Source of the DNA: Acidobacteriota bacterium
GTDB taxonomy: Bacteria; Acidobacteriota; Terriglobia; Acidiferrales; UBA7541
DNA length: 52,183 bases
Direction of reading: 5' to 3'
Assembly: GCA_003223255.1 (NCBI GenBank)
Contig: QHYJ01000036.1
Span: forward strand, 6,205-58,387
Each line of letters begins with the position of its first letter. Within the stretch, counting starts at the first letter, position 1. A program made the position numbers and the translations under genes. This document shows positions 1-52,183 of the stretch, in pieces. The notes beneath the pieces were generated by a model that did not search any database, was not told the DNA's origin, and saw only the letters and a program-made list of their open reading frames with translations.

Positions 1-407
1 CCGGGAGCGAGGCGCTCTAGCGGATTGCGCAGCTTGGTGACGATCGGTCCCTTGCCGTCCAGCGGCTGTCCCAGCGGATTCACCACGCGTCCGACCAGCG
101 CATCACCCACCGGAACGGACATAATCGCGTTCGTGCGCTTTACGACGTCGCCTTCTTTCAGCTCGGTCGTTTCGCCGAGCAGCACCACGCCGACTTGTTC
201 TTCTTCGAGGTTCAGTGCGATCCCATACACGTCGTGTGGAAACGCCAGCATCTCGCCGGCCATCACTTTTTCCAGGCCGTGCACGCGCGCAATGCCGTCG
301 CCAACGCTAATAATCGCGCCCACTTCGTCCACCGCAACGGCCTGCTCGTAATTCTCAATCTGCTCTCGCAGAATCTTGCTGATTTCGTCTGCCTTGATAT
401 TCGCCAT
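1..407 (-). CDS. atpA: ATP synthase F1 subunit alpha, N-terminal part (runs off window)
   Basis: This is the first 135 residues of the F1 alpha subunit, the non-catalytic nucleotide-binding subunit of F-type ATP synthase on the cytoplasmic side of the membrane. The start reads [20 protein letters not shown], followed by the beta-barrel segment with [13 protein letters not shown] and the GEMLAFP and VGVVLLGE strings typical of alpha. The P-loop lies beyond the window. A GGAG five bases before the ATG supports the start. It follows atpH by 65 nt on the same strand, the usual F1 order. Identification is firm; only the fragment is visible. Confidence 0.96.
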
Positions 408-472
408 GCCTGCTCCGTCGCTTTCCCGAGGGCTTTCTCACCACACCGAAACTCCTGCTCCTAAAATCTTTC

Positions 473-1009
473 TCACTCCGACGCCAGCCGCGCGCGCATT
501 TCGTTGAGGCGGCTCCGCAACGAACCATCGTAAATCGTGTCGCCAATCCGCACCACCGCGCCACCCAGAAGCGCAGGATTAAGCGAATACGTCGGCTCGA
601 TTTTTTTCCCCGTCAGCCGCGAAAGCGTCGCTGCCAACTCCTTCTTCTGCGCTGCGCTCAATTCCACCGCCGAAGAAATTTCCGCCTCCGCCACGCCCTG
701 CCTCTGCCGCAACACTTGCTGAAACGCGGCAATGATTTCCGGAATCAGCTGCGTGCGCCGGTGGTCGGCAATCACGAACAGGAAATTGCGGATAATCTTG
801 CTTGCCCCTAGCCGCCCGATGACCTTTTCGATCACCGCATGCTTTGCTTCTACGCTTACTGCGGGGCTCACGAGAAACGTGCGCAATTCTGCGGATTGCG
901 CGTACGCTGCGCCAAAACTTTCCAGTTGCTTGGCCGCAGGCTCGGCCGCACCCTGCTCCAGCGCGATGTCCGCCAGTGCGTTTGCGTATTGGAGGCTCGC
1001 GGACTTCAA
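473..1009 (-). CDS. atpH: ATP synthase F1 subunit delta
   Basis: The 178-residue protein is the delta (OSCP-type) subunit that links the F1 head to the peripheral b stalk. The N-terminal helical domain begins MKSASLQYANALADIALEQG, and the C-terminal domain has the typical LGGAVVRIGDTIYDGSLRSRL string, where the family shows GG-x-x-I-x-x-G-D-x-x-x-D-x-S. Its length is normal for the family. The start overlaps the atpF stop by four bases (ATGA), so the two are probably translationally coupled. It sits between atpF and atpA as in most bacterial atp operons. Confidence 0.96.
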   Translation of the reverse strand: MKSASLQYANALADIALEQGAAEPAAKQLESFGAAYAQSAELRTFLVSPAVSVEAKHAVIEKVIGRLGASKIIRNFLFVIADHRRTQLIPEIIAAFQQVLRQRQGVAEAEISSAVELSAAQKKELAATLSRLTGKKIEPTYSLNPALLGGAVVRIGDTIYDGSLRSRLNEMRARLASE

Positions 1010-1590
1010 TTGGGCATCCCTTCCAGGCTTTTCACAAAATTGCTGATCAATCCCGCCTGCGCTTGCGCGGTCAGCTGCTCAGCCAGCAGCGACTCGGCGC
1101 CTTCCACGGCCAGCTTTGCCGCCAGCGCCTTCAACTCCAGCCGCGCCGCGCGCTCCGCCGCTTCGATTTCCGCTTTCGCGGCTGCCGCGACTTTTTCCAT
1201 GTCCGAGCGCGTTGCCGTTCGAATCCGCTCAACTTCCGCCGCGGCTTCGCGCTCGGCAAAAGCGCGCAGTTCCGCGACTTCTTTTTCCAAATTCGCGAGC
1301 TTCGTTTCCGCTTCGCGCAGTTGCGCGTCGGCAGCGGCTTTCGCGCTGCCTGCTTTGGTGATCGCGGAGCCGATGGCTTCCGCGCGCCCGCAGAAGAATC
1401 GCGGTGCTTTCTTCGAGCACACCCACAGAAGCGCGCCGGCCACGATCGCGAAATTAACCCACGTGAAAATTTCCTTCGCCGTTTCCACGTCCCCCGCGCC
1501 GCCCTCTTCTGCGGCATGCGCGCTCAGAGTTAAGAAAAGCGCCGCAATCACGGCGCTGGCAAGGGCCGATAGGATACGCCGCGCCCTCAT
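1006..1590 (-). CDS. atpF: ATP synthase F0 subunit b
   Basis: This 194-residue protein is a b-type peripheral stalk subunit. Unlike the common short form it starts with a signal-peptide-like stretch (residues 1-26, MRARRILSALASAVIAALFL then SAHAAEE) before the membrane segment near residues 42-58. A long Ala/Glu/Lys-rich helix without prolines follows, as expected for the coiled-coil stalk. It overlaps atpF' upstream and atpH downstream by four bases each. Whether the first hydrophobic segment is cleaved cannot be told from sequence alone. Confidence 0.92.
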   Translation of the reverse strand: MRARRILSALASAVIAALFLTLSAHAAEEGGAGDVETAKEIFTWVNFAIVAGALLWVCSKKAPRFFCGRAEAIGSAITKAGSAKAAADAQLREAETKLANLEKEVAELRAFAEREAAAEVERIRTATRSDMEKVAAAAKAEIEAAERAARLELKALAAKLAVEGAESLLAEQLTAQAQAGLISNFVKSLEGMPN

Positions 1591-2063
1591 CGAGCCTCTC
1601 TTGCGGGCGTGCCCGGATGCGGCGGCGTTGATAAGAATCGCCGCGCAATTTCAGCGGCAAGCTGTGCCGCCGACGATTCCATTTCGCGCCGTGCCGACGC
1701 AAGCTCCTTGGCCACGCGTTCTTTTGCCGCACCGACTTCCCCGGAAGCTTTGCTTCGCGCTTCCTTCAACTGCGCTGCGCGCTCGTCGAGGAGTTTTTTT
1801 CGCGCAACTTCTTGCTCCGCGTAGACCTTGCCGCGAGCCTGCTTCAGAGCCTCCTGGTATTGCTTGACCTTTTCCGCGGCGGCCGCCTGCGCGGCTTCCG
1901 CGGCCTTCTGCGCGCCCGCGGTGCGCGCCTCGCGCTCGGCCATCACTTTCAGCAGCGGGGCGAAGAAAAGCGACCGTAACATGAAGTAAAAAAAGAGGAT
2001 AATCGGGACTGTGGGCGCAGCCCCAAGGAACAGTTCGCCAAGTTGGTGACCGAGAGAAGGCAT
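1587..2063 (-). CDS. ATP synthase F0 subunit b' (second b-type subunit)
   Basis: This is the first gene of the ATPase group and encodes a 158-residue second b-type stalk subunit. A single hydrophobic segment lies at residues 14-32 (PTVPIILFFYFMLRSLFF), followed by the FxPLLKVMAEREART pattern seen at the membrane exit of b and b' proteins, and then a long charged helix. Two different b proteins imply a b/b' heterodimeric stalk. The 3' end overlaps atpF by four bases. No clear Shine-Dalgarno was seen, but a sigma70-type promoter lies about 130 bases upstream. Confidence 0.88.
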   Translation of the reverse strand: MPSLGHQLGELFLGAAPTVPIILFFYFMLRSLFFAPLLKVMAEREARTAGAQKAAEAAQAAAAEKVKQYQEALKQARGKVYAEQEVARKKLLDERAAQLKEARSKASGEVGAAKERVAKELASARREMESSAAQLAAEIARRFLSTPPHPGTPAREAR

Positions 2064-2192
2064 CGAATTGTCGCGCCTAAATTTCCGTCGCCTCTGACCC
2101 GGATCCGCGCGGGGCAGATAGGATGGCAGCCGCGCCTCGCTCCACCCCGAAGGAGCGTACGGTGGGCTTCAAGCCGCCGCTTCGAAATGTAG

Positions 2193-2221
2193 TTTATAAC
2201 ATCCGTCGCGCCTCCCGTCAA
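2193..2221 (-). promoter_or_regulatory. Sigma70-type promoter for the atp genes
   Basis: On the minus strand a TTGACG (-35, 2221-2216) and a TATAAA (-10, 2198-2193) are separated by exactly 17 nt, reading toward atpF'. Transcription would start near 2186, leaving a leader of about 120 nt. The site lies between the hcrB stop and the atpF' start, so the atp genes need not depend on read-through from the aromatic cluster. Confidence 0.6.
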
Positions 2222-2270
2222 CGCAGCCCCGACGCCGATCGCGTAGTTGTTGGGTGGCCGAATCGCAGAA

Positions 2271-3305
2271 CTAATAGAGGCTCGAGGAATGACGCCTGAG
2301 CAGTAGCCGCTCGCCGCGCATGTCCTCGCCGCGCAGTTCCCGCAGCGCATAGGTCGCGAATTCTGCAGTCACGCGCTTGCGCCAGGTCATGTCGAAATCG
2401 GTGTTGTCCAGCGGCTTGGCAATGCGCGCGGCGAGGGTTGCTGCTTCCGCGATCGAATCCTGACTCAAGGGGCGTCCCCTAAGGGACTTTGAAGCTTCTG
2501 CAGCCAAAAGCGGCAGGCACGCCACAGAGCCCACCACAATGCGAGCGTCCTCGACTACGCCATTCGCGGATATTCTCGCCGCTGCGGCGACCGACAAAAC
2601 CGGAAAATCGAAAGAGCCGCGGCGGCGCAGCTTCCAGTACGTGCTCTTCCAGCCATGCGAAGAATCCAGGATCACTTGAGTGAGCAGCTCATTCGGCTGC
2701 CGCTTGATGTAGTGGATTCCGTCATTTTGATAAAGTTCGGTGAGCGGAACTTCCCGCTCCCCCGAACGCGAAGCCAAGCGAACGCGTGCGCCAAGAGCCA
2801 TCAACGCCGGCGCGGTATCTGTCGAAGAGACGGCCATGCATTTTGGGCTGCCCGGAGCGACCCAGCAGGTATCGCCATCTTTTTTCAGACAAAAGCCAAT
2901 GGATTTTCGCCACTCGTAGTTTTGGTCGTAATAATTACAACGCGTGTCAAGACAGAGATTTCCGCCGAGCGTCGCCATATTGCGGATTTGTGGCGTGGCG
3001 ACACAGGAAGCGGCTTGCGCAAGCGCCGTCAGACCGTTTCGAAAACACGGGTCGGCTGCGATTTCAGAGAGTGTGGTGCAGGCGCCCAGGCGTGTGCCCG
3101 CATCACTGAGGTCGATCTGATGCAATTCCGGAATGCGATTCAGGCTCATCAAAGTCTTGGGGACCTGCTGCCGGCGCTTCATGTTTGGCAGCAGATCCGT
3201 GCCACCAGCGAGAGGCATCGCCTGGGAACCTTCGCCGTCCAGAATGCGCGCGGCCTCCGCAAGGGTCTGAGGAGCGCGAAACTCGAATAATGGCAGGCGC
3301 ATCAT
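2271..3305 (-). CDS. hcrB: 4-hydroxybenzoyl-CoA reductase beta subunit (FAD and [4Fe-4S])
   Basis: The 344-residue protein is the FAD subunit of a molybdenum hydroxylase. The FAD-binding motifs PLAGGTDLLPNM (31-42) and TLGGNLCLDTRC (112-123) are clear. After the second motif comes an insertion with Cys123, Cys139, Cys147 and Cys156. This is the spacing of the four cysteines that hold the extra [4Fe-4S] cluster in Thauera 4-hydroxybenzoyl-CoA reductase and is absent from ordinary xanthine dehydrogenases. That makes a low-potential, ferredoxin-driven dehydroxylase the best call. The ATG overlaps the hcrA stop; a second ATG follows directly and could also serve. Substrate is inferred, not shown. 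Confidence 0.82.
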   Translation of the reverse strand: MMRLPLFEFRAPQTLAEAARILDGEGSQAMPLAGGTDLLPNMKRRQQVPKTLMSLNRIPELHQIDLSDAGTRLGACTTLSEIAADPCFRNGLTALAQAASCVATPQIRNMATLGGNLCLDTRCNYYDQNYEWRKSIGFCLKKDGDTCWVAPGSPKCMAVSSTDTAPALMALGARVRLASRSGEREVPLTELYQNDGIHYIKRQPNELLTQVILDSSHGWKSTYWKLRRRGSFDFPVLSVAAAARISANGVVEDARIVVGSVACLPLLAAEASKSLRGRPLSQDSIAEAATLAARIAKPLDNTDFDMTWRKRVTAEFATYALRELRGEDMRGERLLLRRHSSSLY

Positions 3306-5815
3306 GGCGCAAGTACCTTTTCTTTCATGGCGCGCGGCTTCTCGCGATGCACATCGTTTATCGCGTTGCCGTCGCCGCCTTCCCACGGTGGTGGAACGCG
3401 CAGAGCCTCCGGCCAATGCACATGCGGAAAATGATCGGGCCCATAGCGCGGGTTGCGGCCTGCTTTTTTCTCCGCGAGCGCCTTCATGATTTTATCCGGG
3501 GTGATAGGCACTTCGTCGATGCGCACGCCCACCGCGTCATAAACCGCGTTGGCGACTGCCGGCATGATGGGCAGCAGAGGGCCCTGCCCTACTTCCTTCG
3601 CGCCGAAAGGACCGCGCGGATCGGGATCTTCAACCAGCTCCGTGACCACTTCCGGCATGTCCAGCGAGGTCGGGCTCTTGTATTCGAGAAGCGACGGGAA
3701 CTTGTGCACCAGCGCATGCGAAAGGCGCTTCGGTAAACGGCGGAACTCCTGCTCTTCCATCAGCGCTTCGCCGAGCCCCATATACACACTGCCCTCCACT
3801 TGGCCTCGCACCAGCGTCGGGTTGAGCGCCCGACCGATGTCATGGGCAATCCACACCTTGGGGACGTGCACCCAGCCGGTCGCGGAATGCACTTCGACTT
3901 CGACAACAGCCGCCGAATAGGAATAGGTCGGCGACGGTCCTACGCCGCCGCCTTTGTAGAGAGCGGGCGATTTCGGCGGAGTGTACGAGCCGACCGTGCC
4001 GATGGTTCCGAAGCGCGCTTCTGCGAGGCTAATCGCTTCCGCGAAACTGACTCCTTTCTCCGGCGCGGCGGAATCGAATATGCGCTTGTCGGCAAAACGC
4101 AGTCTCTCTTTCGGCAAATCCAATTTCAACGCAACGGCTTCGGCAAGCAGCGCTTTTCCGCGTTCCGCCGCCTGCAGTGCGGCATTTCCTGCCATCAACG
4201 TCACGCGGCTGGAATAGGAGCCCAAATCCACGGGACCAAGATCCGTGTCGCCAGTGAACAAGCGTACATCAAACGGGTCGATGCCAAGAACTTCGGCAAC
4301 GATGCTCGCCAAAACGTCGTCAGAGCCTTGGCCGATTTCTGTCGCGCCGCAGAAAATGCTCACTCCGCCGCCGCGATCGAATTTCAGTTGCACGCCGGAG
4401 TGCGGCATCTTGTTCCAGTAAATGGGCAATCCAGCTCCCGTTAGATAAGCCGAGCAAGCGATTCCCACGCCGCGCCCTTCGGGAAGCTTGCGGAATTTGT
4501 TCTTCCAGTCGGAAGCTTTCACAACCCGGCGGATGCACTCGGTGAGATTCACCGTGCCCAGCCTCAAGAAATTGGCGGTCACCGTGTTTGGAGCTTCTAC
4601 AATTCGCAAGCGCAAGTCCCCAGGATCAAGCTGGAGTTTTTCGGCGATCTTGTCGAGCTGCACTTCCTGCCCGAACCGTGGTTGCGGCGTGCCGTGCCCG
4701 CGCTTCGGGCCGCACGGCGGCTTGTTGGTGAATGTGCGGCAGCCCTCGTAGCGATACCGTGGAATGTGGTACGTCGTTGTCTGAAGCGCGCCCGCATAAT
4801 AAGTGCTCGCCACTCCGTACGAACCATACGCGCCGCCGTCGATCAGCGTTTGCAGGTGTACGCCGGTAATCGTGCCGTTTTTCTTAACCCCGGTTTTGAA
4901 TTTCATCAGCACCGGATGGCGACCGCGGTGGCAATAGAAAACTTCTTCGCGCGTGAGGCAGATTTTGACCGGGCGATCGAGCAGCAGCGCGGCTTTCGCA
5001 ACCACAATCTCGTGATTGAACGGATCGCTCTTGCCCCCAAACCCGCCGCCATTCGGCGTGGCAATTACGCGAATGTGCGCGGGCGGCATTTCGAGCACTT
5101 TCGCCAAGGCGCGATGCAGATAGTGCGGCGTTTGCGTGCTCGACCAAATCGTCAGCTTGCCGTCGGGATCCTTGATCGCCACCGAGGCGTGCTGCTCGAT
5201 GGGAAGATGCGTGTTGCCCTGATAAAAGAAAGTGTCCTCGAAGATCTCATCCGCTTCGGCAAATCCTTGTTCCACGTTTCCAAATTCCAGTGCTACTTGC
5301 TTGTGAATGTTGCCTTCCTCGCCGTATTCGTGGATGCGTGGCTCGGGAGTCGCCAGCGCTTCTTTGGGATTGGAGATGGTCGGAAGAATTTCGTAGTCCA
5401 CGTCGATCAAATCCAGAGCTTCGCACGCCGTCAATTCTTCCCTGGCCACGACTGCGGCAACCGGATCACCCACATGCCGCACGTGATCGACGCAAAGGGC
5501 CTGCTCGTCCTGACTGACAGGCAAGATGCCGTACTGAATCGGGAGGTCCTTTCCGGTGAGCATCAAATAGACGCCCGGGTGTGCCAGCGCGCGCAAAGCA
5601 TCGATTTTCCGGATACGTGCGTGAGGATGCGGCGAGCGCAGAAGTTTGCAATGCGCAATGCGGGGCAGGAAGATGTCGTCGGCAAAGCGCGTCTGCCCGG
5701 TCACTTTTGCGCGGCCGTCGACGCGTCGGCGCGGCACGCCGATGACCCGCAATCCTTCGCGATTCGAGAGGGAATCCGTGACGGGTGATTTAGACTTTTC
5801 TTCTGGATCTGACAT
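3302..5815 (-). CDS. hcrA: 4-hydroxybenzoyl-CoA reductase alpha subunit (molybdopterin)
   Basis: The 837-residue protein is the catalytic Mo-cofactor subunit of the xanthine oxidase family. Visible signatures are VDGRAKVTGQTRFADDI near the start, TPNGGGFGGKSDP, FTNKPPCGPKRGHGTPQPRF, EIGQGSDDVLASIVAEVLG and RGPFGAKEVGQGP, where Glu741 is the likely active-site glutamate. The PPCGPKRGHG string is as I remember it from HcrA/HbaC proteins. A C-terminal tail of about 55 residues, rich in His, Trp and Pro, goes beyond the usual end. A GAGAGG lies four bases before the ATG. The stop overlaps hcrB (ATGA), so the subunits are coupled. Confidence 0.85.
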   Translation of the reverse strand: MSDPEEKSKSPVTDSLSNREGLRVIGVPRRRVDGRAKVTGQTRFADDIFLPRIAHCKLLRSPHPHARIRKIDALRALAHPGVYLMLTGKDLPIQYGILPVSQDEQALCVDHVRHVGDPVAAVVAREELTACEALDLIDVDYEILPTISNPKEALATPEPRIHEYGEEGNIHKQVALEFGNVEQGFAEADEIFEDTFFYQGNTHLPIEQHASVAIKDPDGKLTIWSSTQTPHYLHRALAKVLEMPPAHIRVIATPNGGGFGGKSDPFNHEIVVAKAALLLDRPVKICLTREEVFYCHRGRHPVLMKFKTGVKKNGTITGVHLQTLIDGGAYGSYGVASTYYAGALQTTTYHIPRYRYEGCRTFTNKPPCGPKRGHGTPQPRFGQEVQLDKIAEKLQLDPGDLRLRIVEAPNTVTANFLRLGTVNLTECIRRVVKASDWKNKFRKLPEGRGVGIACSAYLTGAGLPIYWNKMPHSGVQLKFDRGGGVSIFCGATEIGQGSDDVLASIVAEVLGIDPFDVRLFTGDTDLGPVDLGSYSSRVTLMAGNAALQAAERGKALLAEAVALKLDLPKERLRFADKRIFDSAAPEKGVSFAEAISLAEARFGTIGTVGSYTPPKSPALYKGGGVGPSPTYSYSAAVVEVEVHSATGWVHVPKVWIAHDIGRALNPTLVRGQVEGSVYMGLGEALMEEQEFRRLPKRLSHALVHKFPSLLEYKSPTSLDMPEVVTELVEDPDPRGPFGAKEVGQGPLLPIMPAVANAVYDAVGVRIDEVPITPDKIMKALAEKKAGRNPRYGPDHFPHVHWPEALRVPPPWEGGDGNAINDVHREKPRAMKEKVLAP

Positions 5816-5888
5816 CTAGCCTCTCAGCGCGCGCTCTCACGCAGCACGGCTCCGAAATCTCAGCAACACGTTGAAAAGCGCATTTGGT

Positions 5889-5982
5889 TGTCATCTCGAG
5901 CGAAGCACGCTCTTTGCGCTCCGGACGTTTTTGCGGAGCGAGGGATGTGCTTTTCGCAAAGCTCAAGGCAAAGCAGATTCCT
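5889..5982. repeat. Interspersed hairpin repeat, copy 1
   Basis: The 200-base gap between hcrC and hcrA holds an element that begins TGTCATCTCGAGCGAAGC and ends AAAGCAGATTCC. Inside is a perfect 7-bp inverted repeat, CGCTCCG (5917-5923) with CGGAGCG (5934-5940). The same terminal words and hairpin core recur near 38840, 45660 and 52081. It may act as an mRNA processing or stability element between hcrC and hcrA. Confidence 0.6.
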
Positions 5983-6016
5983 AATCGAGACGACCGCCTT
6001 GCAACTCGACAAGCGC

Positions 6017-6532
6017 TCAGGGCGCGCCCTCCTCTTTTTCTGCCATCCTGACCATAGCCGCTTCCACAGCTTCGAAGATCTGCAGATATCCCGTGCAGCG
6101 GCAAAGATTCCCCGAGAGCGCTTCCCGAATTTGATCCCGCGACGGATGCGGATTCGCATCGAGCAACGCTTTGGCCGTCACTAAAATACCCGGCGTGCAG
6201 TAGCCGCATTGCGCCGCACCGAGGTCCGCGAAGGTGTCTTGCAGCGGATGGAGTCGTCCATCGACGGAAAGCCCCTCGACAGTCAGGACTTGTCGTCCGC
6301 GGCATTCGAGTGCTAGCACGAGGCAGGAGAGCACCGGCTTGCCATCCAAAAGAACCGCACAGGCGCCACATTCTCCCAACTCACAACCATGCTTCGTCCC
6401 GGTGTGGCCGAGATCCTCGCGCAAGACTTCCAGGAGCGTCTTATACGGCGCGAAAGAAACGTCAACTTCTTCGCCATTCAGCGCGAACCGGATCTGTGCC
6501 GTCTTTTGTGATTCAATCGGAAGCGTCGCCAC
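6017..6532 (-). CDS. hcrC: 4-hydroxybenzoyl-CoA reductase gamma subunit (two [2Fe-2S])
   Basis: The 171-residue protein is the small iron-sulfur subunit of the molybdenum reductase. A plant-type [2Fe-2S] domain has Cys50, Cys55, Cys58 and Cys70 (CELGECGAC, then LSC). The C-terminal helical domain has Cys109, Cys112, Cys144 and Cys146 (CGYC and CRC). All eight ligands are present and the length is normal. It precedes hcrA by 201 nt, and that gap contains a repeat. Small subunits of CO and xanthine dehydrogenases look alike, so the specific name rests on the neighbouring hcrA and hcrB. Confidence 0.85.
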   Translation of the reverse strand: MATLPIESQKTAQIRFALNGEEVDVSFAPYKTLLEVLREDLGHTGTKHGCELGECGACAVLLDGKPVLSCLVLALECRGRQVLTVEGLSVDGRLHPLQDTFADLGAAQCGYCTPGILVTAKALLDANPHPSRDQIREALSGNLCRCTGYLQIFEAVEAAMVRMAEKEEGAP

Positions 6533-6553
6533 TTGTCATCACCCTTCGAACGG

Positions 6554-7270
6554 CTATCCAACGGTCACACGTTTTCCTGCGTCTTCGGTAACCTGTCTGC
6601 GTACGACCAGCGGCGTTTTTCTTCCGCTGGCTAACCGCCCGAGAGAGTCTGCCGTCGCCAGCAAGCCGCGAATTAGATATTCCGCCAATTTTTCCGCAAT
6701 TTCTTCAGCCCTCATTGGCCCATCCGGGCGAAACCACTGCACGCTCCAATTCAGCGCCCCAAGCATCGCCCGCGCAACCAGCGCCGCATCTCCGGAGACG
6801 AATTCACCGGTCCGCATCCCCGAGGCAATCAGATTCCGTACGCCCAGTTCATAGCGGTCGCGTTTGGCAACCAGGTAACGTTGCTGCCGCAGTGGCAAAG
6901 CATTCGTCAACAGATGCGCGGCCGAACCCTCGACTTCGTCGAGCAAGCAGCGCAAATGAGAAACGATCACTTGCCGCAATCTGGCAGCGGCGCTGGTCTT
7001 CGCGCAGCGCACCTTCTCCAGCGCCGCGATCAGGCGATCCAACGAACTGTCCTGGCAGAAAAAGAGAATCTCACTTTTGCCCTGGAAGTAGTTGTACAGG
7101 TTGGCGGGGGAGACTTGCGCGGCCTCCGCAATATCACGCATGCCCGTCTCCACAATGCCGCGAGAACGGAATTGCCGCCCCGCCGCGCGCAAGATTTCCA
7201 GGCGCCGAGCCTGATAACGGCGACGCTGGCGCCCGTTACGTGAGGTCCCGGACTGTTGTTCGGATGCCAC
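6554..7270 (-). CDS. TetR family transcriptional regulator
   Basis: The 238-residue protein has an N-terminal TetR helix-turn-helix at about residues 24-70, including FRSRGIVETGMRDIAEAAQV and SPANLYNYFQGKSEIL. A longer helical ligand-binding domain follows. The Arg-rich N-terminus is unusually basic. It lies 21 nt before hcrC on the same strand, so it probably controls the reductase genes or its own transcript, perhaps by sensing an aromatic acyl-CoA (inference). Two palindromes of the kind TetR dimers bind lie just upstream at 7352-7386. Confidence 0.88.
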   Translation of the reverse strand: MASEQQSGTSRNGRQRRRYQARRLEILRAAGRQFRSRGIVETGMRDIAEAAQVSPANLYNYFQGKSEILFFCQDSSLDRLIAALEKVRCAKTSAAARLRQVIVSHLRCLLDEVEGSAAHLLTNALPLRQQRYLVAKRDRYELGVRNLIASGMRTGEFVSGDAALVARAMLGALNWSVQWFRPDGPMRAEEIAEKLAEYLIRGLLATADSLGRLASGRKTPLVVRRQVTEDAGKRVTVG

Positions 7271-7341
7271 TTTCTTCTCGGGGGAAGAGTCTTTTCCCTT
7301 AAGCTGCCCCCTATCGAAAGTGTCTTCCTTTTTCTTGCTTG

Positions 7342-7386
7342 TGTCAATGCGTTCTGAACATCTGTTCAGAATACGAACACCTGTTC
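7342..7386 (-). promoter_or_regulatory. Twin palindromic operator and -35 box upstream of tetR
   Basis: A perfect 9-bp inverted repeat TTCTGAACA-TC-TGTTCAGAA occupies 7352-7371. A second site, GAACA-CC-TGTTC, occupies 7375-7386. Their centres are 19 bp apart. Directly beside them on the minus strand is TTGACA (7347-7342), a consensus -35 reading toward tetR; the -10 match is weak. Paired palindromes next to the promoter of a tetR gene are a common autoregulatory layout. That this TetR binds them is an inference. Confidence 0.6.
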
Positions 7387-7447
7387 ACTTCGAGTGCAAA
7401 AAATGGCCTTTGTGCACGACCGACGGGAATACACGTTGCCCGGGAGG

Positions 7448-8752
7448 TTACAAACGTCTGTCCAGCCGCTGGAAGCGGCGCGCCTTCATTTCGAATCGCG
7501 CCAGCGCCCCGGGTTGCGCCACAGTAACGGTGGGCCGCAGCGAAAGCGCCCGATAGATAGCCTGTTCTACGTGCAAGCGCACTTGCTCTCGATCATTGCC
7601 AGAAGTCACTTCGATCTGTACTTCGAGATCATGCATTGCCTCCACCGTTTTCACCATGATTTGAAATTCGTCGACCGCCGGGAACTGACGAATGACATTT
7701 TCGATGGCCGTGGGATAAACATTCACGCCGCGAATCGTCACCATATCGTCGCTGCGGCCAAGCAACCCGCCATCAAAGCGCGCCAAGGTGCGCCCACAAG
7801 CGCATGGGCTTAGGTTCAACTTAACCAGATCGCCGGTGCGATAGCGAATTACGGGAAATCCGGGCCGCCCCAGGTTGGTGATCACCAACTCTCCGGTTTC
7901 GCCCGGTTCCATTTCTTTGCCTGTCTGAGGATCAATCACTTCGGGGATGAACTCGCTTTCGATGACATGAATCCCCTTGGGCTGCCGTTCGCATTCGAAA
8001 CTGTATGCGCCCACTTCGGAAGCGCCGGCGTGATCGAAACACTTCGCATTCCACTCCGATTCGATTCGCGCTTTGGTTTGCGCGACGTTCGCTCCGGGCT
8101 CCCCAGCATGGATGAGCGTGCGGAGGGGGATGGATCGCAGGTCAAACTTTTGCTCGCGCGCAATTTGCGCTAGCCGCAGCGCGTAAGTCGGCGTGCAGCA
8201 GACCACCGTTGCTCCGAGATCGCGCATCATGTGGAGCCGTTGCAACGAATCCCATCCACCGCCGGGAATCATCATCGCCCCCAGCTGTCTCGCTCCTTCC
8301 ACGGCGGCCCAGAACCCAATGAAGGGGCCAAACGAGAACGGCAGAAATACCCTATCGTTTTTCGTAACTCCCGCTCCGCGCAGCACGTGTCCCCAGCATC
8401 TCCCCCACCACTCCCAACTCTCCGGGGTGTCCACCACGCGCAAAGGAGCGCCTGTGGTTCCGGAGGTCTGATGCACGCGTGAGTAGGCTTCCGGCGGAAA
8501 AGTCGCATTCGTTCCGAAGGGCGGCGCTTCCTCCTGGGCGCGCACTAACTCGGATTTTTCCGTGTACGGGAGTTTGCGCAGGTCGGACAGTGCCTTTATG
8601 TTTTCGGGAACGATGCCCGCATCTCGCCATTTCTTTGTATAGAAACGGTTGTAGCCGCAGACCACGCGGAGCAATTCGTGCAGTTTTTGCCACTGCACCT
8701 CGCGCCGTTGCTCGCGCGACGCTCTCTCCATCGGCTGGTCGCAGGTCATCAT
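7448..8752 (-). CDS. PaaK-type aryl/phenylacetate-CoA ligase
   Basis: The 434-residue enzyme is an AMP-forming acyl-CoA ligase of the phenylacetate-CoA ligase family. It has the phosphate-binding loop QTSGTTGAPL (Ser97 to Gly101), the YRTGD adenylation motif, GRSDDMVTIRGVNVYP before the C-terminal domain and a late lysine in EMKARRF that fits the adenylation lysine. The likely reaction is aromatic acid + ATP + CoA to aryl-CoA in the cytoplasm. Its place between boxB-side and hcr genes makes benzoate, 4-hydroxybenzoate or a related acid the likely substrate; this is inference. Classical BclA and HbaA ligases belong to a different subgroup of longer proteins. Confidence 0.8.
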   Translation of the reverse strand: MMTCDQPMERASREQRREVQWQKLHELLRVVCGYNRFYTKKWRDAGIVPENIKALSDLRKLPYTEKSELVRAQEEAPPFGTNATFPPEAYSRVHQTSGTTGAPLRVVDTPESWEWWGRCWGHVLRGAGVTKNDRVFLPFSFGPFIGFWAAVEGARQLGAMMIPGGGWDSLQRLHMMRDLGATVVCCTPTYALRLAQIAREQKFDLRSIPLRTLIHAGEPGANVAQTKARIESEWNAKCFDHAGASEVGAYSFECERQPKGIHVIESEFIPEVIDPQTGKEMEPGETGELVITNLGRPGFPVIRYRTGDLVKLNLSPCACGRTLARFDGGLLGRSDDMVTIRGVNVYPTAIENVIRQFPAVDEFQIMVKTVEAMHDLEVQIEVTSGNDREQVRLHVEQAIYRALSLRPTVTVAQPGALARFEMKARRFQRLDRRL

Positions 8753-8819
8753 GGCCTATGCAAATCTTACGGTCTTCCGAGTCGTATGATTTAGACTAGC
8801 AAAGCAGGCTCGATCCGTT

Positions 8820-9668
8820 TCACTTCGGGAACAGCCGCGCCGCATTGTCGTACAGGATTTTTCGCTTCGCTGCTTCTCCAATCGGCAGCGCCTTGAATTT
8901 CTCGATGTTCCCTTTGATCTCGGGGACGCCGGGTCCTGGCCAGTCCATACCCCACAAAACTTTATCCGCAACATCCTCGATGCGCGGAAAATATTCCAGC
9001 AATTTTTGCGGCGGGATGCCGGAAATGTCCATGTACATATTCTTGTGGCGGCGCACGAGAAAAAATGCTTCATTCATCCACAGCGGCCTTCCTCCGTGCG
9101 CGAGGATGACCACAAGATTCGGGTAATCGACGCCGAGGTCGTCGCAAAGCAGCGGCTGTGCGTGCAAATTTCGCGCTCCGGGGAAAATAGAAGTTCCGGT
9201 GTGGATCATAATTGGCAGCCCATTCGCTTGCGCACGCTCGTAGATGACGGCGAGGCCGCGATTTCCATCCAAGTAGGCGTTGGGCGAGAGCACTTGATGC
9301 GAAGGGTGCATCTTGATGGCGCGAATGCCGAGTTTGGCAAGGCGGTCCACTTCCGTGCCGGGATCGGGCACGGTTCCAGGAAGAACGCCTCCGAACGCAA
9401 TGAGCCGGTCCGGCGCCACGCTGCAGTACTTTGCGCTCCAGTCATTCACTTCGGGTGTGAAGCCGATAATCTTCGGCGCGACGTAGTTGATCAGTCCCGC
9501 GCGTTCGATTCCCAAAGTGTCGAGAAATGCCAGGAACGCTTTTGAATCCGTGCTATAGCGTTCGACATCCGGATAGTCTCGGCGGCCTTTTTTGATCAGC
9601 TCCAGGGCAAACGGCTTCATCATGTGATAGGGCATGATGTGGATGTGGATGTCGATGATCGGTTGCAC
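8820..9668 (-). CDS. Amidohydrolase family protein (ACMSD/decarboxylase-like)
   Basis: The 282-residue protein has the TIM-barrel metal motifs of the amidohydrolase-2 group: an HxH at His8/His10 (IDIHIHIMP), MHPSHQ, MIHTGTS, LAHGG and a late WGMDWPGPG with the metal-binding Asp. Related enzymes hydrolyse or decarboxylate aromatic and ring-opened compounds. It lies 44 nt after boxB and 67 nt before the ligase, so a step in aromatic acid breakdown is likely. One option is making a benzoate from a dicarboxylated or hydroxylated precursor. The exact substrate cannot be read from the sequence. Confidence 0.72.
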   Translation of the reverse strand: MQPIIDIHIHIMPYHMMKPFALELIKKGRRDYPDVERYSTDSKAFLAFLDTLGIERAGLINYVAPKIIGFTPEVNDWSAKYCSVAPDRLIAFGGVLPGTVPDPGTEVDRLAKLGIRAIKMHPSHQVLSPNAYLDGNRGLAVIYERAQANGLPIMIHTGTSIFPGARNLHAQPLLCDDLGVDYPNLVVILAHGGRPLWMNEAFFLVRRHKNMYMDISGIPPQKLLEYFPRIEDVADKVLWGMDWPGPGVPEIKGNIEKFKALPIGEAAKRKILYDNAARLFPK

Positions 9669-9712
9669 AGGACTCCACCGCTGAGCCGGAGAACTTCGTA
9701 TTTTCGCGCCTA

Positions 9713-11137
9713 TCAGTTGAAACGAACGTATTCGAAATTCAGCCGCTTATTGTTGATGCCACGCAGAGGCGGCGCAATCCAATTCGCGAACTTCCCTGGC
9801 TCGGTCACGCGACCGGTCATGAGAGATTGCACGAAGCCATAGTCTTTTGGGCCAGGCAGCCATTCGAATTCGTGCTGCTTCCAGGCTTCTTCGGTCAGCA
9901 CTTCGCCTTCGGGGCTAATGAAGTGGCCGGCGAAGTTCCCGATCGCGCGATGAAAGCCTTTGTGGGGCAAGCTCAGGCGAAAAGCGATCCCAGTTTCATC
10001 GATGACGCGCTGCCAGCGGCTAACGCCGTCCGCGATCTCATCGATGTAGTCGTCGCGCAGCCGTTCATTCAGTGCCGTCAATGCCGGAACCTTCTTGGTC
10101 ACGATTTTCCCGCCTAGGACTTCGGAGACCGGATAAGACGCATCGATAAGCACGTGATCGTCATCGAGCTTCGTTTCGCGGAAGCGGCCTTTCAATCCGC
10201 TGGTGAAGTAATTCGCAGCGTTTGAGGAAACATCGGAACCGTAAAGGTCGAGCGTCACGCTGTAGTGGAAATTCAAGTACTTCTGAATTGTTTGCAGGTC
10301 GATGACTCCGAGCGCCCGCACCTCGGATGGATCTTCGACTTTGTTTTCTTTCATCACCTCGCAGGTTCGCTGAATAATCCGCCCTACGCCTGTCTCGCCC
10401 ACGAACATGTGGTGGGCTTCCTCGGTCAGCATGAAGCGGCAGGTGCGGGCAAGGGGATCAAAGCCGGATTCCGCGAGCGCGCAAAGCTGGAATTTTCCAT
10501 CACGATCGGTAAAGAACGTGAACATGTAAAACGCCAGCCAGTCCGGCGTCGGCTCATTGAACGCGCCCAGAATGCGCGGATTGTCGGTATCGCCGGAGCG
10601 GCGCGCCAGCAAAGCTTCGGCTTCTTCGCGGCCATCGCGCCCGAAGTAGCGATGCAGCAGGTAGACCATAGCCCACAGATGGCGGCCTTCCTCCACATTC
10701 ACCTGAAAAATGTTGCGCAGGTCATACAACGACGGACAGGAAAGTCCCAGCATCTTCTGCTGCTCCACCGAAGCCGGCTCCGTATCGCCTTGCGTCACGA
10801 TGATGCGGCGCAGTGTCGAGCGGTATTCGCCAGGCACTTCTTGCCACGCCGGCTGGCCCTTGTGCGTGCCAAAATTCACTTGCCGTTGCTCATCGCGCGG
10901 CTGCAGGAAAATTCCCCAGCGATATTCCGGCATCTTGACGTAATCGAAATGCGCCCAGCCGTCAGGCTCCACGCTGACCGCTGTACGCAGGTACACATCG
11001 TAGTTGCGGCTCTCGGTGGGCCCCATGTCGTACCACCAGCCGAGAAACGCGGGCTGCCAATGCTCCAGCGCGCGCTGCAAGACGCGATCTCGTCCCAAAT
11101 CCACGTTGTTTGGGATTTTTTCCGTGTAATTGATCAT
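9713..11137 (-). CDS. boxB: Benzoyl-CoA 2,3-epoxidase, oxygenase component
   Basis: The 474-residue protein is the diiron oxygenase that turns benzoyl-CoA into the 2,3-epoxide with O2. The N-terminus (YTEKIPNNVDLGRDRVLQRA), the WWYDMGP string and the full length match BoxB. Candidate iron ligands fall where they lie in characterised BoxB: Glu120, Glu150 and His153 (NVEEGRH), Asp211, Glu240 and His243 (LTEEAHH). BoxB needs electrons from the reductase BoxA, which is not encoded here. It is 33 nt downstream of boxC and is almost certainly cotranscribed with it. Confidence 0.95.
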   Translation of the reverse strand: MINYTEKIPNNVDLGRDRVLQRALEHWQPAFLGWWYDMGPTESRNYDVYLRTAVSVEPDGWAHFDYVKMPEYRWGIFLQPRDEQRQVNFGTHKGQPAWQEVPGEYRSTLRRIIVTQGDTEPASVEQQKMLGLSCPSLYDLRNIFQVNVEEGRHLWAMVYLLHRYFGRDGREEAEALLARRSGDTDNPRILGAFNEPTPDWLAFYMFTFFTDRDGKFQLCALAESGFDPLARTCRFMLTEEAHHMFVGETGVGRIIQRTCEVMKENKVEDPSEVRALGVIDLQTIQKYLNFHYSVTLDLYGSDVSSNAANYFTSGLKGRFRETKLDDDHVLIDASYPVSEVLGGKIVTKKVPALTALNERLRDDYIDEIADGVSRWQRVIDETGIAFRLSLPHKGFHRAIGNFAGHFISPEGEVLTEEAWKQHEFEWLPGPKDYGFVQSLMTGRVTEPGKFANWIAPPLRGINNKRLNFEYVRFN

Positions 11138-11170
11138 GACTGCCCCTCAGTTCTCTCCGAAATCCTTCGA

Positions 11171-12853
11171 TTAGACTTTTTCCCAGTCGAATTTCACCGG
11201 CGCGCCCGTGCCATACACCTTTAACGCCCCACTTTGGCCAACGGCGTTCGGGCGGATGAAGATCCAGTTTTGCCAGGCGGAAAGCCGTCCGAAGATGCGC
11301 GTTTCCGGTGTTTCGCTGGGCCCGAACCGCAAGTTCGCCTCGAGGCCGGTAAGCGCATCCGGGGATTGCGCCGCGCGCGATTCAAGGGCCTGGCGAATTT
11401 CGTCCTCCCAATCGAGGTCATCGGGCGCAGAGGTGACGAGCCCGGCTTCGAGCGCTTCGCGCGCGGAAAGTTTCTTGCCAATCTGCTGATGAAGCGACTC
11501 GATGGTGCTTTTGTCCCCGTAGAAACGCGCGGCCAGCCGCGAAAGGCGATTCACCATCGGCAGCGGCCCGAAGTTCATTTCCGACAGCGTCATCGTGGCT
11601 ACGCTGTCGACTTCTTCGGTGTCCCGAATATAAATGCGGTCCGCCGCCAGGGCCAGCTCGACCAACGTACCCGCGAAACAAGAGCCCGACTCGGTGATGG
11701 CATAAATCGAGCGCGACGTCACTTCCAGCCGCGCGAAGGTTCGCCGCATCATTCCCAGCACTTCGCGCACGAACCAATTGTCCTGATGACTTAGGAGAAA
11801 CTTATCCAGGGCAAGAACGGCATCCGGATTCCCGGCCGTTTTCATGACCCACAGGCCCAATTCCAGTTCGTTGGTCCGAAGGCTGAGGATGGCGTCATCG
11901 AGTTCGCGCGCCATTTGTAGCGGCCACCAATTCGCTGCTGCCGCAAGAGCCTTCTCGACGGTTTGTTCGCCAACCGATTCCGGCGCTCTCACCGTAATAG
12001 TCGCGGTGCGCGCTGCCCGGTTGAACTGCACATCCAAATATTCGTAATGCAGGCCTGAGTCGTCCGACACTTTCTTCAATGGCGTCAGCGATATCCCCTT
12101 TGCCCCCACGGGCCGATCGGACAATTCGGCCAGCTTTAGCGCGCGCTGCTTGACGTGTTCCGCAAACTGCTGCGGCTTGACGATCTCATCCACAAGGCGC
12201 CAATCCTTTGCTCGCTGCCCCCGTACACCGTCCTGGCTGGTGCAAAACGTATCGGCAAGGTCTTTGCGGACTTTTCTCTTGTCGGTGAGGCGCGTCAGCC
12301 CGCCGGTTCCGGGGAGGACGCCGAGCAGAGGAAGCTCGGGCAGGCTTACGGCGGACGAGCGGTCGTCGACCAGGATAATTTCGTCGCAGGCCAGTGCCAG
12401 CTCGTACCCGCCGCCCGCGGTCGTTCCGTTGCAGGCGGCAAGAAACTTCAGCCCCGAATTCCGGCTCGAATCCTCGATGCCAATCCGCGTTTCATTGGTG
12501 AATTTGCAGAAATTCACTTTCCAGGCATGCGAGGAGAGCCCCAGCATGTAAATGTTGGCGCCAGAGCAAAAAATGCGGTTCTTCGCACTGGCAAAAACGA
12601 CGCAGCGAACCTCAGGATGCTCAAATCGAATGCGCTGCAAGGCGTCCTGGAGTTCGATGTCCACGCCCAGGTCGTAAGAATTGAGTTTCAGCTTGTAGCC
12701 AGGACGAATTCCGCCATCTTCCGCCACGTCCATGGTGAGCGTCGCCACCGGGCCATCGAAAGAAAGCCGCCAATGCTTGTAGCGCGAAGGCTCGGTCTGA
12801 TAGTCCACTGCCGCTGGTCTCGTCTTCACCTCTTGAGTCACCGCTGCGTCCAC
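11171..12853 (-). CDS. boxC: 2,3-epoxybenzoyl-CoA dihydrolase (ring opening)
   Basis: The 560-residue protein contains two crotonase-like halves, as BoxC does. The first carries RCVVFASAKNRIFCSGANIY and AACNGTTAGGGYELALACDE, the second carries ITESGSCFAGTLVELALAAD. The enzyme opens the epoxide ring with two waters and releases formate, giving 3,4-dehydroadipyl-CoA semialdehyde. The C-terminal WQNWIFIRPNAVG and GALKVYGTG strings are also typical. It starts 9 nt after the boxR stop and precedes boxB, the order commonly seen in box clusters. Confidence 0.95.
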   Translation of the reverse strand: MDAAVTQEVKTRPAAVDYQTEPSRYKHWRLSFDGPVATLTMDVAEDGGIRPGYKLKLNSYDLGVDIELQDALQRIRFEHPEVRCVVFASAKNRIFCSGANIYMLGLSSHAWKVNFCKFTNETRIGIEDSSRNSGLKFLAACNGTTAGGGYELALACDEIILVDDRSSAVSLPELPLLGVLPGTGGLTRLTDKRKVRKDLADTFCTSQDGVRGQRAKDWRLVDEIVKPQQFAEHVKQRALKLAELSDRPVGAKGISLTPLKKVSDDSGLHYEYLDVQFNRAARTATITVRAPESVGEQTVEKALAAAANWWPLQMARELDDAILSLRTNELELGLWVMKTAGNPDAVLALDKFLLSHQDNWFVREVLGMMRRTFARLEVTSRSIYAITESGSCFAGTLVELALAADRIYIRDTEEVDSVATMTLSEMNFGPLPMVNRLSRLAARFYGDKSTIESLHQQIGKKLSAREALEAGLVTSAPDDLDWEDEIRQALESRAAQSPDALTGLEANLRFGPSETPETRIFGRLSAWQNWIFIRPNAVGQSGALKVYGTGAPVKFDWEKV

Positions 12854-12862
12854 GCCATCCTC

Positions 12863-13714
12863 CTATTGCAAATTCGCTTGTAGCGTCGCCTTCAATTTCG
12901 CAAAGCTCTCCTCCACCGAACTTCCGGAAGTGTCCAAAACCAGGTCCGCTTTCCGGTAAAGCGGCTCGCGGGCTTCCAATATCCGCCGCAAATCTTCCAT
13001 CGCCTGATCGTTTGCCTCCATGGGACGAAAATCGCCCTGCGCCATAACGCGCGACATGTGCTCTTCCGGTTGCGCCTTGAGCCAAACGGTGTAGCAGTGA
13101 GAGAGGAGATCGTCGAAAGTTTCCTTTTCAGAGACCAGCCCGCCTCCCACAGAGATCACGGCTCGCTCGTTTTCTTTTAATACTTTCTCCAGCGTGCGCT
13201 TCTCAATCGCGCGAAATCCGGATTGCCCATAGAGAGAAAAAATTTCGCCAAGCGGCATTCCAGTATCTTTTTCAATCTCGCTATCCAACTCAACGAAGCG
13301 GTTGTTGGTTTCCGCGGCCAGCTTCGCTCCCAAGGTGGACTTGCCCGCGCCGCGCATGCCGATCAAGGCGATGCGCATCCGGCGCCCCTTTTCTTCGTGG
13401 CCAAAGTCGCGCATCAACCGGAATACGAGGTCTTCCAAACGGTGCCGCGGCAAGCGCTCCAGAAATCTTTGGATTAATCTTCTCTCGGTCGGCTCGTCGA
13501 TCTGCGGCGCAAACATTCCTTCGCCCGCTTCCAGTTGCGCGAGATGGCGCTCGGACACGTCGGCCTCTTGCGATACTTGCTTGCGCGTCAGGCCGCGGCG
13601 GTTTCGCAACTCGCGGACGCGCTTCCCTAGGGCCATCAGAAAATCGCCATTTTCGGAGCCTTGGGCCGGTTGTAGAGTAGAGGCCTTGGATTGCGTTGTG
13701 GTAGGAGGTGCCAT
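12863..13714 (-). CDS. boxR: BoxR/BzdR-type regulator, XRE HTH fused to shikimate-kinase-like domain
   Basis: The 283-residue protein fuses an XRE-type DNA-binding domain (LGKRVRELRNRRGLTRKQV, then SERHLAQLEAGEG) to a shikimate-kinase-like domain with the P-loop GMRGAGKSTLGAKLA. Later motifs are ISVGGGLVSE, VMAQGDFRP and EDLRRILEAREPLY. In BzdR and BoxR the kinase-like domain senses benzoyl-CoA and relieves repression. Here the HTH is short: after LEAGEG the expected last helices (usually about 20-25 residues starting NxSI) are missing and the linker DEPTERRLIQRFLERLP follows at once. The ATG at 13714 is preferred because an upstream in-frame ATG at 13741 lies inside the promoter. It heads the box genes. 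Confidence 0.85.
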   Translation of the reverse strand: MAPPTTTQSKASTLQPAQGSENGDFLMALGKRVRELRNRRGLTRKQVSQEADVSERHLAQLEAGEGMFAPQIDEPTERRLIQRFLERLPRHRLEDLVFRLMRDFGHEEKGRRMRIALIGMRGAGKSTLGAKLAAETNNRFVELDSEIEKDTGMPLGEIFSLYGQSGFRAIEKRTLEKVLKENERAVISVGGGLVSEKETFDDLLSHCYTVWLKAQPEEHMSRVMAQGDFRPMEANDQAMEDLRRILEAREPLYRKADLVLDTSGSSVEESFAKLKATLQANLQ

Positions 13715-13736
13715 GAATTCAGCAGGATAGCTCAGC

Positions 13737-13794
13737 TGCATTATAGTACAAGGATAGGGATGCAGGTCAACACGAGAAAAGGTACTTTTGTGCA
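13737..13794 (-). promoter_or_regulatory. boxR promoter with repeated TGCA operator-like sites
   Basis: On the minus strand a TTGACC (-35) and a perfect TATAAT (-10, plus positions 13740-13745) are separated by 19 nt. TGCA tetramers sit at 13737-13740 just after the -10, at 13761-13764 directly after the -35, and at 13791-13794 upstream. A fourth is at 13914-13917 toward boxD. Operators of Azoarcus BzdR are described as containing repeated TGCA, so self-repression by the adjacent regulator is plausible. Binding is inferred. Confidence 0.55.
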
Positions 13795-13961
13795 GAGGCT
13801 ACGTGAAATACATCACATCGGAGAGTTAGGGCTAAGTCTTTATTGCCCAAAGATATAAGGAAAAGAGACTCTTATCCACTGGAAGATTGAAGTGGAAATT
13901 GTTCAGTCGGATATGCATTATTGTGCTGACAAGCGATCTCGGTTCCTGAGGAGGTCTTCCC

Positions 13962-15495
13962 ATGAAACTGGCAAACTATGTGGCTGACAAATGGGTCGAA
14001 GGATCGGGCCCTGGCACACCCCTGGTTGATCCCGTGACCGGGGACGAGCTGGCGCGCATTTCTTCTGGTGGCGCGGACCTCAAAGCCGCGCTAGATTTCG
14101 CCAGGACGCAAGGCGGACCGGCCCTGCGCCAGCTTACTTACGGGCTGCGCGGATGAGTACTTCCGTCTCTCCCTTCTGAATCTCGGCGCAACGCAGGCGG
14201 ATGCCTCCTTCGACGTCGACGGAGCGCTCTACACCATGAAATATTACGCGAAGATTGGCCGCGCCCTCGCCGAAGGGGAAATGTTGAAGGAAGGGGCAGC
14301 GCTATCTTTGTCGAAGACGGGTGTTTTCGGCGCGCAGCATTTTCTTTCGCCCGCGAAAGGCGTGGCGGTTTTCATTAACGCCTTCAACTTCCCCGCGTGG
14401 GGTTTCTGCGAAAAGGCCGCGCCCGCGTTTCTCTCGGGAGTTCCCGTGCTCGTGAAGCCCGCTTCTCCAACGGCGTGGCTCGCACACCGGATGGTGGAAG
14501 ACGTGGTGAAGTCCGGCATCCTGCCGTCGGGCTCCATTTCGCTTGTTTGTGGTTCCGCTCGCGAACTGCTCGATCACGTTCGCGAAGAAGACATTGTTTC
14601 TTTCACCGGTTCCGCGGACACTGCCGCGCGCGTGCGCTCGCATTCCAACGTGCTGCATCGCTCCGTGCGCGTGAACATCGAGGCCGACAGCATCAATTCC
14701 GCTATCCTCGGACCGGATGGCGCGCCAGCATCCGACCTCTTCGAACTGCTTGTTAAGGAAGTTCTGAAGGAAGTGTCCATAAAAGCGGGCCAGAAATGCA
14801 CGACCATCCGGCGGATTTTCGCCCCGCGCCGGATCCTCAAAGCTTTCGCCGAAGCAGCGTCTTCCCGCTTGAGCACGATGAAAGTGGGAAACCCACGCAA
14901 TGCGGAAGTAAGAGTCGGGCCGGTGGTGAACAAGGCTCAGCAAACTGCGTGCCTCGAAGGGCTCAAGAAATTGCGTTCCGAATGCTCCGTCGTATTTGGC
15001 GGCAACGACCACTTCCAACCGGTGGATGCCGACCCGCAAAAATCCGCGTTTGTTCAGCCCACGCTTCTCTCGAGCAACGACGGCCTGGCTTCGAAATATG
15101 TTCACGATGTTGAAGTATTCGGCCCGGTCATGACCCTGATTCCTTACGACAGCGCGAAGGATCTCATTCCTATGGTTCGGCGCGGGAGCGGTTCGCTGGT
15201 GGCCTCGGTCTTTTCGAACGATCCTGCCTTCTTACGGGAGGTTGTTCTTGGCATCGGCGATCTGCATGGGCGAATCGTGGCGGTGGACTCTACGGTGGGG
15301 AGCCAGCACACGGGGCACGGCAACGTGGTGCCCAGTTGCCTCCATGGCGGTCCCGGGAGAGCGGGCGGAGGCGAAGAACTTGCCGGCCTGCGAGCGCTCT
15401 TGCTCTATCATCGCCGATTTGTCGTGCAGGGACCGGTGAACTACCTCAAGGATTTGTCCGCCTCGTGCGTCGACACGAATTTGCTTTACGCGTAG
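13962..15495 (+). pseudogene. boxD: 3,4-dehydroadipyl-CoA semialdehyde dehydrogenase, interrupted
   Basis: Two reading frames together make a BoxD-type aldehyde dehydrogenase. The first (13962-14156) starts MKLANYVADKWVEGSGPGTP and stops after RQLTYGLRG. The second resumes at about 14154 with DEYFRLSLLNLGATQADASF and runs to 15495. It carries the catalytic Glu (VNIEADSINSAIL) and Cys (GQKCTTIRRIF). Between them, about 20 codons present in relatives are missing and the frame changes, so no full protein can be made as the sequence stands. GAGGAGG before the ATG supports the start. The rest of the gene is free of stops, which fits a recent lesion or an assembly error. BoxD would oxidise the ring-opened semialdehyde with NADP+. 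Confidence 0.85.
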
Positions 15496-15535
15496 AAAAC
15501 TACGCGAGACGCACATTCCCGAGAGAGTGCTCCCG

Positions 15536-16996
15536 TTAATCCATGGTAAAGGAGATAAAAAGCAGCTTCTGGTCGCGCTGAATTTGCAAGGCCACCGGCG
15601 CGCCGGGCGACAGCGCCTTCAATGCGTTGCGAAGGCGGTCCAACGTGGTCATTGGCTGCCCGTTCAAAGTGCGAATGACGTCGCCGGTGAGCAGGGGTAC
15701 TTCCACTTTGGCTCCCGTCGAGCGCGCGGCCACAACAATTCCAAACGGATCGCGGAGGTCCGTCACCATGGCAGAGATCCTTTGATCAATCTCCACTCCC
15801 AGGATTCCCAGCGTTGAGACCAGGTTTTTCTCCGGATCCGCCAGCGCAGCAACTTGATCGGTGTCCCGCGGTGGCGGCGCCACCGGCACATCAAACGCCA
15901 GCCGCTCCTTCCCGCGAAGAACATCGAGATGAACTTTTTGTCCGTATTCGAGGGCAAAAAAGTGAAAGGCGACGAAGGGCAGATTTTCGGCGCGCCTCCG
16001 GTCTACGACTGCCAGCACGTCGCCAATTTGCAGCCCGGAAGCCATCGCCGGGCTGTCCGGCAGCACGTCGGAAATAACCACTCCATAGTCTCTCGGCAGG
16101 TTTAACGCCGCCGCCAGCGTGGGTGTGATGGTTTGCATGCTGATCCCGATCTGCGCGCGATGCAAGTGGCCGAACTTGCGCAATTCCCCGCAGGCCACAC
16201 CAACCACGCCACTCGGTATGGCAAAACCGAGGCCCTCATTTCCTCCTGATTGCGACAGGATGAACGTGTTTACGCCGATCACTTCTCCGCTCACGTTCAC
16301 CAGCGGGCCACCGGAGTTTCCCGGGTTGATGGCGGCATCAGTCTGGATGTACACCATCGGTGAATCGGGGTCGGTCTGCCGCGCGACGGCGGAAACCACC
16401 CCCATGGTGACCGAATTGCGCAAGCCCTCCGGACTGCCAAACGCAAACACCATCTCCCCTTGGCCCAGTTTGCGGTAGTCCGCCATGGGGAGCGCAGGCA
16501 ACTTTCCGGTATCCACTTTAATCACGGCAAGGTCGAGTTCCTTGGTTACGCCGACAATGCGCGCTGGCACGATTCTGGTTCGCGTCGAAAGAGCGGCTTC
16601 CAAGGAGCTCTCTGTGCTGGGATTCGGCAAGACTACTTGCACGCGCTGGGCTCCATTCACCACGTGCGCGTTGGTCACAATGTATCCGCTATCCTCGACG
16701 ACGAAGCCCGATCCAATGGCCCGCTGTCGACCGATAATCGTGTTGGTGTTGCCGCGCTCGCCCTCTTCCAACGGCCCATATCCTGTAACCAGGATCTGTA
16801 CGACGCTCGGCGACACTTTCCTGATGAGTGCGTCCACAGACTGGTTCAGCTTACGCAGGTCGTCCAGCGGACGATCCTGCGCTAGCGCAACACGGGCGGC
16901 GGGACTGAGGAGGCCAAGAAGCGTTGCCGCCAAGACTGGCGGGAAGCGCCGCATTCTAGGAGTCTTCCAGCCCCGGTAGTTGTTGGTGGGAAGCAT
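15536..16996 (-). CDS. HtrA/DegP-type serine protease with PDZ domains
   Basis: The 486-residue exported protease has a signal sequence (MRRFPPVLAATLLGLL, ending near ARVALAQD). Its trypsin-like domain has His111 (VTNAHVV), Asp155 (ELDLAVIKVD) and Ser228 (NPGNSGGPL). Two PDZ-like regions follow, one around ISDVLPDSPAMASGLQIGDV and a second around LLTGDVIRTLNGQPM. Such proteins act in the periplasm on misfolded envelope proteins. The start at 16996 is chosen because AAGGAG lies nine bases before it; in-frame ATGs at 17020 and 17026 lack such a site. Confidence 0.9.
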   Translation of the reverse strand: MLPTNNYRGWKTPRMRRFPPVLAATLLGLLSPAARVALAQDRPLDDLRKLNQSVDALIRKVSPSVVQILVTGYGPLEEGERGNTNTIIGRQRAIGSGFVVEDSGYIVTNAHVVNGAQRVQVVLPNPSTESSLEAALSTRTRIVPARIVGVTKELDLAVIKVDTGKLPALPMADYRKLGQGEMVFAFGSPEGLRNSVTMGVVSAVARQTDPDSPMVYIQTDAAINPGNSGGPLVNVSGEVIGVNTFILSQSGGNEGLGFAIPSGVVGVACGELRKFGHLHRAQIGISMQTITPTLAAALNLPRDYGVVISDVLPDSPAMASGLQIGDVLAVVDRRRAENLPFVAFHFFALEYGQKVHLDVLRGKERLAFDVPVAPPPRDTDQVAALADPEKNLVSTLGILGVEIDQRISAMVTDLRDPFGIVVAARSTGAKVEVPLLTGDVIRTLNGQPMTTLDRLRNALKALSPGAPVALQIQRDQKLLFISFTMD

Positions 16997-17298
16997 CGCC
17001 GTAGTCTCCTTGGGTGGCATTGTCATGGATGCGCATGGGATGCACTAGAGTACAACGGCTGGGCTTCCATAGCGGTTTCTTGGCCAGAACACCGGCAGGT
17101 GGTTCCATTTTTCTTGAGTTGCAATTGCGTCCGAAAGTCTGCAACGCTGAAAGCGAAGGCCATCCACAGAAGAGTTGCAGCACTGGGCCGCTCCGAATGC
17201 TTGAACGGGATGCGCTCTGAACCCTCTCTGCGCCTTTTGAGAAAAATGCGACCAGGCCAATTGCTTTTCATCTAAACCTTTTCTAAGGCTCATCGCTC

Positions 17299-20034
17299 AT
17301 GCCACGAACCCCAACCATGGAAGACCGCCGCCTCGAAGAAGCGCGCATGCGCAAGAAGCACTGGAAGCGCTGGGGACCGTATCTCTCCGAACGCCAGTGG
17401 GGCACGGTCCGCGAAGATTACAGCGCGAACGGTACCGCTTGGGAATATTTTCCGCATGATCATGCGTGCTCGCGCGCCTATCGCTGGGGCGAAGACGGCA
17501 TTGGAGGAATTAGCGACCGCCACCAAATGATGTGCTTCGGGTTCGCGCTCTGGAACGGCCGCGACGCAATCCTCAAGGAACGCCTCTTCGGCTTAACGGG
17601 GAATCAGGGCAATCACGGCGAAGATGTGAAGGAATACTACTTCTACTTGGATTCTACTCCCACGCACAGCTACATGCGCATGCTGTACAAGTACCCGCAA
17701 GCAGAATTTCCTTATGGGCGATTGGTCGAGGAAAACAAGCGGCGTGGTCGCGGCCAACCGGAATTCGAATTGCTCGACACGGGTGTCTTTTCCCAAAACC
17801 GCTATTTCGATGTTTTTGTCGAGTACGCCAAAGCGGACGTCGAGGACATCCTCATTCGCATCACCGCCGTCAATCGTGGCCCGGAAGCCGCCGCGCTCCA
17901 TGTCTTACCACAATTCTGGTTTCGCAATACCTGGTCGTGGGGAAGAGATCTCCGCAAGCCCGCGGCGCGAGCGGCCGCCAGCTTTCCTGGCACCGCTTGC
18001 GTCGAACTCCAACACTGGCAGTATGGCACGCGCTGGCTTCTCTGCGCGGGCAATCCCGAGCTGCTTTTCACCGAAAACGAAACGAATTTTGCGCGGCTCT
18101 TTAACACTGCAAATCGAAGTCCGTACGTCAAAGACGGGTTTCACGACTACCTCATTCACGGCTACCAGGCCGCGGTCAATTCCGATCTTGCGGGCACAAA
18201 AGTGGCCGCGCACTATCCGCTGCATCTTGAGCCCGGCGCGTCTGCCACGCTGAAACTCCGTCTCACCGACATCGAACCCCTCGCGGGACTGGGCCTGGAC
18301 TCGCTGAGAAATGGGATAATCACCTCCCCCGCTCATGCCGAGCGCACCGAAGGCCTTCCCGGCACCGATGATTTTGACGCTGGATTTAACGCGCTCTTCG
18401 CCACGCGTCAAAAAGAGGCAGAAGAGTTTTACGAATCGCGCATCCCGAAAACTCTTTCTGCTGACGCGAAATCCATCATGCGCCAATCCTTCGCGGGCAT
18501 GCTCTGGTCCAAGCAGTTTTATCACTACGACGTTCGCACCTGGCTTGAAGGCGATCCTGCCGGGCCCAAGCCTCCCGCGGAGCGTTGGCACGGCCGCAAC
18601 AAGGATTGGACGCACCTCTACAATGACGACGTTCTCTCCATGCCCGACAAGTGGGAATATCCCTGGTATGCCGCTTGGGATCTGGCTTTCCATTGCATAC
18701 CTATTGCGCTCATCGATCCCGATTTCGCCAAAGATCAGCTCATCCTGCTGCTTCGCGAATGGTACATGCATCCCAACGGGCAATTGCCGGCGTACGAGTG
18801 GGCTTTCAGTGACGTGAATCCTCCGGTGCACGCCTGGGCTGCTTGGCGCGTTTACAAAATCGAGCGCCGCGTTCGGGGCATTGCCGACCGCGGTTTCCTC
18901 GAAAAAGTTTTTCACAAGCTACTGCTCAATTTCACCTGGTGGGTCAATCGCAAGGACCCCGACGGCGCGAACATTTTTCAGGGCGGCTTCCTCGGACTCG
19001 ATAACATCGGAGTCTTCGATCGTTCCGCTCCGCTTCCTACCGGAGGCCATCTCGAACAATCGGACGGCACCAGTTGGATGGGCATGTATTGCCTGAACAT
19101 GCTGGCCATCGCCCTGGAACTCGCCAAGGAGGATGTCGCTTACGAAGACGTCGCCAGCAAATTCTTCGAGCACTTCGTTTACATTGCGCAAGCCATGAAC
19201 GACATTGGCGTCGACGGCATGGCGCTTTGGGACAACGAGGATGGTTTCTACTACGACGTTCTCCGGCTCCCCGATGGAAGCCAACATTACCTTAAGATTC
19301 GCTCCATGGTCGGCCTTATTCCCCTTTTCGCCGTGGAAACCTTGGAGCCGGAAATTGTAGATCGTCTGCCCGGCTTCAAACGTCGCATGCAATGGTTCAT
19401 CGACAATCACGCCGATGTGCCGGAACACATCGAAATGACCCAGCGTTCGGCACGCGGTGTACGACGCCTGCTGTCGCTGGTAAACCGCAAGCAGCTAAAA
19501 CGCGTTCTTGCGCGCATGCTCGACGAAAACGAATTTCTCTCTCCCTACGGCGTGCGCGCGCTTTCCCGTTTTCATCACGAGCATCCTTATGAAGTGCAGG
19601 TTAACGGAAATATCAGCCGCGTTGCGTATGAACCTGCGGAATCCGCCACCGGCTTGTTCGGCGGCAATTCGAACTGGCGCGGGCCCATCTGGTTTCCGGT
19701 GAACTATCTCCTTGTCGAGTCCCTTCAGAAGTTTCACCATTATTACGGGGAAGATTTCAAAATCGAATGCCCCACGCACTCGAACCGGGAATCCGACCTC
19801 TGGCGGGTCGCTGCGGAAATTTCTCGCCGTTTGGTCCGCATTTTCCTGCGCGACCACACGGGCCGCCGGCCCGTCGCTGGGGGAACCGAAATCTTCCAGA
19901 GCGATCCCTATTGGCGCGATCTGATTCTGTTCTATGAATACTTCCACGGCGACAACGGCGCCGGCCTTGGGGCCAACCATCAAACCGGCTGGACCGGCCT
20001 CGTCGCCAAACTGCTCGAGCAGAGCGGGGAGTGA
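17299..20034 (+). CDS. Glycoside hydrolase family 63-type protein
   Basis: The 911-residue protein resembles bacterial GH63 enzymes and related (alpha/alpha)6-barrel glucosidases. Typical strings are the N-terminal [18 protein letters not shown], then [40 protein letters not shown] in the catalytic barrel, and [15 protein letters not shown] near the end. No signal peptide is seen, so a cytoplasmic role on trehalose-, mannosylglycerate- or glucosylglycerate-like substrates is possible. The substrate cannot be told. The stop overlaps the GTG of a following GNAT remnant by four bases. Confidence 0.85.
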
Positions 20035-20407
20035 ACGTGCCGTCGCTGGAATTTCGTGAAGCCATTCCGGGTGACGAGGTTGTGCTTTTACCCATGATGC
20101 GCGCGCTTGCCGAACAGGAACCGGGCGCCATGCATTTCGACGAGTCCGCGGCGCACGGTCCGCTTTTCATCAATTTCTTTCGCTTCCCGCCTTCGGGCGC
20201 ATCTGGCTGATCTACGACGGCCCAGCTTTCCTCGGCTATATCATTCTGACCCGGGGCTTCAGTTTTGCGTTCCACGGCCACGACGCCTTCCTCGATGAAC
20301 TGTACATAGTCCCCGCTTATCGCCGCCGCGGTTTTGGCCGGCGGGCCATGGCCTTCGTCGAGCAGGAAGCGTGCGAAATGGGCGTCAAGGCCATTGATGG
20401 TACGTGA
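20031..20407 (+). pseudogene. GNAT N-acetyltransferase, frameshifted and truncated
   Basis: A GTG overlapping the GH63 stop opens a frame reading [20 protein letters not shown] and stopping at 20208. The homologous reading continues in another frame from about 20186 with GRIWLIYDGPAFLGYIILTR and the acetyl-CoA loop YRRRGFGRRAMAFVEQEA, ending at 20405-20407. One frameshift near 20185-20200 therefore splits the gene. The usual last beta strands and helix after the acetyl-CoA loop are also missing. The substrate is unknown. Confidence 0.75.
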
Positions 20408-20435
20408 GCTTTGAGGCTTGTTCCGAGGTGTGTTC

Positions 20436-21155
20436 GTGAGCGCAAGATTCGGAGGCAGCGTCGTTCTGGTCGCGGGTGGCACCGGCGGCTTGGGCAAAGC
20501 GGTAACTACGGCGTTTCTCGAAGAAGGCGCCAGTGTGGCTGTTAGCTATCGCAATCAGGCCGAATGGGAATCCTTCGAGAACTCGCAGTCTGCAAACGCT
20601 GCCCGGCTCCAAGGTCACGTAGTCGATGTTACCGACGAAGCCGCTGCCACGCAACTCATCGAAAAAACCTTTTCCAAGCACGGTCGCCTGGATGTGATGG
20701 TGAATACGATCGGCGGGCACGCAGGCGGTTTGAAATTGTGGGAGATGGAAACAAAGGTGTTCGAGCAGATGCTGAGCTTGAATCTTCGCTCGGGTTATGC
20801 TCTTTCGCGTGCTGCGGTTCGCACGATGTTCAAGCAGGGGCGCGGCGCCATCGTGAACGTAGCTGCGAAAGCCGCTTTCGACCACGCCGCTGGCGCCTCC
20901 GCTTACGCTGCTTCCAAAGCCGCGGCCGTCGCGATGCTCGATTCTCTTGCCGCGGAGGTAAAGGGCACCGGGGTTCGCGTAAATACCATTCTTCCCAGCA
21001 TCATCGACACGGAGGCAAACCGCAAGGCCATGCCTAAAGCGGATTTTGCGAAGTGGCCAAAGCCCCACGACATCGCGCGTGTCATTCTGTTTTTATGCAG
21101 CGATGACGCCAAAGTCATTCACGGCGCCGCCATCCCCGTCTATGGCGACAGTTGA
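20436..21155 (+). CDS. Short-chain dehydrogenase/reductase
   Basis: The 239-residue SDR has the nucleotide-binding GGTGGLGKA (from Gly14), the strand motif VMVNTIGGHAGG in place of the usual NNAG, and the YAASK active-site Tyr-Lys pair, preceded by the VNVAAKAAF strand where the catalytic Ser normally lies. It reduces or oxidises an unknown alcohol or ketone with NAD(P). A GTG at 20436 is the preferred start; TTG at 20418 and GTG at 20430 are in-frame alternatives. The catalytic Ser position appears to be Ala or Lys, which may mean altered activity. Confidence 0.85.
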   Translation: MSARFGGSVVLVAGGTGGLGKAVTTAFLEEGASVAVSYRNQAEWESFENSQSANAARLQGHVVDVTDEAAATQLIEKTFSKHGRLDVMVNTIGGHAGGLKLWEMETKVFEQMLSLNLRSGYALSRAAVRTMFKQGRGAIVNVAAKAAFDHAAGASAYAASKAAAVAMLDSLAAEVKGTGVRVNTILPSIIDTEANRKAMPKADFAKWPKPHDIARVILFLCSDDAKVIHGAAIPVYGDS

Positions 21156-21249
21156 CGGCAAACTATCTGCAAATGGCTCTTCGTCGGGGCACGGCTTTTT
21201 ACCCTGAGGCACGAAGGATAGCCATGCCGATACGATCGGGATGCTGCGT

Positions 21250-21284
21250 GTCTTAACCCCTGAGGTGAGCAGGGTTGTTAAGAC
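21250..21284. terminator. Bidirectional hairpin between convergent genes
   Basis: GTCTTAAC (21250-21257) pairs perfectly with GTTAAGAC (21277-21284), extended by CCCTG/CAGGG with a TT bulge and a seven-base loop. It lies between the SDR stop and the VOC stop, which converge here, and touches the VOC stop codon. There is no U-tract, so intrinsic termination is only likely. Confidence 0.45.
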
Positions 21285-21862
21285 TAGGCTTTCGACGCCG
21301 TCTGATAGAGTTCGATCAACACCTTGCCTCCATCGGGAGAGGCCACCAGAAAGAAATTGACGCGCGTTCCATCTGCACCCGGACGGGTGGCGGGATAGAC
21401 CGGCACGACGTTAAATTTTTCCTTCAGAATTTCCGTGGCGCGGTCCACATTCGCGCACAAAAACTCCACTTGCTGCACGCCTTCTCCAAACTTGGCCAGG
21501 TACTTGGCGATGGCTCCCGTACCGCCGGGCTCGCGCGTGGTGAGAATGTCGAGAGAAGTCTCCGAAGGAAAATGCAGTTCAAACTCCTCGGCGTCTTGGT
21601 CGGGCGGCACGTCGGCAAGTCTCGGCGTGCCGTTGGCAATGCGAATCCGGTTGAAGGTTTCGCGCTGCACCGCGAGCCCCACGGTTATCGCCGGTTTGGG
21701 ACCCTGCAACAGGGCCAAGAGTTCTTCGTCGCCCCACCACGCGGAAACCGCGATCCCGGCCGTCGCGCGCCCCAGGCGGTAAACCTCTTCCGCGGCCGCT
21801 TGCCTTACTGGCGGCTCGGAGGACGATAAACCCGCGATCGCTGTAGCGAGAGGACTAGACAT
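21284..21862 (-). CDS. VOC (glyoxalase-like) family protein
   Basis: The 192-residue protein resembles the vicinal-oxygen-chelate superfamily. The C-terminal half reads GEGVQQVEFLCANVDRATEI and ends GGKVLIELYQTASKA, the pattern of methylmalonyl-CoA epimerase-like members with a metal-binding Glu in the last strand. The N-terminal half (AGIAVSAWWGDEELLALL) looks like a divergent first VOC unit. The His usually expected near the start of each module is not obvious. Substrate unknown. Confidence 0.6.
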   Translation of the reverse strand: MSSPLATAIAGLSSSEPPVRQAAAEEVYRLGRATAGIAVSAWWGDEELLALLQGPKPAITVGLAVQRETFNRIRIANGTPRLADVPPDQDAEEFELHFPSETSLDILTTREPGGTGAIAKYLAKFGEGVQQVEFLCANVDRATEILKEKFNVVPVYPATRPGADGTRVNFFLVASPDGGKVLIELYQTASKA

Positions 21863-21968
21863 GGACCCGCAAGGAATTGTAGCGTGAGGGTCGGCCTAAT
21901 TGAAGTCGTTCGCAGTAAAAGCTCTTTCTGCGACGCAACGAAATCCGTTTTCCGCTCATCTGAGGGGT

Positions 21969-23645
21969 ATGCCCAAACCAGTTTTGCTCACGGTCGACGA
22001 CGACCCTGAGGTCCTGCGCGCCATCGAGCGCGATTTGCGCAGCCGTTATGCGAACCGCTACCGGGTCATGCGCGCGAACTCCGGCAGCGCCGCCATTACC
22101 ACCCTGCGCGAACTCAAGGCTCGCAACAATCCTGTGGCCCTTCTTCTGGCCGACCAGCGCATGCCCCAAATGGACGGCGTCGGCTTCCTCTCCGAAGCCA
22201 TGGAGCTTCATCCGCTCGCCAAGCGTGCCCTACTCACCGCCTACGCGGATACCAGCGCGGCCATCGATGCCATCAACGCAGCCCGCGTCCACTATTACTT
22301 CATGAAACCCTGGGATCCTCCCGAAGAAAAACTGTATCCCGCGCTGGACGATCTGCTCCACGACTGGAGTTCCACGTTTCGTCCGCCCTACGAGGGCATT
22401 CGCGTCCTCGGCACGCGCTGGTCTAACCGTTCTTATGAGCTGCGCGATTTTCTTGCGCGCAATCAAGTACCTTATCAATGGATCGATGTCGAATTAGCCG
22501 AAAGCGATCCGGAAGTGCGGGGGCTTGTGAATTCCCTTGGCCCCGAGGCGGCGCAGTCTCTTCCCTTAATACTGTTCCCCGATGGTGCGCGTCTCGCCGA
22601 GCCGCCGCTCCCCGCCGTCGCCGACAAAATCGGCCTGCGCACTCGTGCGCAAACCAATTTCTATGATTTGGCCATCGTCGGCGGTGGTCCTGCCGGACTT
22701 GCTGCTGCCGTCTACGGCGCCAGCGAAGGCCTGCGCACGGTCATTATCGAACGCGAAGCTCCGGGCGGGCAGGCTGGCCTCAGCTCGCGCATCGAAAATT
22801 ACCTCGGTTTTCCTTCCGGCCTTACCGGCAGCGACTTGGCTCGCCGCGCCGTGGCTCAAGCCAAACGCTTTGGCGTGGAAATCCTTTCTCCGCAGGAAGC
22901 CACCGGCATTCGAATCGATGGCCCTTATCGCTATTTGAAGCTTGCCGACGGCTCGGAAATCTCCTGCCATGTCCTGCTTCTGGCCATGGGTGTTCAGTGG
23001 CGGACTCTGGGCGTACCGGGGATCGATCGCCTTCAAGGTGCCGGCGTTTATTATGGCGGTGGAACCTCGGAAGCCATTTCCTGCAAAGGCGAAACCGTTT
23101 ATGTCATCGGTGGCGCGAACTCCGCCGGCCAGGCGGCCATGCACTTCTCCAAGTTCGCCGAAAAGGTCGTAATGTTGGTCCGCGGCGACTCTCTCGCCAG
23201 TACTATGTCTCACTATTTGATCGAACAAATCGAAAAGACCGCCAACATCGAAGTTTGGACGCAGACCAGCGTCGTCGGCGTTCACGGGGATGCACGCCTC
23301 AGCGGTATCACGGTTCTCTGCTCCCCCACCGGCGAAACCAAGCAATTGCCCGCCAGCAGCCTTTTCATCTTTATTGGCGCGCTGCCGCGCACCGAATGGC
23401 TTGGCAATGTCGTCGAGCGCGACGACCGCGGCTTCATCCTTTCCGGTCCCGACCTGATCCGCGATGGCAAGAAGCCCGAATCGTGGACCCTCAGCCGTGA
23501 TCCCAGCTTGCTCGAAACCAGCATCCCCGGAATTTTTGTGGTTGGCGACGTGCGCCATGGTTCCGTCAAGCGTGTTGCTTCCGGCGTGGGCGAAGGCGCC
23601 GTCGTCGTCCAGTTCATGCACCAGTATCTGGCGAAGGTCCAATGA
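21969..23645 (+). CDS. Response-regulator receiver / glutaredoxin-like / thioredoxin-reductase-like fusion lacking CxxC
   Basis: The 558-residue protein has three parts. Residues 1-125 are a receiver domain: acidic pocket Asp10-Asp12, phospho-acceptor Asp62 (LLADQRMPQMDG), Thr90 and Lys113 (FMKPW). Residues 143-225 look like a glutaredoxin-type fold (SYELRDFLARNQVPYQWIDV) without its cysteines. Residues 230-558 are a TrxR-like flavoprotein with GGGPAGLAAAVYGASEGLRT, a second nucleotide motif VIGGANSAGQAAMHF and GIFVVGDVRHGSVKRV. At the place of the redox CxxC of thioredoxin reductase stands GVYYGGGTSEAIS, so it cannot reduce thioredoxin in the usual way. A NAD(P)H-oxidising sensor or output module is more likely. 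It precedes a cNMP-binding histidine kinase. Confidence 0.88.
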   Translation: MPKPVLLTVDDDPEVLRAIERDLRSRYANRYRVMRANSGSAAITTLRELKARNNPVALLLADQRMPQMDGVGFLSEAMELHPLAKRALLTAYADTSAAIDAINAARVHYYFMKPWDPPEEKLYPALDDLLHDWSSTFRPPYEGIRVLGTRWSNRSYELRDFLARNQVPYQWIDVELAESDPEVRGLVNSLGPEAAQSLPLILFPDGARLAEPPLPAVADKIGLRTRAQTNFYDLAIVGGGPAGLAAAVYGASEGLRTVIIEREAPGGQAGLSSRIENYLGFPSGLTGSDLARRAVAQAKRFGVEILSPQEATGIRIDGPYRYLKLADGSEISCHVLLLAMGVQWRTLGVPGIDRLQGAGVYYGGGTSEAISCKGETVYVIGGANSAGQAAMHFSKFAEKVVMLVRGDSLASTMSHYLIEQIEKTANIEVWTQTSVVGVHGDARLSGITVLCSPTGETKQLPASSLFIFIGALPRTEWLGNVVERDDRGFILSGPDLIRDGKKPESWTLSRDPSLLETSIPGIFVVGDVRHGSVKRVASGVGEGAVVVQFMHQYLAKVQ

Positions 23646-23786
23646 GCCAATTGCGTCATAGCACCATGATTTTTTCTCAGAGACTGACAAGGGAAAAGTG
23701 AATGAAGACGATTCAGAAGATGACACGATCATTCTCGTTCCTTTTCTTACTTACTTAGAACTTAAAACTTAAGGATTTACACTTTC

Positions 23787-25196
23787 ATGAGTGCTCCAGC
23801 CGACCAAGCCCGCATCGAAGCCCTGGTGGCCGACTTGCGGAGAGTCCTGCCCTTTGCGGATCAACCTCAGGACGATCTGGAATGGTTTGTCTCGCAATGC
23901 GAAGAGCGCCGCACGGCCGCAGGTGAAATTTCGGTCAAGGAAGGCGCTCCCGCAGACACCATGTTCGTGATCCTCGAAGGAGAATTGCGCGCGCGCCGTG
24001 AAAACGGCCCGGCGGACGGCCCCGTGTATAGCGCGCGTGCAGGGGATGTCACCGGCGTCCTGCCGTTTTCCCGGATGAAGAATTTTTTCGTGACTGTGCG
24101 CGCTGTCTTTCCCATGCGCACGCTTGCGTTTCCGACCAAGAAATTCCCCGAGCTTTTTCAGCGCATGCCCGAACTCTCTCAGCGCCTTGTGGGTTTGCTC
24201 ACTGATCGCGTTCGCAATGTCACCCGTGATGAGCAGCAGCGCGAAAAACTAGCGGCGCTCGGCAAATTGTCTGCTGGCCTCGCCCACGAATTGAACAATC
24301 CCTCCGCAGCCGCTCGGCGCTCTGCCGCCGCGCTGCACGACTGTCTCGAGCGCCTACGCGCCGCGGGTCGCAATTCCTCGCTTCGCGCCGAAGATTGCGG
24401 CTTGCTCGCCCAGCGCGAAGACGAAATCCGTGCTTCCTGTAAGCCTGCGGATTACAAGGATGAATTTGTTCGTTCCGACCGACAGGATGCCATTGAATCC
24501 TGGCTTGAAGCGCGCGGCGTCGAGGATGCCTGGAAGCTGGCGCCGCTACTCGCCGATGCCAATCTTACCGACGAGCATCTCGAAAAATTCGCAGGAGCGG
24601 CTGGCGCCGCGCTCGGACCCGAACTGATCCGCTTTGCCACGCTTCTCGAAATGGAGCGCATTTCCTCCGAACTCGACAACAGCACCGCGCGCATTTCCGA
24701 CTTGATCAAAGCCATCAAGGAATATTCGTTCATGGATCAGGCCCCGCTCCAGGAGGTTGACATTAAATCGAGCCTGGAAACCACGCTGACCATCATGCAC
24801 CACAAACTCAAGCGCGGCATCGCGGTGACCCGCGATTATGCTCCCGACCTGCCGAAAGTGATGGCTTACGGCAGCGAACTCAATCAGGTGTGGACCAACC
24901 TCATCGACAATGCCGCCGACGCAATGGGCAATACAGGAAAGCTTCTCGTGCGCGCGGTTCGCGAAAATGAATACGTGCTCGTGGAAATCGTCGACAACGG
25001 TCCGGGCATTCCACCCGAAGTACAGTCCCGCATTTTCGAGCCGTTTTTCACCACCAAGGGCGTAGGCGAAGGCACCGGCCTCGGTCTCGATGTGGTGCAC
25101 CGCATCGTTCAGAAAATGCGCGGCCTGGTCACCGTCAAATCCGTTCCCTGCGACACCCATTTTCAAGTGCGCATTCCCATTCAAGCCACAATGTGA
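23787..25196 (+). CDS. Histidine kinase with N-terminal cyclic-nucleotide-binding-like domain
   Basis: The 469-residue protein begins with a cNMP-binding/Crp-type beta-roll (about residues 20-125, with VKEGAPADTMFVILEGEL) and has no transmembrane segment. The kinase part has His167 in the H-box (GLAHELNNPSAAARRSAAAL), the N-box NQVWTNLIDNAADAM, DNGPGIPPE and GEGTGLGLDVVHRI. It is therefore a soluble sensor kinase. It lies between the receiver-TrxR-like fusion and the UBP finger gene; the receiver domain next door is the natural partner. Confidence 0.9.
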   Translation: MSAPADQARIEALVADLRRVLPFADQPQDDLEWFVSQCEERRTAAGEISVKEGAPADTMFVILEGELRARRENGPADGPVYSARAGDVTGVLPFSRMKNFFVTVRAVFPMRTLAFPTKKFPELFQRMPELSQRLVGLLTDRVRNVTRDEQQREKLAALGKLSAGLAHELNNPSAAARRSAAALHDCLERLRAAGRNSSLRAEDCGLLAQREDEIRASCKPADYKDEFVRSDRQDAIESWLEARGVEDAWKLAPLLADANLTDEHLEKFAGAAGAALGPELIRFATLLEMERISSELDNSTARISDLIKAIKEYSFMDQAPLQEVDIKSSLETTLTIMHHKLKRGIAVTRDYAPDLPKVMAYGSELNQVWTNLIDNAADAMGNTGKLLVRAVRENEYVLVEIVDNGPGIPPEVQSRIFEPFFTTKGVGEGTGLGLDVVHRIVQKMRGLVTVKSVPCDTHFQVRIPIQATM

Positions 25197-25228
25197 TTCG
25201 CGCACTGCGTGAATCCAAGGAGACTCAC

Positions 25229-25489
25229 ATGGCCGATAGCTGTACGCACCTCGATCAGATTCGCAAAGTCAAACCGAAGACCAAAGGCTGCGAAGAATGC
25301 CTCAAGATGGGCGACAGTTGGGTCCATCTGCGCTTGTGCCTGACTTGCGGCCACGTAGGCTGCTGCGATTCTTCGAAGAACAAACACGCCACGAAACATT
25401 TTCACGCCACAAAACATCCCATGGTCCGTTCGCAGGAGCCGGGCGAAAATTGGATGTGGTGCTACGTCGACGAACTTATGTTCGAATAG
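25229..25489 (+). CDS. UBP-type zinc finger protein
   Basis: This 86-residue protein consists almost entirely of a ZnF-UBP domain. Cysteines and histidines are arranged as CTHLDQI, CEECLKMGDSWVHLRLC, CGHVGCCDSS and HATKHFHATKHP, matching the zinc-binding pattern of ubiquitin-specific protease fingers. Bacteria have no standard ubiquitin, so the ligand is unknown. AAGGAG six bases before the ATG fixes the start, 32 nt after the kinase. Its position makes it the third component of this signalling group. Confidence 0.9.
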   Translation: MADSCTHLDQIRKVKPKTKGCEECLKMGDSWVHLRLCLTCGHVGCCDSSKNKHATKHFHATKHPMVRSQEPGENWMWCYVDELMFE

Positions 25490-25542
25490 GCTAAGCCACA
25501 TTCCAAATTCTTAGAATTGCGCATGACCGATTCCAATCCTTC

Positions 25543-25568
25543 TGTAGGGGGGCAACATGCTGCGCCCC
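25543..25568. repeat. GTAGGGG hairpin element
   Basis: TGTAGGGGGGCA folds with TGCGCCCC around a six-base loop (stem of GGGG/CCCC and GCA/TGC with one mismatch). It lies between the convergent UBP-finger and TerC genes and could help end both transcripts. It starts with the same TGTAGGGG word as the hairpin at 39532-39560. Confidence 0.4.
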
Positions 25569-25606
25569 AGTTTACCAGGGCCTCAACCTTTGAACGCTTT
25601 TATGTC

Positions 25607-26521
25607 TTAGATTCTCTTCTTCGGCCGAATCAGAATCGAAGCCAGCAACGCCATCAGCAGCACGCCCCCGACCACCGCGAGCGAGGTCTCCACGGGAATC
25701 GGCACCCAGCGCTCGCCAATCATTTTCCCGCCGATAAACACGAGCACTACCGCAAGCCCTTCATCCAAAAACCGAAGCCGGTCGATGATTCCTGCCAGCA
25801 GAAAATAGAGGGCGCGCAACCCGAGAACCGCCAACACATTCGACGTGTACACGATAAAGGGATCCCGCGTGACTCCGAACACTGCTGGAATCGAATCAAT
25901 CGCCAGCGTCACGTCAGTAATCTCCACGACCAGCAGCACCACAAACAACGGCGTGGCGAAGAGCTTTCCTGCACTGCGCTCAAAAAAGTTTCCGTCATGA
26001 TATTCCTGCGTCACGCGCAGATGCCGGCTGGCGAAACTGACAATCCTGCTTTTCTCAGGGTGAACATCCTCTTTCTTGAAAAACAACCGAATCCCCGCGT
26101 AAACCAGGAATGCTCCCAGCACATACAGCACCCAGGAGAAGTGTTCGATGAGCTCCGCCCCCACACCGATCAAAATTCCGCGCATCACCAGTGCGCCCAC
26201 CACGCCCCATTCCAGCAAGCGGTGTTGTAAGCGGTCTTCCACCGCGAACGCGCGGAAGATCACCAGGAAAAGAAACAAATTGTCTACGCTGAGAGCCTTT
26301 TCGATCAGGTAGCCCGCGAAGAATTCCAGCGCGGGCCGTTCCCCGCGGAAATACAGCACTCCCAACCCGAAGAGCACGGAAATCCCGATCCAGCAAAAAC
26401 TCGCAATCGCCGCTTCGCGCAGCCCGACTTTGTGCGCGTGCCGGTGAAACACGCGCAAATCGAGCATGATCGAAACGAGAATGAAAAGATTGAAAACGAT
26501 CCAGTGGAGCGGCGTGCCCAT
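25607..26521 (-). CDS. TerC/Alx family integral membrane protein
   Basis: The 304-residue protein has eight to nine hydrophobic segments. It carries two acidic transmembrane signatures of TerC/Alx: KALSVDNLFLFLVIFRAFAV and VVEITDVTLAIDSIPAVFGV. Family members export metal ions, notably manganese, or help load metals on exported proteins. The start is MGTPLHWIVFNLFILVSIML with the first membrane helix. It ends the minus-strand pair that begins with the secreted protein at 27391, 15 nt away. No yybP-ykoY-like riboswitch was seen upstream, where the other gene lies. Confidence 0.9.
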   Translation of the reverse strand: MGTPLHWIVFNLFILVSIMLDLRVFHRHAHKVGLREAAIASFCWIGISVLFGLGVLYFRGERPALEFFAGYLIEKALSVDNLFLFLVIFRAFAVEDRLQHRLLEWGVVGALVMRGILIGVGAELIEHFSWVLYVLGAFLVYAGIRLFFKKEDVHPEKSRIVSFASRHLRVTQEYHDGNFFERSAGKLFATPLFVVLLVVEITDVTLAIDSIPAVFGVTRDPFIVYTSNVLAVLGLRALYFLLAGIIDRLRFLDEGLAVVLVFIGGKMIGERWVPIPVETSLAVVGGVLLMALLASILIRPKKRI

Positions 26522-26536
26522 CGCGGCGCTCGCCTC

Positions 26537-27391
26537 TCAAGGATTGGAGCCGCTTGCTTCCGTGGTATTCAAGTTCGAAAGTTCCACGCGAGTGGTTTGC
26601 CCTGCCTCGATCTTTATGGGAACGTCCCAATGCACGCGCATGTCGCCGGCGTTGGCCTCCACGTTGAGCGAGGAAATCCAATAATCGCCGGGAGCCAGGC
26701 CGGACACGGATGCGTGACCATCGAGGTCAGTGTCCGCCTTGGCCGCGAGGAATTGGAGTTGTGCAAGGTCCGGGGCGGTAAGCTGCACCTTCTTGCGCCG
26801 TTCGTTCAGGATCGCCGCCCATTTTCTTTGCGGATTGACGCCGTCCAGTTCCAGCTCGACGCCAGAAACGGTTTCCGGATGCGACCGGATGAATTTCATC
26901 AACGCGTTTAAATACTCCTTTCTAAGCCTCTCGTATTTCTCAGGATGTTCGGTGCGATCCTCATCCCTGTATTTCCGTCTGGGCATGCCGCTGGTGACCC
27001 CGCCGCTGTTGGAACGCTGGTAGGCCCGCAGGAATTCCGGCACGTGGATGAGATCGTCGGGGGCCAGCAATTTGTCGAGCTCTGGAGATGTCAGGTCAAG
27101 CGTGTCGTGGCCCTTGAGCCAATCGCGCAATTCGGGAGAAACCTTCAGGCTGTCGATGAACGCGTCGCGTGACGGAACCGGATCTTTTTCTTCTGCTTCC
27201 TTGACGATATCCCGGTAACTCTTGGTGAGAATGTAGAAGGTGAATTGGCGCACGGGCTCGGGCCGTGCCGCGGTGGGCGTGATGCGCGCGGTAAACTCCA
27301 ACCAACCGGCAGCGGTCTGCGCAGGCGCGGCGCCGGCGGACACCAGACTCGGCACGAGGAGACGGAAAACAAACGCGGCCGCTTTTCTCAT
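26537..27391 (-). CDS. Secreted protein of unknown function with carboxypeptidase-regulatory-like end
   Basis: This 284-residue protein has a signal peptide (MRKAAAFVFRLLVPSLVSAG, cut near APAQTA). The middle is charged and helical (KEAEEKDPVPSRDAFIDSLK). The last 80 residues resemble a beta-sandwich carrier domain (ASVSGLAPGDYWISSLNVEA, then IKIEAGQTTRVELSNL). Its function is unknown. It precedes terC by 15 nt on the same strand, so the two are likely cotranscribed. Confidence 0.65.
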   Translation of the reverse strand: MRKAAAFVFRLLVPSLVSAGAAPAQTAAGWLEFTARITPTAARPEPVRQFTFYILTKSYRDIVKEAEEKDPVPSRDAFIDSLKVSPELRDWLKGHDTLDLTSPELDKLLAPDDLIHVPEFLRAYQRSNSGGVTSGMPRRKYRDEDRTEHPEKYERLRKEYLNALMKFIRSHPETVSGVELELDGVNPQRKWAAILNERRKKVQLTAPDLAQLQFLAAKADTDLDGHASVSGLAPGDYWISSLNVEANAGDMRVHWDVPIKIEAGQTTRVELSNLNTTEASGSNP

Positions 27392-27575
27392 GCTCGAATC
27401 CTAGCAGATTGCTGCAGCGCGGGCTAAAGGAACGCGTCGGGTTTTGTGCAGTTGGCGAACCGCGCCCGGCGCGCCGGCGCCCTGCCCGTATGTTAGTCTT
27501 TGCCGTTGCGCCAAGCGCGTCGATTGCTTGTAACCGCGTCGCATCGCGAATCCACATTTTCGGGAAGGGACATTC

Positions 27576-29819
27576 ATGAAGAAGTTTGCTGTTTTTTTCA
27601 TTCTTGCCGCATCGGCCGCATTCACGGTGCCATCGTTTGCGTCCAGGCCAGCCAAGACGCCGCAGGCGAAACAAACAGCCGGCGCTCCGGAAGCGGCAAA
27701 GACTGCCAGCACGCCGGAAATGGCGCGGTGGGAGCAGGAAGCGCGCGACGTCACCATCCTCCGCGACAACTGGGGCATCGCCCACGTGTACGGCAAAACC
27801 GATGCCGACGCCGTCTTCGGCATGATTTATGCCCAGGCCGAAGACGACTTCAACCGCGTCGAGACGAATTACATCAACGCCATGGGTCGCCTCGCGGAAG
27901 CCGAAGGCGAATCCAAAATCTACCAGGACCTGCGGATGAAGCTTTTCATCGATCCCGAGACGATCAAGAAAGATTACGCCGCAAGCCCGGAGTGGCTGAA
28001 ACAATTGATGAACTCCTGGGCCGACGGCCTGAACTTCTACCTTGCGAAACATCCCGACTTCAAACCGCGCGTCATTCAAAAATTCGAGCCTTGGATGGCG
28101 CTGACGTTTACCGAAGGCAGCATCGGCACCGACATTGAGCGCGTGAACCTCGCGCCGCTCGAAACGTTCTACAGCAAAGTTCCTGTCAGCCAAAACGGGC
28201 CGGCGTTTGACGACGACATCGAAGAGCCCGGTGGCTCGAACGGCCTCGCCATCGCGCCGTCAAACACGGTGAACCATCACGCGCTGCTGCTCATCAATCC
28301 TCACACCTCGTTTTTCTTTCGCTCCGAATTGCAAATGGCCAGCGAAGACGGTCTTGACGCCTACGGTGCCGTCACCTGGGGCCAGTTTTTCGTCTATCAG
28401 GGATTCAACGACCGCGCCGGCTGGATGCATACCTCGAGCGGAGTGAGCCAGCTCAGCTTTTATCTCGAGACCGTCGAGAAAAAAGGCGACCGCTTCTTCT
28501 ATAAGTACGGCAACCAAGAACTTCCGGTCGAGACCGGCGAAATCACCGTGCCGTACAAAACCGCCAACGGCATGGCCGAGAAAAAGTTCACCGTGTACCG
28601 CACGCAGCATGGCCCGGTGATTGGCGAATCCGACGGCAAGTGGCTGACTATCCGGCTGATGAACGAGCCCGTCAAGGCCCTGACGCAATCGTATTTGCGC
28701 ACCAAGGCGAATAACTACAAATCCTTCCGCCAAACCATGGAGCTGCACACCAACTCGTCGAACAATACCGTCTTCGCCGATGCCGACGGCGATATCGCCT
28801 ACTTTCACGGCAACTTCATTCCCCGCCGCGATCCCAGCTTCGATTGGGCCAAGCCGGTGGACGGCAGCAATCCCGCGGCCGACTGGCACGGCCTGCTTTC
28901 GGTCGATGAAACGCCCCACCTCCTGAACCCCAAAAACGGCTGGCTCTACAACTCCAACAATTGGCCTTGGTCCGCGGCGGGCCCGTACAGCCCGAAGAAG
29001 GAAGATTTTCCTCCGTATGTCGAAACCGGCGGAGAAACCGCGCGCGGCATGCACGCCATCCGTGTGCTGCAAGACAAAAAGGATTTTACGCTCGATTCGC
29101 TCATCTCCGCCGCCTACGACAGCTATTTGACGTGGTTTGAGCGGCCGATCCCCGCGCTGATCAAAGCCTGGGACGGAACGCCGAGCGATAATCCCTTGAA
29201 GGCGAAGACCGCGCAACAAATTGACGCGCTGCGCGGCTGGGATTTGCGTTGGGGCGCAGCCTCCGTGCCCACGGCGCTCGCCATGTTTTGGGGAGACGAC
29301 CTGCAGCGCCGCTTCGGCCCGGACGCGCGAAAAGCTGGCATCTACTTGAGCGACTACGTCTGCACCAAAGTTGTTCCCGACGTTCTCCTGCAATCGCTGG
29401 CCGAAGCTTCGGACAAACTTGCCGCCAACTTCGGCACGTGGAAGACGCCCTGGGGCGACATCAACCGCTTCCAGCGACTGACGGGCGACCTCGTCCAGCC
29501 CTTCAGCGATGCCGCGCCCAGCATTCCCGTCGGATTCACGTCGTCGTTTTGGGGCTCGCTCGCGGCGTTTGGCGCGCACGAGTATCCCGGAACGAAGAAG
29601 TGGTATGGCACAAACGGTAACAGCTTCGTCGCAGTGGTCGAATTTGGCGACAAAGTGCGCGCGCGGGCCGTGACCGCCGGCGGCGAGAGCGGCCATCGGT
29701 CCTCGCCGCACTTCAATGACGAAGCCGTACGCTACGCCACGGGAAATCTGCGCGAGGTTTACTTCTACCGTTCCCAACTCCAGGGCCACACCGAACGCCA
29801 ATACCATCCCGGCAATTGA
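27576..29819 (+). CDS. Penicillin acylase family (Ntn) hydrolase
   Basis: The 747-residue exported protein has a signal peptide (MKKFAVFFILAASAAFTVPS), the alpha-chain start VTILRDNWGIAHVYGKTDAD, and the autoprocessing site EEPGG-Ser221-NGLAIAP, where the Ser becomes the N-terminal nucleophile of the beta chain. Later strings include LLINPHTSF and HTNSSNNTVFADADGDIAYF. Family members cleave amide bonds of beta-lactams, N-acyl-homoserine lactones or similar acyl amides in the periplasm. The substrate here is unknown. GGAAGGG before the ATG supports the start. Confidence 0.9.
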   Translation: MKKFAVFFILAASAAFTVPSFASRPAKTPQAKQTAGAPEAAKTASTPEMARWEQEARDVTILRDNWGIAHVYGKTDADAVFGMIYAQAEDDFNRVETNYINAMGRLAEAEGESKIYQDLRMKLFIDPETIKKDYAASPEWLKQLMNSWADGLNFYLAKHPDFKPRVIQKFEPWMALTFTEGSIGTDIERVNLAPLETFYSKVPVSQNGPAFDDDIEEPGGSNGLAIAPSNTVNHHALLLINPHTSFFFRSELQMASEDGLDAYGAVTWGQFFVYQGFNDRAGWMHTSSGVSQLSFYLETVEKKGDRFFYKYGNQELPVETGEITVPYKTANGMAEKKFTVYRTQHGPVIGESDGKWLTIRLMNEPVKALTQSYLRTKANNYKSFRQTMELHTNSSNNTVFADADGDIAYFHGNFIPRRDPSFDWAKPVDGSNPAADWHGLLSVDETPHLLNPKNGWLYNSNNWPWSAAGPYSPKKEDFPPYVETGGETARGMHAIRVLQDKKDFTLDSLISAAYDSYLTWFERPIPALIKAWDGTPSDNPLKAKTAQQIDALRGWDLRWGAASVPTALAMFWGDDLQRRFGPDARKAGIYLSDYVCTKVVPDVLLQSLAEASDKLAANFGTWKTPWGDINRFQRLTGDLVQPFSDAAPSIPVGFTSSFWGSLAAFGAHEYPGTKKWYGTNGNSFVAVVEFGDKVRARAVTAGGESGHRSSPHFNDEAVRYATGNLREVYFYRSQLQGHTERQYHPGN

Positions 29820-30069
29820 ATTAGCGCGGCTTGTCTCGGGTTTCTTCTGCGACGCGGCGGTTTACTCAGGACTAGGGCCCTGAGCTACCCTGCCCGGGCA
29901 GGCAGAGCCGTAATGGGAAATCACGAGCGGCGAGGCGGCTTTTTCGCAAGACCGAGGCGACTTTCTGCCGTACCCAGCGTTGCATCTTGTGCCGTCTCAT
30001 GAGTGTGCGGATTCCCCGCCCGCACACCATCCAAGGGCAGGTTCGTCGACTCTCCTCAGGAGGTCCCCT

Positions 30070-30900
30070 ATGCCGTCAAGCTTCCGCGGTTTTGAGACTT
30101 TTACCTCGGTTTTCCAGACTGTTCAGAAGAAGCGAATTTTATGGCCGATTTGGGCGATGATTTTGCTGGTCGCGCCAAGCGGAGCGCCGCAAACGCCGCA
30201 ACGGCCGGCTCCCCCAGACGGCCAAGCCTCTCCGCAGATGCCCGCGCAAAATCCAGCGCAGGAGGAAACTCCCGTCACTCTTCCTCCCGGAACGCAACTT
30301 GCGCTGATTCTCACGCATCCTGTCGACAGCAAGGTCATGCATCGCGGCGACAAGGTTTTTGCCCAGACCACAGACCCCGTGCTTGCCGGCGACCAAGTGG
30401 CGATCCCTGCAGGAGCCTTTGTGCAAGGCAAGGTGGAAGAACTCACACGGCAAGGCAGCCGCGCGAAGTTGTTGATGCAATCCGTCTCGATCGCCTTCCC
30501 CGATGGCTATGTCCTCAACGTGAACGGCCCGCTGGAAATCGAGAGTGAAGAAGGCACCGCGTGGATCAACCCGAGCGCGGGCGCGAAAGCCGGGGCGGTC
30601 CTGGCACCCCTTATCGGCTCCGGCCTCGGGACCGCGATTGGCGCTGCCGTTCATACCACGCAAACAACTAGCTTTGGCGGAATGACCATGACGTCGAACA
30701 CGCCAAAGGGGGTGGCTATAGGAGGCGTCAGCGGCCTCGCTGCAGGGACCATCGCGTCCTTCGTACTGCTTGCGCGGAGCCATCATTTCTATGTGACCGA
30801 GGGTTCGCCGCTCGAAATGGTTTTGCCGCATCCTGTAACTCTTGCGCGTGCACCGGCAGCCGATGCGACGCGCGCCGCGGCCGCGGCAGCTCAACTGTAA
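30070..30900 (+). CDS. Exported protein of unknown function with glycine-rich hydrophobic segments
   Basis: The 276-residue protein has an N-terminal hydrophobic stretch (KKRILWPIWAMILLVAPSGA) followed by a Pro/Gln-rich linker. A beta-rich domain comes next, with LPPGTQLALILTHPVDSKVM and VAIPAGAFVQGKVEELTRQG, reminiscent of the barrel fold of TrbI/VirB10-like proteins. Two small-residue-rich segments then look like a membrane hairpin (AGAVLAPLIGSGLGTAIGAA and AIGGVSGLAAGTIASFVLLA). Function unknown. CAGGAGG ahead of the ATG fixes the start. Confidence 0.6.
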   Translation: MPSSFRGFETFTSVFQTVQKKRILWPIWAMILLVAPSGAPQTPQRPAPPDGQASPQMPAQNPAQEETPVTLPPGTQLALILTHPVDSKVMHRGDKVFAQTTDPVLAGDQVAIPAGAFVQGKVEELTRQGSRAKLLMQSVSIAFPDGYVLNVNGPLEIESEEGTAWINPSAGAKAGAVLAPLIGSGLGTAIGAAVHTTQTTSFGGMTMTSNTPKGVAIGGVSGLAAGTIASFVLLARSHHFYVTEGSPLEMVLPHPVTLARAPAADATRAAAAAAQL

Positions 30901-30944
30901 ACGCCAAAAGCCTGCGCGTGTCGAACCAGCCAGACGATGTGAGG

Positions 30945-31316
30945 TCAGGCGGATTTGGCTTTGGACTTGAGGGACTTGGCGAGTTTTTCGATTTCTTCGG
31001 TTTCTTTGACGATGCGGACGGAAAAGATGTCGGCGGTCGGAGTTTTCTGAAGTTCATCGCGCAAGCGGGAAGTGAGCTGGTACAGGCGCTCGACGCCCTC
31101 GCGGAACTCCTTTTCGTTTTTTAGGAGCAGGGAGCGCTTTGCCGCAGCAAGGTCTCCGGGGTAGGGCTGATCTACCGTTTGGTTGGGGATTTGCGCAGGC
31201 GCGGGCGGCGGGGGAGGCGTCGGCGGATTTTGCGTGGCGGAGATTTCCCTAGTTAGCGCCAGAGAGCCCGTTAGGAACGCGAGGTTCACAAAGAAGTTTC
31301 GGCGCGTTTCACGCAT
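30945..31316 (-). CDS. Small exported protein of unknown function
   Basis: The 123-residue protein has an N-terminus MRETRRNFFVNLAFLTGSLA, with a twin-arginine-like start and hydrophobic core. A proline-rich linker (NPPTPPPPPAPAQIPNQ) and a helical, highly charged C-terminal half (LLLKNEKEFREGVERLYQLT) follow. It probably faces the periplasm. It follows the rhomboid gene on the same strand after a 227-base gap that holds hairpins. I do not recognise a family. Confidence 0.55.
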   Translation of the reverse strand: MRETRRNFFVNLAFLTGSLALTREISATQNPPTPPPPPAPAQIPNQTVDQPYPGDLAAAKRSLLLKNEKEFREGVERLYQLTSRLRDELQKTPTADIFSVRIVKETEEIEKLAKSLKSKAKSA

Positions 31317-31350
31317 AGTGGCCTCCCGGGAAGCGAGTTTTCAGTTTCCA

Positions 31351-31405
31351 GGTAGCGTCGGGCTTTAGACCGGCGCGTTCTTGACTGGTCTCCAGGGGGA
31401 GACCA
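31351..31405. repeat. Hairpin elements downstream of the rhomboid gene
   Basis: GGTAGCGTCGGGCTTTAGACCGGCGC begins this stretch with an imperfect stem of the GTAGCGCCGG type seen again at 39493-39514. It is followed by a perfect 8-bp stem TGGTCTCC (31386-31393), loop AGGG, GGAGACCA (31398-31405). They lie in a 227-base gap between two minus-strand genes and may end the rhomboid transcript. Confidence 0.4.
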
Positions 31406-31543
31406 ATTGCGCTTACTACCGCAACGATTGGCATTGCACGGGAAGAGGCTAACACAAGAGAACAAACAAGATGGAAGAGAGAGAACGATCGAAGGAAAAA
31501 ATGCGCTACAACACCATAGGGCTCGCGGCGAGCACGGGCGAGG

Positions 31544-32914
31544 TCAGCGGGTTTGGCGGGAGGCAAGGTCGAGGGCGGCGCGGGCGCGAGGATCGTTGGG
31601 AAGTTCGGCGACGAGGTGTTGGAACGTGGCTTGGGCGTCGGCGTAGCGGCCGGCTTTAAGCTGCGCCTGGCCGAGGGCGAACTGCGGGGCGGACGATTTC
31701 GGGCTGAGCGCGACCGCTTGGTTAAACGCCGCGATCGCCGAATCATATTGTTGCAAGCCCAGGTAGGCTTGGCCCAAGCCGATATAGTTGCGCGAGTCGC
31801 CCGGGTTGGCGCGAGTCCGCTTCTGAAAGAAAGCGACGGCGCGATCGAATTGCTTCGCGGTGAGGTAGGCGCCGCCGAGCCGGTGTTGATACGAGATGTT
31901 GGAGGGGGCGGCTCCGTTCGCTTGCTCGAGAGCGGAAATGGCTTCCGAGTAGTTCCCTCCAGACAGATAAAGCGACGCCAGCAGGTCGTACGCGGGAGCA
32001 AACTGCGAATCACGAGCGAGGAGTTCGCGCAACTTCGTGATGGCTTCGTCGTTCTTGCCCTGCGTGATGAGATGGCGAATGGAGGTAAGCTCCGCAACAC
32101 CGGAGCGAAGACGCTTGGCAGCGGCCGCGGAAGCGAACAAGGATGCTGCGGAAAATAGTGCGACCAAAGAAAGGCGCGTGCGCCGGGAAGATTCCGAAGC
32201 AGCTGCCGACGGGAGAAGCGCGCCGACAAGCAGCCCCATGACCAGCCCGCCAACGTGCGCAGCGTTGCTGATGCCCGGAATGGCCGCGCCAATCACCAGG
32301 TTGTAGACGATGAAGCTGCCGATGCTCCCGACCATATTTTTGCTGATCTGCGGATGCGCCGGTGTCTTTTTCAAACGGACAAACGCGAAGAGCACGCCCG
32401 CCATGCCGAAAATGGCTCCGGAAGCGCCGGCTCCAACGGCCATCGGATGCCAATACACGCTGGCAATGCTGCCCAAGATGCCGCTGGCGAAATACGCCAG
32501 AAGATAGGAGAAGCGGCCGATAAGAGTTTCCGCGGCGCGGCCCAGGTTCCACAGGCACCACATGTTGAGGCCGATGTGCACGATGCCGAAATGCACGAAC
32601 ATGCAGGTGGCCAGGCGCCACCACTGCCCGTTCAACGTGAGCGGACCGAAGTCCGCGCCGAAGGCAAGGGCGTGCAGAGGTGTGGGACTGAATGGCGAGA
32701 CGCCGCGCAGCACCATGCAGGCGAAGACAAGTGCGTTGAGGACAATGAGGCCGATGGTGACCGGATAGGTCGGCGCGTTAGCAGTCTCTTGGACGAGCGC
32801 AACTTCCCCGGCTTTCCAGGCTGCCTCATAGCACGCAGGGCACACGGTGGCGGTTGTATTGCTGAGCGGCAGCTCAAATTCCTTTCCGCAGACAGCGCAG
32901 CTTCGGGTAGACAT
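31544..32914 (-). CDS. Rhomboid intramembrane protease with N-terminal zinc ribbon and C-terminal TPRs
   Basis: The 456-residue protein has three parts. Residues 1-35 hold a CxxC...CxxC zinc-ribbon-like motif (Cys6, Cys9, Cys25, Cys28). Residues 50-240 form a six-helix rhomboid core with HIGLNMWCLWNLG, the active-site Ser165 in GAGASGAIFG and His220 in ISNAAHVGGLVMG. From about residue 275 there are TPR-like repeats (FAPAYDLLASLYLSGGNYSE, NYIGLGQAYLGLQQYDSAIA). Both catalytic residues are present, so it should cleave membrane substrates. The TPRs probably bind partners on one face of the membrane. Confidence 0.92.
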   Translation of the reverse strand: MSTRSCAVCGKEFELPLSNTTATVCPACYEAAWKAGEVALVQETANAPTYPVTIGLIVLNALVFACMVLRGVSPFSPTPLHALAFGADFGPLTLNGQWWRLATCMFVHFGIVHIGLNMWCLWNLGRAAETLIGRFSYLLAYFASGILGSIASVYWHPMAVGAGASGAIFGMAGVLFAFVRLKKTPAHPQISKNMVGSIGSFIVYNLVIGAAIPGISNAAHVGGLVMGLLVGALLPSAAASESSRRTRLSLVALFSAASLFASAAAAKRLRSGVAELTSIRHLITQGKNDEAITKLRELLARDSQFAPAYDLLASLYLSGGNYSEAISALEQANGAAPSNISYQHRLGGAYLTAKQFDRAVAFFQKRTRANPGDSRNYIGLGQAYLGLQQYDSAIAAFNQAVALSPKSSAPQFALGQAQLKAGRYADAQATFQHLVAELPNDPRARAALDLASRQTR

Positions 32915-32951
32915 GGGACAGAAATGGTAGCAGGTTTCGAGGAACGGGGAA

Positions 32952-33248
32952 TTATTTGCTCGAAGTAATGAAACCTCTCTTCACCGTCGCGATGATTGCG
33001 CGTCCGGATTCAGCGCCTGGCGAAAAGCAAGAACAGAATCCAGCGGCGTGGCCGAGTAGGAGCAGGCCGCCAAGAACGCGGAAGAACAGAGAGGTCGGCG
33101 CGGCCGCAATGGGTCCGTGCGGCCGCTTGGGAGGAACGGGAGGATCGAGGATGCCGGTGCCCGTGGCCTTGCGCGGAGGGCCGCCCGAGCGCGCAGAAGA
33201 AGATGCGGCCTCGAGTTCAAACTCGTTTTTGGCAAATTCGTAGGGCAT
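32952..33248 (-). CDS. Small membrane-anchored protein of unknown function
   Basis: A 98-residue protein starting MPYEFAKNEFELEAASSSAR, with a Pro-rich middle (GILDPPVPPKRPHG) and one hydrophobic helix (TSLFFRVLGGLLLLGHAAGF). The C-terminal tail after the helix reads unusually and may be shifted in frame. An upstream in-frame ATG exists at 33380, but that extension has low-complexity, non-native-looking sequence. It sits just upstream of the rhomboid gene on the same strand. Function unknown. Confidence 0.5.
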   Translation of the reverse strand: MPYEFAKNEFELEAASSSARSGGPPRKATGTGILDPPVPPKRPHGPIAAAPTSLFFRVLGGLLLLGHAAGFCSCFSPGAESGRAIIATVKRGFITSSK

Positions 33249-33343
33249 TGCAAAATGCAACTCTGCCGGCGAGAACGTGTCCAGAGACGGTGCCAAATAT
33301 GGTGAAAGACTACGACATGAACTCGCCGCCCCATCAAGCACGG

Positions 33344-34239
33344 CTAGATGAGGCGGAAGACGACTTCGATGGTGATCCACGTCGCGACGGCGCGGCGGGC
33401 CGCGTCGTGCGCGGGAACGAACTTCCAGGTTCGCACCGACTGCGCCGCGCGATCGTCGAGGCCCAGGCCGCGCGCAGCGTGACTTTTCCTTGCACCTTGG
33501 CCTGGCGCGCTTCGTCGCTGTATTGCGGATTGGGACAGTAGACGCAAATGGGTAGCGTGGTCCCGGGGCGATAGCTGGAGAGAGAACTTCCCAGCCCGCC
33601 CGGTCCGTCGACGGGTCCGTCGCCCATGGTTTTTCCGTTGCTGTTGCCGACCGTGTTGGAGTCGCCCGGGCCCGGTGAATTGGTTTCTTCGCTCATCCAT
33701 GGCAGACCAATCTTGTTCACAGGAGTCAGCACCGGCGGGGCGGCAGGGTCCAGAATCGTCGGGGGCATGGGCACAATCGACTCGTGCTGGGGAGGAAGTG
33801 AGGGCCGCAAGATCTGTATAGAAGAAACTGGCACGAGACTGCCGCTGGTAGCTGGTATGGGGGTGCGTCCGCCGCCGCTGGCGCGTCCACCGGAAGGATA
33901 TTGCCCCATCCTGGAAGACCAGAGCTCCGCAGGTGTGAAAACTTTGCCGGGGATCTTAACGCCCGGCGGCAATGCAGGCGTCTTGAAATGGCGCGCGGGA
34001 AGAGTCAGCAGAGCAAGGGCTGTGATGATGATTGCGTGCGTGAGGAGCGAAGCGCTCTGAGCGCGCCCCGAACGAGGTGAGCCGCTCCAGCGCGGCAGAT
34101 GCAGCGGCGCGCCGTTGGCGGAGGAAGGGAAGATGCGCTCGGGGGCAAATGCTTGACGGAAATTTTCGCGAATTCGATGAAACAGGGAATCCCGTGAGGA
34201 CGAAACCGACGACAGGGATTGGAAGAAAAGATCGCGCAT
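33344..34239 (-). pseudogene. TonB family protein, C-terminal domain frameshifted
   Basis: The gene starts MRDLFFQSLSSVSSSRDSLF (GGAGG eight bases before the ATG) and has one membrane segment (SLLTHAIIITALALLTLPAR), a long Pro/Gly/Ser periplasmic linker and the start of the TonB domain with CVYCPNPQYSDEARQAK. After KVQGKVTL about 52 nt are missing compared with the neighbouring paralogue and the frame changes. The true end, GLDDRAAQSVRTWKFVPA and TIEVVFRLI, lies in another frame, stopping at 33344. As written, the protein would end with about 50 unrelated residues. TonB proteins pass the energy of the proton gradient to outer-membrane receptors. Confidence 0.78.
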
Positions 34240-34459
34240 ACTCAGACCTCCACACACGCCTCCGAACCAGCAATCCAACCTGCTGGAGGCGCGCCCCGAA
34301 CGCGTGGTGAGAAGACAGTGCAACAAAATTGGTTGCCCGAAGATGGTGATGAGCGAGAAGAATTGTATTAACGCACAGTTCGCAGTGGACACCGAGAGCG
34401 CAGAGAAGGAAACAAGAGCGCTGAGCTGCGAGAACTAGACTAGGATGCGAAAAAAAAAC

Positions 34460-35659
34460 TTAGAGCAAGCGGAAGACGACTTCGATGTTCACGCGGCAAG
34501 CCACCGCCCTGCCGTTGGGTCCGGTCGCGGGGCGCATGCGCCAGTTTTTCACCGCGGCGATGGCCTTTTCTTCCAAGCCCAGTCCAGGGCCTTTCAGCAC
34601 GCGCGGATCGATCACGCGCCCGTCGGCGGTGACGATTACATCAAGCAGCACGCTTCCCTGATACTTGGCTTTGCGGGCCTCGTCGGAATAATCGGGGTTC
34701 GGGCAGTAGATGCAAGCGGGCTGCCCGACGCCATTCACGCCCGCGCGAAATTCGCCGCCGCCGGTCCCGCCGCCGGAACCAGGTCCAAGACCGCCGCCGG
34801 AACCGCTGCCAATCCCGCCGCCATCCCCTGTACCAATGCCGCCGCCACCGCCCGGCCCGGCGGAATAGTTGACCGACGCTGCTAACGGATCACCCATGTT
34901 GCTGAGCGCTGGATTGCTGACCTTTAGATCCGGTGGGCCGAGAAGCGATGGATCCACCGCAAGCTTTGGATTGGGATTCCGGATGACCGGCACGGGCGGA
35001 GTATATTGCGTCCACTGAAACTTCGGCGCTCTGCCCTTGGCGGGAGGCAACTGCTCGTGCGCGCCACCGCCGCCGCCGCCGCCGGCCTTATTGGCGCCGG
35101 CGGGAAGTTTGGCAATGTACGGCGAAATGTCCAATGGCGTAATGTCGACCTTGTTCTTCGCTTGCGTTGTGGGAACCACATGCCAGGCGATGGGTGCCAG
35201 GAGAAGCGCGATGACCGCCGCGTGAAAAAGTATCGCGAGCATCTGGCTGGTGCTGAAATTCTCGTCCTTCGTCCAAATGTCTTTTACCTTGATGGGCTTG
35301 ATCCCCGGCGGCAGCGCAGGCTGCTTCGGAGGCGAAAAGAATTCCTTGATGCGCGTGCCGAATCCGCCGAAATTCGCCCCCCACGCTACGGCCAAGCGGC
35401 TATTGACGGGGCGCTTGCTCGTGGGCTCAGGGCGGAAGAATTCCGCTAAATTGCCTGCGAGTCCTGACCCGAAAGACGTCCGGGTGAAGGGCGCATCCTT
35501 GCGCTCGCGAACTTTGATGGGACGCTCGGTCAGAAACTGTTTGAGGTTCGACCAGAAATCATCGGGGACGAGAATCGCCGGTCTGCCGAATCTCGGCACA
35601 TACGGCGCTTTGGCTTGACTGGAAGACTGCGCCCCTGCGGGAGACACCTTCGGCTTCAT
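34460..35659 (-). CDS. TonB family protein
   Basis: The 399-residue protein starts MKPKVSPAGAQSSSQAKAPY, has one membrane helix (MLAILFHAAVIALLLAPIAW), a Gly/Pro-rich linker with a long run of glycines, and a complete C-terminal TonB domain from CIYCPNPDYSDEARKAK through VLLDVIVTADGRVIDP to VNIEVVFRLL. About 150 residues lie before the membrane helix, which is unusual for TonB and puts an extra domain in the cytoplasm. It is an intact paralogue of the broken gene downstream. No good Shine-Dalgarno was seen at this start. Confidence 0.85.
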   Translation of the reverse strand: MKPKVSPAGAQSSSQAKAPYVPRFGRPAILVPDDFWSNLKQFLTERPIKVRERKDAPFTRTSFGSGLAGNLAEFFRPEPTSKRPVNSRLAVAWGANFGGFGTRIKEFFSPPKQPALPPGIKPIKVKDIWTKDENFSTSQMLAILFHAAVIALLLAPIAWHVVPTTQAKNKVDITPLDISPYIAKLPAGANKAGGGGGGGAHEQLPPAKGRAPKFQWTQYTPPVPVIRNPNPKLAVDPSLLGPPDLKVSNPALSNMGDPLAASVNYSAGPGGGGGIGTGDGGGIGSGSGGGLGPGSGGGTGGGEFRAGVNGVGQPACIYCPNPDYSDEARKAKYQGSVLLDVIVTADGRVIDPRVLKGPGLGLEEKAIAAVKNWRMRPATGPNGRAVACRVNIEVVFRLL

Positions 35660-35931
35660 GGCGGAAGGTGGTACAAGATTGTTAATTTTACCTGGCACCG
35701 TAATCCCCTTAGTATAGACGCAACGGACCCGCCCTTGGTATCCCCAGCGATAGGATTCGCTTAGGCCCGGAAAGGTTGTGCGTCCCCCTGCGGCTGACAC
35801 CTGTCTGGCATTCATTGTAACATACGAGGTTCAACTACTTTCCGATGTTTCCCGCCGTGCAACCTGGACTAAGGGACGGTAACGCAGGCAACGAAACACA
35901 GGCGAAGAAGGGATATCCGGCGCGCGAAGCC

Positions 35932-38802
35932 ATGGCCGAACCACTGGAACTCAAAAAGACGCTGAACCTGCCCAAGACCGACTTCCCCATGAAAGCCAGC
36001 TTGCCCCAAAACGAGCCGAAGCAGCTCGAAGCCTGGTACGCGGGAAACATTTACGAGCGTATCCTCGAAGCACGCAAAGCCAGGCCCCTTTTTGTGTTGC
36101 ATGACGGGCCGCCGTATCCCACCGGCGAAATTCATCTCGGCACCGGGCTGAACAAAATCCTCAAAGATTTGATTGTCAAGACCAAGAGCATGGCGGGTTA
36201 TTACGCGCCGTACGTGCCCGGATGGGATTGCCACGGCCTGCCGATCGAGACGCAGGTCGAAAAGGAACTAGGCGGAAAAGGCAAAGTGCCGCCGGCCGAA
36301 TTCCGCAAGCTCTGCCGCGAATTTGCCACGCGCTACGTGGAACAGCACAAACGCGATTTCAAGCGCCTGGGCATTTTCGGCCAGTGGAACGATCCGTACT
36401 TGACCATGAGCTTTGGCTACGAGGCTACGATTGCTGGGGCCTTTCTGGAGTTCATGGAGAAAGGCTACGTCTACCGCGGGCGCAAGCCGGTTTATTGGTG
36501 CATTTACGATTCGACCGCGCTGGCGGAAGCGGAAGTCGAGTACGAGGATCACAGCAGCCTTTCGATCTTTGTGCGATACAAACTTGTTCAGGACGGCGCG
36601 AACGCGGACAAAATCCCATCCGAGCTTAAAGGCAAGAACGTTTATGCCGTCATCTGGACTACGACACCGTGGACAATTCCGGCCAGTATGGCACTGGCGT
36701 TTCATCCGGATTTTGAATATGCGGCTGTCGAAACCGACGGTGACGTGGAAATCGTCGCTCACCAGCTTCAGCACACCGTTTGGGAGGCCATAAGCCGCAA
36801 GGCGCCGGGGAAAACCCTTAGAACGCACACAGGCAAGTTTCTCGTGGATGCCGGTCTGCGCTTCCAGCACCCGTTTCTCGACAGAATCGTGCCGGCAGTG
36901 CTTGCCGATTACGTCGAACTTGATCAGGGTACGGGAATCGTGCATACCGCTCCCGGTCACGGCGCCGACGACTTTCTCACTGGGCAGAAATACGGCTTGG
37001 AAACGTATGCGCCGATTGATGATCGCGGAGTCTTTCTGGAGGGGCTTCCGGAATATAAAGGCAAGTCGGTTTTCGAGGCAAATCCTCAGATCGTGGAGCT
37101 GCTGAACAAACGTGGCGCTCTCCTCGGCCGCAGCGACTACAAACACAGCTATCCGCACTGCTGGCGCTGCCACAATCCGGTGATTTTCCGCGCAACCGAA
37201 CAGTGGTTCATCAAGATGGACCAGGCCGCGAAGAGCCGGCGAAAAACGCTGCGCCAGGAGGCGCTGGAGGAAATTCACCAGGTGAAGTGGATTCCCGCCT
37301 GGGGCGAAGACCGCATGTACGAAATGATCGAGAGGCGACCGGACTGGTGCGTGTCGCGGCAGCGCTTTTGGGGTGTGCCGATCATCGTTTTTTACTGCGA
37401 CGATTGCGGCAAACGGCTCGAAGATTTCGCGGCGTTGCGCAACGTCGTGAAGTGGTTCGAGAAAGAAGGCGCGGACGCCTGGTACAAGCATTCCCCGCAA
37501 GAACTTTTGCCGCCGGGAACGAAATGCGCGTGCGGCGCGTCGAACTGGCGCAAAGAGAACGACATTCTGGATGTGTGGTTCGACTCGGGCTCATCGCACC
37601 TTTCCGTGCTCAAAGGCCCGGAATGGCCCGCGGATGTTTATCTGGAAGGGCCGGACCAGTATCGTGGCTGGTTTCACAGTTCGTTGCTCGTGGCCACGGG
37701 CACGCGCGACGCTGCGCCGTATCGCAGCGTGGTCACACACGGTTGGACTCTGGACGAGCAAGGCCGGCCGATGTCCAAGTCGCTCGGCAACGCGCTTTAT
37801 CCCATTGCGATTTGCGAGCGCTGGGGCGCGGATTTGCTGCGGCTGTGGGTGGCGTCGGTGGAGTATCAAGCCGACGTGAAAATGAGCGAGCGCGTGATGA
37901 CCCAGCTCAGCGAAGCGTACCGCAAGATTCGCAACACCTTCCGCTTTGCGCTGAGCAATCTGGGCGATTTCGATGCGTCGCGCGATGCGCTCGCGAACAA
38001 CCAGCTCGAAGAAATCGATCAGTGGATGCTGGATCGCACCGCGGAACTGGTGAAGAAATGCCGCGAATGGTACGCGAACTACGAATTCCACCGTGTGCAT
38101 CACGCGATCTATGAGTTCTGTGTGGTGGACCTTAGCGCGTTCTATTTTGACGTGCTGAAGGACCGGCTTTACACCAAAGCGCCGAAAAACAAATCGCGCC
38201 GCGCCGCGCAAACCGTAGTTTGGAAGATTGCCGATGCGCTGGTGCGGCTGGCTGCTCCGGTTCTTGTTTTTACCGCCGAAGAAGTCTGGAAGTATCTGCC
38301 GAAATCCGCGGGAAGGGCGGAGAGCGTGCACATGGCGGTATTCCCGGAAGCCGAGTCGCTGGCTTGCGGCGTCACCGCAAAGGAAGCCGAAAAGTGGGAG
38401 CATCTTGCCCAGGTCCGTTCCGCAGTTCTCCTAGCGCTCGAACAGGCCCGCGCTGCCAAAGCCATCGGCGGCGGGCTGGAGGCTAAGGTCCGTTTGCACG
38501 CCAATTCGAAAGCGCCTGGCTTGCAAGAGCTACTTAAGGAGAAAAGCTCGCAGCTCCCCGCGCTCTTTATCGTGTCGCAAGTCGCAGTGGATCCCGCCGA
38601 AGGCGATGGGCTTCAGCCAAGTGAGACTCTTCCGGGCTTGGCCGTCAAAATCGAGCGCGCCGACGGCAAGAAATGCGAGCGCTGCTGGAATTACTCGACG
38701 CACGTGGGTGAAAACAAGCGCTATCCGACGGTCTGCGAACGTTGCAGCGAAGCCCTCGCCGAAATCGAACGCGACGCCCAAGCCAGTGTGGTGGCCAGCT
38801 GA
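35932..38802 (+). CDS. ileS: Isoleucyl-tRNA synthetase
   Basis: The 956-residue enzyme charges tRNA-Ile. It has the HIGH-type motif as HLGTG (from His68, after PYPTGEI), WDCHGLPIE, the editing-domain region, and the KMSKS-type loop GRPMSKSLGNAL. The C-terminal zinc site reads CERCWNYSTHVGENKRYP and CERC, as in bacterial IleS of the type with a C-terminal zinc finger. The ATG at 35932 gives the usual N-terminus (LKKTLNLPKTDFPMKASLPQ); an upstream in-frame ATG at 35845 is possible. It precedes lspA, a common pairing. Confidence 0.97.
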   Translation: MAEPLELKKTLNLPKTDFPMKASLPQNEPKQLEAWYAGNIYERILEARKARPLFVLHDGPPYPTGEIHLGTGLNKILKDLIVKTKSMAGYYAPYVPGWDCHGLPIETQVEKELGGKGKVPPAEFRKLCREFATRYVEQHKRDFKRLGIFGQWNDPYLTMSFGYEATIAGAFLEFMEKGYVYRGRKPVYWCIYDSTALAEAEVEYEDHSSLSIFVRYKLVQDGANADKIPSELKGKNVYAVIWTTTPWTIPASMALAFHPDFEYAAVETDGDVEIVAHQLQHTVWEAISRKAPGKTLRTHTGKFLVDAGLRFQHPFLDRIVPAVLADYVELDQGTGIVHTAPGHGADDFLTGQKYGLETYAPIDDRGVFLEGLPEYKGKSVFEANPQIVELLNKRGALLGRSDYKHSYPHCWRCHNPVIFRATEQWFIKMDQAAKSRRKTLRQEALEEIHQVKWIPAWGEDRMYEMIERRPDWCVSRQRFWGVPIIVFYCDDCGKRLEDFAALRNVVKWFEKEGADAWYKHSPQELLPPGTKCACGASNWRKENDILDVWFDSGSSHLSVLKGPEWPADVYLEGPDQYRGWFHSSLLVATGTRDAAPYRSVVTHGWTLDEQGRPMSKSLGNALYPIAICERWGADLLRLWVASVEYQADVKMSERVMTQLSEAYRKIRNTFRFALSNLGDFDASRDALANNQLEEIDQWMLDRTAELVKKCREWYANYEFHRVHHAIYEFCVVDLSAFYFDVLKDRLYTKAPKNKSRRAAQTVVWKIADALVRLAAPVLVFTAEEVWKYLPKSAGRAESVHMAVFPEAESLACGVTAKEAEKWEHLAQVRSAVLLALEQARAAKAIGGGLEAKVRLHANSKAPGLQELLKEKSSQLPALFIVSQVAVDPAEGDGLQPSETLPGLAVKIERADGKKCERCWNYSTHVGENKRYPTVCERCSEALAEIERDAQASVVAS

Positions 38803-38839
38803 CATGCACCCTTTTTGTCGACTGAAAAATACGCCGAAT

Positions 38840-38942
38840 TGTCATTCTGAGGGCCGTTTTGCCTGCTTCCGGCAGGCAGGCCCGAGGAATCTGCTTTTGC
38901 ATTTTGCAGAAAAGCAGATCCCTTGCTGCGCTCGAGATGACA
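38840..38942. repeat. Interspersed hairpin repeat, copy 2
   Basis: The element between ileS and lspA starts TGTCATTCTGAG and ends CTCGAGATGACA, so its tips form an inverted repeat. Inside, ATCTGCTTTT (38889-38898) pairs perfectly with AAAAGCAGAT (38910-38919), and GCCTGC pairs with GCAGGC across a short loop. It contains GAGGAATC and GCTCGAGATGACA, the words also found in the other copies. As RNA it would fold into a long hairpin in the ileS-lspA transcript. Confidence 0.65.
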
Positions 38943-38958
38943 AACGCCCCTTTCCTTC

Positions 38959-39462
38959 ATGACTCTTCCTCCTCGCCTTCGCTGGCTGTGGATCACCTTT
39001 GCCATCGTGGTACTCGACCGCGCCACCAAAGCCTGGTTTGAGGCGCGCACCACGGAAGGCTGGCGCTACGAAGTCATTCACAATTTCATCTATTTGGTGC
39101 ATAGCCGGAATCCGGGCATTGCCTTTGGTGTCCTGGCGGATTCCCCTTCCACCATGACGCGTGTCATCTTAATCGCCGGTTCGCTTGTCGTGATCGCCGT
39201 ACTCGCTTGGTTGCTGGTGTCAGGCAAAACCACAGGCGCCATGGGAAATGCAGGGTTGGCGCTCCTGCTGGGTGGCGCGGCGGGCAACGTGGCCGACCGC
39301 ATCTTCCACGGCGCGGTCACTGACTTCTTCGAAGTATGGTTCGGCAGCTATCATTATCCCGCCTTCAACGTCGCGGACTCCGCCATCACCCTTGGTGCCG
39401 TGCTCATCCTTCTTGACGTATTATTTGGGCGCAGGCACGAAACACCGCATCAAGTTTCCTGA
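38959..39462 (+). CDS. lspA: Lipoprotein signal peptidase (signal peptidase II)
   Basis: The 167-residue membrane protease cleaves prolipoprotein signal peptides at the lipidated Cys. It has four hydrophobic segments, the NPGIAFGV motif (residues 51-58), and the catalytic aspartates Asp122 (HGAVTDFFEV) and Asp140 (PAFNVADSAIT) with GGAAGNVADRI before them. The length is normal. It follows ileS by 156 nt, with a hairpin repeat in the gap, and lies upstream of rluD in the classic cluster. Confidence 0.95.
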   Translation: MTLPPRLRWLWITFAIVVLDRATKAWFEARTTEGWRYEVIHNFIYLVHSRNPGIAFGVLADSPSTMTRVILIAGSLVVIAVLAWLLVSGKTTGAMGNAGLALLLGGAAGNVADRIFHGAVTDFFEVWFGSYHYPAFNVADSAITLGAVLILLDVLFGRRHETPHQVS

Positions 39463-39492
39463 AACTTTTTTGTCGAGGAGGAAACCATGGTT

Positions 39493-39560
39493 GTAGCGCC
39501 GGCATTCTGCCGGCTCTTCTCTCCTCAGTGTGTAGGGGCGCGCTTTAGCGCGTCCCCTAC
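39493..39560. repeat. Pair of intergenic hairpins (GTAGCGCCGG and GTAGGGGCGC types)
   Basis: The lspA-to-HEAT gap has two hairpins. GCCGGCA (39498-39504) and TGCCGGC (39508-39514) form a perfect 7-bp stem with a 3-base loop. GTAGGGGCGCGCT (39532-39544) pairs with AGCGCGTCCCCTAC (39547-39560) with one bulged T. Similar words occur at 31351 and 25543, so these look like REP-type palindromes rather than unique terminators. Confidence 0.55.
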
Positions 39561-39709
39561 CAAGGAGCGTCGCGGCGCAAGAATCTCCTGTCGTCTTCCT
39601 AGCATCCGGCCAATCATAAACACCCTGTTTGTTCATTCGAACGGACTCGGTGTGACCCCCATCCTTGACCCCCGTGGCCCAGGGGCCATACTGCCTGCAG
39701 AGGTGTTTT

Positions 39710-39760
39710 ATGCCAGCTCTCGTAGAAGTTTCCGATTCTCCGTTTATTGTCGAGGCATGA
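39710..39760 (+). CDS. Possible 16-residue leader peptide
   Basis: A 16-codon frame (MPALVEVSDSPFIVEA) with AGAGGTG just ahead of its ATG ends in a TGA that overlaps the ATG of the next gene (ATGA). This could couple its translation to the HEAT-like protein, or be the real N-terminus of that protein separated by a frameshift. Support is limited to the overlap and the Shine-Dalgarno-like site. Confidence 0.3.
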   Translation: MPALVEVSDSPFIVEA

Positions 39761-40457
39761 ACGGGCGCAATCCGAATCTTCCCCGTTTGGCCAGGCAGGT
39801 GGAAGGCGAACCGGAGTTGCTCCTGGCGGTCATTGACGCGCTCGGTTCCGTAACTCCTCGCGTTCGTTTTGCCGCGAGCAAATTGTTGCGCCTGGTGAGC
39901 GAAAAGTCTCCAGAAGCGCTCTATCCGCACTTCGACTGTTTCGTGCGGCTGCTTAGCGACAAAAACGGCATTTTCAAGTGGAACGCCATGCTTACCTTGG
40001 GCAATCTCGCCGTCGCCGACCGTAAGAAGAAGCTCGACGCGATGCTCGGTATCTATCTTGCCCCGATTTCCGGCAAGAACCTGATCAGCGCCGCCAATAC
40101 GATCCACGGAGCGGCGGCCATTGCGCGCGCGAAACCGTATCTCACCGATGAGATCGCCAAAGGCATTCTGGCGGTCGAAGAGGCTCGCTACGCGACGCGC
40201 GAATGCCGCAATGTTGCGATCGGCCACGCCATCAGCGCGCTTGATGAATGTTTCCCGTCGCCGCTCAACCGGCATTTAGTTCGTTCGTTCGCCGACAGGC
40301 GAAAAACCCAAGGCGCGCCACCAGCAACAAAGCGGGCAAATTCTTGGCGAAGTGGCCGGCGGAGAGTCCGCCGAAGCTTGCGAACTTTGCGAGGTTTGCG
40401 ATTATTAGATTCTCGCGTAGATCAGCTAATCGAATCCCGGATTACCCACTTGCGTAG
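39757..40457 (+). pseudogene. HEAT-like repeat protein of unknown function, 3' frameshift
   Basis: The protein starts MNGRNPNLPRLARQVEGEPE and consists of paired helices like HEAT/ARM repeats (LLAVIDALGSVTPRVRFAAS, GIFKWNAMLTLGNLAVADRK). Near 40280-40291 lies a triple TTCG. The reading with native-looking composition switches there to the frame FVRRQAKNPRRATSNKAGKF, ending at 40457. The unshifted frame continues into Arg-rich sequence to 40491. A slip in the TTCG repeat, real or a sequencing error, is the simplest explanation. Function unknown; it lies between lspA and rluD. Confidence 0.6.
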
Positions 40458-40487
40458 TTCGTGTGCCTGTACTGCTAGAATCTCTCT

Positions 40488-41516
40488 GTGACTTCTGCCT
40501 CCGGGCAAGTAGTTCGAGAACTCGTCGCTGCTCCTCCCGACGCGGGAGCGCGCCTCGACCGCTTTGTGGCCGCACAATGCCCCGAACTGAGCCGTACTCG
40601 CGTCCAGGAATTGGTCGAATCGGGGCGCGTGAAACTCGACGGGAAGGTTGCCACAAAAGGTTCGCTGCATCCTCGGGGAAGCGAAAAAATCACCGTCGAA
40701 ATTTCGAGGCGCCCCGCGATGGTCGCCAAAGCCGAGGCCATCCCGCTCGAAGTCCTTTACGAAGACGAAGACGTCATTGCCATCAACAAGCCCGCGGGAA
40801 TGACCGTCCATGCCGGCGCGGGGAACGTGTCGGGTACGCTGGTGAACGCGCTGCTTGGGCGGGGCTTGCAACTTTCCAAAGGCGGTGACCCGCTGCGTCC
40901 CGGAATCGTGCATCGCCTCGACAAAGAGACTTCCGGCGTGATTCTGGTTGCCAAGAATGACGCGGCGCACGCCAAGCTTGGCGAAGCGTTCCACCAGCGC
41001 ACCGTAAAAAAAACTTATCTGGCGATGGTGCAAGGCATTCTGAAAGAAAAGACGGGCAGCATCGAACTCGCCATCGGCCGCGACCCCATCCATCGCACGC
41101 GCATGGCCACGCCTCGAAAGTCCTGGCGCGGGGCGGCCATCGCGAATCCCCGCGCAGCACGCACGGATTGGCGCATCCTCGCAAATGTCGACAACACGAC
41201 CCTGGTCGAGGTCCAACTCCACACCGGCCGCACGCATCAAATCCGCGTGCACTTTTCCGCGCTGAAGCATCCCGTGGTCGGCGATACACTCTACGGTGCA
41301 GCGGCTCAATTGCGCGTTGGCAAAGTTGCGCTCCCTAAGTTGGAGCGCAATTTTCTGCACGCCGCCAAGCTTGGCTTTGCCCAGCCGCGGACGGGCGCGT
41401 GGATCGAAGTTCGCGCGCCTTTACCGGGCGAGCTTCGCGAAGTTTTGGCCAAACTCTGTGTCGCTGCGAATGAATCGCAGAGCCGAATTGACGCTGCGCT
41501 CGCGGGCTACCTATAA
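40488..41516 (+). CDS. RluD-type 23S rRNA pseudouridine synthase
   Basis: The 342-residue protein has an N-terminal S4 RNA-binding domain (ARLDRFVAAQCPELSRTRVQ) and a pseudouridine synthase domain with the catalytic Asp145 in HRLDKETSG. Other motifs are INKPAGMTVHAG, KTYLAMVQG, and LVEVQLHTGRTHQIRVHFSA. It would modify uridines in large-subunit rRNA. The start is a GTG at 40488. Its place after ileS-lspA agrees with the RluD group, although RluA/RluC paralogues share these motifs. Confidence 0.92.
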   Translation: MTSASGQVVRELVAAPPDAGARLDRFVAAQCPELSRTRVQELVESGRVKLDGKVATKGSLHPRGSEKITVEISRRPAMVAKAEAIPLEVLYEDEDVIAINKPAGMTVHAGAGNVSGTLVNALLGRGLQLSKGGDPLRPGIVHRLDKETSGVILVAKNDAAHAKLGEAFHQRTVKKTYLAMVQGILKEKTGSIELAIGRDPIHRTRMATPRKSWRGAAIANPRAARTDWRILANVDNTTLVEVQLHTGRTHQIRVHFSALKHPVVGDTLYGAAAQLRVGKVALPKLERNFLHAAKLGFAQPRTGAWIEVRAPLPGELREVLAKLCVAANESQSRIDAALAGYL

Positions 41517-41517
41517 T
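41488..41517 (+). promoter_or_regulatory. Sigma70-type promoter at the rluD end, possible leaderless start
   Basis: TTGACG (41488-41493) and TATAAT (41512-41517) are separated by 18 nt inside the rluD 3' end. The expected transcript start is near 41524, three bases before the ATG of the VWA gene, which has no Shine-Dalgarno. The -10 is also part of a palindrome CCTATAA-T-TTATAGG (41510-41524). Confidence 0.5.
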
Positions 41518-41526
41518 TTATAGGCG

Positions 41527-42648
41527 ATGAACCGGCCACACGCTCTACTTCCGGCTGTTTTGAGTGCCGCCCTTTTGTTTCCCGCCTCCGCGGCTTTGGC
41601 GCAGCAGTCCTCTGGCAGCACGAGTCAGCAGGCCCCGCCGTCCGCGCCCACTCCCAGCCAGCAAGCACCGCGAAGCGGTCAAACCTTCAAACGCGAAGTC
41701 AACCTCGTCGATGTGCTCTTTACCGTCTTAAATCGTCGCAACAAATTGGTGGCGGATCTGGCGGAAAGCGATTTCAAGGTTTTCGACGAAGGCAAGCCGC
41801 AGGAAATCCGTTACTTTAGCAGGCAGACGGATTTGCCCTTGCGCATTGGCATGTTGCTCGACACTTCCAACAGCATTCGCGACCGCATCAAGTTCGAACA
41901 AGATGCTTCCGTCAGTTTTCTTTTCAGCGTGCTTCGCCGCAATAAAGATGAAGCGTTTGTCATGACTTTCGATGACGAACCGCAAATTATTCAGCCTTTC
42001 ACCAGCGATACCGGGGCGCTTCGCGACCAGATTATGGGCACTCGCGCCGGCGGCGGCACCGCGATTTACGACGCGATCTATGAGGCTTGTGCGAAACAGT
42101 TGAACCATCCGCCGCGCCCGCCCGGAGACCAGCCCGACGTGGTTCGCCGCGTCATGATTCTCATCAGCGATGGCGAGGACAACTTGTCCATCCACACGCG
42201 TGGGGAAGCCATCGAGTTGGCGCAACGCACCAGCGTCGTCATCTACACCATCAGCACGAGCACACAATGGGTTTCTTTGGAAGAAACCAATCCGGAGAAA
42301 ACCAGCGACCGCAAATACCATCTCACCGAAGGCGACAAAGTCCTTCAGGATTTGGCGGAAGAAACCGGCGGCCGCGCGTTTTTTCCCTACCACGTAGACG
42401 ATCTCGACCAATCTTTTCAGGATATCGGCGACGAGCTTCGCAACCAGTATTCGATCGCCTATCAACCTGCCAACTACGTGATGGACGGGCGCTATCACAA
42501 AATCCGCGTGGAAGTGCCGGATCACAAGGGCTACCAGGTGCGCGCGCGGCGCGGATATTATGCGCGTGCGAATCGGGACGCCAACGCCGCGTCAGACCTT
42601 GGTTCGGGAGCTCCGCAGGGAACGCCCCAAGGGACCGCGAAGCCCTGA
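41527..42648 (+). CDS. Secreted VWFA-related domain protein (1)
   Basis: The 373-residue protein has a signal peptide (MNRPHALLPAVLSAALLFPA, then ASAALAQQ), a Ser/Gln/Pro linker, a short N-terminal beta domain (VNLVDVLFTVLNRRNKLVAD, then FKVFDEGKPQEI) and a VWA fold. The MIDAS-like site reads LLDTSNSIRD, followed by RAGGGTAIYDAI and LISDGEDNLS. The C-terminal part (NQYSIAYQPANYVMDGRYHK) ends in RGYYA. This layout is the VWFA-related type found in many copies in acidobacteria; the role is unknown, probably adhesion or envelope interaction. Confidence 0.9.
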   Translation: MNRPHALLPAVLSAALLFPASAALAQQSSGSTSQQAPPSAPTPSQQAPRSGQTFKREVNLVDVLFTVLNRRNKLVADLAESDFKVFDEGKPQEIRYFSRQTDLPLRIGMLLDTSNSIRDRIKFEQDASVSFLFSVLRRNKDEAFVMTFDDEPQIIQPFTSDTGALRDQIMGTRAGGGTAIYDAIYEACAKQLNHPPRPPGDQPDVVRRVMILISDGEDNLSIHTRGEAIELAQRTSVVIYTISTSTQWVSLEETNPEKTSDRKYHLTEGDKVLQDLAEETGGRAFFPYHVDDLDQSFQDIGDELRNQYSIAYQPANYVMDGRYHKIRVEVPDHKGYQVRARRGYYARANRDANAASDLGSGAPQGTPQGTAKP

Positions 42649-42677
42649 TTTTCGATTTCGCCTGATTTTCGATTTCG
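42644..42677. repeat. 17-bp perfect tandem duplication
   Basis: CCTGATTTTCGATTTCG occurs twice in a row. The first copy includes the stop codon of the VWA gene (CCC TGA). It may reflect slippage just after the gene end. No function is apparent. Confidence 0.8.
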
Positions 42678-42877
42678 GTTGGTGGCAGCTTGCTGAGAAT
42701 CTTTTTTTGTTTCCCTCTCCGAAATGACAGCGGTCTTTCAAAGTAGGTTGGGCAAGTGAAGTCTGGGTTGTGAAACGCAACGCGCGGTTGAGCCGTCTCA
42801 CCTTTAGTCTAACGTCGCCGTACTGGGTTCATTCCCATCAAGCAAGTTTGCAGGACAAAGCCTGCCTGGAGGCGAAT

Positions 42878-44464
42878 GTGCGGAAGCATCGGAATACCTT
42901 GCTGATTCTCCTGTTGGTCGTGGCGGTGATTCCACTGCGGGCGCAGGCGCCAAGCGCGGCGGATCTGAACGCCATCCAGCAAATTAAGGACGAAAGCTTC
43001 AATCATTCGCAGGTTATGGACATCATGAGCTATCTCACAGACGTCTATGGCCCGCGGCTCACCAATTCGCCGAACATCAAACACGCTGCCGATTGGACCA
43101 TGGGCAAAATGAAAGAATGGCAGCTGGCCAACGTGCATCTCGAACCGTGGGGTCCTTTCGGCAAAGGCTGGTCCAACGAGCGCTTTTCCCTCCAGGTAAT
43201 TTCGCCGCGTCCCTTTCCTCTCATCGCGTATGCCAAAGCGTGGACGCCCGGCACCAACGGCGTGGTTACCGGAGAAGCGGTGTGGGCACCTATTCAAAAA
43301 GCAGAGGACCTCGAGCAGTATCGCGGAAAGCTCAAGGGGAAATTTGTCTTGACGGCGCAGCACCCGGAAATTCCCTCGCGCGCCGAAGCCCAGTTTCATC
43401 GTTACACCGACGCCGAACTGGTAGAGGAATCCACGCAACCAGTCCCAACCGCACGTGGCCCGGAAGACCGCTTATTGCGGTTTCGCGCGCAGCGCGAGCT
43501 CAATGAAAAGATTCAGAAGTTTCTTGTGGAAGAAGGCGTAGCGGTTTGGCTTGAGCCTTCGCCGGGCGACGACGGCACCGTGTTTGTTTCAGGTGGCGGG
43601 AGCCGCGATCCCAAAGATCCTCCCGCTCCGCCCCGTGTCGCCGTCGCCAGCGAAAATTATGGCCGCCTCGTGCGCATGCTGGAGAAGAAAGTTCCCGTCA
43701 CCCTGCAAGCCGACATTCAAAACAAGTTCTACGAAGACGACTTGAATTCCTTCAACATCATCGGCGAAATTCCCGGCTCCGAGAAAGCCAAGGCCGATGA
43801 AATTGTGATGGTCGGCGCGCACTTCGATTCCTGGCACTCCGGAACCGGGGCCACCGACAACGGCGCGGGCTCCGGCGTGATGCTCGAGGCCATGCGCATT
43901 CTCAAGACGACCGGCGTGAGGCTTCGGCGCACCGTGCGTATCGGCCTATGGACCGGCGAAGAGCAGGGCTTGCTCGGCTCGCGCGCCTACGTGAAGCAGC
44001 ATTTTGCGGATTGGGAGCCGGAGGGAACGGACAAGGAAAAAATCAAATTGTTGCCCGAGCACGCCAAACTCGACGCGTATTACAACGTGGACAACGGCTC
44101 AGGGAAAATCCGCGGCATCTATCTTCAGGGCAACGAAGCCATCGCGCCGCTTTTCTCGCAGTGGATGGAGCCGTTCCACAATCTCGGCATGACCACGCTG
44201 ACCATCCGCAACACCGGCGGCACCGATCATCTTTCCTTCGACGCCGTGGGCCTGCCGGGCTTTCAATTCGTCCAGGATCCTCTGGACTACGACACGCGCA
44301 CGCACCATTCCAACATGGACGTGTACGAGCGCATCCAGGAAGCGGACATGAAGCAGATGGCCGTGATTGTGGCCTCGTTCGTGTACCTGACCGCCAACCG
44401 CGACGACATGGTTCCGCGCAAGCCGCTGCCCAGGACGCGCCTCAAGCGCACTAGCCCGTTCTAG
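42878..44464 (+). CDS. Secreted M28 family zinc aminopeptidase
   Basis: The 528-residue exported peptidase has a signal peptide (VRKHRNTLLILLLVVAVIPL, then RAQA). A PA-like insert lies near the start of the catalytic region. The zinc site reads GAHFDSWHSGTGATDNGAGS, TGEEQGLLGS, YYNVDNGSG and a late THHSNMDVYERI, giving His, Asp, Glu, Asp and His ligands. M28 enzymes remove amino acids or dipeptides from peptides outside the cytoplasm. The GTG at 42878 is chosen because GGAGG lies shortly before it; the upstream in-frame ATG at 42770 has no signal-like sequence. Confidence 0.9.
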   Translation: MRKHRNTLLILLLVVAVIPLRAQAPSAADLNAIQQIKDESFNHSQVMDIMSYLTDVYGPRLTNSPNIKHAADWTMGKMKEWQLANVHLEPWGPFGKGWSNERFSLQVISPRPFPLIAYAKAWTPGTNGVVTGEAVWAPIQKAEDLEQYRGKLKGKFVLTAQHPEIPSRAEAQFHRYTDAELVEESTQPVPTARGPEDRLLRFRAQRELNEKIQKFLVEEGVAVWLEPSPGDDGTVFVSGGGSRDPKDPPAPPRVAVASENYGRLVRMLEKKVPVTLQADIQNKFYEDDLNSFNIIGEIPGSEKAKADEIVMVGAHFDSWHSGTGATDNGAGSGVMLEAMRILKTTGVRLRRTVRIGLWTGEEQGLLGSRAYVKQHFADWEPEGTDKEKIKLLPEHAKLDAYYNVDNGSGKIRGIYLQGNEAIAPLFSQWMEPFHNLGMTTLTIRNTGGTDHLSFDAVGLPGFQFVQDPLDYDTRTHHSNMDVYERIQEADMKQMAVIVASFVYLTANRDDMVPRKPLPRTRLKRTSPF

Positions 44465-44483
44465 ATTCTAGAAAACCCGCGAT

Positions 44484-44702
44484 TCACGGTGCCTTCTCCG
44501 TGAACAAGGCAGCGAAGTTGCGCGCGGTGATGATGCGTGTGGACTTGTGAGCGACCAGCCCCAGCAGGCCGCTCTTGTCGCCGGTGACGAGATAATCCGC
44601 GTTGCCGGCTTCCGTCAAAGCCAGCAAGAAGTTGTCGCCAGGGTCGGGTGAGCGTCTCACGTTCGGTAGGGGGCCGATTTCCTCCTCCGCTGCCCGTGCG
44701 AA
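44484..44702 (-). pseudogene. PIN-domain toxin remnant (C-terminal part)
   Basis: In the minus frame a 72-codon stretch without a start codon reads EIGPLPNVRRSPDPGDNFLL, then ADYLVTGDKSGLLGL and RIITARNFAALF, ending at TGA 44484-44486. This is the C-terminal half of the PIN family found as a putative toxin, with the PD-D-N-F and VTGD motifs. The N-terminal half is absent; an in-frame TAA sits at 44703-44705, right by the end of the next gene. It is a leftover of an older toxin gene. Confidence 0.7.
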
Positions 44703-44706
44703 TTAT

Positions 44707-45607
44707 TTACTTCGAAACCGTCCCGATGGTCTTCAGCCACGTCTCGACCAACGCAGGCCACCCGGCAACCGGAAACTTCGTGCGCCGCAGCCCAAACGCA
44801 TGCCCGCCTTGCGCGTACAAATGGATCTCCACCGGAACCTTGGCCTTCTTTAGCGCGAGATAGTAGCTGAGCGAGTTCTCGACGCCGTCGACGGGGTCGT
44901 CCGTTGCTTGGAGTAAAAACGTGGCCGGCGTTTGGCTGGTAACACGAATATCGGGATTCAGCCCGAACTGTCCATCGTCAACCCACAAGTGCCCCGGATA
45001 AAGAGCCACCGCAAAATCGGGCCGGCAGCTTTCTTTGTCGGCTGCATCGACCGCAGGATACAAACGCTTGTCAAAATGCGTGCTGATGTCTGCCACCAGG
45101 TGCCCTCCTGCTGAAAATCCCAGCACTCCAATCTTGTGCGGATCGATATGCCACTCCGCGGCGTGAAACCGCACCAGCCCTAAAGTTCGTTGCGCATCCT
45201 CGAGCGCCGTCGGTGCCTTCGGTTTCCTCTCGCACTGGCATCGCTCATGTAATCCCTTTCGTCGCCAGCCAGTCACAGACCTCCGTGCCTTCCAGATCGA
45301 TGGCTAGATCCTGATATCCACCGCCAGGAAACACGACCATCGCCGCGCCCGTATTTCTTCCTTCGGGCGAATAGACCGTTATCGTGGGCCGCGAGACGTG
45401 GTCCACAGTAAACCCACCGGGCGGCCCGGTTGGGGCTGTTGGCCACCAGTGACTCTCCTCCGGGCCCGCGACAGGCTGCGCATCCGGCGGCTCCCCCGGC
45501 CAGATTGGGACTTCGGTATGGCCCGGCGAGGGCTGCCAGGCAGGCGTCTGCGCGCTCAGACCGCCAAACGCAAACACAACACAACCCGCAAAGAGCAAAG
45601 TCTTCAT
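44707..45607 (-). pseudogene. Alpha/beta hydrolase (acetyl-esterase/lipase type), interrupted
   Basis: Two frames make one secreted esterase. The first (45245-45607) has a signal peptide (MKTLLFAGCVVFAFGGLSAQ), VPIWPGEPPDAQP and the oxyanion motif VVFPGGGYQDLAIDLEG, stopping after WLATKGIT. The second resumes near 45245 with PTALEDAQRTLGLVRFHAAE, the nucleophile elbow GVLGFSAGGHL, the Asp region LLQATDDPVDG and the His in GGHAFGL. About 40-50 nt of the segment usually reading VLLKYRVP are missing and the frame changes. All three catalytic residues survive in pieces, so the lesion is recent or an assembly error. Confidence 0.78.
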
Positions 45608-45659
45608 CGCGAAACTCCCTCTTTATGGCCTGTAAATTTTCTCACGCTACGCCTATTCC

Positions 45660-45736
45660 GTCATTCCGAGTGGAGCAAGCCGATTTTTTCCGCTCCGCTC
45701 CTGCGGAGCGTCGGCTTGCGCATGTGAGGAATCCCC
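45660..45736. repeat. Interspersed hairpin repeat, copy 3
   Basis: The element starts GTCATTCCGAG and ends near GAGGAATCCCC. Its core is a perfect 8-bp stem CGCTCCGC (45691-45698), loop TCCT, GCGGAGCG (45703-45710), flanked by CAAGCCGA paired with TCGGCTTG. The CGCTCCG/CGGAGCG core is shared with the copy at 5889. Confidence 0.6.
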
Positions 45737-45796
45737 CTTCGATTTCCAATCTTTGACAACAGGAGGCTGGGAACGAAAGAAAAACGTCGGGAATTA

Positions 45797-45930
45797 CTAG
45801 CGGGAGGTATCGCGCAGGAGCACGGCGTCGGATTCGTTGTGGCCGCGCTCGAAGGGAGTTGGGAGCTATCCGGCGAAAAGGCGAACTCGGCGATTTTGCC
45901 GGACGTGAAGTGTGTGACGTGCCGGTAAGG
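45797..45930 (-). pseudogene. Remnant of a TolB/WD40-type beta-propeller protein C-terminus
   Basis: The minus strand reads HVTHFTSGKIAEFAFSPDSS and then, after a one-base shift near 45858, FERGHNESDAVLLRDTSR and a stop (45797-45799). This pattern (HFTS...FAxSPDG...RGHxxSDxVLLRD) is the last blade of propeller proteins, often attached to acidobacterial serine/threonine kinases. Nothing upstream matches the rest of such a gene. It is a short decayed fragment. Confidence 0.55.
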
Positions 45931-46319
45931 CTCATGTCTTCTTGCGGGATAGACATGAGTCGTATGCGTGAAATGAGGATAGTAAACGCAGGCCGAATCG
46001 CGGTCAATGCGCCGCGTTCGAGCGCATTCCTTCGAAAGCCGAACGCAATTCGAGTTCAAGCGGGTTCCAACGATGCGCTAGGTAAATGCTTCAAATTGTT
46101 GGCAATTGGCTTAGAGTTTTTTTTTGCTCTTCAGATGCGTCTAATGCACCTTCGCCAAACCACGTCAAAGGAGCGCTTCCACTGAACCGACGGAATCAAG
46201 CAAGCGCTTTCATGAAGCCGTTTGTATCAAGTCGGCCCGTCCTTGGGCGCCCACATCCTTTGCGCGCAAGAAACTCCATCAGGCAGGTCCGGCTTTGGGC
46301 GTGTGGGCCGGCCGCTTAG
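45931..46319. other. Stretch with no recognisable gene
   Basis: About 390 bases between the propeller remnant and the end of the minus-strand VWA gene hold short open frames on both strands, but none has a recognisable domain, signal peptide or ribosome site. No RNA gene or strong hairpin was recognised. Confidence 0.5.
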
Positions 46320-47312
46320 TTACGCCGGTCCATCTTTTGGTGCGTAATAGCCTTTGCGGGCGAGCACTTTCAATTCCTTGTCCGTGGTTTCCACCTTGAT
46401 TTTGCGAAAAGTTCCATCGCGCGCCGCATTGGTCGAGTAATACCCTATGGTGTATTCTGACCGCAATTCCTCAGAGATTTGGTCGAAGGCTTCTTGAAGA
46501 TGTTTTTCGGAGGACACTTCGATGACGCGGCCGCCGGTTTGGTCCGCAATCTTGTGGGCGATGTCCGGCCGCCAGCCCTGGCCGGGATCGTGCACCAGCA
46601 AGAAATGCACCACGGTGTTGGCGCGCTGCGCGGCCTCGATGGCTTCGTTGACGGTGACTTTGCTTCCGAAATCTTCCGCGTCGGTAACAATCACCAGCGC
46701 TTTGCGGCCCGCTTCGGTGGCCAATTTCTGTCCGCAAATCAGCCAAATGGCGTCGTACATATGCGTTCCGTTGGGCCCGGAAGGCAAAGTCCCCGGCGTC
46801 ACCATCGGCCCGGCGGCATTGATCTGCGCGTGATGGATGGCGCGCTGCAACTGAGCGCGATCGTCGGTGAAATCGGAGAGCATGTCCACGTCCAGATCGA
46901 AAGACACCACCATGGCCTCATCGCCCTTGCGCAGAACCTGGTTCAGAAAGCGGGAAGCGGCGTCCTGCTCGGCGGGAAGGCGATTTTGTTCGCTGCCGCT
47001 GGTGTCAATGAGCAGCCCCAGCGTGATGGGAAGCGTTTTTTCGGCGGTAAAGAAGGCGATTTTCTGCTGTTGATCGTTTTCGAAGACCCGAAAATCCTCC
47101 TGTTTCAGGGTGGGTACGATGTGCTTTTTCTTGTCCCGCACGGTAGCAAAAATATTGACCAGACTGACTTGACTTTTGATGGTGGGCACCTGCTGCTGGT
47201 CGCTTTGCTGGGCGGGCTGCTGTGCCGGCGCCTGCGCCCACACGGGCCACGCCAGCGTCCATGCAACCAAGGCCGCGGTGCAGCGCGTCACAACTTTGTT
47301 TATCGAACGCAT
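46320..47312 (-). CDS. Secreted VWFA-related domain protein (2)
   Basis: The 330-residue protein has a signal peptide (MRSINKVVTRCTAALVAWTL, ending PVWAQA), a Gln-rich linker and the VWFA-related fold: VSLVNIFATVRDKKKHIVPT, FRVFENDQQQKI, LLIDTSGSEQNRL at the metal site, MYDAIWLICG and VIVTDAEDFGSK. The end LRSEYTIGYYSTN and RKGYYAPK is typical. AGGAAAG seven bases before the ATG supports the start at 47312. It is divergent from the next VWA gene with a 149-base gap. Function unknown. Confidence 0.9.
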   Translation of the reverse strand: MRSINKVVTRCTAALVAWTLAWPVWAQAPAQQPAQQSDQQQVPTIKSQVSLVNIFATVRDKKKHIVPTLKQEDFRVFENDQQQKIAFFTAEKTLPITLGLLIDTSGSEQNRLPAEQDAASRFLNQVLRKGDEAMVVSFDLDVDMLSDFTDDRAQLQRAIHHAQINAAGPMVTPGTLPSGPNGTHMYDAIWLICGQKLATEAGRKALVIVTDAEDFGSKVTVNEAIEAAQRANTVVHFLLVHDPGQGWRPDIAHKIADQTGGRVIEVSSEKHLQEAFDQISEELRSEYTIGYYSTNAARDGTFRKIKVETTDKELKVLARKGYYAPKDGPA

Positions 47313-47461
47313 GTATACTTTCCTGGACAAAAAGATGCCCGCCAAACGCACCGTGCGGGTCATCGCCGTCCAATAGGATGCAGCTGAGCGGCTCATGGGA
47401 TGCGCGAGACCGAGACCGACCCCGCGGGACCATTATCAACACGAAGTTTGGCCTGAGGACC

Positions 47462-48565
47462 ATGAAAAGTCTACGAAAAACCATTCTGTCGGGTAGCATC
47501 GTGCTCTTCCTGGCACTTGCGCTTCAGCCGCTCCGCGCGCGCACGCCTCAGACCCGCGCAGCGCAACAAGGTTCAACGGCCTCCGGCCAGGGACAGACTC
47601 CTCCTGCCCCGCCTCAGCAGCAACCCGGGCTGCGCGTCCAGGTCAATCAGGTGGTTGTACCGGTTACGGTGAAGGATAACGACGGCCACCTCGTACCGGA
47701 CTTGCGCAGGGACGAATTCCGGATTCTCGAAGATAACGTCGAACAAAGAATTGTTTACTTCAGCGCGGAGGCCGTTCCGCTCTCTTTGGTTTTGCTTATC
47801 GACAACGACTTGAACCGAAAAGATGCGCGGCAGGTGGCGGAAAGTCTGGATGCCATCGTCGCCGGCTTGAGCGCCAATGACGAAGTTTTTGTTTGCCGCT
47901 TCGACCAGTTTTTCCATGAAGGGAGAGGATTCACGAGCGACCAGGACAAGCTGCTCACGGAGCTGAAGCGCACCCGCTTGGGTGAAGAGCCTTCCGCGGG
48001 GCCCACAGGTTCGGTCAATGAAACGCCGACTATTAACGGCCACTCCGCTACCGGTGATGCTCCCAAACTGCCTGAGACCAGCATGATTCTCAAGGCGCAG
48101 TCCACCAAAGCGCTCGATGACGCTGTGTATTACGCGGCGCAGTTACTCAAAGACCGCGACCCGGAACGCCGGCGGCGAAAAATCATCTTGCTCGTTTCCG
48201 ATGGAGTGAACAATCCCAAAGTCAATGCCAACAAATACGACGCGGTCCTCAAGGAGCTATTGCGCTACGACATCGCGGTTTACGGCGTCGGCGTGGGAAG
48301 AGCCTTCTTCGACCGCAAGTTCGAGCGGCTCTCCAAATACGCCCACGACTCCGGCGGGGACGTCTATTACGGGCTGAAACAGCAGGACCTCGAGGAATTC
48401 TATTCGCGCGTCACGGAAGAAGCGCGCAACCAGTACACCCTGGCTTACACGCCCACGGGTACGGACCGCAGTGCGGATTATCATTCCATTGAAGTGCGAG
48501 TGAAGCGCCCCGGTTTGACCATCCTTACTCGCGAAGGGTATTACTCGGGTGCGGTAGCGCGGTAA
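47462..48565 (+). CDS. Secreted VWFA-related domain protein (3)
   Basis: The 367-residue protein starts MKSLRKTILSGSIVLFLALA (signal peptide), then a Gln/Pro linker and VNQVVVPVTVKDNDGHLVPD, FRILEDNVEQRI. The metal site LLIDNDLNRKD lacks the DxSxS serines, unlike its two paralogues, so metal binding may be lost. It continues with LLVSDGVNNPK, NQYTLAYTPTG and REGYYSG. A Gly/Pro/Thr-rich insertion lies in the middle. Function unknown; it diverges from the gene at 46320. Confidence 0.88.
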   Translation: MKSLRKTILSGSIVLFLALALQPLRARTPQTRAAQQGSTASGQGQTPPAPPQQQPGLRVQVNQVVVPVTVKDNDGHLVPDLRRDEFRILEDNVEQRIVYFSAEAVPLSLVLLIDNDLNRKDARQVAESLDAIVAGLSANDEVFVCRFDQFFHEGRGFTSDQDKLLTELKRTRLGEEPSAGPTGSVNETPTINGHSATGDAPKLPETSMILKAQSTKALDDAVYYAAQLLKDRDPERRRRKIILLVSDGVNNPKVNANKYDAVLKELLRYDIAVYGVGVGRAFFDRKFERLSKYAHDSGGDVYYGLKQQDLEEFYSRVTEEARNQYTLAYTPTGTDRSADYHSIEVRVKRPGLTILTREGYYSGAVAR

Positions 48566-48595
48566 GCGTAAGCTCGATACTTCCAAGATCACTTC

Positions 48596-49052
48596 GTGAA
48601 CCATTCGGGCATGAGCACTGGCCCGCACCCGATGACCTACTTCCGGGAGGCTTTGTCCAAACTGCAAGTGAAACGAGCGTGCGATTTGCCTCGCGTGCCG
48701 CACGAGCAGTACACGCGGGTAGCAGGATGCGTAATCGCTCGGCAGCGGCCGGGAACAGCGAAGAGCTTCGTCTTTTTGAGTCTGGAAGATGAGACAGGAA
48801 TTTCGAAGGTGATTGTGAATCCCGATCTTTACGAGAAATACCGCGCGGTGTTCAACCGCGGAGAAATTCCTTCGGGTTGAAGGCGTCCTGCGGAATCAGG
48901 ATCACATCATTTCCATCAACGCTTCCCGCGTCCTACCCATCTCGATTACTGCTGCAGAAACACAGTCTCATGATTTTCACCAGCAACGGCGACGGTGCTA
49001 CTCAAAGAGGGCCGGCTCCCGCGCTTTGGTAGGGGATTCTAAAGGGAGTTAG
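48596..49052 (+). pseudogene. DnaE2/ImuC DNA polymerase remnant (C-terminus), frameshifted
   Basis: A short frame reads MSTGPHPMTYFREALSKLQV and AGCVIARQRPGTAKSFVFLS, the OB-fold end of error-prone polymerase DnaE2. It stops at 48880 after a small deletion near 48864. The other frame continues with FLRVEGVLRNQDHIISINAS and RVLPISITAAETQSHDFH; homology ends near 48984. The roughly 900 residues before this are absent. It is a decayed fragment of an SOS mutagenesis gene. Confidence 0.8.
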
Positions 49053-50341
49053 CGCTGCTTAAGCGGAGCGCCCTCGCGAGAAATGACTCCATCCTTCATC
49101 ACAAATACAACCTCTCTCAGGGAGTGAATCTCGGACAATGGATTGCCGCGGACGGCAACCAGGTCCGCAGCGGCTCCTGGGCGTAGCGTACCTCGTTCGT
49201 TCGCCACACCAAGCAGCTTCGCGGCTCCCGAGGTCATGGATTGTAAAATATCGGCCGGCGACATGCCCGCGTCTACCATGGAGTCCACAAAATCGATCGC
49301 CAAGTCTCCGCGCGACCTTCCTTTCAGGTCGAACATAATGTCGGTGCCGAACACAATCGGTACTCCTGCCTGAAATGCCCGCTTCAAGCGGTCGCGATGT
49401 GCGGAATACACGCGCTTGGCTTCGGCTGTGTCCATGCCGTAATGTGCGAATAGCGCCTCGGGTGTATCGGTGGGAACAAGCGCGATACCTTTCTTGCGTG
49501 CAAGCGCCAAATCGGGATCGGAAATCTTCCATGCATGTTCAATGGAGTCAACTCCACCTTCGATTGCATTGTGGGCTCCACGTTCGGTCTGTACGTGAGC
49601 TGCGACAGGAATACTAGTGGCATGCGCTTCATCAACGACGAAGCGAATGTCATCTGCCGAGTAAACGTACGGTTGGGCGTCGACAACAATTTTGATTACC
49701 TGCGCCCCAAAATAAACGTTCTCGCGAATGGCGCGCCGTAGCTCATCGCGTGAGTCGGCGAAGAAATATTCCGGATTGTGTAATAGCTGACGATCCGCGG
49801 GCGTATCCCAGAATTGTCCGCCATAGGGGGCGATGATCCGGCCTGCGTAGATAACGTTTGGGCCGGGAACGATGCCGAAGCGGATGGCTTTGGCAAGATC
49901 TGCATCAAGAAAATCGCCTGCGTTGCCCACGTCGCGGACCGTGGTGAAACCTGCGTTCAGCATCTCGCGAGCGTGTTGCGCGCCGAGAATCGCACGGAAT
50001 CCTTGGCGCCGCTGGAGCGCCATGATCCAAAAATCGCCCAAATCCCATTTGTCATCGACTGTTGCGCAGAGGTGGGTATGCGCGTCAATTAGTCCTGGAA
50101 GCACCGTGTAGTTACTCAGATCGATGGTTTTGGCACCAGCTGGAACCTGAACGTTGGTTCCGATGGCGGTGATTCTTCCTCCTTCCACCAGCAATTGTTG
50201 ATTCGTGGCTGACTTCCCAGTATCTGGGAATATGACAGAGCCTGCTCTAATTGCGGTGACTTGCGCGCGCGTAGAATGCGTGCAGAAGAGAAGCAGACCC
50301 AATGTGACGTTGAATGAGAGGCATAGAAACCCGTTTCCCAT
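49049..50341 (-). CDS. Secreted metal-dependent amidohydrolase
   Basis: The 430-residue protein has a signal-like N-terminus (FNVTLGLLLFCTHSTRAQ) and the imidazolonepropionase/Xaa-Pro-type amidohydrolase signature. It shows GLIDAHTHL (metal HxH), GAQVIKIVVDAQP with the bridging Lys, PVAAHVQTE, IEHAWK, and GTDIMFD with the catalytic Asp. The C-terminal beta domain reads GTLRPGAAADLVAVRGNPL. It would hydrolyse amide bonds in small exported substrates; proline dipeptides are one possibility. The substrate cannot be told. Confidence 0.88.
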   Translation of the reverse strand: MGNGFLCLSFNVTLGLLLFCTHSTRAQVTAIRAGSVIFPDTGKSATNQQLLVEGGRITAIGTNVQVPAGAKTIDLSNYTVLPGLIDAHTHLCATVDDKWDLGDFWIMALQRRQGFRAILGAQHAREMLNAGFTTVRDVGNAGDFLDADLAKAIRFGIVPGPNVIYAGRIIAPYGGQFWDTPADRQLLHNPEYFFADSRDELRRAIRENVYFGAQVIKIVVDAQPYVYSADDIRFVVDEAHATSIPVAAHVQTERGAHNAIEGGVDSIEHAWKISDPDLALARKKGIALVPTDTPEALFAHYGMDTAEAKRVYSAHRDRLKRAFQAGVPIVFGTDIMFDLKGRSRGDLAIDFVDSMVDAGMSPADILQSMTSGAAKLLGVANERGTLRPGAAADLVAVRGNPLSEIHSLREVVFVMKDGVISREGAPLKQR

Positions 50342-50461
50342 GGGCGGCTATTTAACACCAATCTGCGACCTTGTGGTAGGTTCTGCCCGGAACAGGCTCT
50401 GCCCAGAACAAGAAGGAGGCGAGTAACCATAGGTGGCTTCTGTCCCAAAGCGCCATTGCGG

Positions 50462-50735
50462 TTAAGTAAGAAGAGCCGGCTGAGTAGGTGCATCCTCGGG
50501 GTCGAGGAAGGTGCTCGGACCAACGCCAACGAGGCGGAAGCGCTGCTGCGGACTGAAGGCGATATTCGTCAGCTCCTCGCAGGAAGAGGGAGGAGAGGGC
50601 GGCGTGTGGCTGCGCGTGAGAGTCTTGAAATCGCGAGTCTTCCGTTTCAGTACAGCGGTGCGGGCGATTCGTGATTCCTTGCGCGACGCGGTCCAGGTGT
50701 GCTCCGCAAATCTGCGGATTAGTGGGATGGCTTTT
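50462..50735 (-). pseudogene. Degraded duplicate of the dinB 3' end
   Basis: The minus strand reads LIRRFAEHTWTASRKESRIA, RTAVLKRKTRDFKTLTRS and SPQQRFRLVGVGPSTFLDPE before a TAA at 50462-50464. This is the C-terminal little-finger end of DNA polymerase IV and matches the dinB at 51573 closely (about 80% by eye), with about 25 nt lost inside. Homology stops near 50735. The rest of a dinB is absent. It and the intact 3' end form direct repeats around vapBC. Confidence 0.8.
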
Positions 50736-50773
50736 GGGATTGCCGGCGATACCACCGTCACCGGTAAACGCAC

Positions 50774-50805
50774 TTGACACGCGAACAGGTAAGACGATAT
50801 CTTAC
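50774..50805 (+). promoter_or_regulatory. vapBC promoter and operator palindrome
   Basis: A consensus -35 TTGACA (50774-50779) and a TATCTT -10 (50798-50803) are 18 nt apart. A perfect 6-bp inverted repeat GTAAGA-N5-TCTTAC (50789-50805) overlaps the -10. The ATG of vapB follows at 50810 without a Shine-Dalgarno, so the transcript may be leaderless. Autorepression by the VapB-VapC complex at this palindrome is expected from the family. Confidence 0.6.
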
Positions 50806-50809
50806 TTTT

Positions 50810-51040
50810 ATGAAGACTACGATCTCCTCCAAGGGGCAGATTGTTTTGCCGGCGGAATTCCGGCACATGGACGGGATCAAGCCGGGGCAGGAGTTCGACG
50901 TAGAACGTCTTGAGCGTGGAGACTATCGCCTCGTTCGGCGCGCCCCTCCACGGAACGCCGGTGCCATCGACTGGCTGCTCGCCTGTCCGTACAAAGATTT
51001 CTTTGTTCCCATCGATTCTGAGTCGACTGATACCCTGTGA
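50810..51040 (+). CDS. vapB: VapB-type antitoxin (AbrB/SpoVT DNA-binding domain)
   Basis: The 76-residue protein starts MKTTISSKGQIVLPAEFRHM, the AbrB swapped-hairpin DNA-binding fold, followed by DGIKPGQEFDVERLERGDYR. The C-terminal tail (IDWLLACPYKDFFVPIDSES) has the Trp/Phe-rich toxin-binding pattern. It would neutralise VapC and repress the operon. The stop overlaps the vapC GTG (GTGA). An in-frame start at 50774 is unlikely because it overlaps the -35 box. Confidence 0.9.
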   Translation: MKTTISSKGQIVLPAEFRHMDGIKPGQEFDVERLERGDYRLVRRAPPRNAGAIDWLLACPYKDFFVPIDSESTDTL

Positions 51041-51453
51041 AGTATCTGGTGGACGCCAACGTTTTGAGCGAGCCGACGAAACCAACTCCTGATCCGCGGG
51101 TCGTGGATTGGCTTCGCAGACACGAACCTGACATCGCGGTCGATCCCGTGATTCTCGGGGAATTGCGCTTTGGCATTCTTCTCCTTCCCAAGGGAAAAAA
51201 GCGGATGGCGCTGGAACGTTGGTTCGATGCAGGGGTCGGGCGTCTTCGCTGCCTTCCGTGGGACGCGGACACCGGCCTGAAATGGGCGGAACTGCTGGCA
51301 CGTCTTCGCAAAACCGGGAACGCCATGCCGATCAAGGACAGCCTGATCGCAGCGACCGCGGTTGTTCACGGTCTGGCGGTCGCTACGCGAAACCGGATCG
51401 ATTTCGCGAAGTCCGGTGTGCACGTGCACGTCGTCGATCCCTTCGTTGGTTGA
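51037..51453 (+). CDS. vapC: VapC-type PIN-domain ribonuclease toxin
   Basis: The 138-residue toxin has all four acidic residues of the PIN active site: Asp6 (KYLVDANVLSE), Glu42 (ILGELRFGIL), Asp101 (MPIKDSLIAATAV) and Asp122 (TRNRIDF). VapC enzymes cut tRNA or rRNA at defined sites. It starts with GTG overlapping the vapB stop. The pair lies between two copies of the dinB 3' end, which suggests arrival by insertion. Confidence 0.92.
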   Translation: MKYLVDANVLSEPTKPTPDPRVVDWLRRHEPDIAVDPVILGELRFGILLLPKGKKRMALERWFDAGVGRLRCLPWDADTGLKWAELLARLRKTGNAMPIKDSLIAATAVVHGLAVATRNRIDFAKSGVHVHVVDPFVG

Positions 51454-51572
51454 AGCCTGTCGCGCACATTACCCCCTTTCTAGCTAAATCCTTTCCGCGG
51501 CTCCTAACATGTCGCGAAAAACTGATTCGTCAACTTACGGATGACGGGCAGCCGCAAAGCGAGCTGCTCTCG

Positions 51573-52183
51573 CTAGGTGAAAAGAGCCGACTGAGCGGGC
51601 GGATCCTCAGGGTCGCAAAAGTTGCTCAGGCCGACGCCAACCAGGCGGAAGCGCTGCTGCGGGCTAAGGCCGACACGTTCCCGCAGCGAGAGGGCGATAT
51701 TCGTCAGCTCCTCGCAAGAAGAAGGTGGAGAGCTCGGCGTATGGCTGCGAGTGAGAATCTTGAATTCGCTGGTCTTCAGCTTCAGTACAACCGTGCGCGC
51801 GATTCGCGATTCCTTGCGCGAGGCAGCCCAGGTGTGTTCCGCAAGTCTTCGGATCATCGGCTCCATCTCGGTTAGCAAGACATCCTGTTCAAAGGTATCC
51901 CCGGCGGATATGGATTGCGTTGGCCTGTCGGGGACTACTTCACTCCTGTCGATGCCACGGGCCAACTCGTAGAGACGCGCGCCATAGCGGCCGAAGCGGC
52001 CTTCGAGGGTCGGCAAATCCAGCTTTCGAAGGTCCCCCACGGTTGGTGCGTCGAAGGCCTTAGGGATTTGTTGGAAGAGGGATTCCTCGCTACGCTCGGA
52101 ATGACAGTGGAGAGTATTTCTTAGCGAGCGCTTCAGCTTTTCTTCTATGACTTTGCCTACTCCTGGGAGACGACTCACGGGCA
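51573..52183 (-). CDS. dinB: DNA polymerase IV, C-terminal part with an in-frame repeat insertion (runs off window)
   Basis: The visible 3' part encodes the thumb and little finger of the Y-family polymerase: RLPGVGKVIEEKL (helix-hairpin-helix), TVGDLRKLDLPTLEGRFGRY, GARLYELARGIDRSEV, SISAGDTFEQDVLL and PQQRFRLVGVGLSNF. Between EEKLK (52131-52145) and TVGDL (52029-52043) lie 29 residues where relatives have about five. The insert contains the peptide HSERSEES, the translation of the genome repeat, and keeps the frame. The catalytic palm lies beyond the edge. Whether the enzyme still works with this insertion is unknown. Confidence 0.85.
   Translation of the reverse strand, partial: PVSRLPGVGKVIEEKLKRSLRNTLHCHSERSEESLFQQIPKAFDAPTVGDLRKLDLPTLEGRFGRYGARLYELARGIDRSEVVPDRPTQSISAGDTFEQDVLLTEMEPMIRRLAEHTWAASRKESRIARTVVLKLKTSEFKILTRSHTPSSPPSSCEELTNIALSLRERVGLSPQQRFRLVGVGLSNFCDPEDPPAQSALFT
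52044..52130. repeat. Interspersed repeat, copy 4, inside dinB
   Basis: The 87-base insert contains GATTCCTCGCTACGCTCGGAATGACA (52081-52106 region; inverted words GATTCCTCGC and GAATGACA), the same terminal word as the intergenic copies at 38840 and 45660. It lies inside the helix-hairpin-helix of dinB and adds about 24 residues net without breaking the frame. Confidence 0.65.

Follow-up and report, generated by a model that had tools for sequence, protein, structure and literature searches.

Reductive removal of a ring hydroxyl group from an aryl-CoA thioester is known from anaerobic catabolism. The 4-hydroxybenzoyl-CoA reductase (4-HBCR) of Thauera aromatica, HcrABC (PDB 1rm6, 1sb3), is composed of three subunits, including a molybdopterin subunit of the xanthine oxidase (XO) family and an FAD subunit with extra [4Fe-4S] cysteines, and these features are shared by the enzyme described here. 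Similarly, the betaproteobacterial box pathway of Azoarcus/Aromatoleum and Burkholderia resembles the present locus in its boxB, boxC and boxR genes and divergent boxD (PMC6449761). In SAR324 bins, BoxB, BoxC and 4-HBCR occur in one group, but BoxD was not found, the reductase is viewed by the authors as helping to produce 4-hydroxybenzoate, and the accessible portion of that report mentions no gene linkage of the kind seen here (PMC4782131). Urolithin C dehydroxylase (Ucdh) of Enterocloster bolteae is also an XO-family reductive dehydroxylase, with 4-HBCR as its closest characterized relative; unlike the present Hcr, it comes from a gut bacterium and uses NADH as donor and a non-CoA substrate (PMC12771579). 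In the titles and abstract openings of the open-access papers returned by our searches, we found no account of a cluster that unites hcr with box genes, nor of the glutamine-type reductase described below.

The DNA studied is from an Acidobacteriota bacterium (GTDB lineage Bacteria; Acidobacteriota; Terriglobia; Acidiferrales; UBA7541; assembly GCA_003223255.1, contig QHYJ01000036.1, positions 6,205-58,387, forward strand), and this whole stretch of 52,183 nt is referred to as the window. The locus analysed, window positions 2271-15495, holds hcrCAB-like genes, a TetR gene, a PaaK-type ligase gene, an amidohydrolase gene, boxB, boxC, boxR and divergent boxD (Table 1), in agreement with the original prediction that hcrCAB, a CoA ligase, boxB, boxC, boxD and a BoxR regulator stand together. 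Compared with Thauera HcrABC, the enzyme belongs to a separate clade, carries Gln in place of Glu726 and scores below the TIGR03194 and TIGR03195 cut-offs, and its host carries oxidases and is without a PF06050 or PF02730 match. Compared with the betaproteobacterial box clusters, no BoxA was found, the hcr and amidohydrolase genes follow boxB, and boxD is interrupted in the assembly. The missing BoxA, the frameshifting 44-bp deletion in boxD and the Gln-type Hcr are the new features here.

Table 1. Features of the hcr-box locus, with positions in the window
Feature	Position	Strand	Basis
hcrB-like FAD subunit	2271..3305	-	TIGR03195, 265 bits; 1rm6_B top PDB match; four-cysteine [4Fe-4S] insert (DTRC...FC...TC...KC)
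hcrA-like molybdopterin subunit, Gln-type	3302..5815	-	TIGR03194, 794 bits; Pfam MoCoBD_1, MoCoBD_2, Ald_Xan_dh_C; 1rm6_A, 596 bits; tree
Gln744 codon of hcrA	3584..3586	-	aligned with Thauera Glu726; codon position computed from ORF start
hcrC-like subunit	6017..6532	-	two [2Fe-2S] cysteine motifs by visual inspection; PDB matches
TetR-type regulator	6554..7270	-	Pfam TetR_N and TetR_C_24
two palindromes GAACANNTGTTC	7356-7367 and 7375-7386 (7356..7386)	.	upstream of tetR; motif count versus expectation
PaaK-type aryl-CoA ligase	7448..8752	-	kept in 5 of 13 same-genus loci with both gene sets
amidohydrolase-2 protein	8820..9668	-	fold of non-oxidative aromatic-acid decarboxylases
boxB, benzoyl-CoA epoxidase diiron subunit	9713..11137	-	868 bits, cut-off 499
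boxC, 2,3-epoxybenzoyl-CoA dihydrolase	11171..12853	-	910 bits, cut-off 712
boxR-type regulator, HTH and shikimate-kinase-like domain	12863..13741	-	353 bits, cut-off 204
boxD	13962..15495	+	614 bits, cut-off 444; frame broken by 44-bp deletion at 14151/14152

Among PDB entries, both HcrA and HcrB match the Thauera enzyme best (1rm6_A, 596 bits, runner-up 258; 1rm6_B, 186 bits, runner-up 110), while HcrC matches 4zoh best, with 1rm6_C ranking fourth. HcrA and HcrB remain under the curated equivalog cut-offs (794.3 versus 994.55 bits and 264.9 versus 404.55 bits, respectively). The [4Fe-4S] insert cysteines of HcrB align with those of 1rm6_B, and 96 of 100 loci from both clades show the four-cysteine pattern in their best HcrB frame, the remaining four being fragments or misread frames. 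In the HcrA tree, for which paralogue reading frames were picked by best phmmer hit, the window clade is sister to the Thauera-type clade, each with support of 100/99, and the named sequences closest to it come from acidobacteria (Gp2/Acidiferrales). The branch parting both clades from the paralogues has support of 91/78, below the tool's star level, in a tree with one named classical sequence. In this tree HcrA stands apart from the XO-family paralogues of its own genome, at the support just given, and an XO-family enzyme of xanthine or nicotinate type was rejected on this tree and on the best matches of HcrA and HcrB. Conservation is also strong across the remainder of the molybdopterin subunit, and many HcrA positions are common to classical HCR and not to the paralogues. 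No conclusion is based on the AlphaFold model of HcrA, which had a pLDDT of 41.

In the alignment, Gln744 of the window HcrA stands opposite Glu726 of the Thauera protein; in the XO family this is the catalytic glutamate. The residue at this position is Gln in 80 of 80 aligned rows of the window clade, and Glu in 10 of 11 classical HCR rows (the remaining row being cut off there) and in 8 of 8 paralogues; this count required an HcrA reading of more than 700 aa, included only part of the same-genus loci, and left out beforehand the near-duplicate or short loci L098-L102, L114, L119, L124, L130, L144 and L160. A pattern scan of all called ORFs, duplicates included, gave 86 Gln and 9 Glu, and the equivalent residue is Glu in PDB 1rm6, 3hrd, 5g5h, 5g5g and 8uem. 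This Glu is described as essential for hydroxylation in the XO family (PMC10420851), so the Gln-type enzyme must either catalyse in another way or have lost its activity. The original prediction named hcrCAB as genes of an enzyme from anaerobic aromatic degraders; Thauera 4-HBCR is the best PDB match of HcrA and HcrB, but the window protein belongs to a sister clade in which the catalytic Glu has been replaced, and by its sequence it is distinct from an ordinary 4-HBCR. We infer that Gln744 may adapt the molybdenum site for one-way reduction.

The four box proteins all exceed their curated cut-offs (Table 1), and BoxB retains the residues at six positions presumed to be iron ligands. The original prediction of boxD holds as to the presence of the gene, but its reading frame is interrupted in this assembly: relative to one close relative (L051), 44 bp are lacking between 14151 and 14152, and because of this deletion the first ~63 codons (from 13962) lie in another frame. 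Open boxD frames of at least 525 aa are found in the loci of 15 relatives. No BoxA match was obtained at E 0.001 in the window's own genome, and none of the 61 genomes compared, namely 60 relatives plus the window's own, has BoxA above the cut-off, weak matches occurring in 21; this includes all 31 genomes with over-cut-off BoxB. Another reductase or ferredoxin should therefore serve BoxB, and the electron donor of the epoxidase in these acidobacteria is probably one other than the known BoxA.

The linkage of the two gene sets is conserved among relatives. Gln-type hcrA lies within 15 kb of box genes on the same contig in 16 of the 31 BoxB genomes; in two more genomes (G011 and G025) the box contig ends just after hcrC, and hcrA begins another contig. 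On the HcrA tree, box adjacency requires four changes (4-4 in the 5-95% range of bootstrap trees), so that it probably arose more than once. The Gln type is absent from 12 of the 31 boxB genomes, two of which (G015, G022) are less than 75% complete, and is present without over-cut-off BoxB in three relatives (G044, G047, G059). Class I benzoyl-CoA reductase family members (PF06050) occur in 8 of 10 Glu-type relatives versus 4 of 22 Gln-type relatives (p 0.0015); here the residue was read in 9 of the 10 (G041 is cut off) and in 20 of the 22, a motif serving for 19 of these and an alignment for G047. The other two, G008 (cut off) and G025 (hcrA contig outside the sequences covered), were classed as Gln type by similarity.

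The co-occurrence extends across a phylum sample of 297 acidobacterial genomes, 50 with and 247 without boxB, contrary to the outcome that would have spoken against the original prediction. Gln-scoring hcrA, defined by at least 1040 bits against a Gln-type profile, with the residue read in 21 of 62 genomes and the class assumed from the score for the rest, is found in 28 of the 50 and 20 of the 247 (odds ratio 14.4, p 1.8e-13). The association is also seen by genus, the grouping by which alone kinship was handled (21/31 versus 15/136, p 3.4e-10). The 13 genomes in which Gln was read score at least 1339 bits, except for G061 (1227) and G083, for which the scores of two partial matches were added together, and the eight read as Glu all score at most 1021 bits. 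Thresholds of 0, 1040, 1140 and 1300 bits gave odds ratios by genome of 9.0, 14.4, 13.3 and 16.6, respectively. Lower-scoring Glu-type hits do not track boxB (1 of 14, G084 being the one counted with boxB), where the 14 comprise just the genomes whose match to the Gln-type profile has an E value of at most 1e-220, and the residue was read directly in 8. Within this sample, hcr and box genes are within 15 kb only in the window's genome, and in the others they are on separate contigs or far apart.

The window's own genome (97.3% complete) has haem-copper oxidase genes (COX1 hits) and a benzoate-CoA ligase gene (G000:C124:25559-27091; 519.6 bits, cut-off 375), and no PobA match was found in it. 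Neither a PF06050 (class I) nor a PF02730 (AOR/BamB-type) reductase match was detected, so that Box is the sole benzoyl-CoA ring-opening route found by these searches, and anaerobic ring reduction as a sink was rejected for this genome.

We consider the chances about even that these genes form a hybrid route in an oxygen-respiring acidobacterium, in which hydroxybenzoyl-CoA would be dehydroxylated reductively and the product would feed BoxB and BoxC. A hydroxybenzoate, most likely 4-hydroxybenzoate, would be converted to its CoA thioester by the ligase of the cluster or one encoded elsewhere. From its family, iron-sulfur insert and context, the HcrCAB-like enzyme would then strip the ring hydroxyl reductively to yield benzoyl-CoA; both the substrate and the direction of this step are what we infer from sequence. 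On the basis of their families, BoxB, served by a reductase or ferredoxin other than BoxA, would epoxidise benzoyl-CoA with oxygen, BoxC would open the ring, and BoxD would oxidise the resulting aldehyde. This reading is favoured by the [4Fe-4S] insert, the sister position to classical HCR, the conserved cluster and its repeated adjacency, the association with boxB, the distribution of PF06050 and the gene content of the window's own genome. Weighing against it are the clade members seen away from box genes, the genomes with Gln-type hcrA or boxB but not both, the four Gln-type relatives with PF06050, the loss of a Glu held to be essential for hydroxylation, and a possible regulatory separation of tetR-hcrCAB from box. 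The altered enzyme suggests a possible aerobic version of anaerobic dehydroxylation chemistry. More tentatively, and with the balance somewhat against it, the Gln type could be an aryl-CoA dehydroxylase class of its own, a second one not recognised before, which would have descended from the 4-HBCR lineage when Gln replaced Glu, and which would work in oxygen-respiring soil bacteria and feed BoxB without BoxA. The Glu class of anaerobes would then be paired with benzoyl-CoA reductase, and the Gln class with the epoxidase. A clade-wide swap of the central XO-family catalytic residue tracks oxygen-dependent ring opening across a phylum common in soil, and this makes two questions directly testable, namely whether such dehydroxylation takes place in aerobes and what role the catalytic glutamate has in the reductive direction.

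The alternative that survives best, although we judge it unlikely, is that the Gln-type enzyme acts on some other hydroxy-aryl substrate (e.g., 2- or 3-hydroxybenzoyl-CoA or a free phenol), with the product still ending in benzoyl-CoA in some hosts. The hcr genes have a TetR regulator of their own. Of the 13 same-genus loci with both gene sets, 12 carry its gene next to hcr. Upstream of tetR, the GAACANNTGTTC palindrome was found twice against 0.05 expected, and other loci from Acidiferrales, but not all of them, carry a copy at the corresponding place before tetR; the pair is possibly the operator of tetR, and tetR-hcrCAB may be a regulatory unit separate from box. Many loci of the Gln clade, in several phyla, are without box genes; the flanks covered, many of them short, contain box genes at 7 of 80 named clade loci, and at the few box-free loci whose neighbouring genes were annotated, no shared hint of a substrate emerged. 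Moreover, the amidohydrolase shares the fold of hydroxybenzoate and other non-oxidative aromatic-acid decarboxylases, and Ucdh provides a precedent for an XO-family enzyme dehydroxylating a non-CoA phenol (PMC12771579). Against these points, the boxB association across the 297 genomes points to a benzoyl-CoA-linked product.

It is improbable that Hcr serves metabolite repair. In that reading, rearrangement of the BoxB epoxide to a phenol would generate hydroxybenzoyl-CoA, and Hcr would reduce this back to benzoyl-CoA. Such a role would agree with Hcr associating more with BoxB than with the adjoining ligase: the predicted CoA ligase is indeed present beside hcr and is of PaaK type, but it is kept in only 5 of the 13 same-genus loci. 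The rearrangement has been considered for BoxB, but the barrier calculated in that study is high (PMC5489048), and 20 genomes of the phylum sample score as Gln type without boxB. Similarly doubtful is a loss of molybdenum ring chemistry through the Gln replacement, leaving an electron-transfer or regulatory relative that perhaps replaces BoxA as electron source. The invariance of Gln throughout the clade, the conserved iron-sulfur insert of the flavin subunit and the lack of over-cut-off BoxA in all 31 BoxB genomes are in keeping with this idea, but the strong conservation of the remaining molybdopterin subunit, at many positions as in classical HCR and unlike the paralogues, argues against it, as do the 12 BoxB genomes with neither over-cut-off BoxA nor the Gln-type enzyme. 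An ordinary HCR lying near box genes by chance, for which the overall family resemblance might speak, is very improbable and was rejected given the conserved cluster (16/31 genomes), the four adjacency changes, the phylum-wide association and the clade-wide Glu-to-Gln change.

As for regulation of the box genes themselves, TGCA repeats at the published BoxR-operator spacings (1, 6 and 15) were absent from the boxR-boxD interval of the window, whereas 4 of the 10 corresponding intervals from relatives, which differed in length, contained them, and a promoter and terminator scan gave a result inside the spread of shuffles. The curated model matched by BoxR carries the name "anaerobic benzoate catabolism transcriptional regulator".

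The grouping of hcr and box genes in the window, as described in the original prediction, is confirmed. Running along the minus strand from boxR are boxC, boxB, an amidohydrolase-2 gene, a PaaK-type CoA ligase gene, tetR, hcrC, hcrA, and hcrB, and boxD is read from the opposite strand. The intergenic gaps from boxR through the ligase gene are 9 to 67 bases, the ligase–tetR gap is 177 bases, and the hcrC–hcrA gap is 201 bases; hcrA and hcrB overlap by 4 bases. BoxB, BoxC, the BoxR-type regulator, and BoxD exceed their curated cut-offs, and HcrA and HcrB score below theirs. In this assembly, boxD carries a 44-bp frameshifting deletion relative to the locus of a close relative (L051), which may be a true mutation or an artefact of assembly; the frames are open in relatives' loci.

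Features of the window and of related loci (G, genome; L, fetched locus)
Feature	Position	Remark
boxR to hcrB	window 13741 down to 2271	minus strand
boxD	window from 13962	opposite direction to the rest of the cluster
boxD deletion	window 14151/14152	frameshift
Amidohydrolase-2 gene	window 8820-9668	
Palindrome pair	window 7356-7386	just upstream of tetR
ATP-synthase-like genes	window 1-2063	beyond hcrB; recognised by eye
PLP-enzyme gene, beta-hydroxyaspartate-dehydratase-like	L063:7856-8869	G049; between hcrB and hcrA
Gene at the equivalent place	L064:7307-8287	G057; start resembles the G049 gene by eye
Classical hcr with BoxB-like gene	L077:2658-17285, L078:5967-17503, L079:6306-14175, L080:4832-14682, L086:1-8300	

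Among solved structures, the Thauera 4-hydroxybenzoyl-CoA reductase (PDB 1rm6) is by far the best relative of the window Hcr. The window HcrB retains all four cysteines of the additional [4Fe-4S] cluster. Of 100 loci, 96 show this pattern in their best HcrB reading, and the remaining four readings are fragments or misread. In a 50-row HcrA tree, the window protein falls in a 31-row clade that is sister to an 11-row (classical) clade containing the Thauera enzyme (support 100/99 each), and the branch splitting both clades from paralogues has support of 91/78. Column-by-column comparison of the clades gives many differences, among which Thauera position 726 stands out: it is Gln in 80/80 distinct rows of the window's clade, and Glu in 8/8 paralogues and in every classical row that could be read there (10). 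The motif aligns without gaps (GPFGAKEVGQG vs GPFGAKEASEG), and the residue is Glu in those PDB chains whose alignment to this stretch was displayed (1rm6, 3hrd, 5g5h, 5g5g, and 8uem). When the residue was read directly in 20 further genomes of the phylum, 12 had Gln with a high clade-profile score and 8 had Glu with a low score. The window Hcr is a relative of 4-hydroxybenzoyl-CoA reductase distinct from the known enzyme: a defining residue was checked and is absent. The original prediction of a 4-hydroxybenzoyl-CoA reductase feeding an aerobic box pathway holds in part: the enzyme most likely works like that reductase, its substrate and direction are inferred, and its membership in that class is not upheld. 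In an HcrA tree, HcrA from contigs titled Cyanobacteria or Acidimicrobiia (L112, L115, and L116) nests with that of the Acidobacteria-titled L111 and L113; these are possibly misnamed bins.

The linkage recurs among relatives. In a set of 61 genomes (the window's own and 60 relatives), BoxB exceeds its cut-off in 31, 19 of which have Gln-type hcrA (G008 and G025 being assigned by similarity only). Gln-type hcrA and boxB lie on one contig within 15 kb in 16 of these 19; in two (G011 and G025) the box contig stops after hcrC and hcrA opens another contig, and in one (G012) the genes are on separate contigs with no contig-end sign of a split. Of 13 fetched same-genus loci that hold both gene sets, 12 carry a gene labelled as the amidohydrolase, 12 carry tetR, and 5 carry the PaaK ligase. 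In G049 and G057, which belong to another family, the order differs, and one gene separates hcrB from hcrA. Mapped onto the HcrA tree, the box-adjacent label requires four changes (4–4 over the 5–95% range of bootstrap trees); it is carried by Acidiferrales, by the G049/G057 family, and by one contig each from Planctomycetes (L154) and Gammaproteobacteria (L125, with about 8 kb between the genes). The same-genus locus L053 (G009:C7) looks like a mixed case: its contig holds Glu-type hcrA close to boxC and boxB, and the genome has PF06050 proteins at other sites.

Across a phylum sample of 297 acidobacterial genomes, boxB (E ≤ 1e-100) occurs in 50 and profile hcrA (E ≤ 1e-220) in 62. Taking 1040 bits as the mark of the Gln type, this type is found in 28/50 genomes with boxB vs 20/247 without (OR 14.4, p 1.8e-13), and, with relatedness handled by genus grouping only, in 21/31 vs 15/136 genera. 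Without the threshold, the counts are 29/50 vs 33/247 (OR 9.0). In this sample, Glu-type hcrA, which scores lower, does not track boxB (boxB in 1/14), and ten boxB genomes without hcrA belong to one genus (g91). The two genes are close together only in the window's genome within this sample; elsewhere they are mostly on different contigs, and in G117, a single-contig genome, 3.0 Mb separates them.

At 97.3% completeness, the window's genome yields four COX1 matches, one of them short, and a benzoate-CoA ligase over cut-off, and gave no match to PobA, PF06050 (class I benzoyl-CoA reductase family), or PF02730 (AOR/BamB-type reductase). PF06050 proteins occur in 8/10 Glu-type relatives vs 4/22 Gln-type relatives (G044, G047, G049, and G057; p 0.0015); therefore, in rough terms and with these exceptions, Glu-type enzymes accompany anaerobic ring reduction and Gln-type enzymes accompany epoxidation. 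As described in an excerpt on the known system, BoxA reduces BoxB using NADPH (PMC5489048). BoxA exceeds its cut-off in 0/61 genomes, has no match at E 0.001 in the window's genome, and gives matches well under cut-off in 21 of the 61. Because none of the 31 genomes with boxB has a BoxA over cut-off, BoxB is likely served here by a different electron donor; in a published survey, box clusters that lack BoxA are described as incomplete (PMC10803450).

The palindrome pair GAACANNTGTTC upstream of tetR (2 found vs 0.05 expected) recurs as one or two copies upstream of tetR in other Acidiferrales loci, and an exact copy is missing in L050, L054, L057, and L060 among the same-genus loci examined. 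Therefore, tetR-hcrCAB may be an autoregulated unit separate from the boxR-controlled genes.

The predicted amidohydrolase model is good (pLDDT 89.7). Its closest fold is the uncharacterised protein BB4693 (Z 27.0, rmsd 3.1, 264 aligned), and a second amidohydrolase, also uncharacterised, scores Z 23.6. The aromatic-acid decarboxylases that share the fold come next: 5-carboxyvanillate decarboxylase at Z 23.5 (rmsd 3.1, 266 aligned) and several acting on dihydroxybenzoate at Z about 23. Possibly, although this is only a guess, the enzyme would prepare a hydroxybenzoate through decarboxylation. The gene accompanies hcr, box, or both, adjoining Glu-type hcr without box in G010 and G037 and box without hcr in G006.

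Finally, in five genomes (G036, G005, G039, G038, and G041, the last with its contig cut inside hcrA), classical-clade hcr is found close to a diiron protein that resembles BoxB and has about 370 residues; this is a second, different pairing of such a reductase with an epoxidase-like protein and a separate lead. The protein has about 35% identity to BoxB (the two copies that were scanned score 232 and 240 bits) and keeps residues at all six positions that we take to be the BoxB iron ligands. Four of the five loci (all but G039) also encode a single-domain enoyl-CoA hydratase together with an aldehyde dehydrogenase, four (all but G041) encode the same amidohydrolase as the window, and in G036 the intervening DNA holds a CoA-transferase-family gene.
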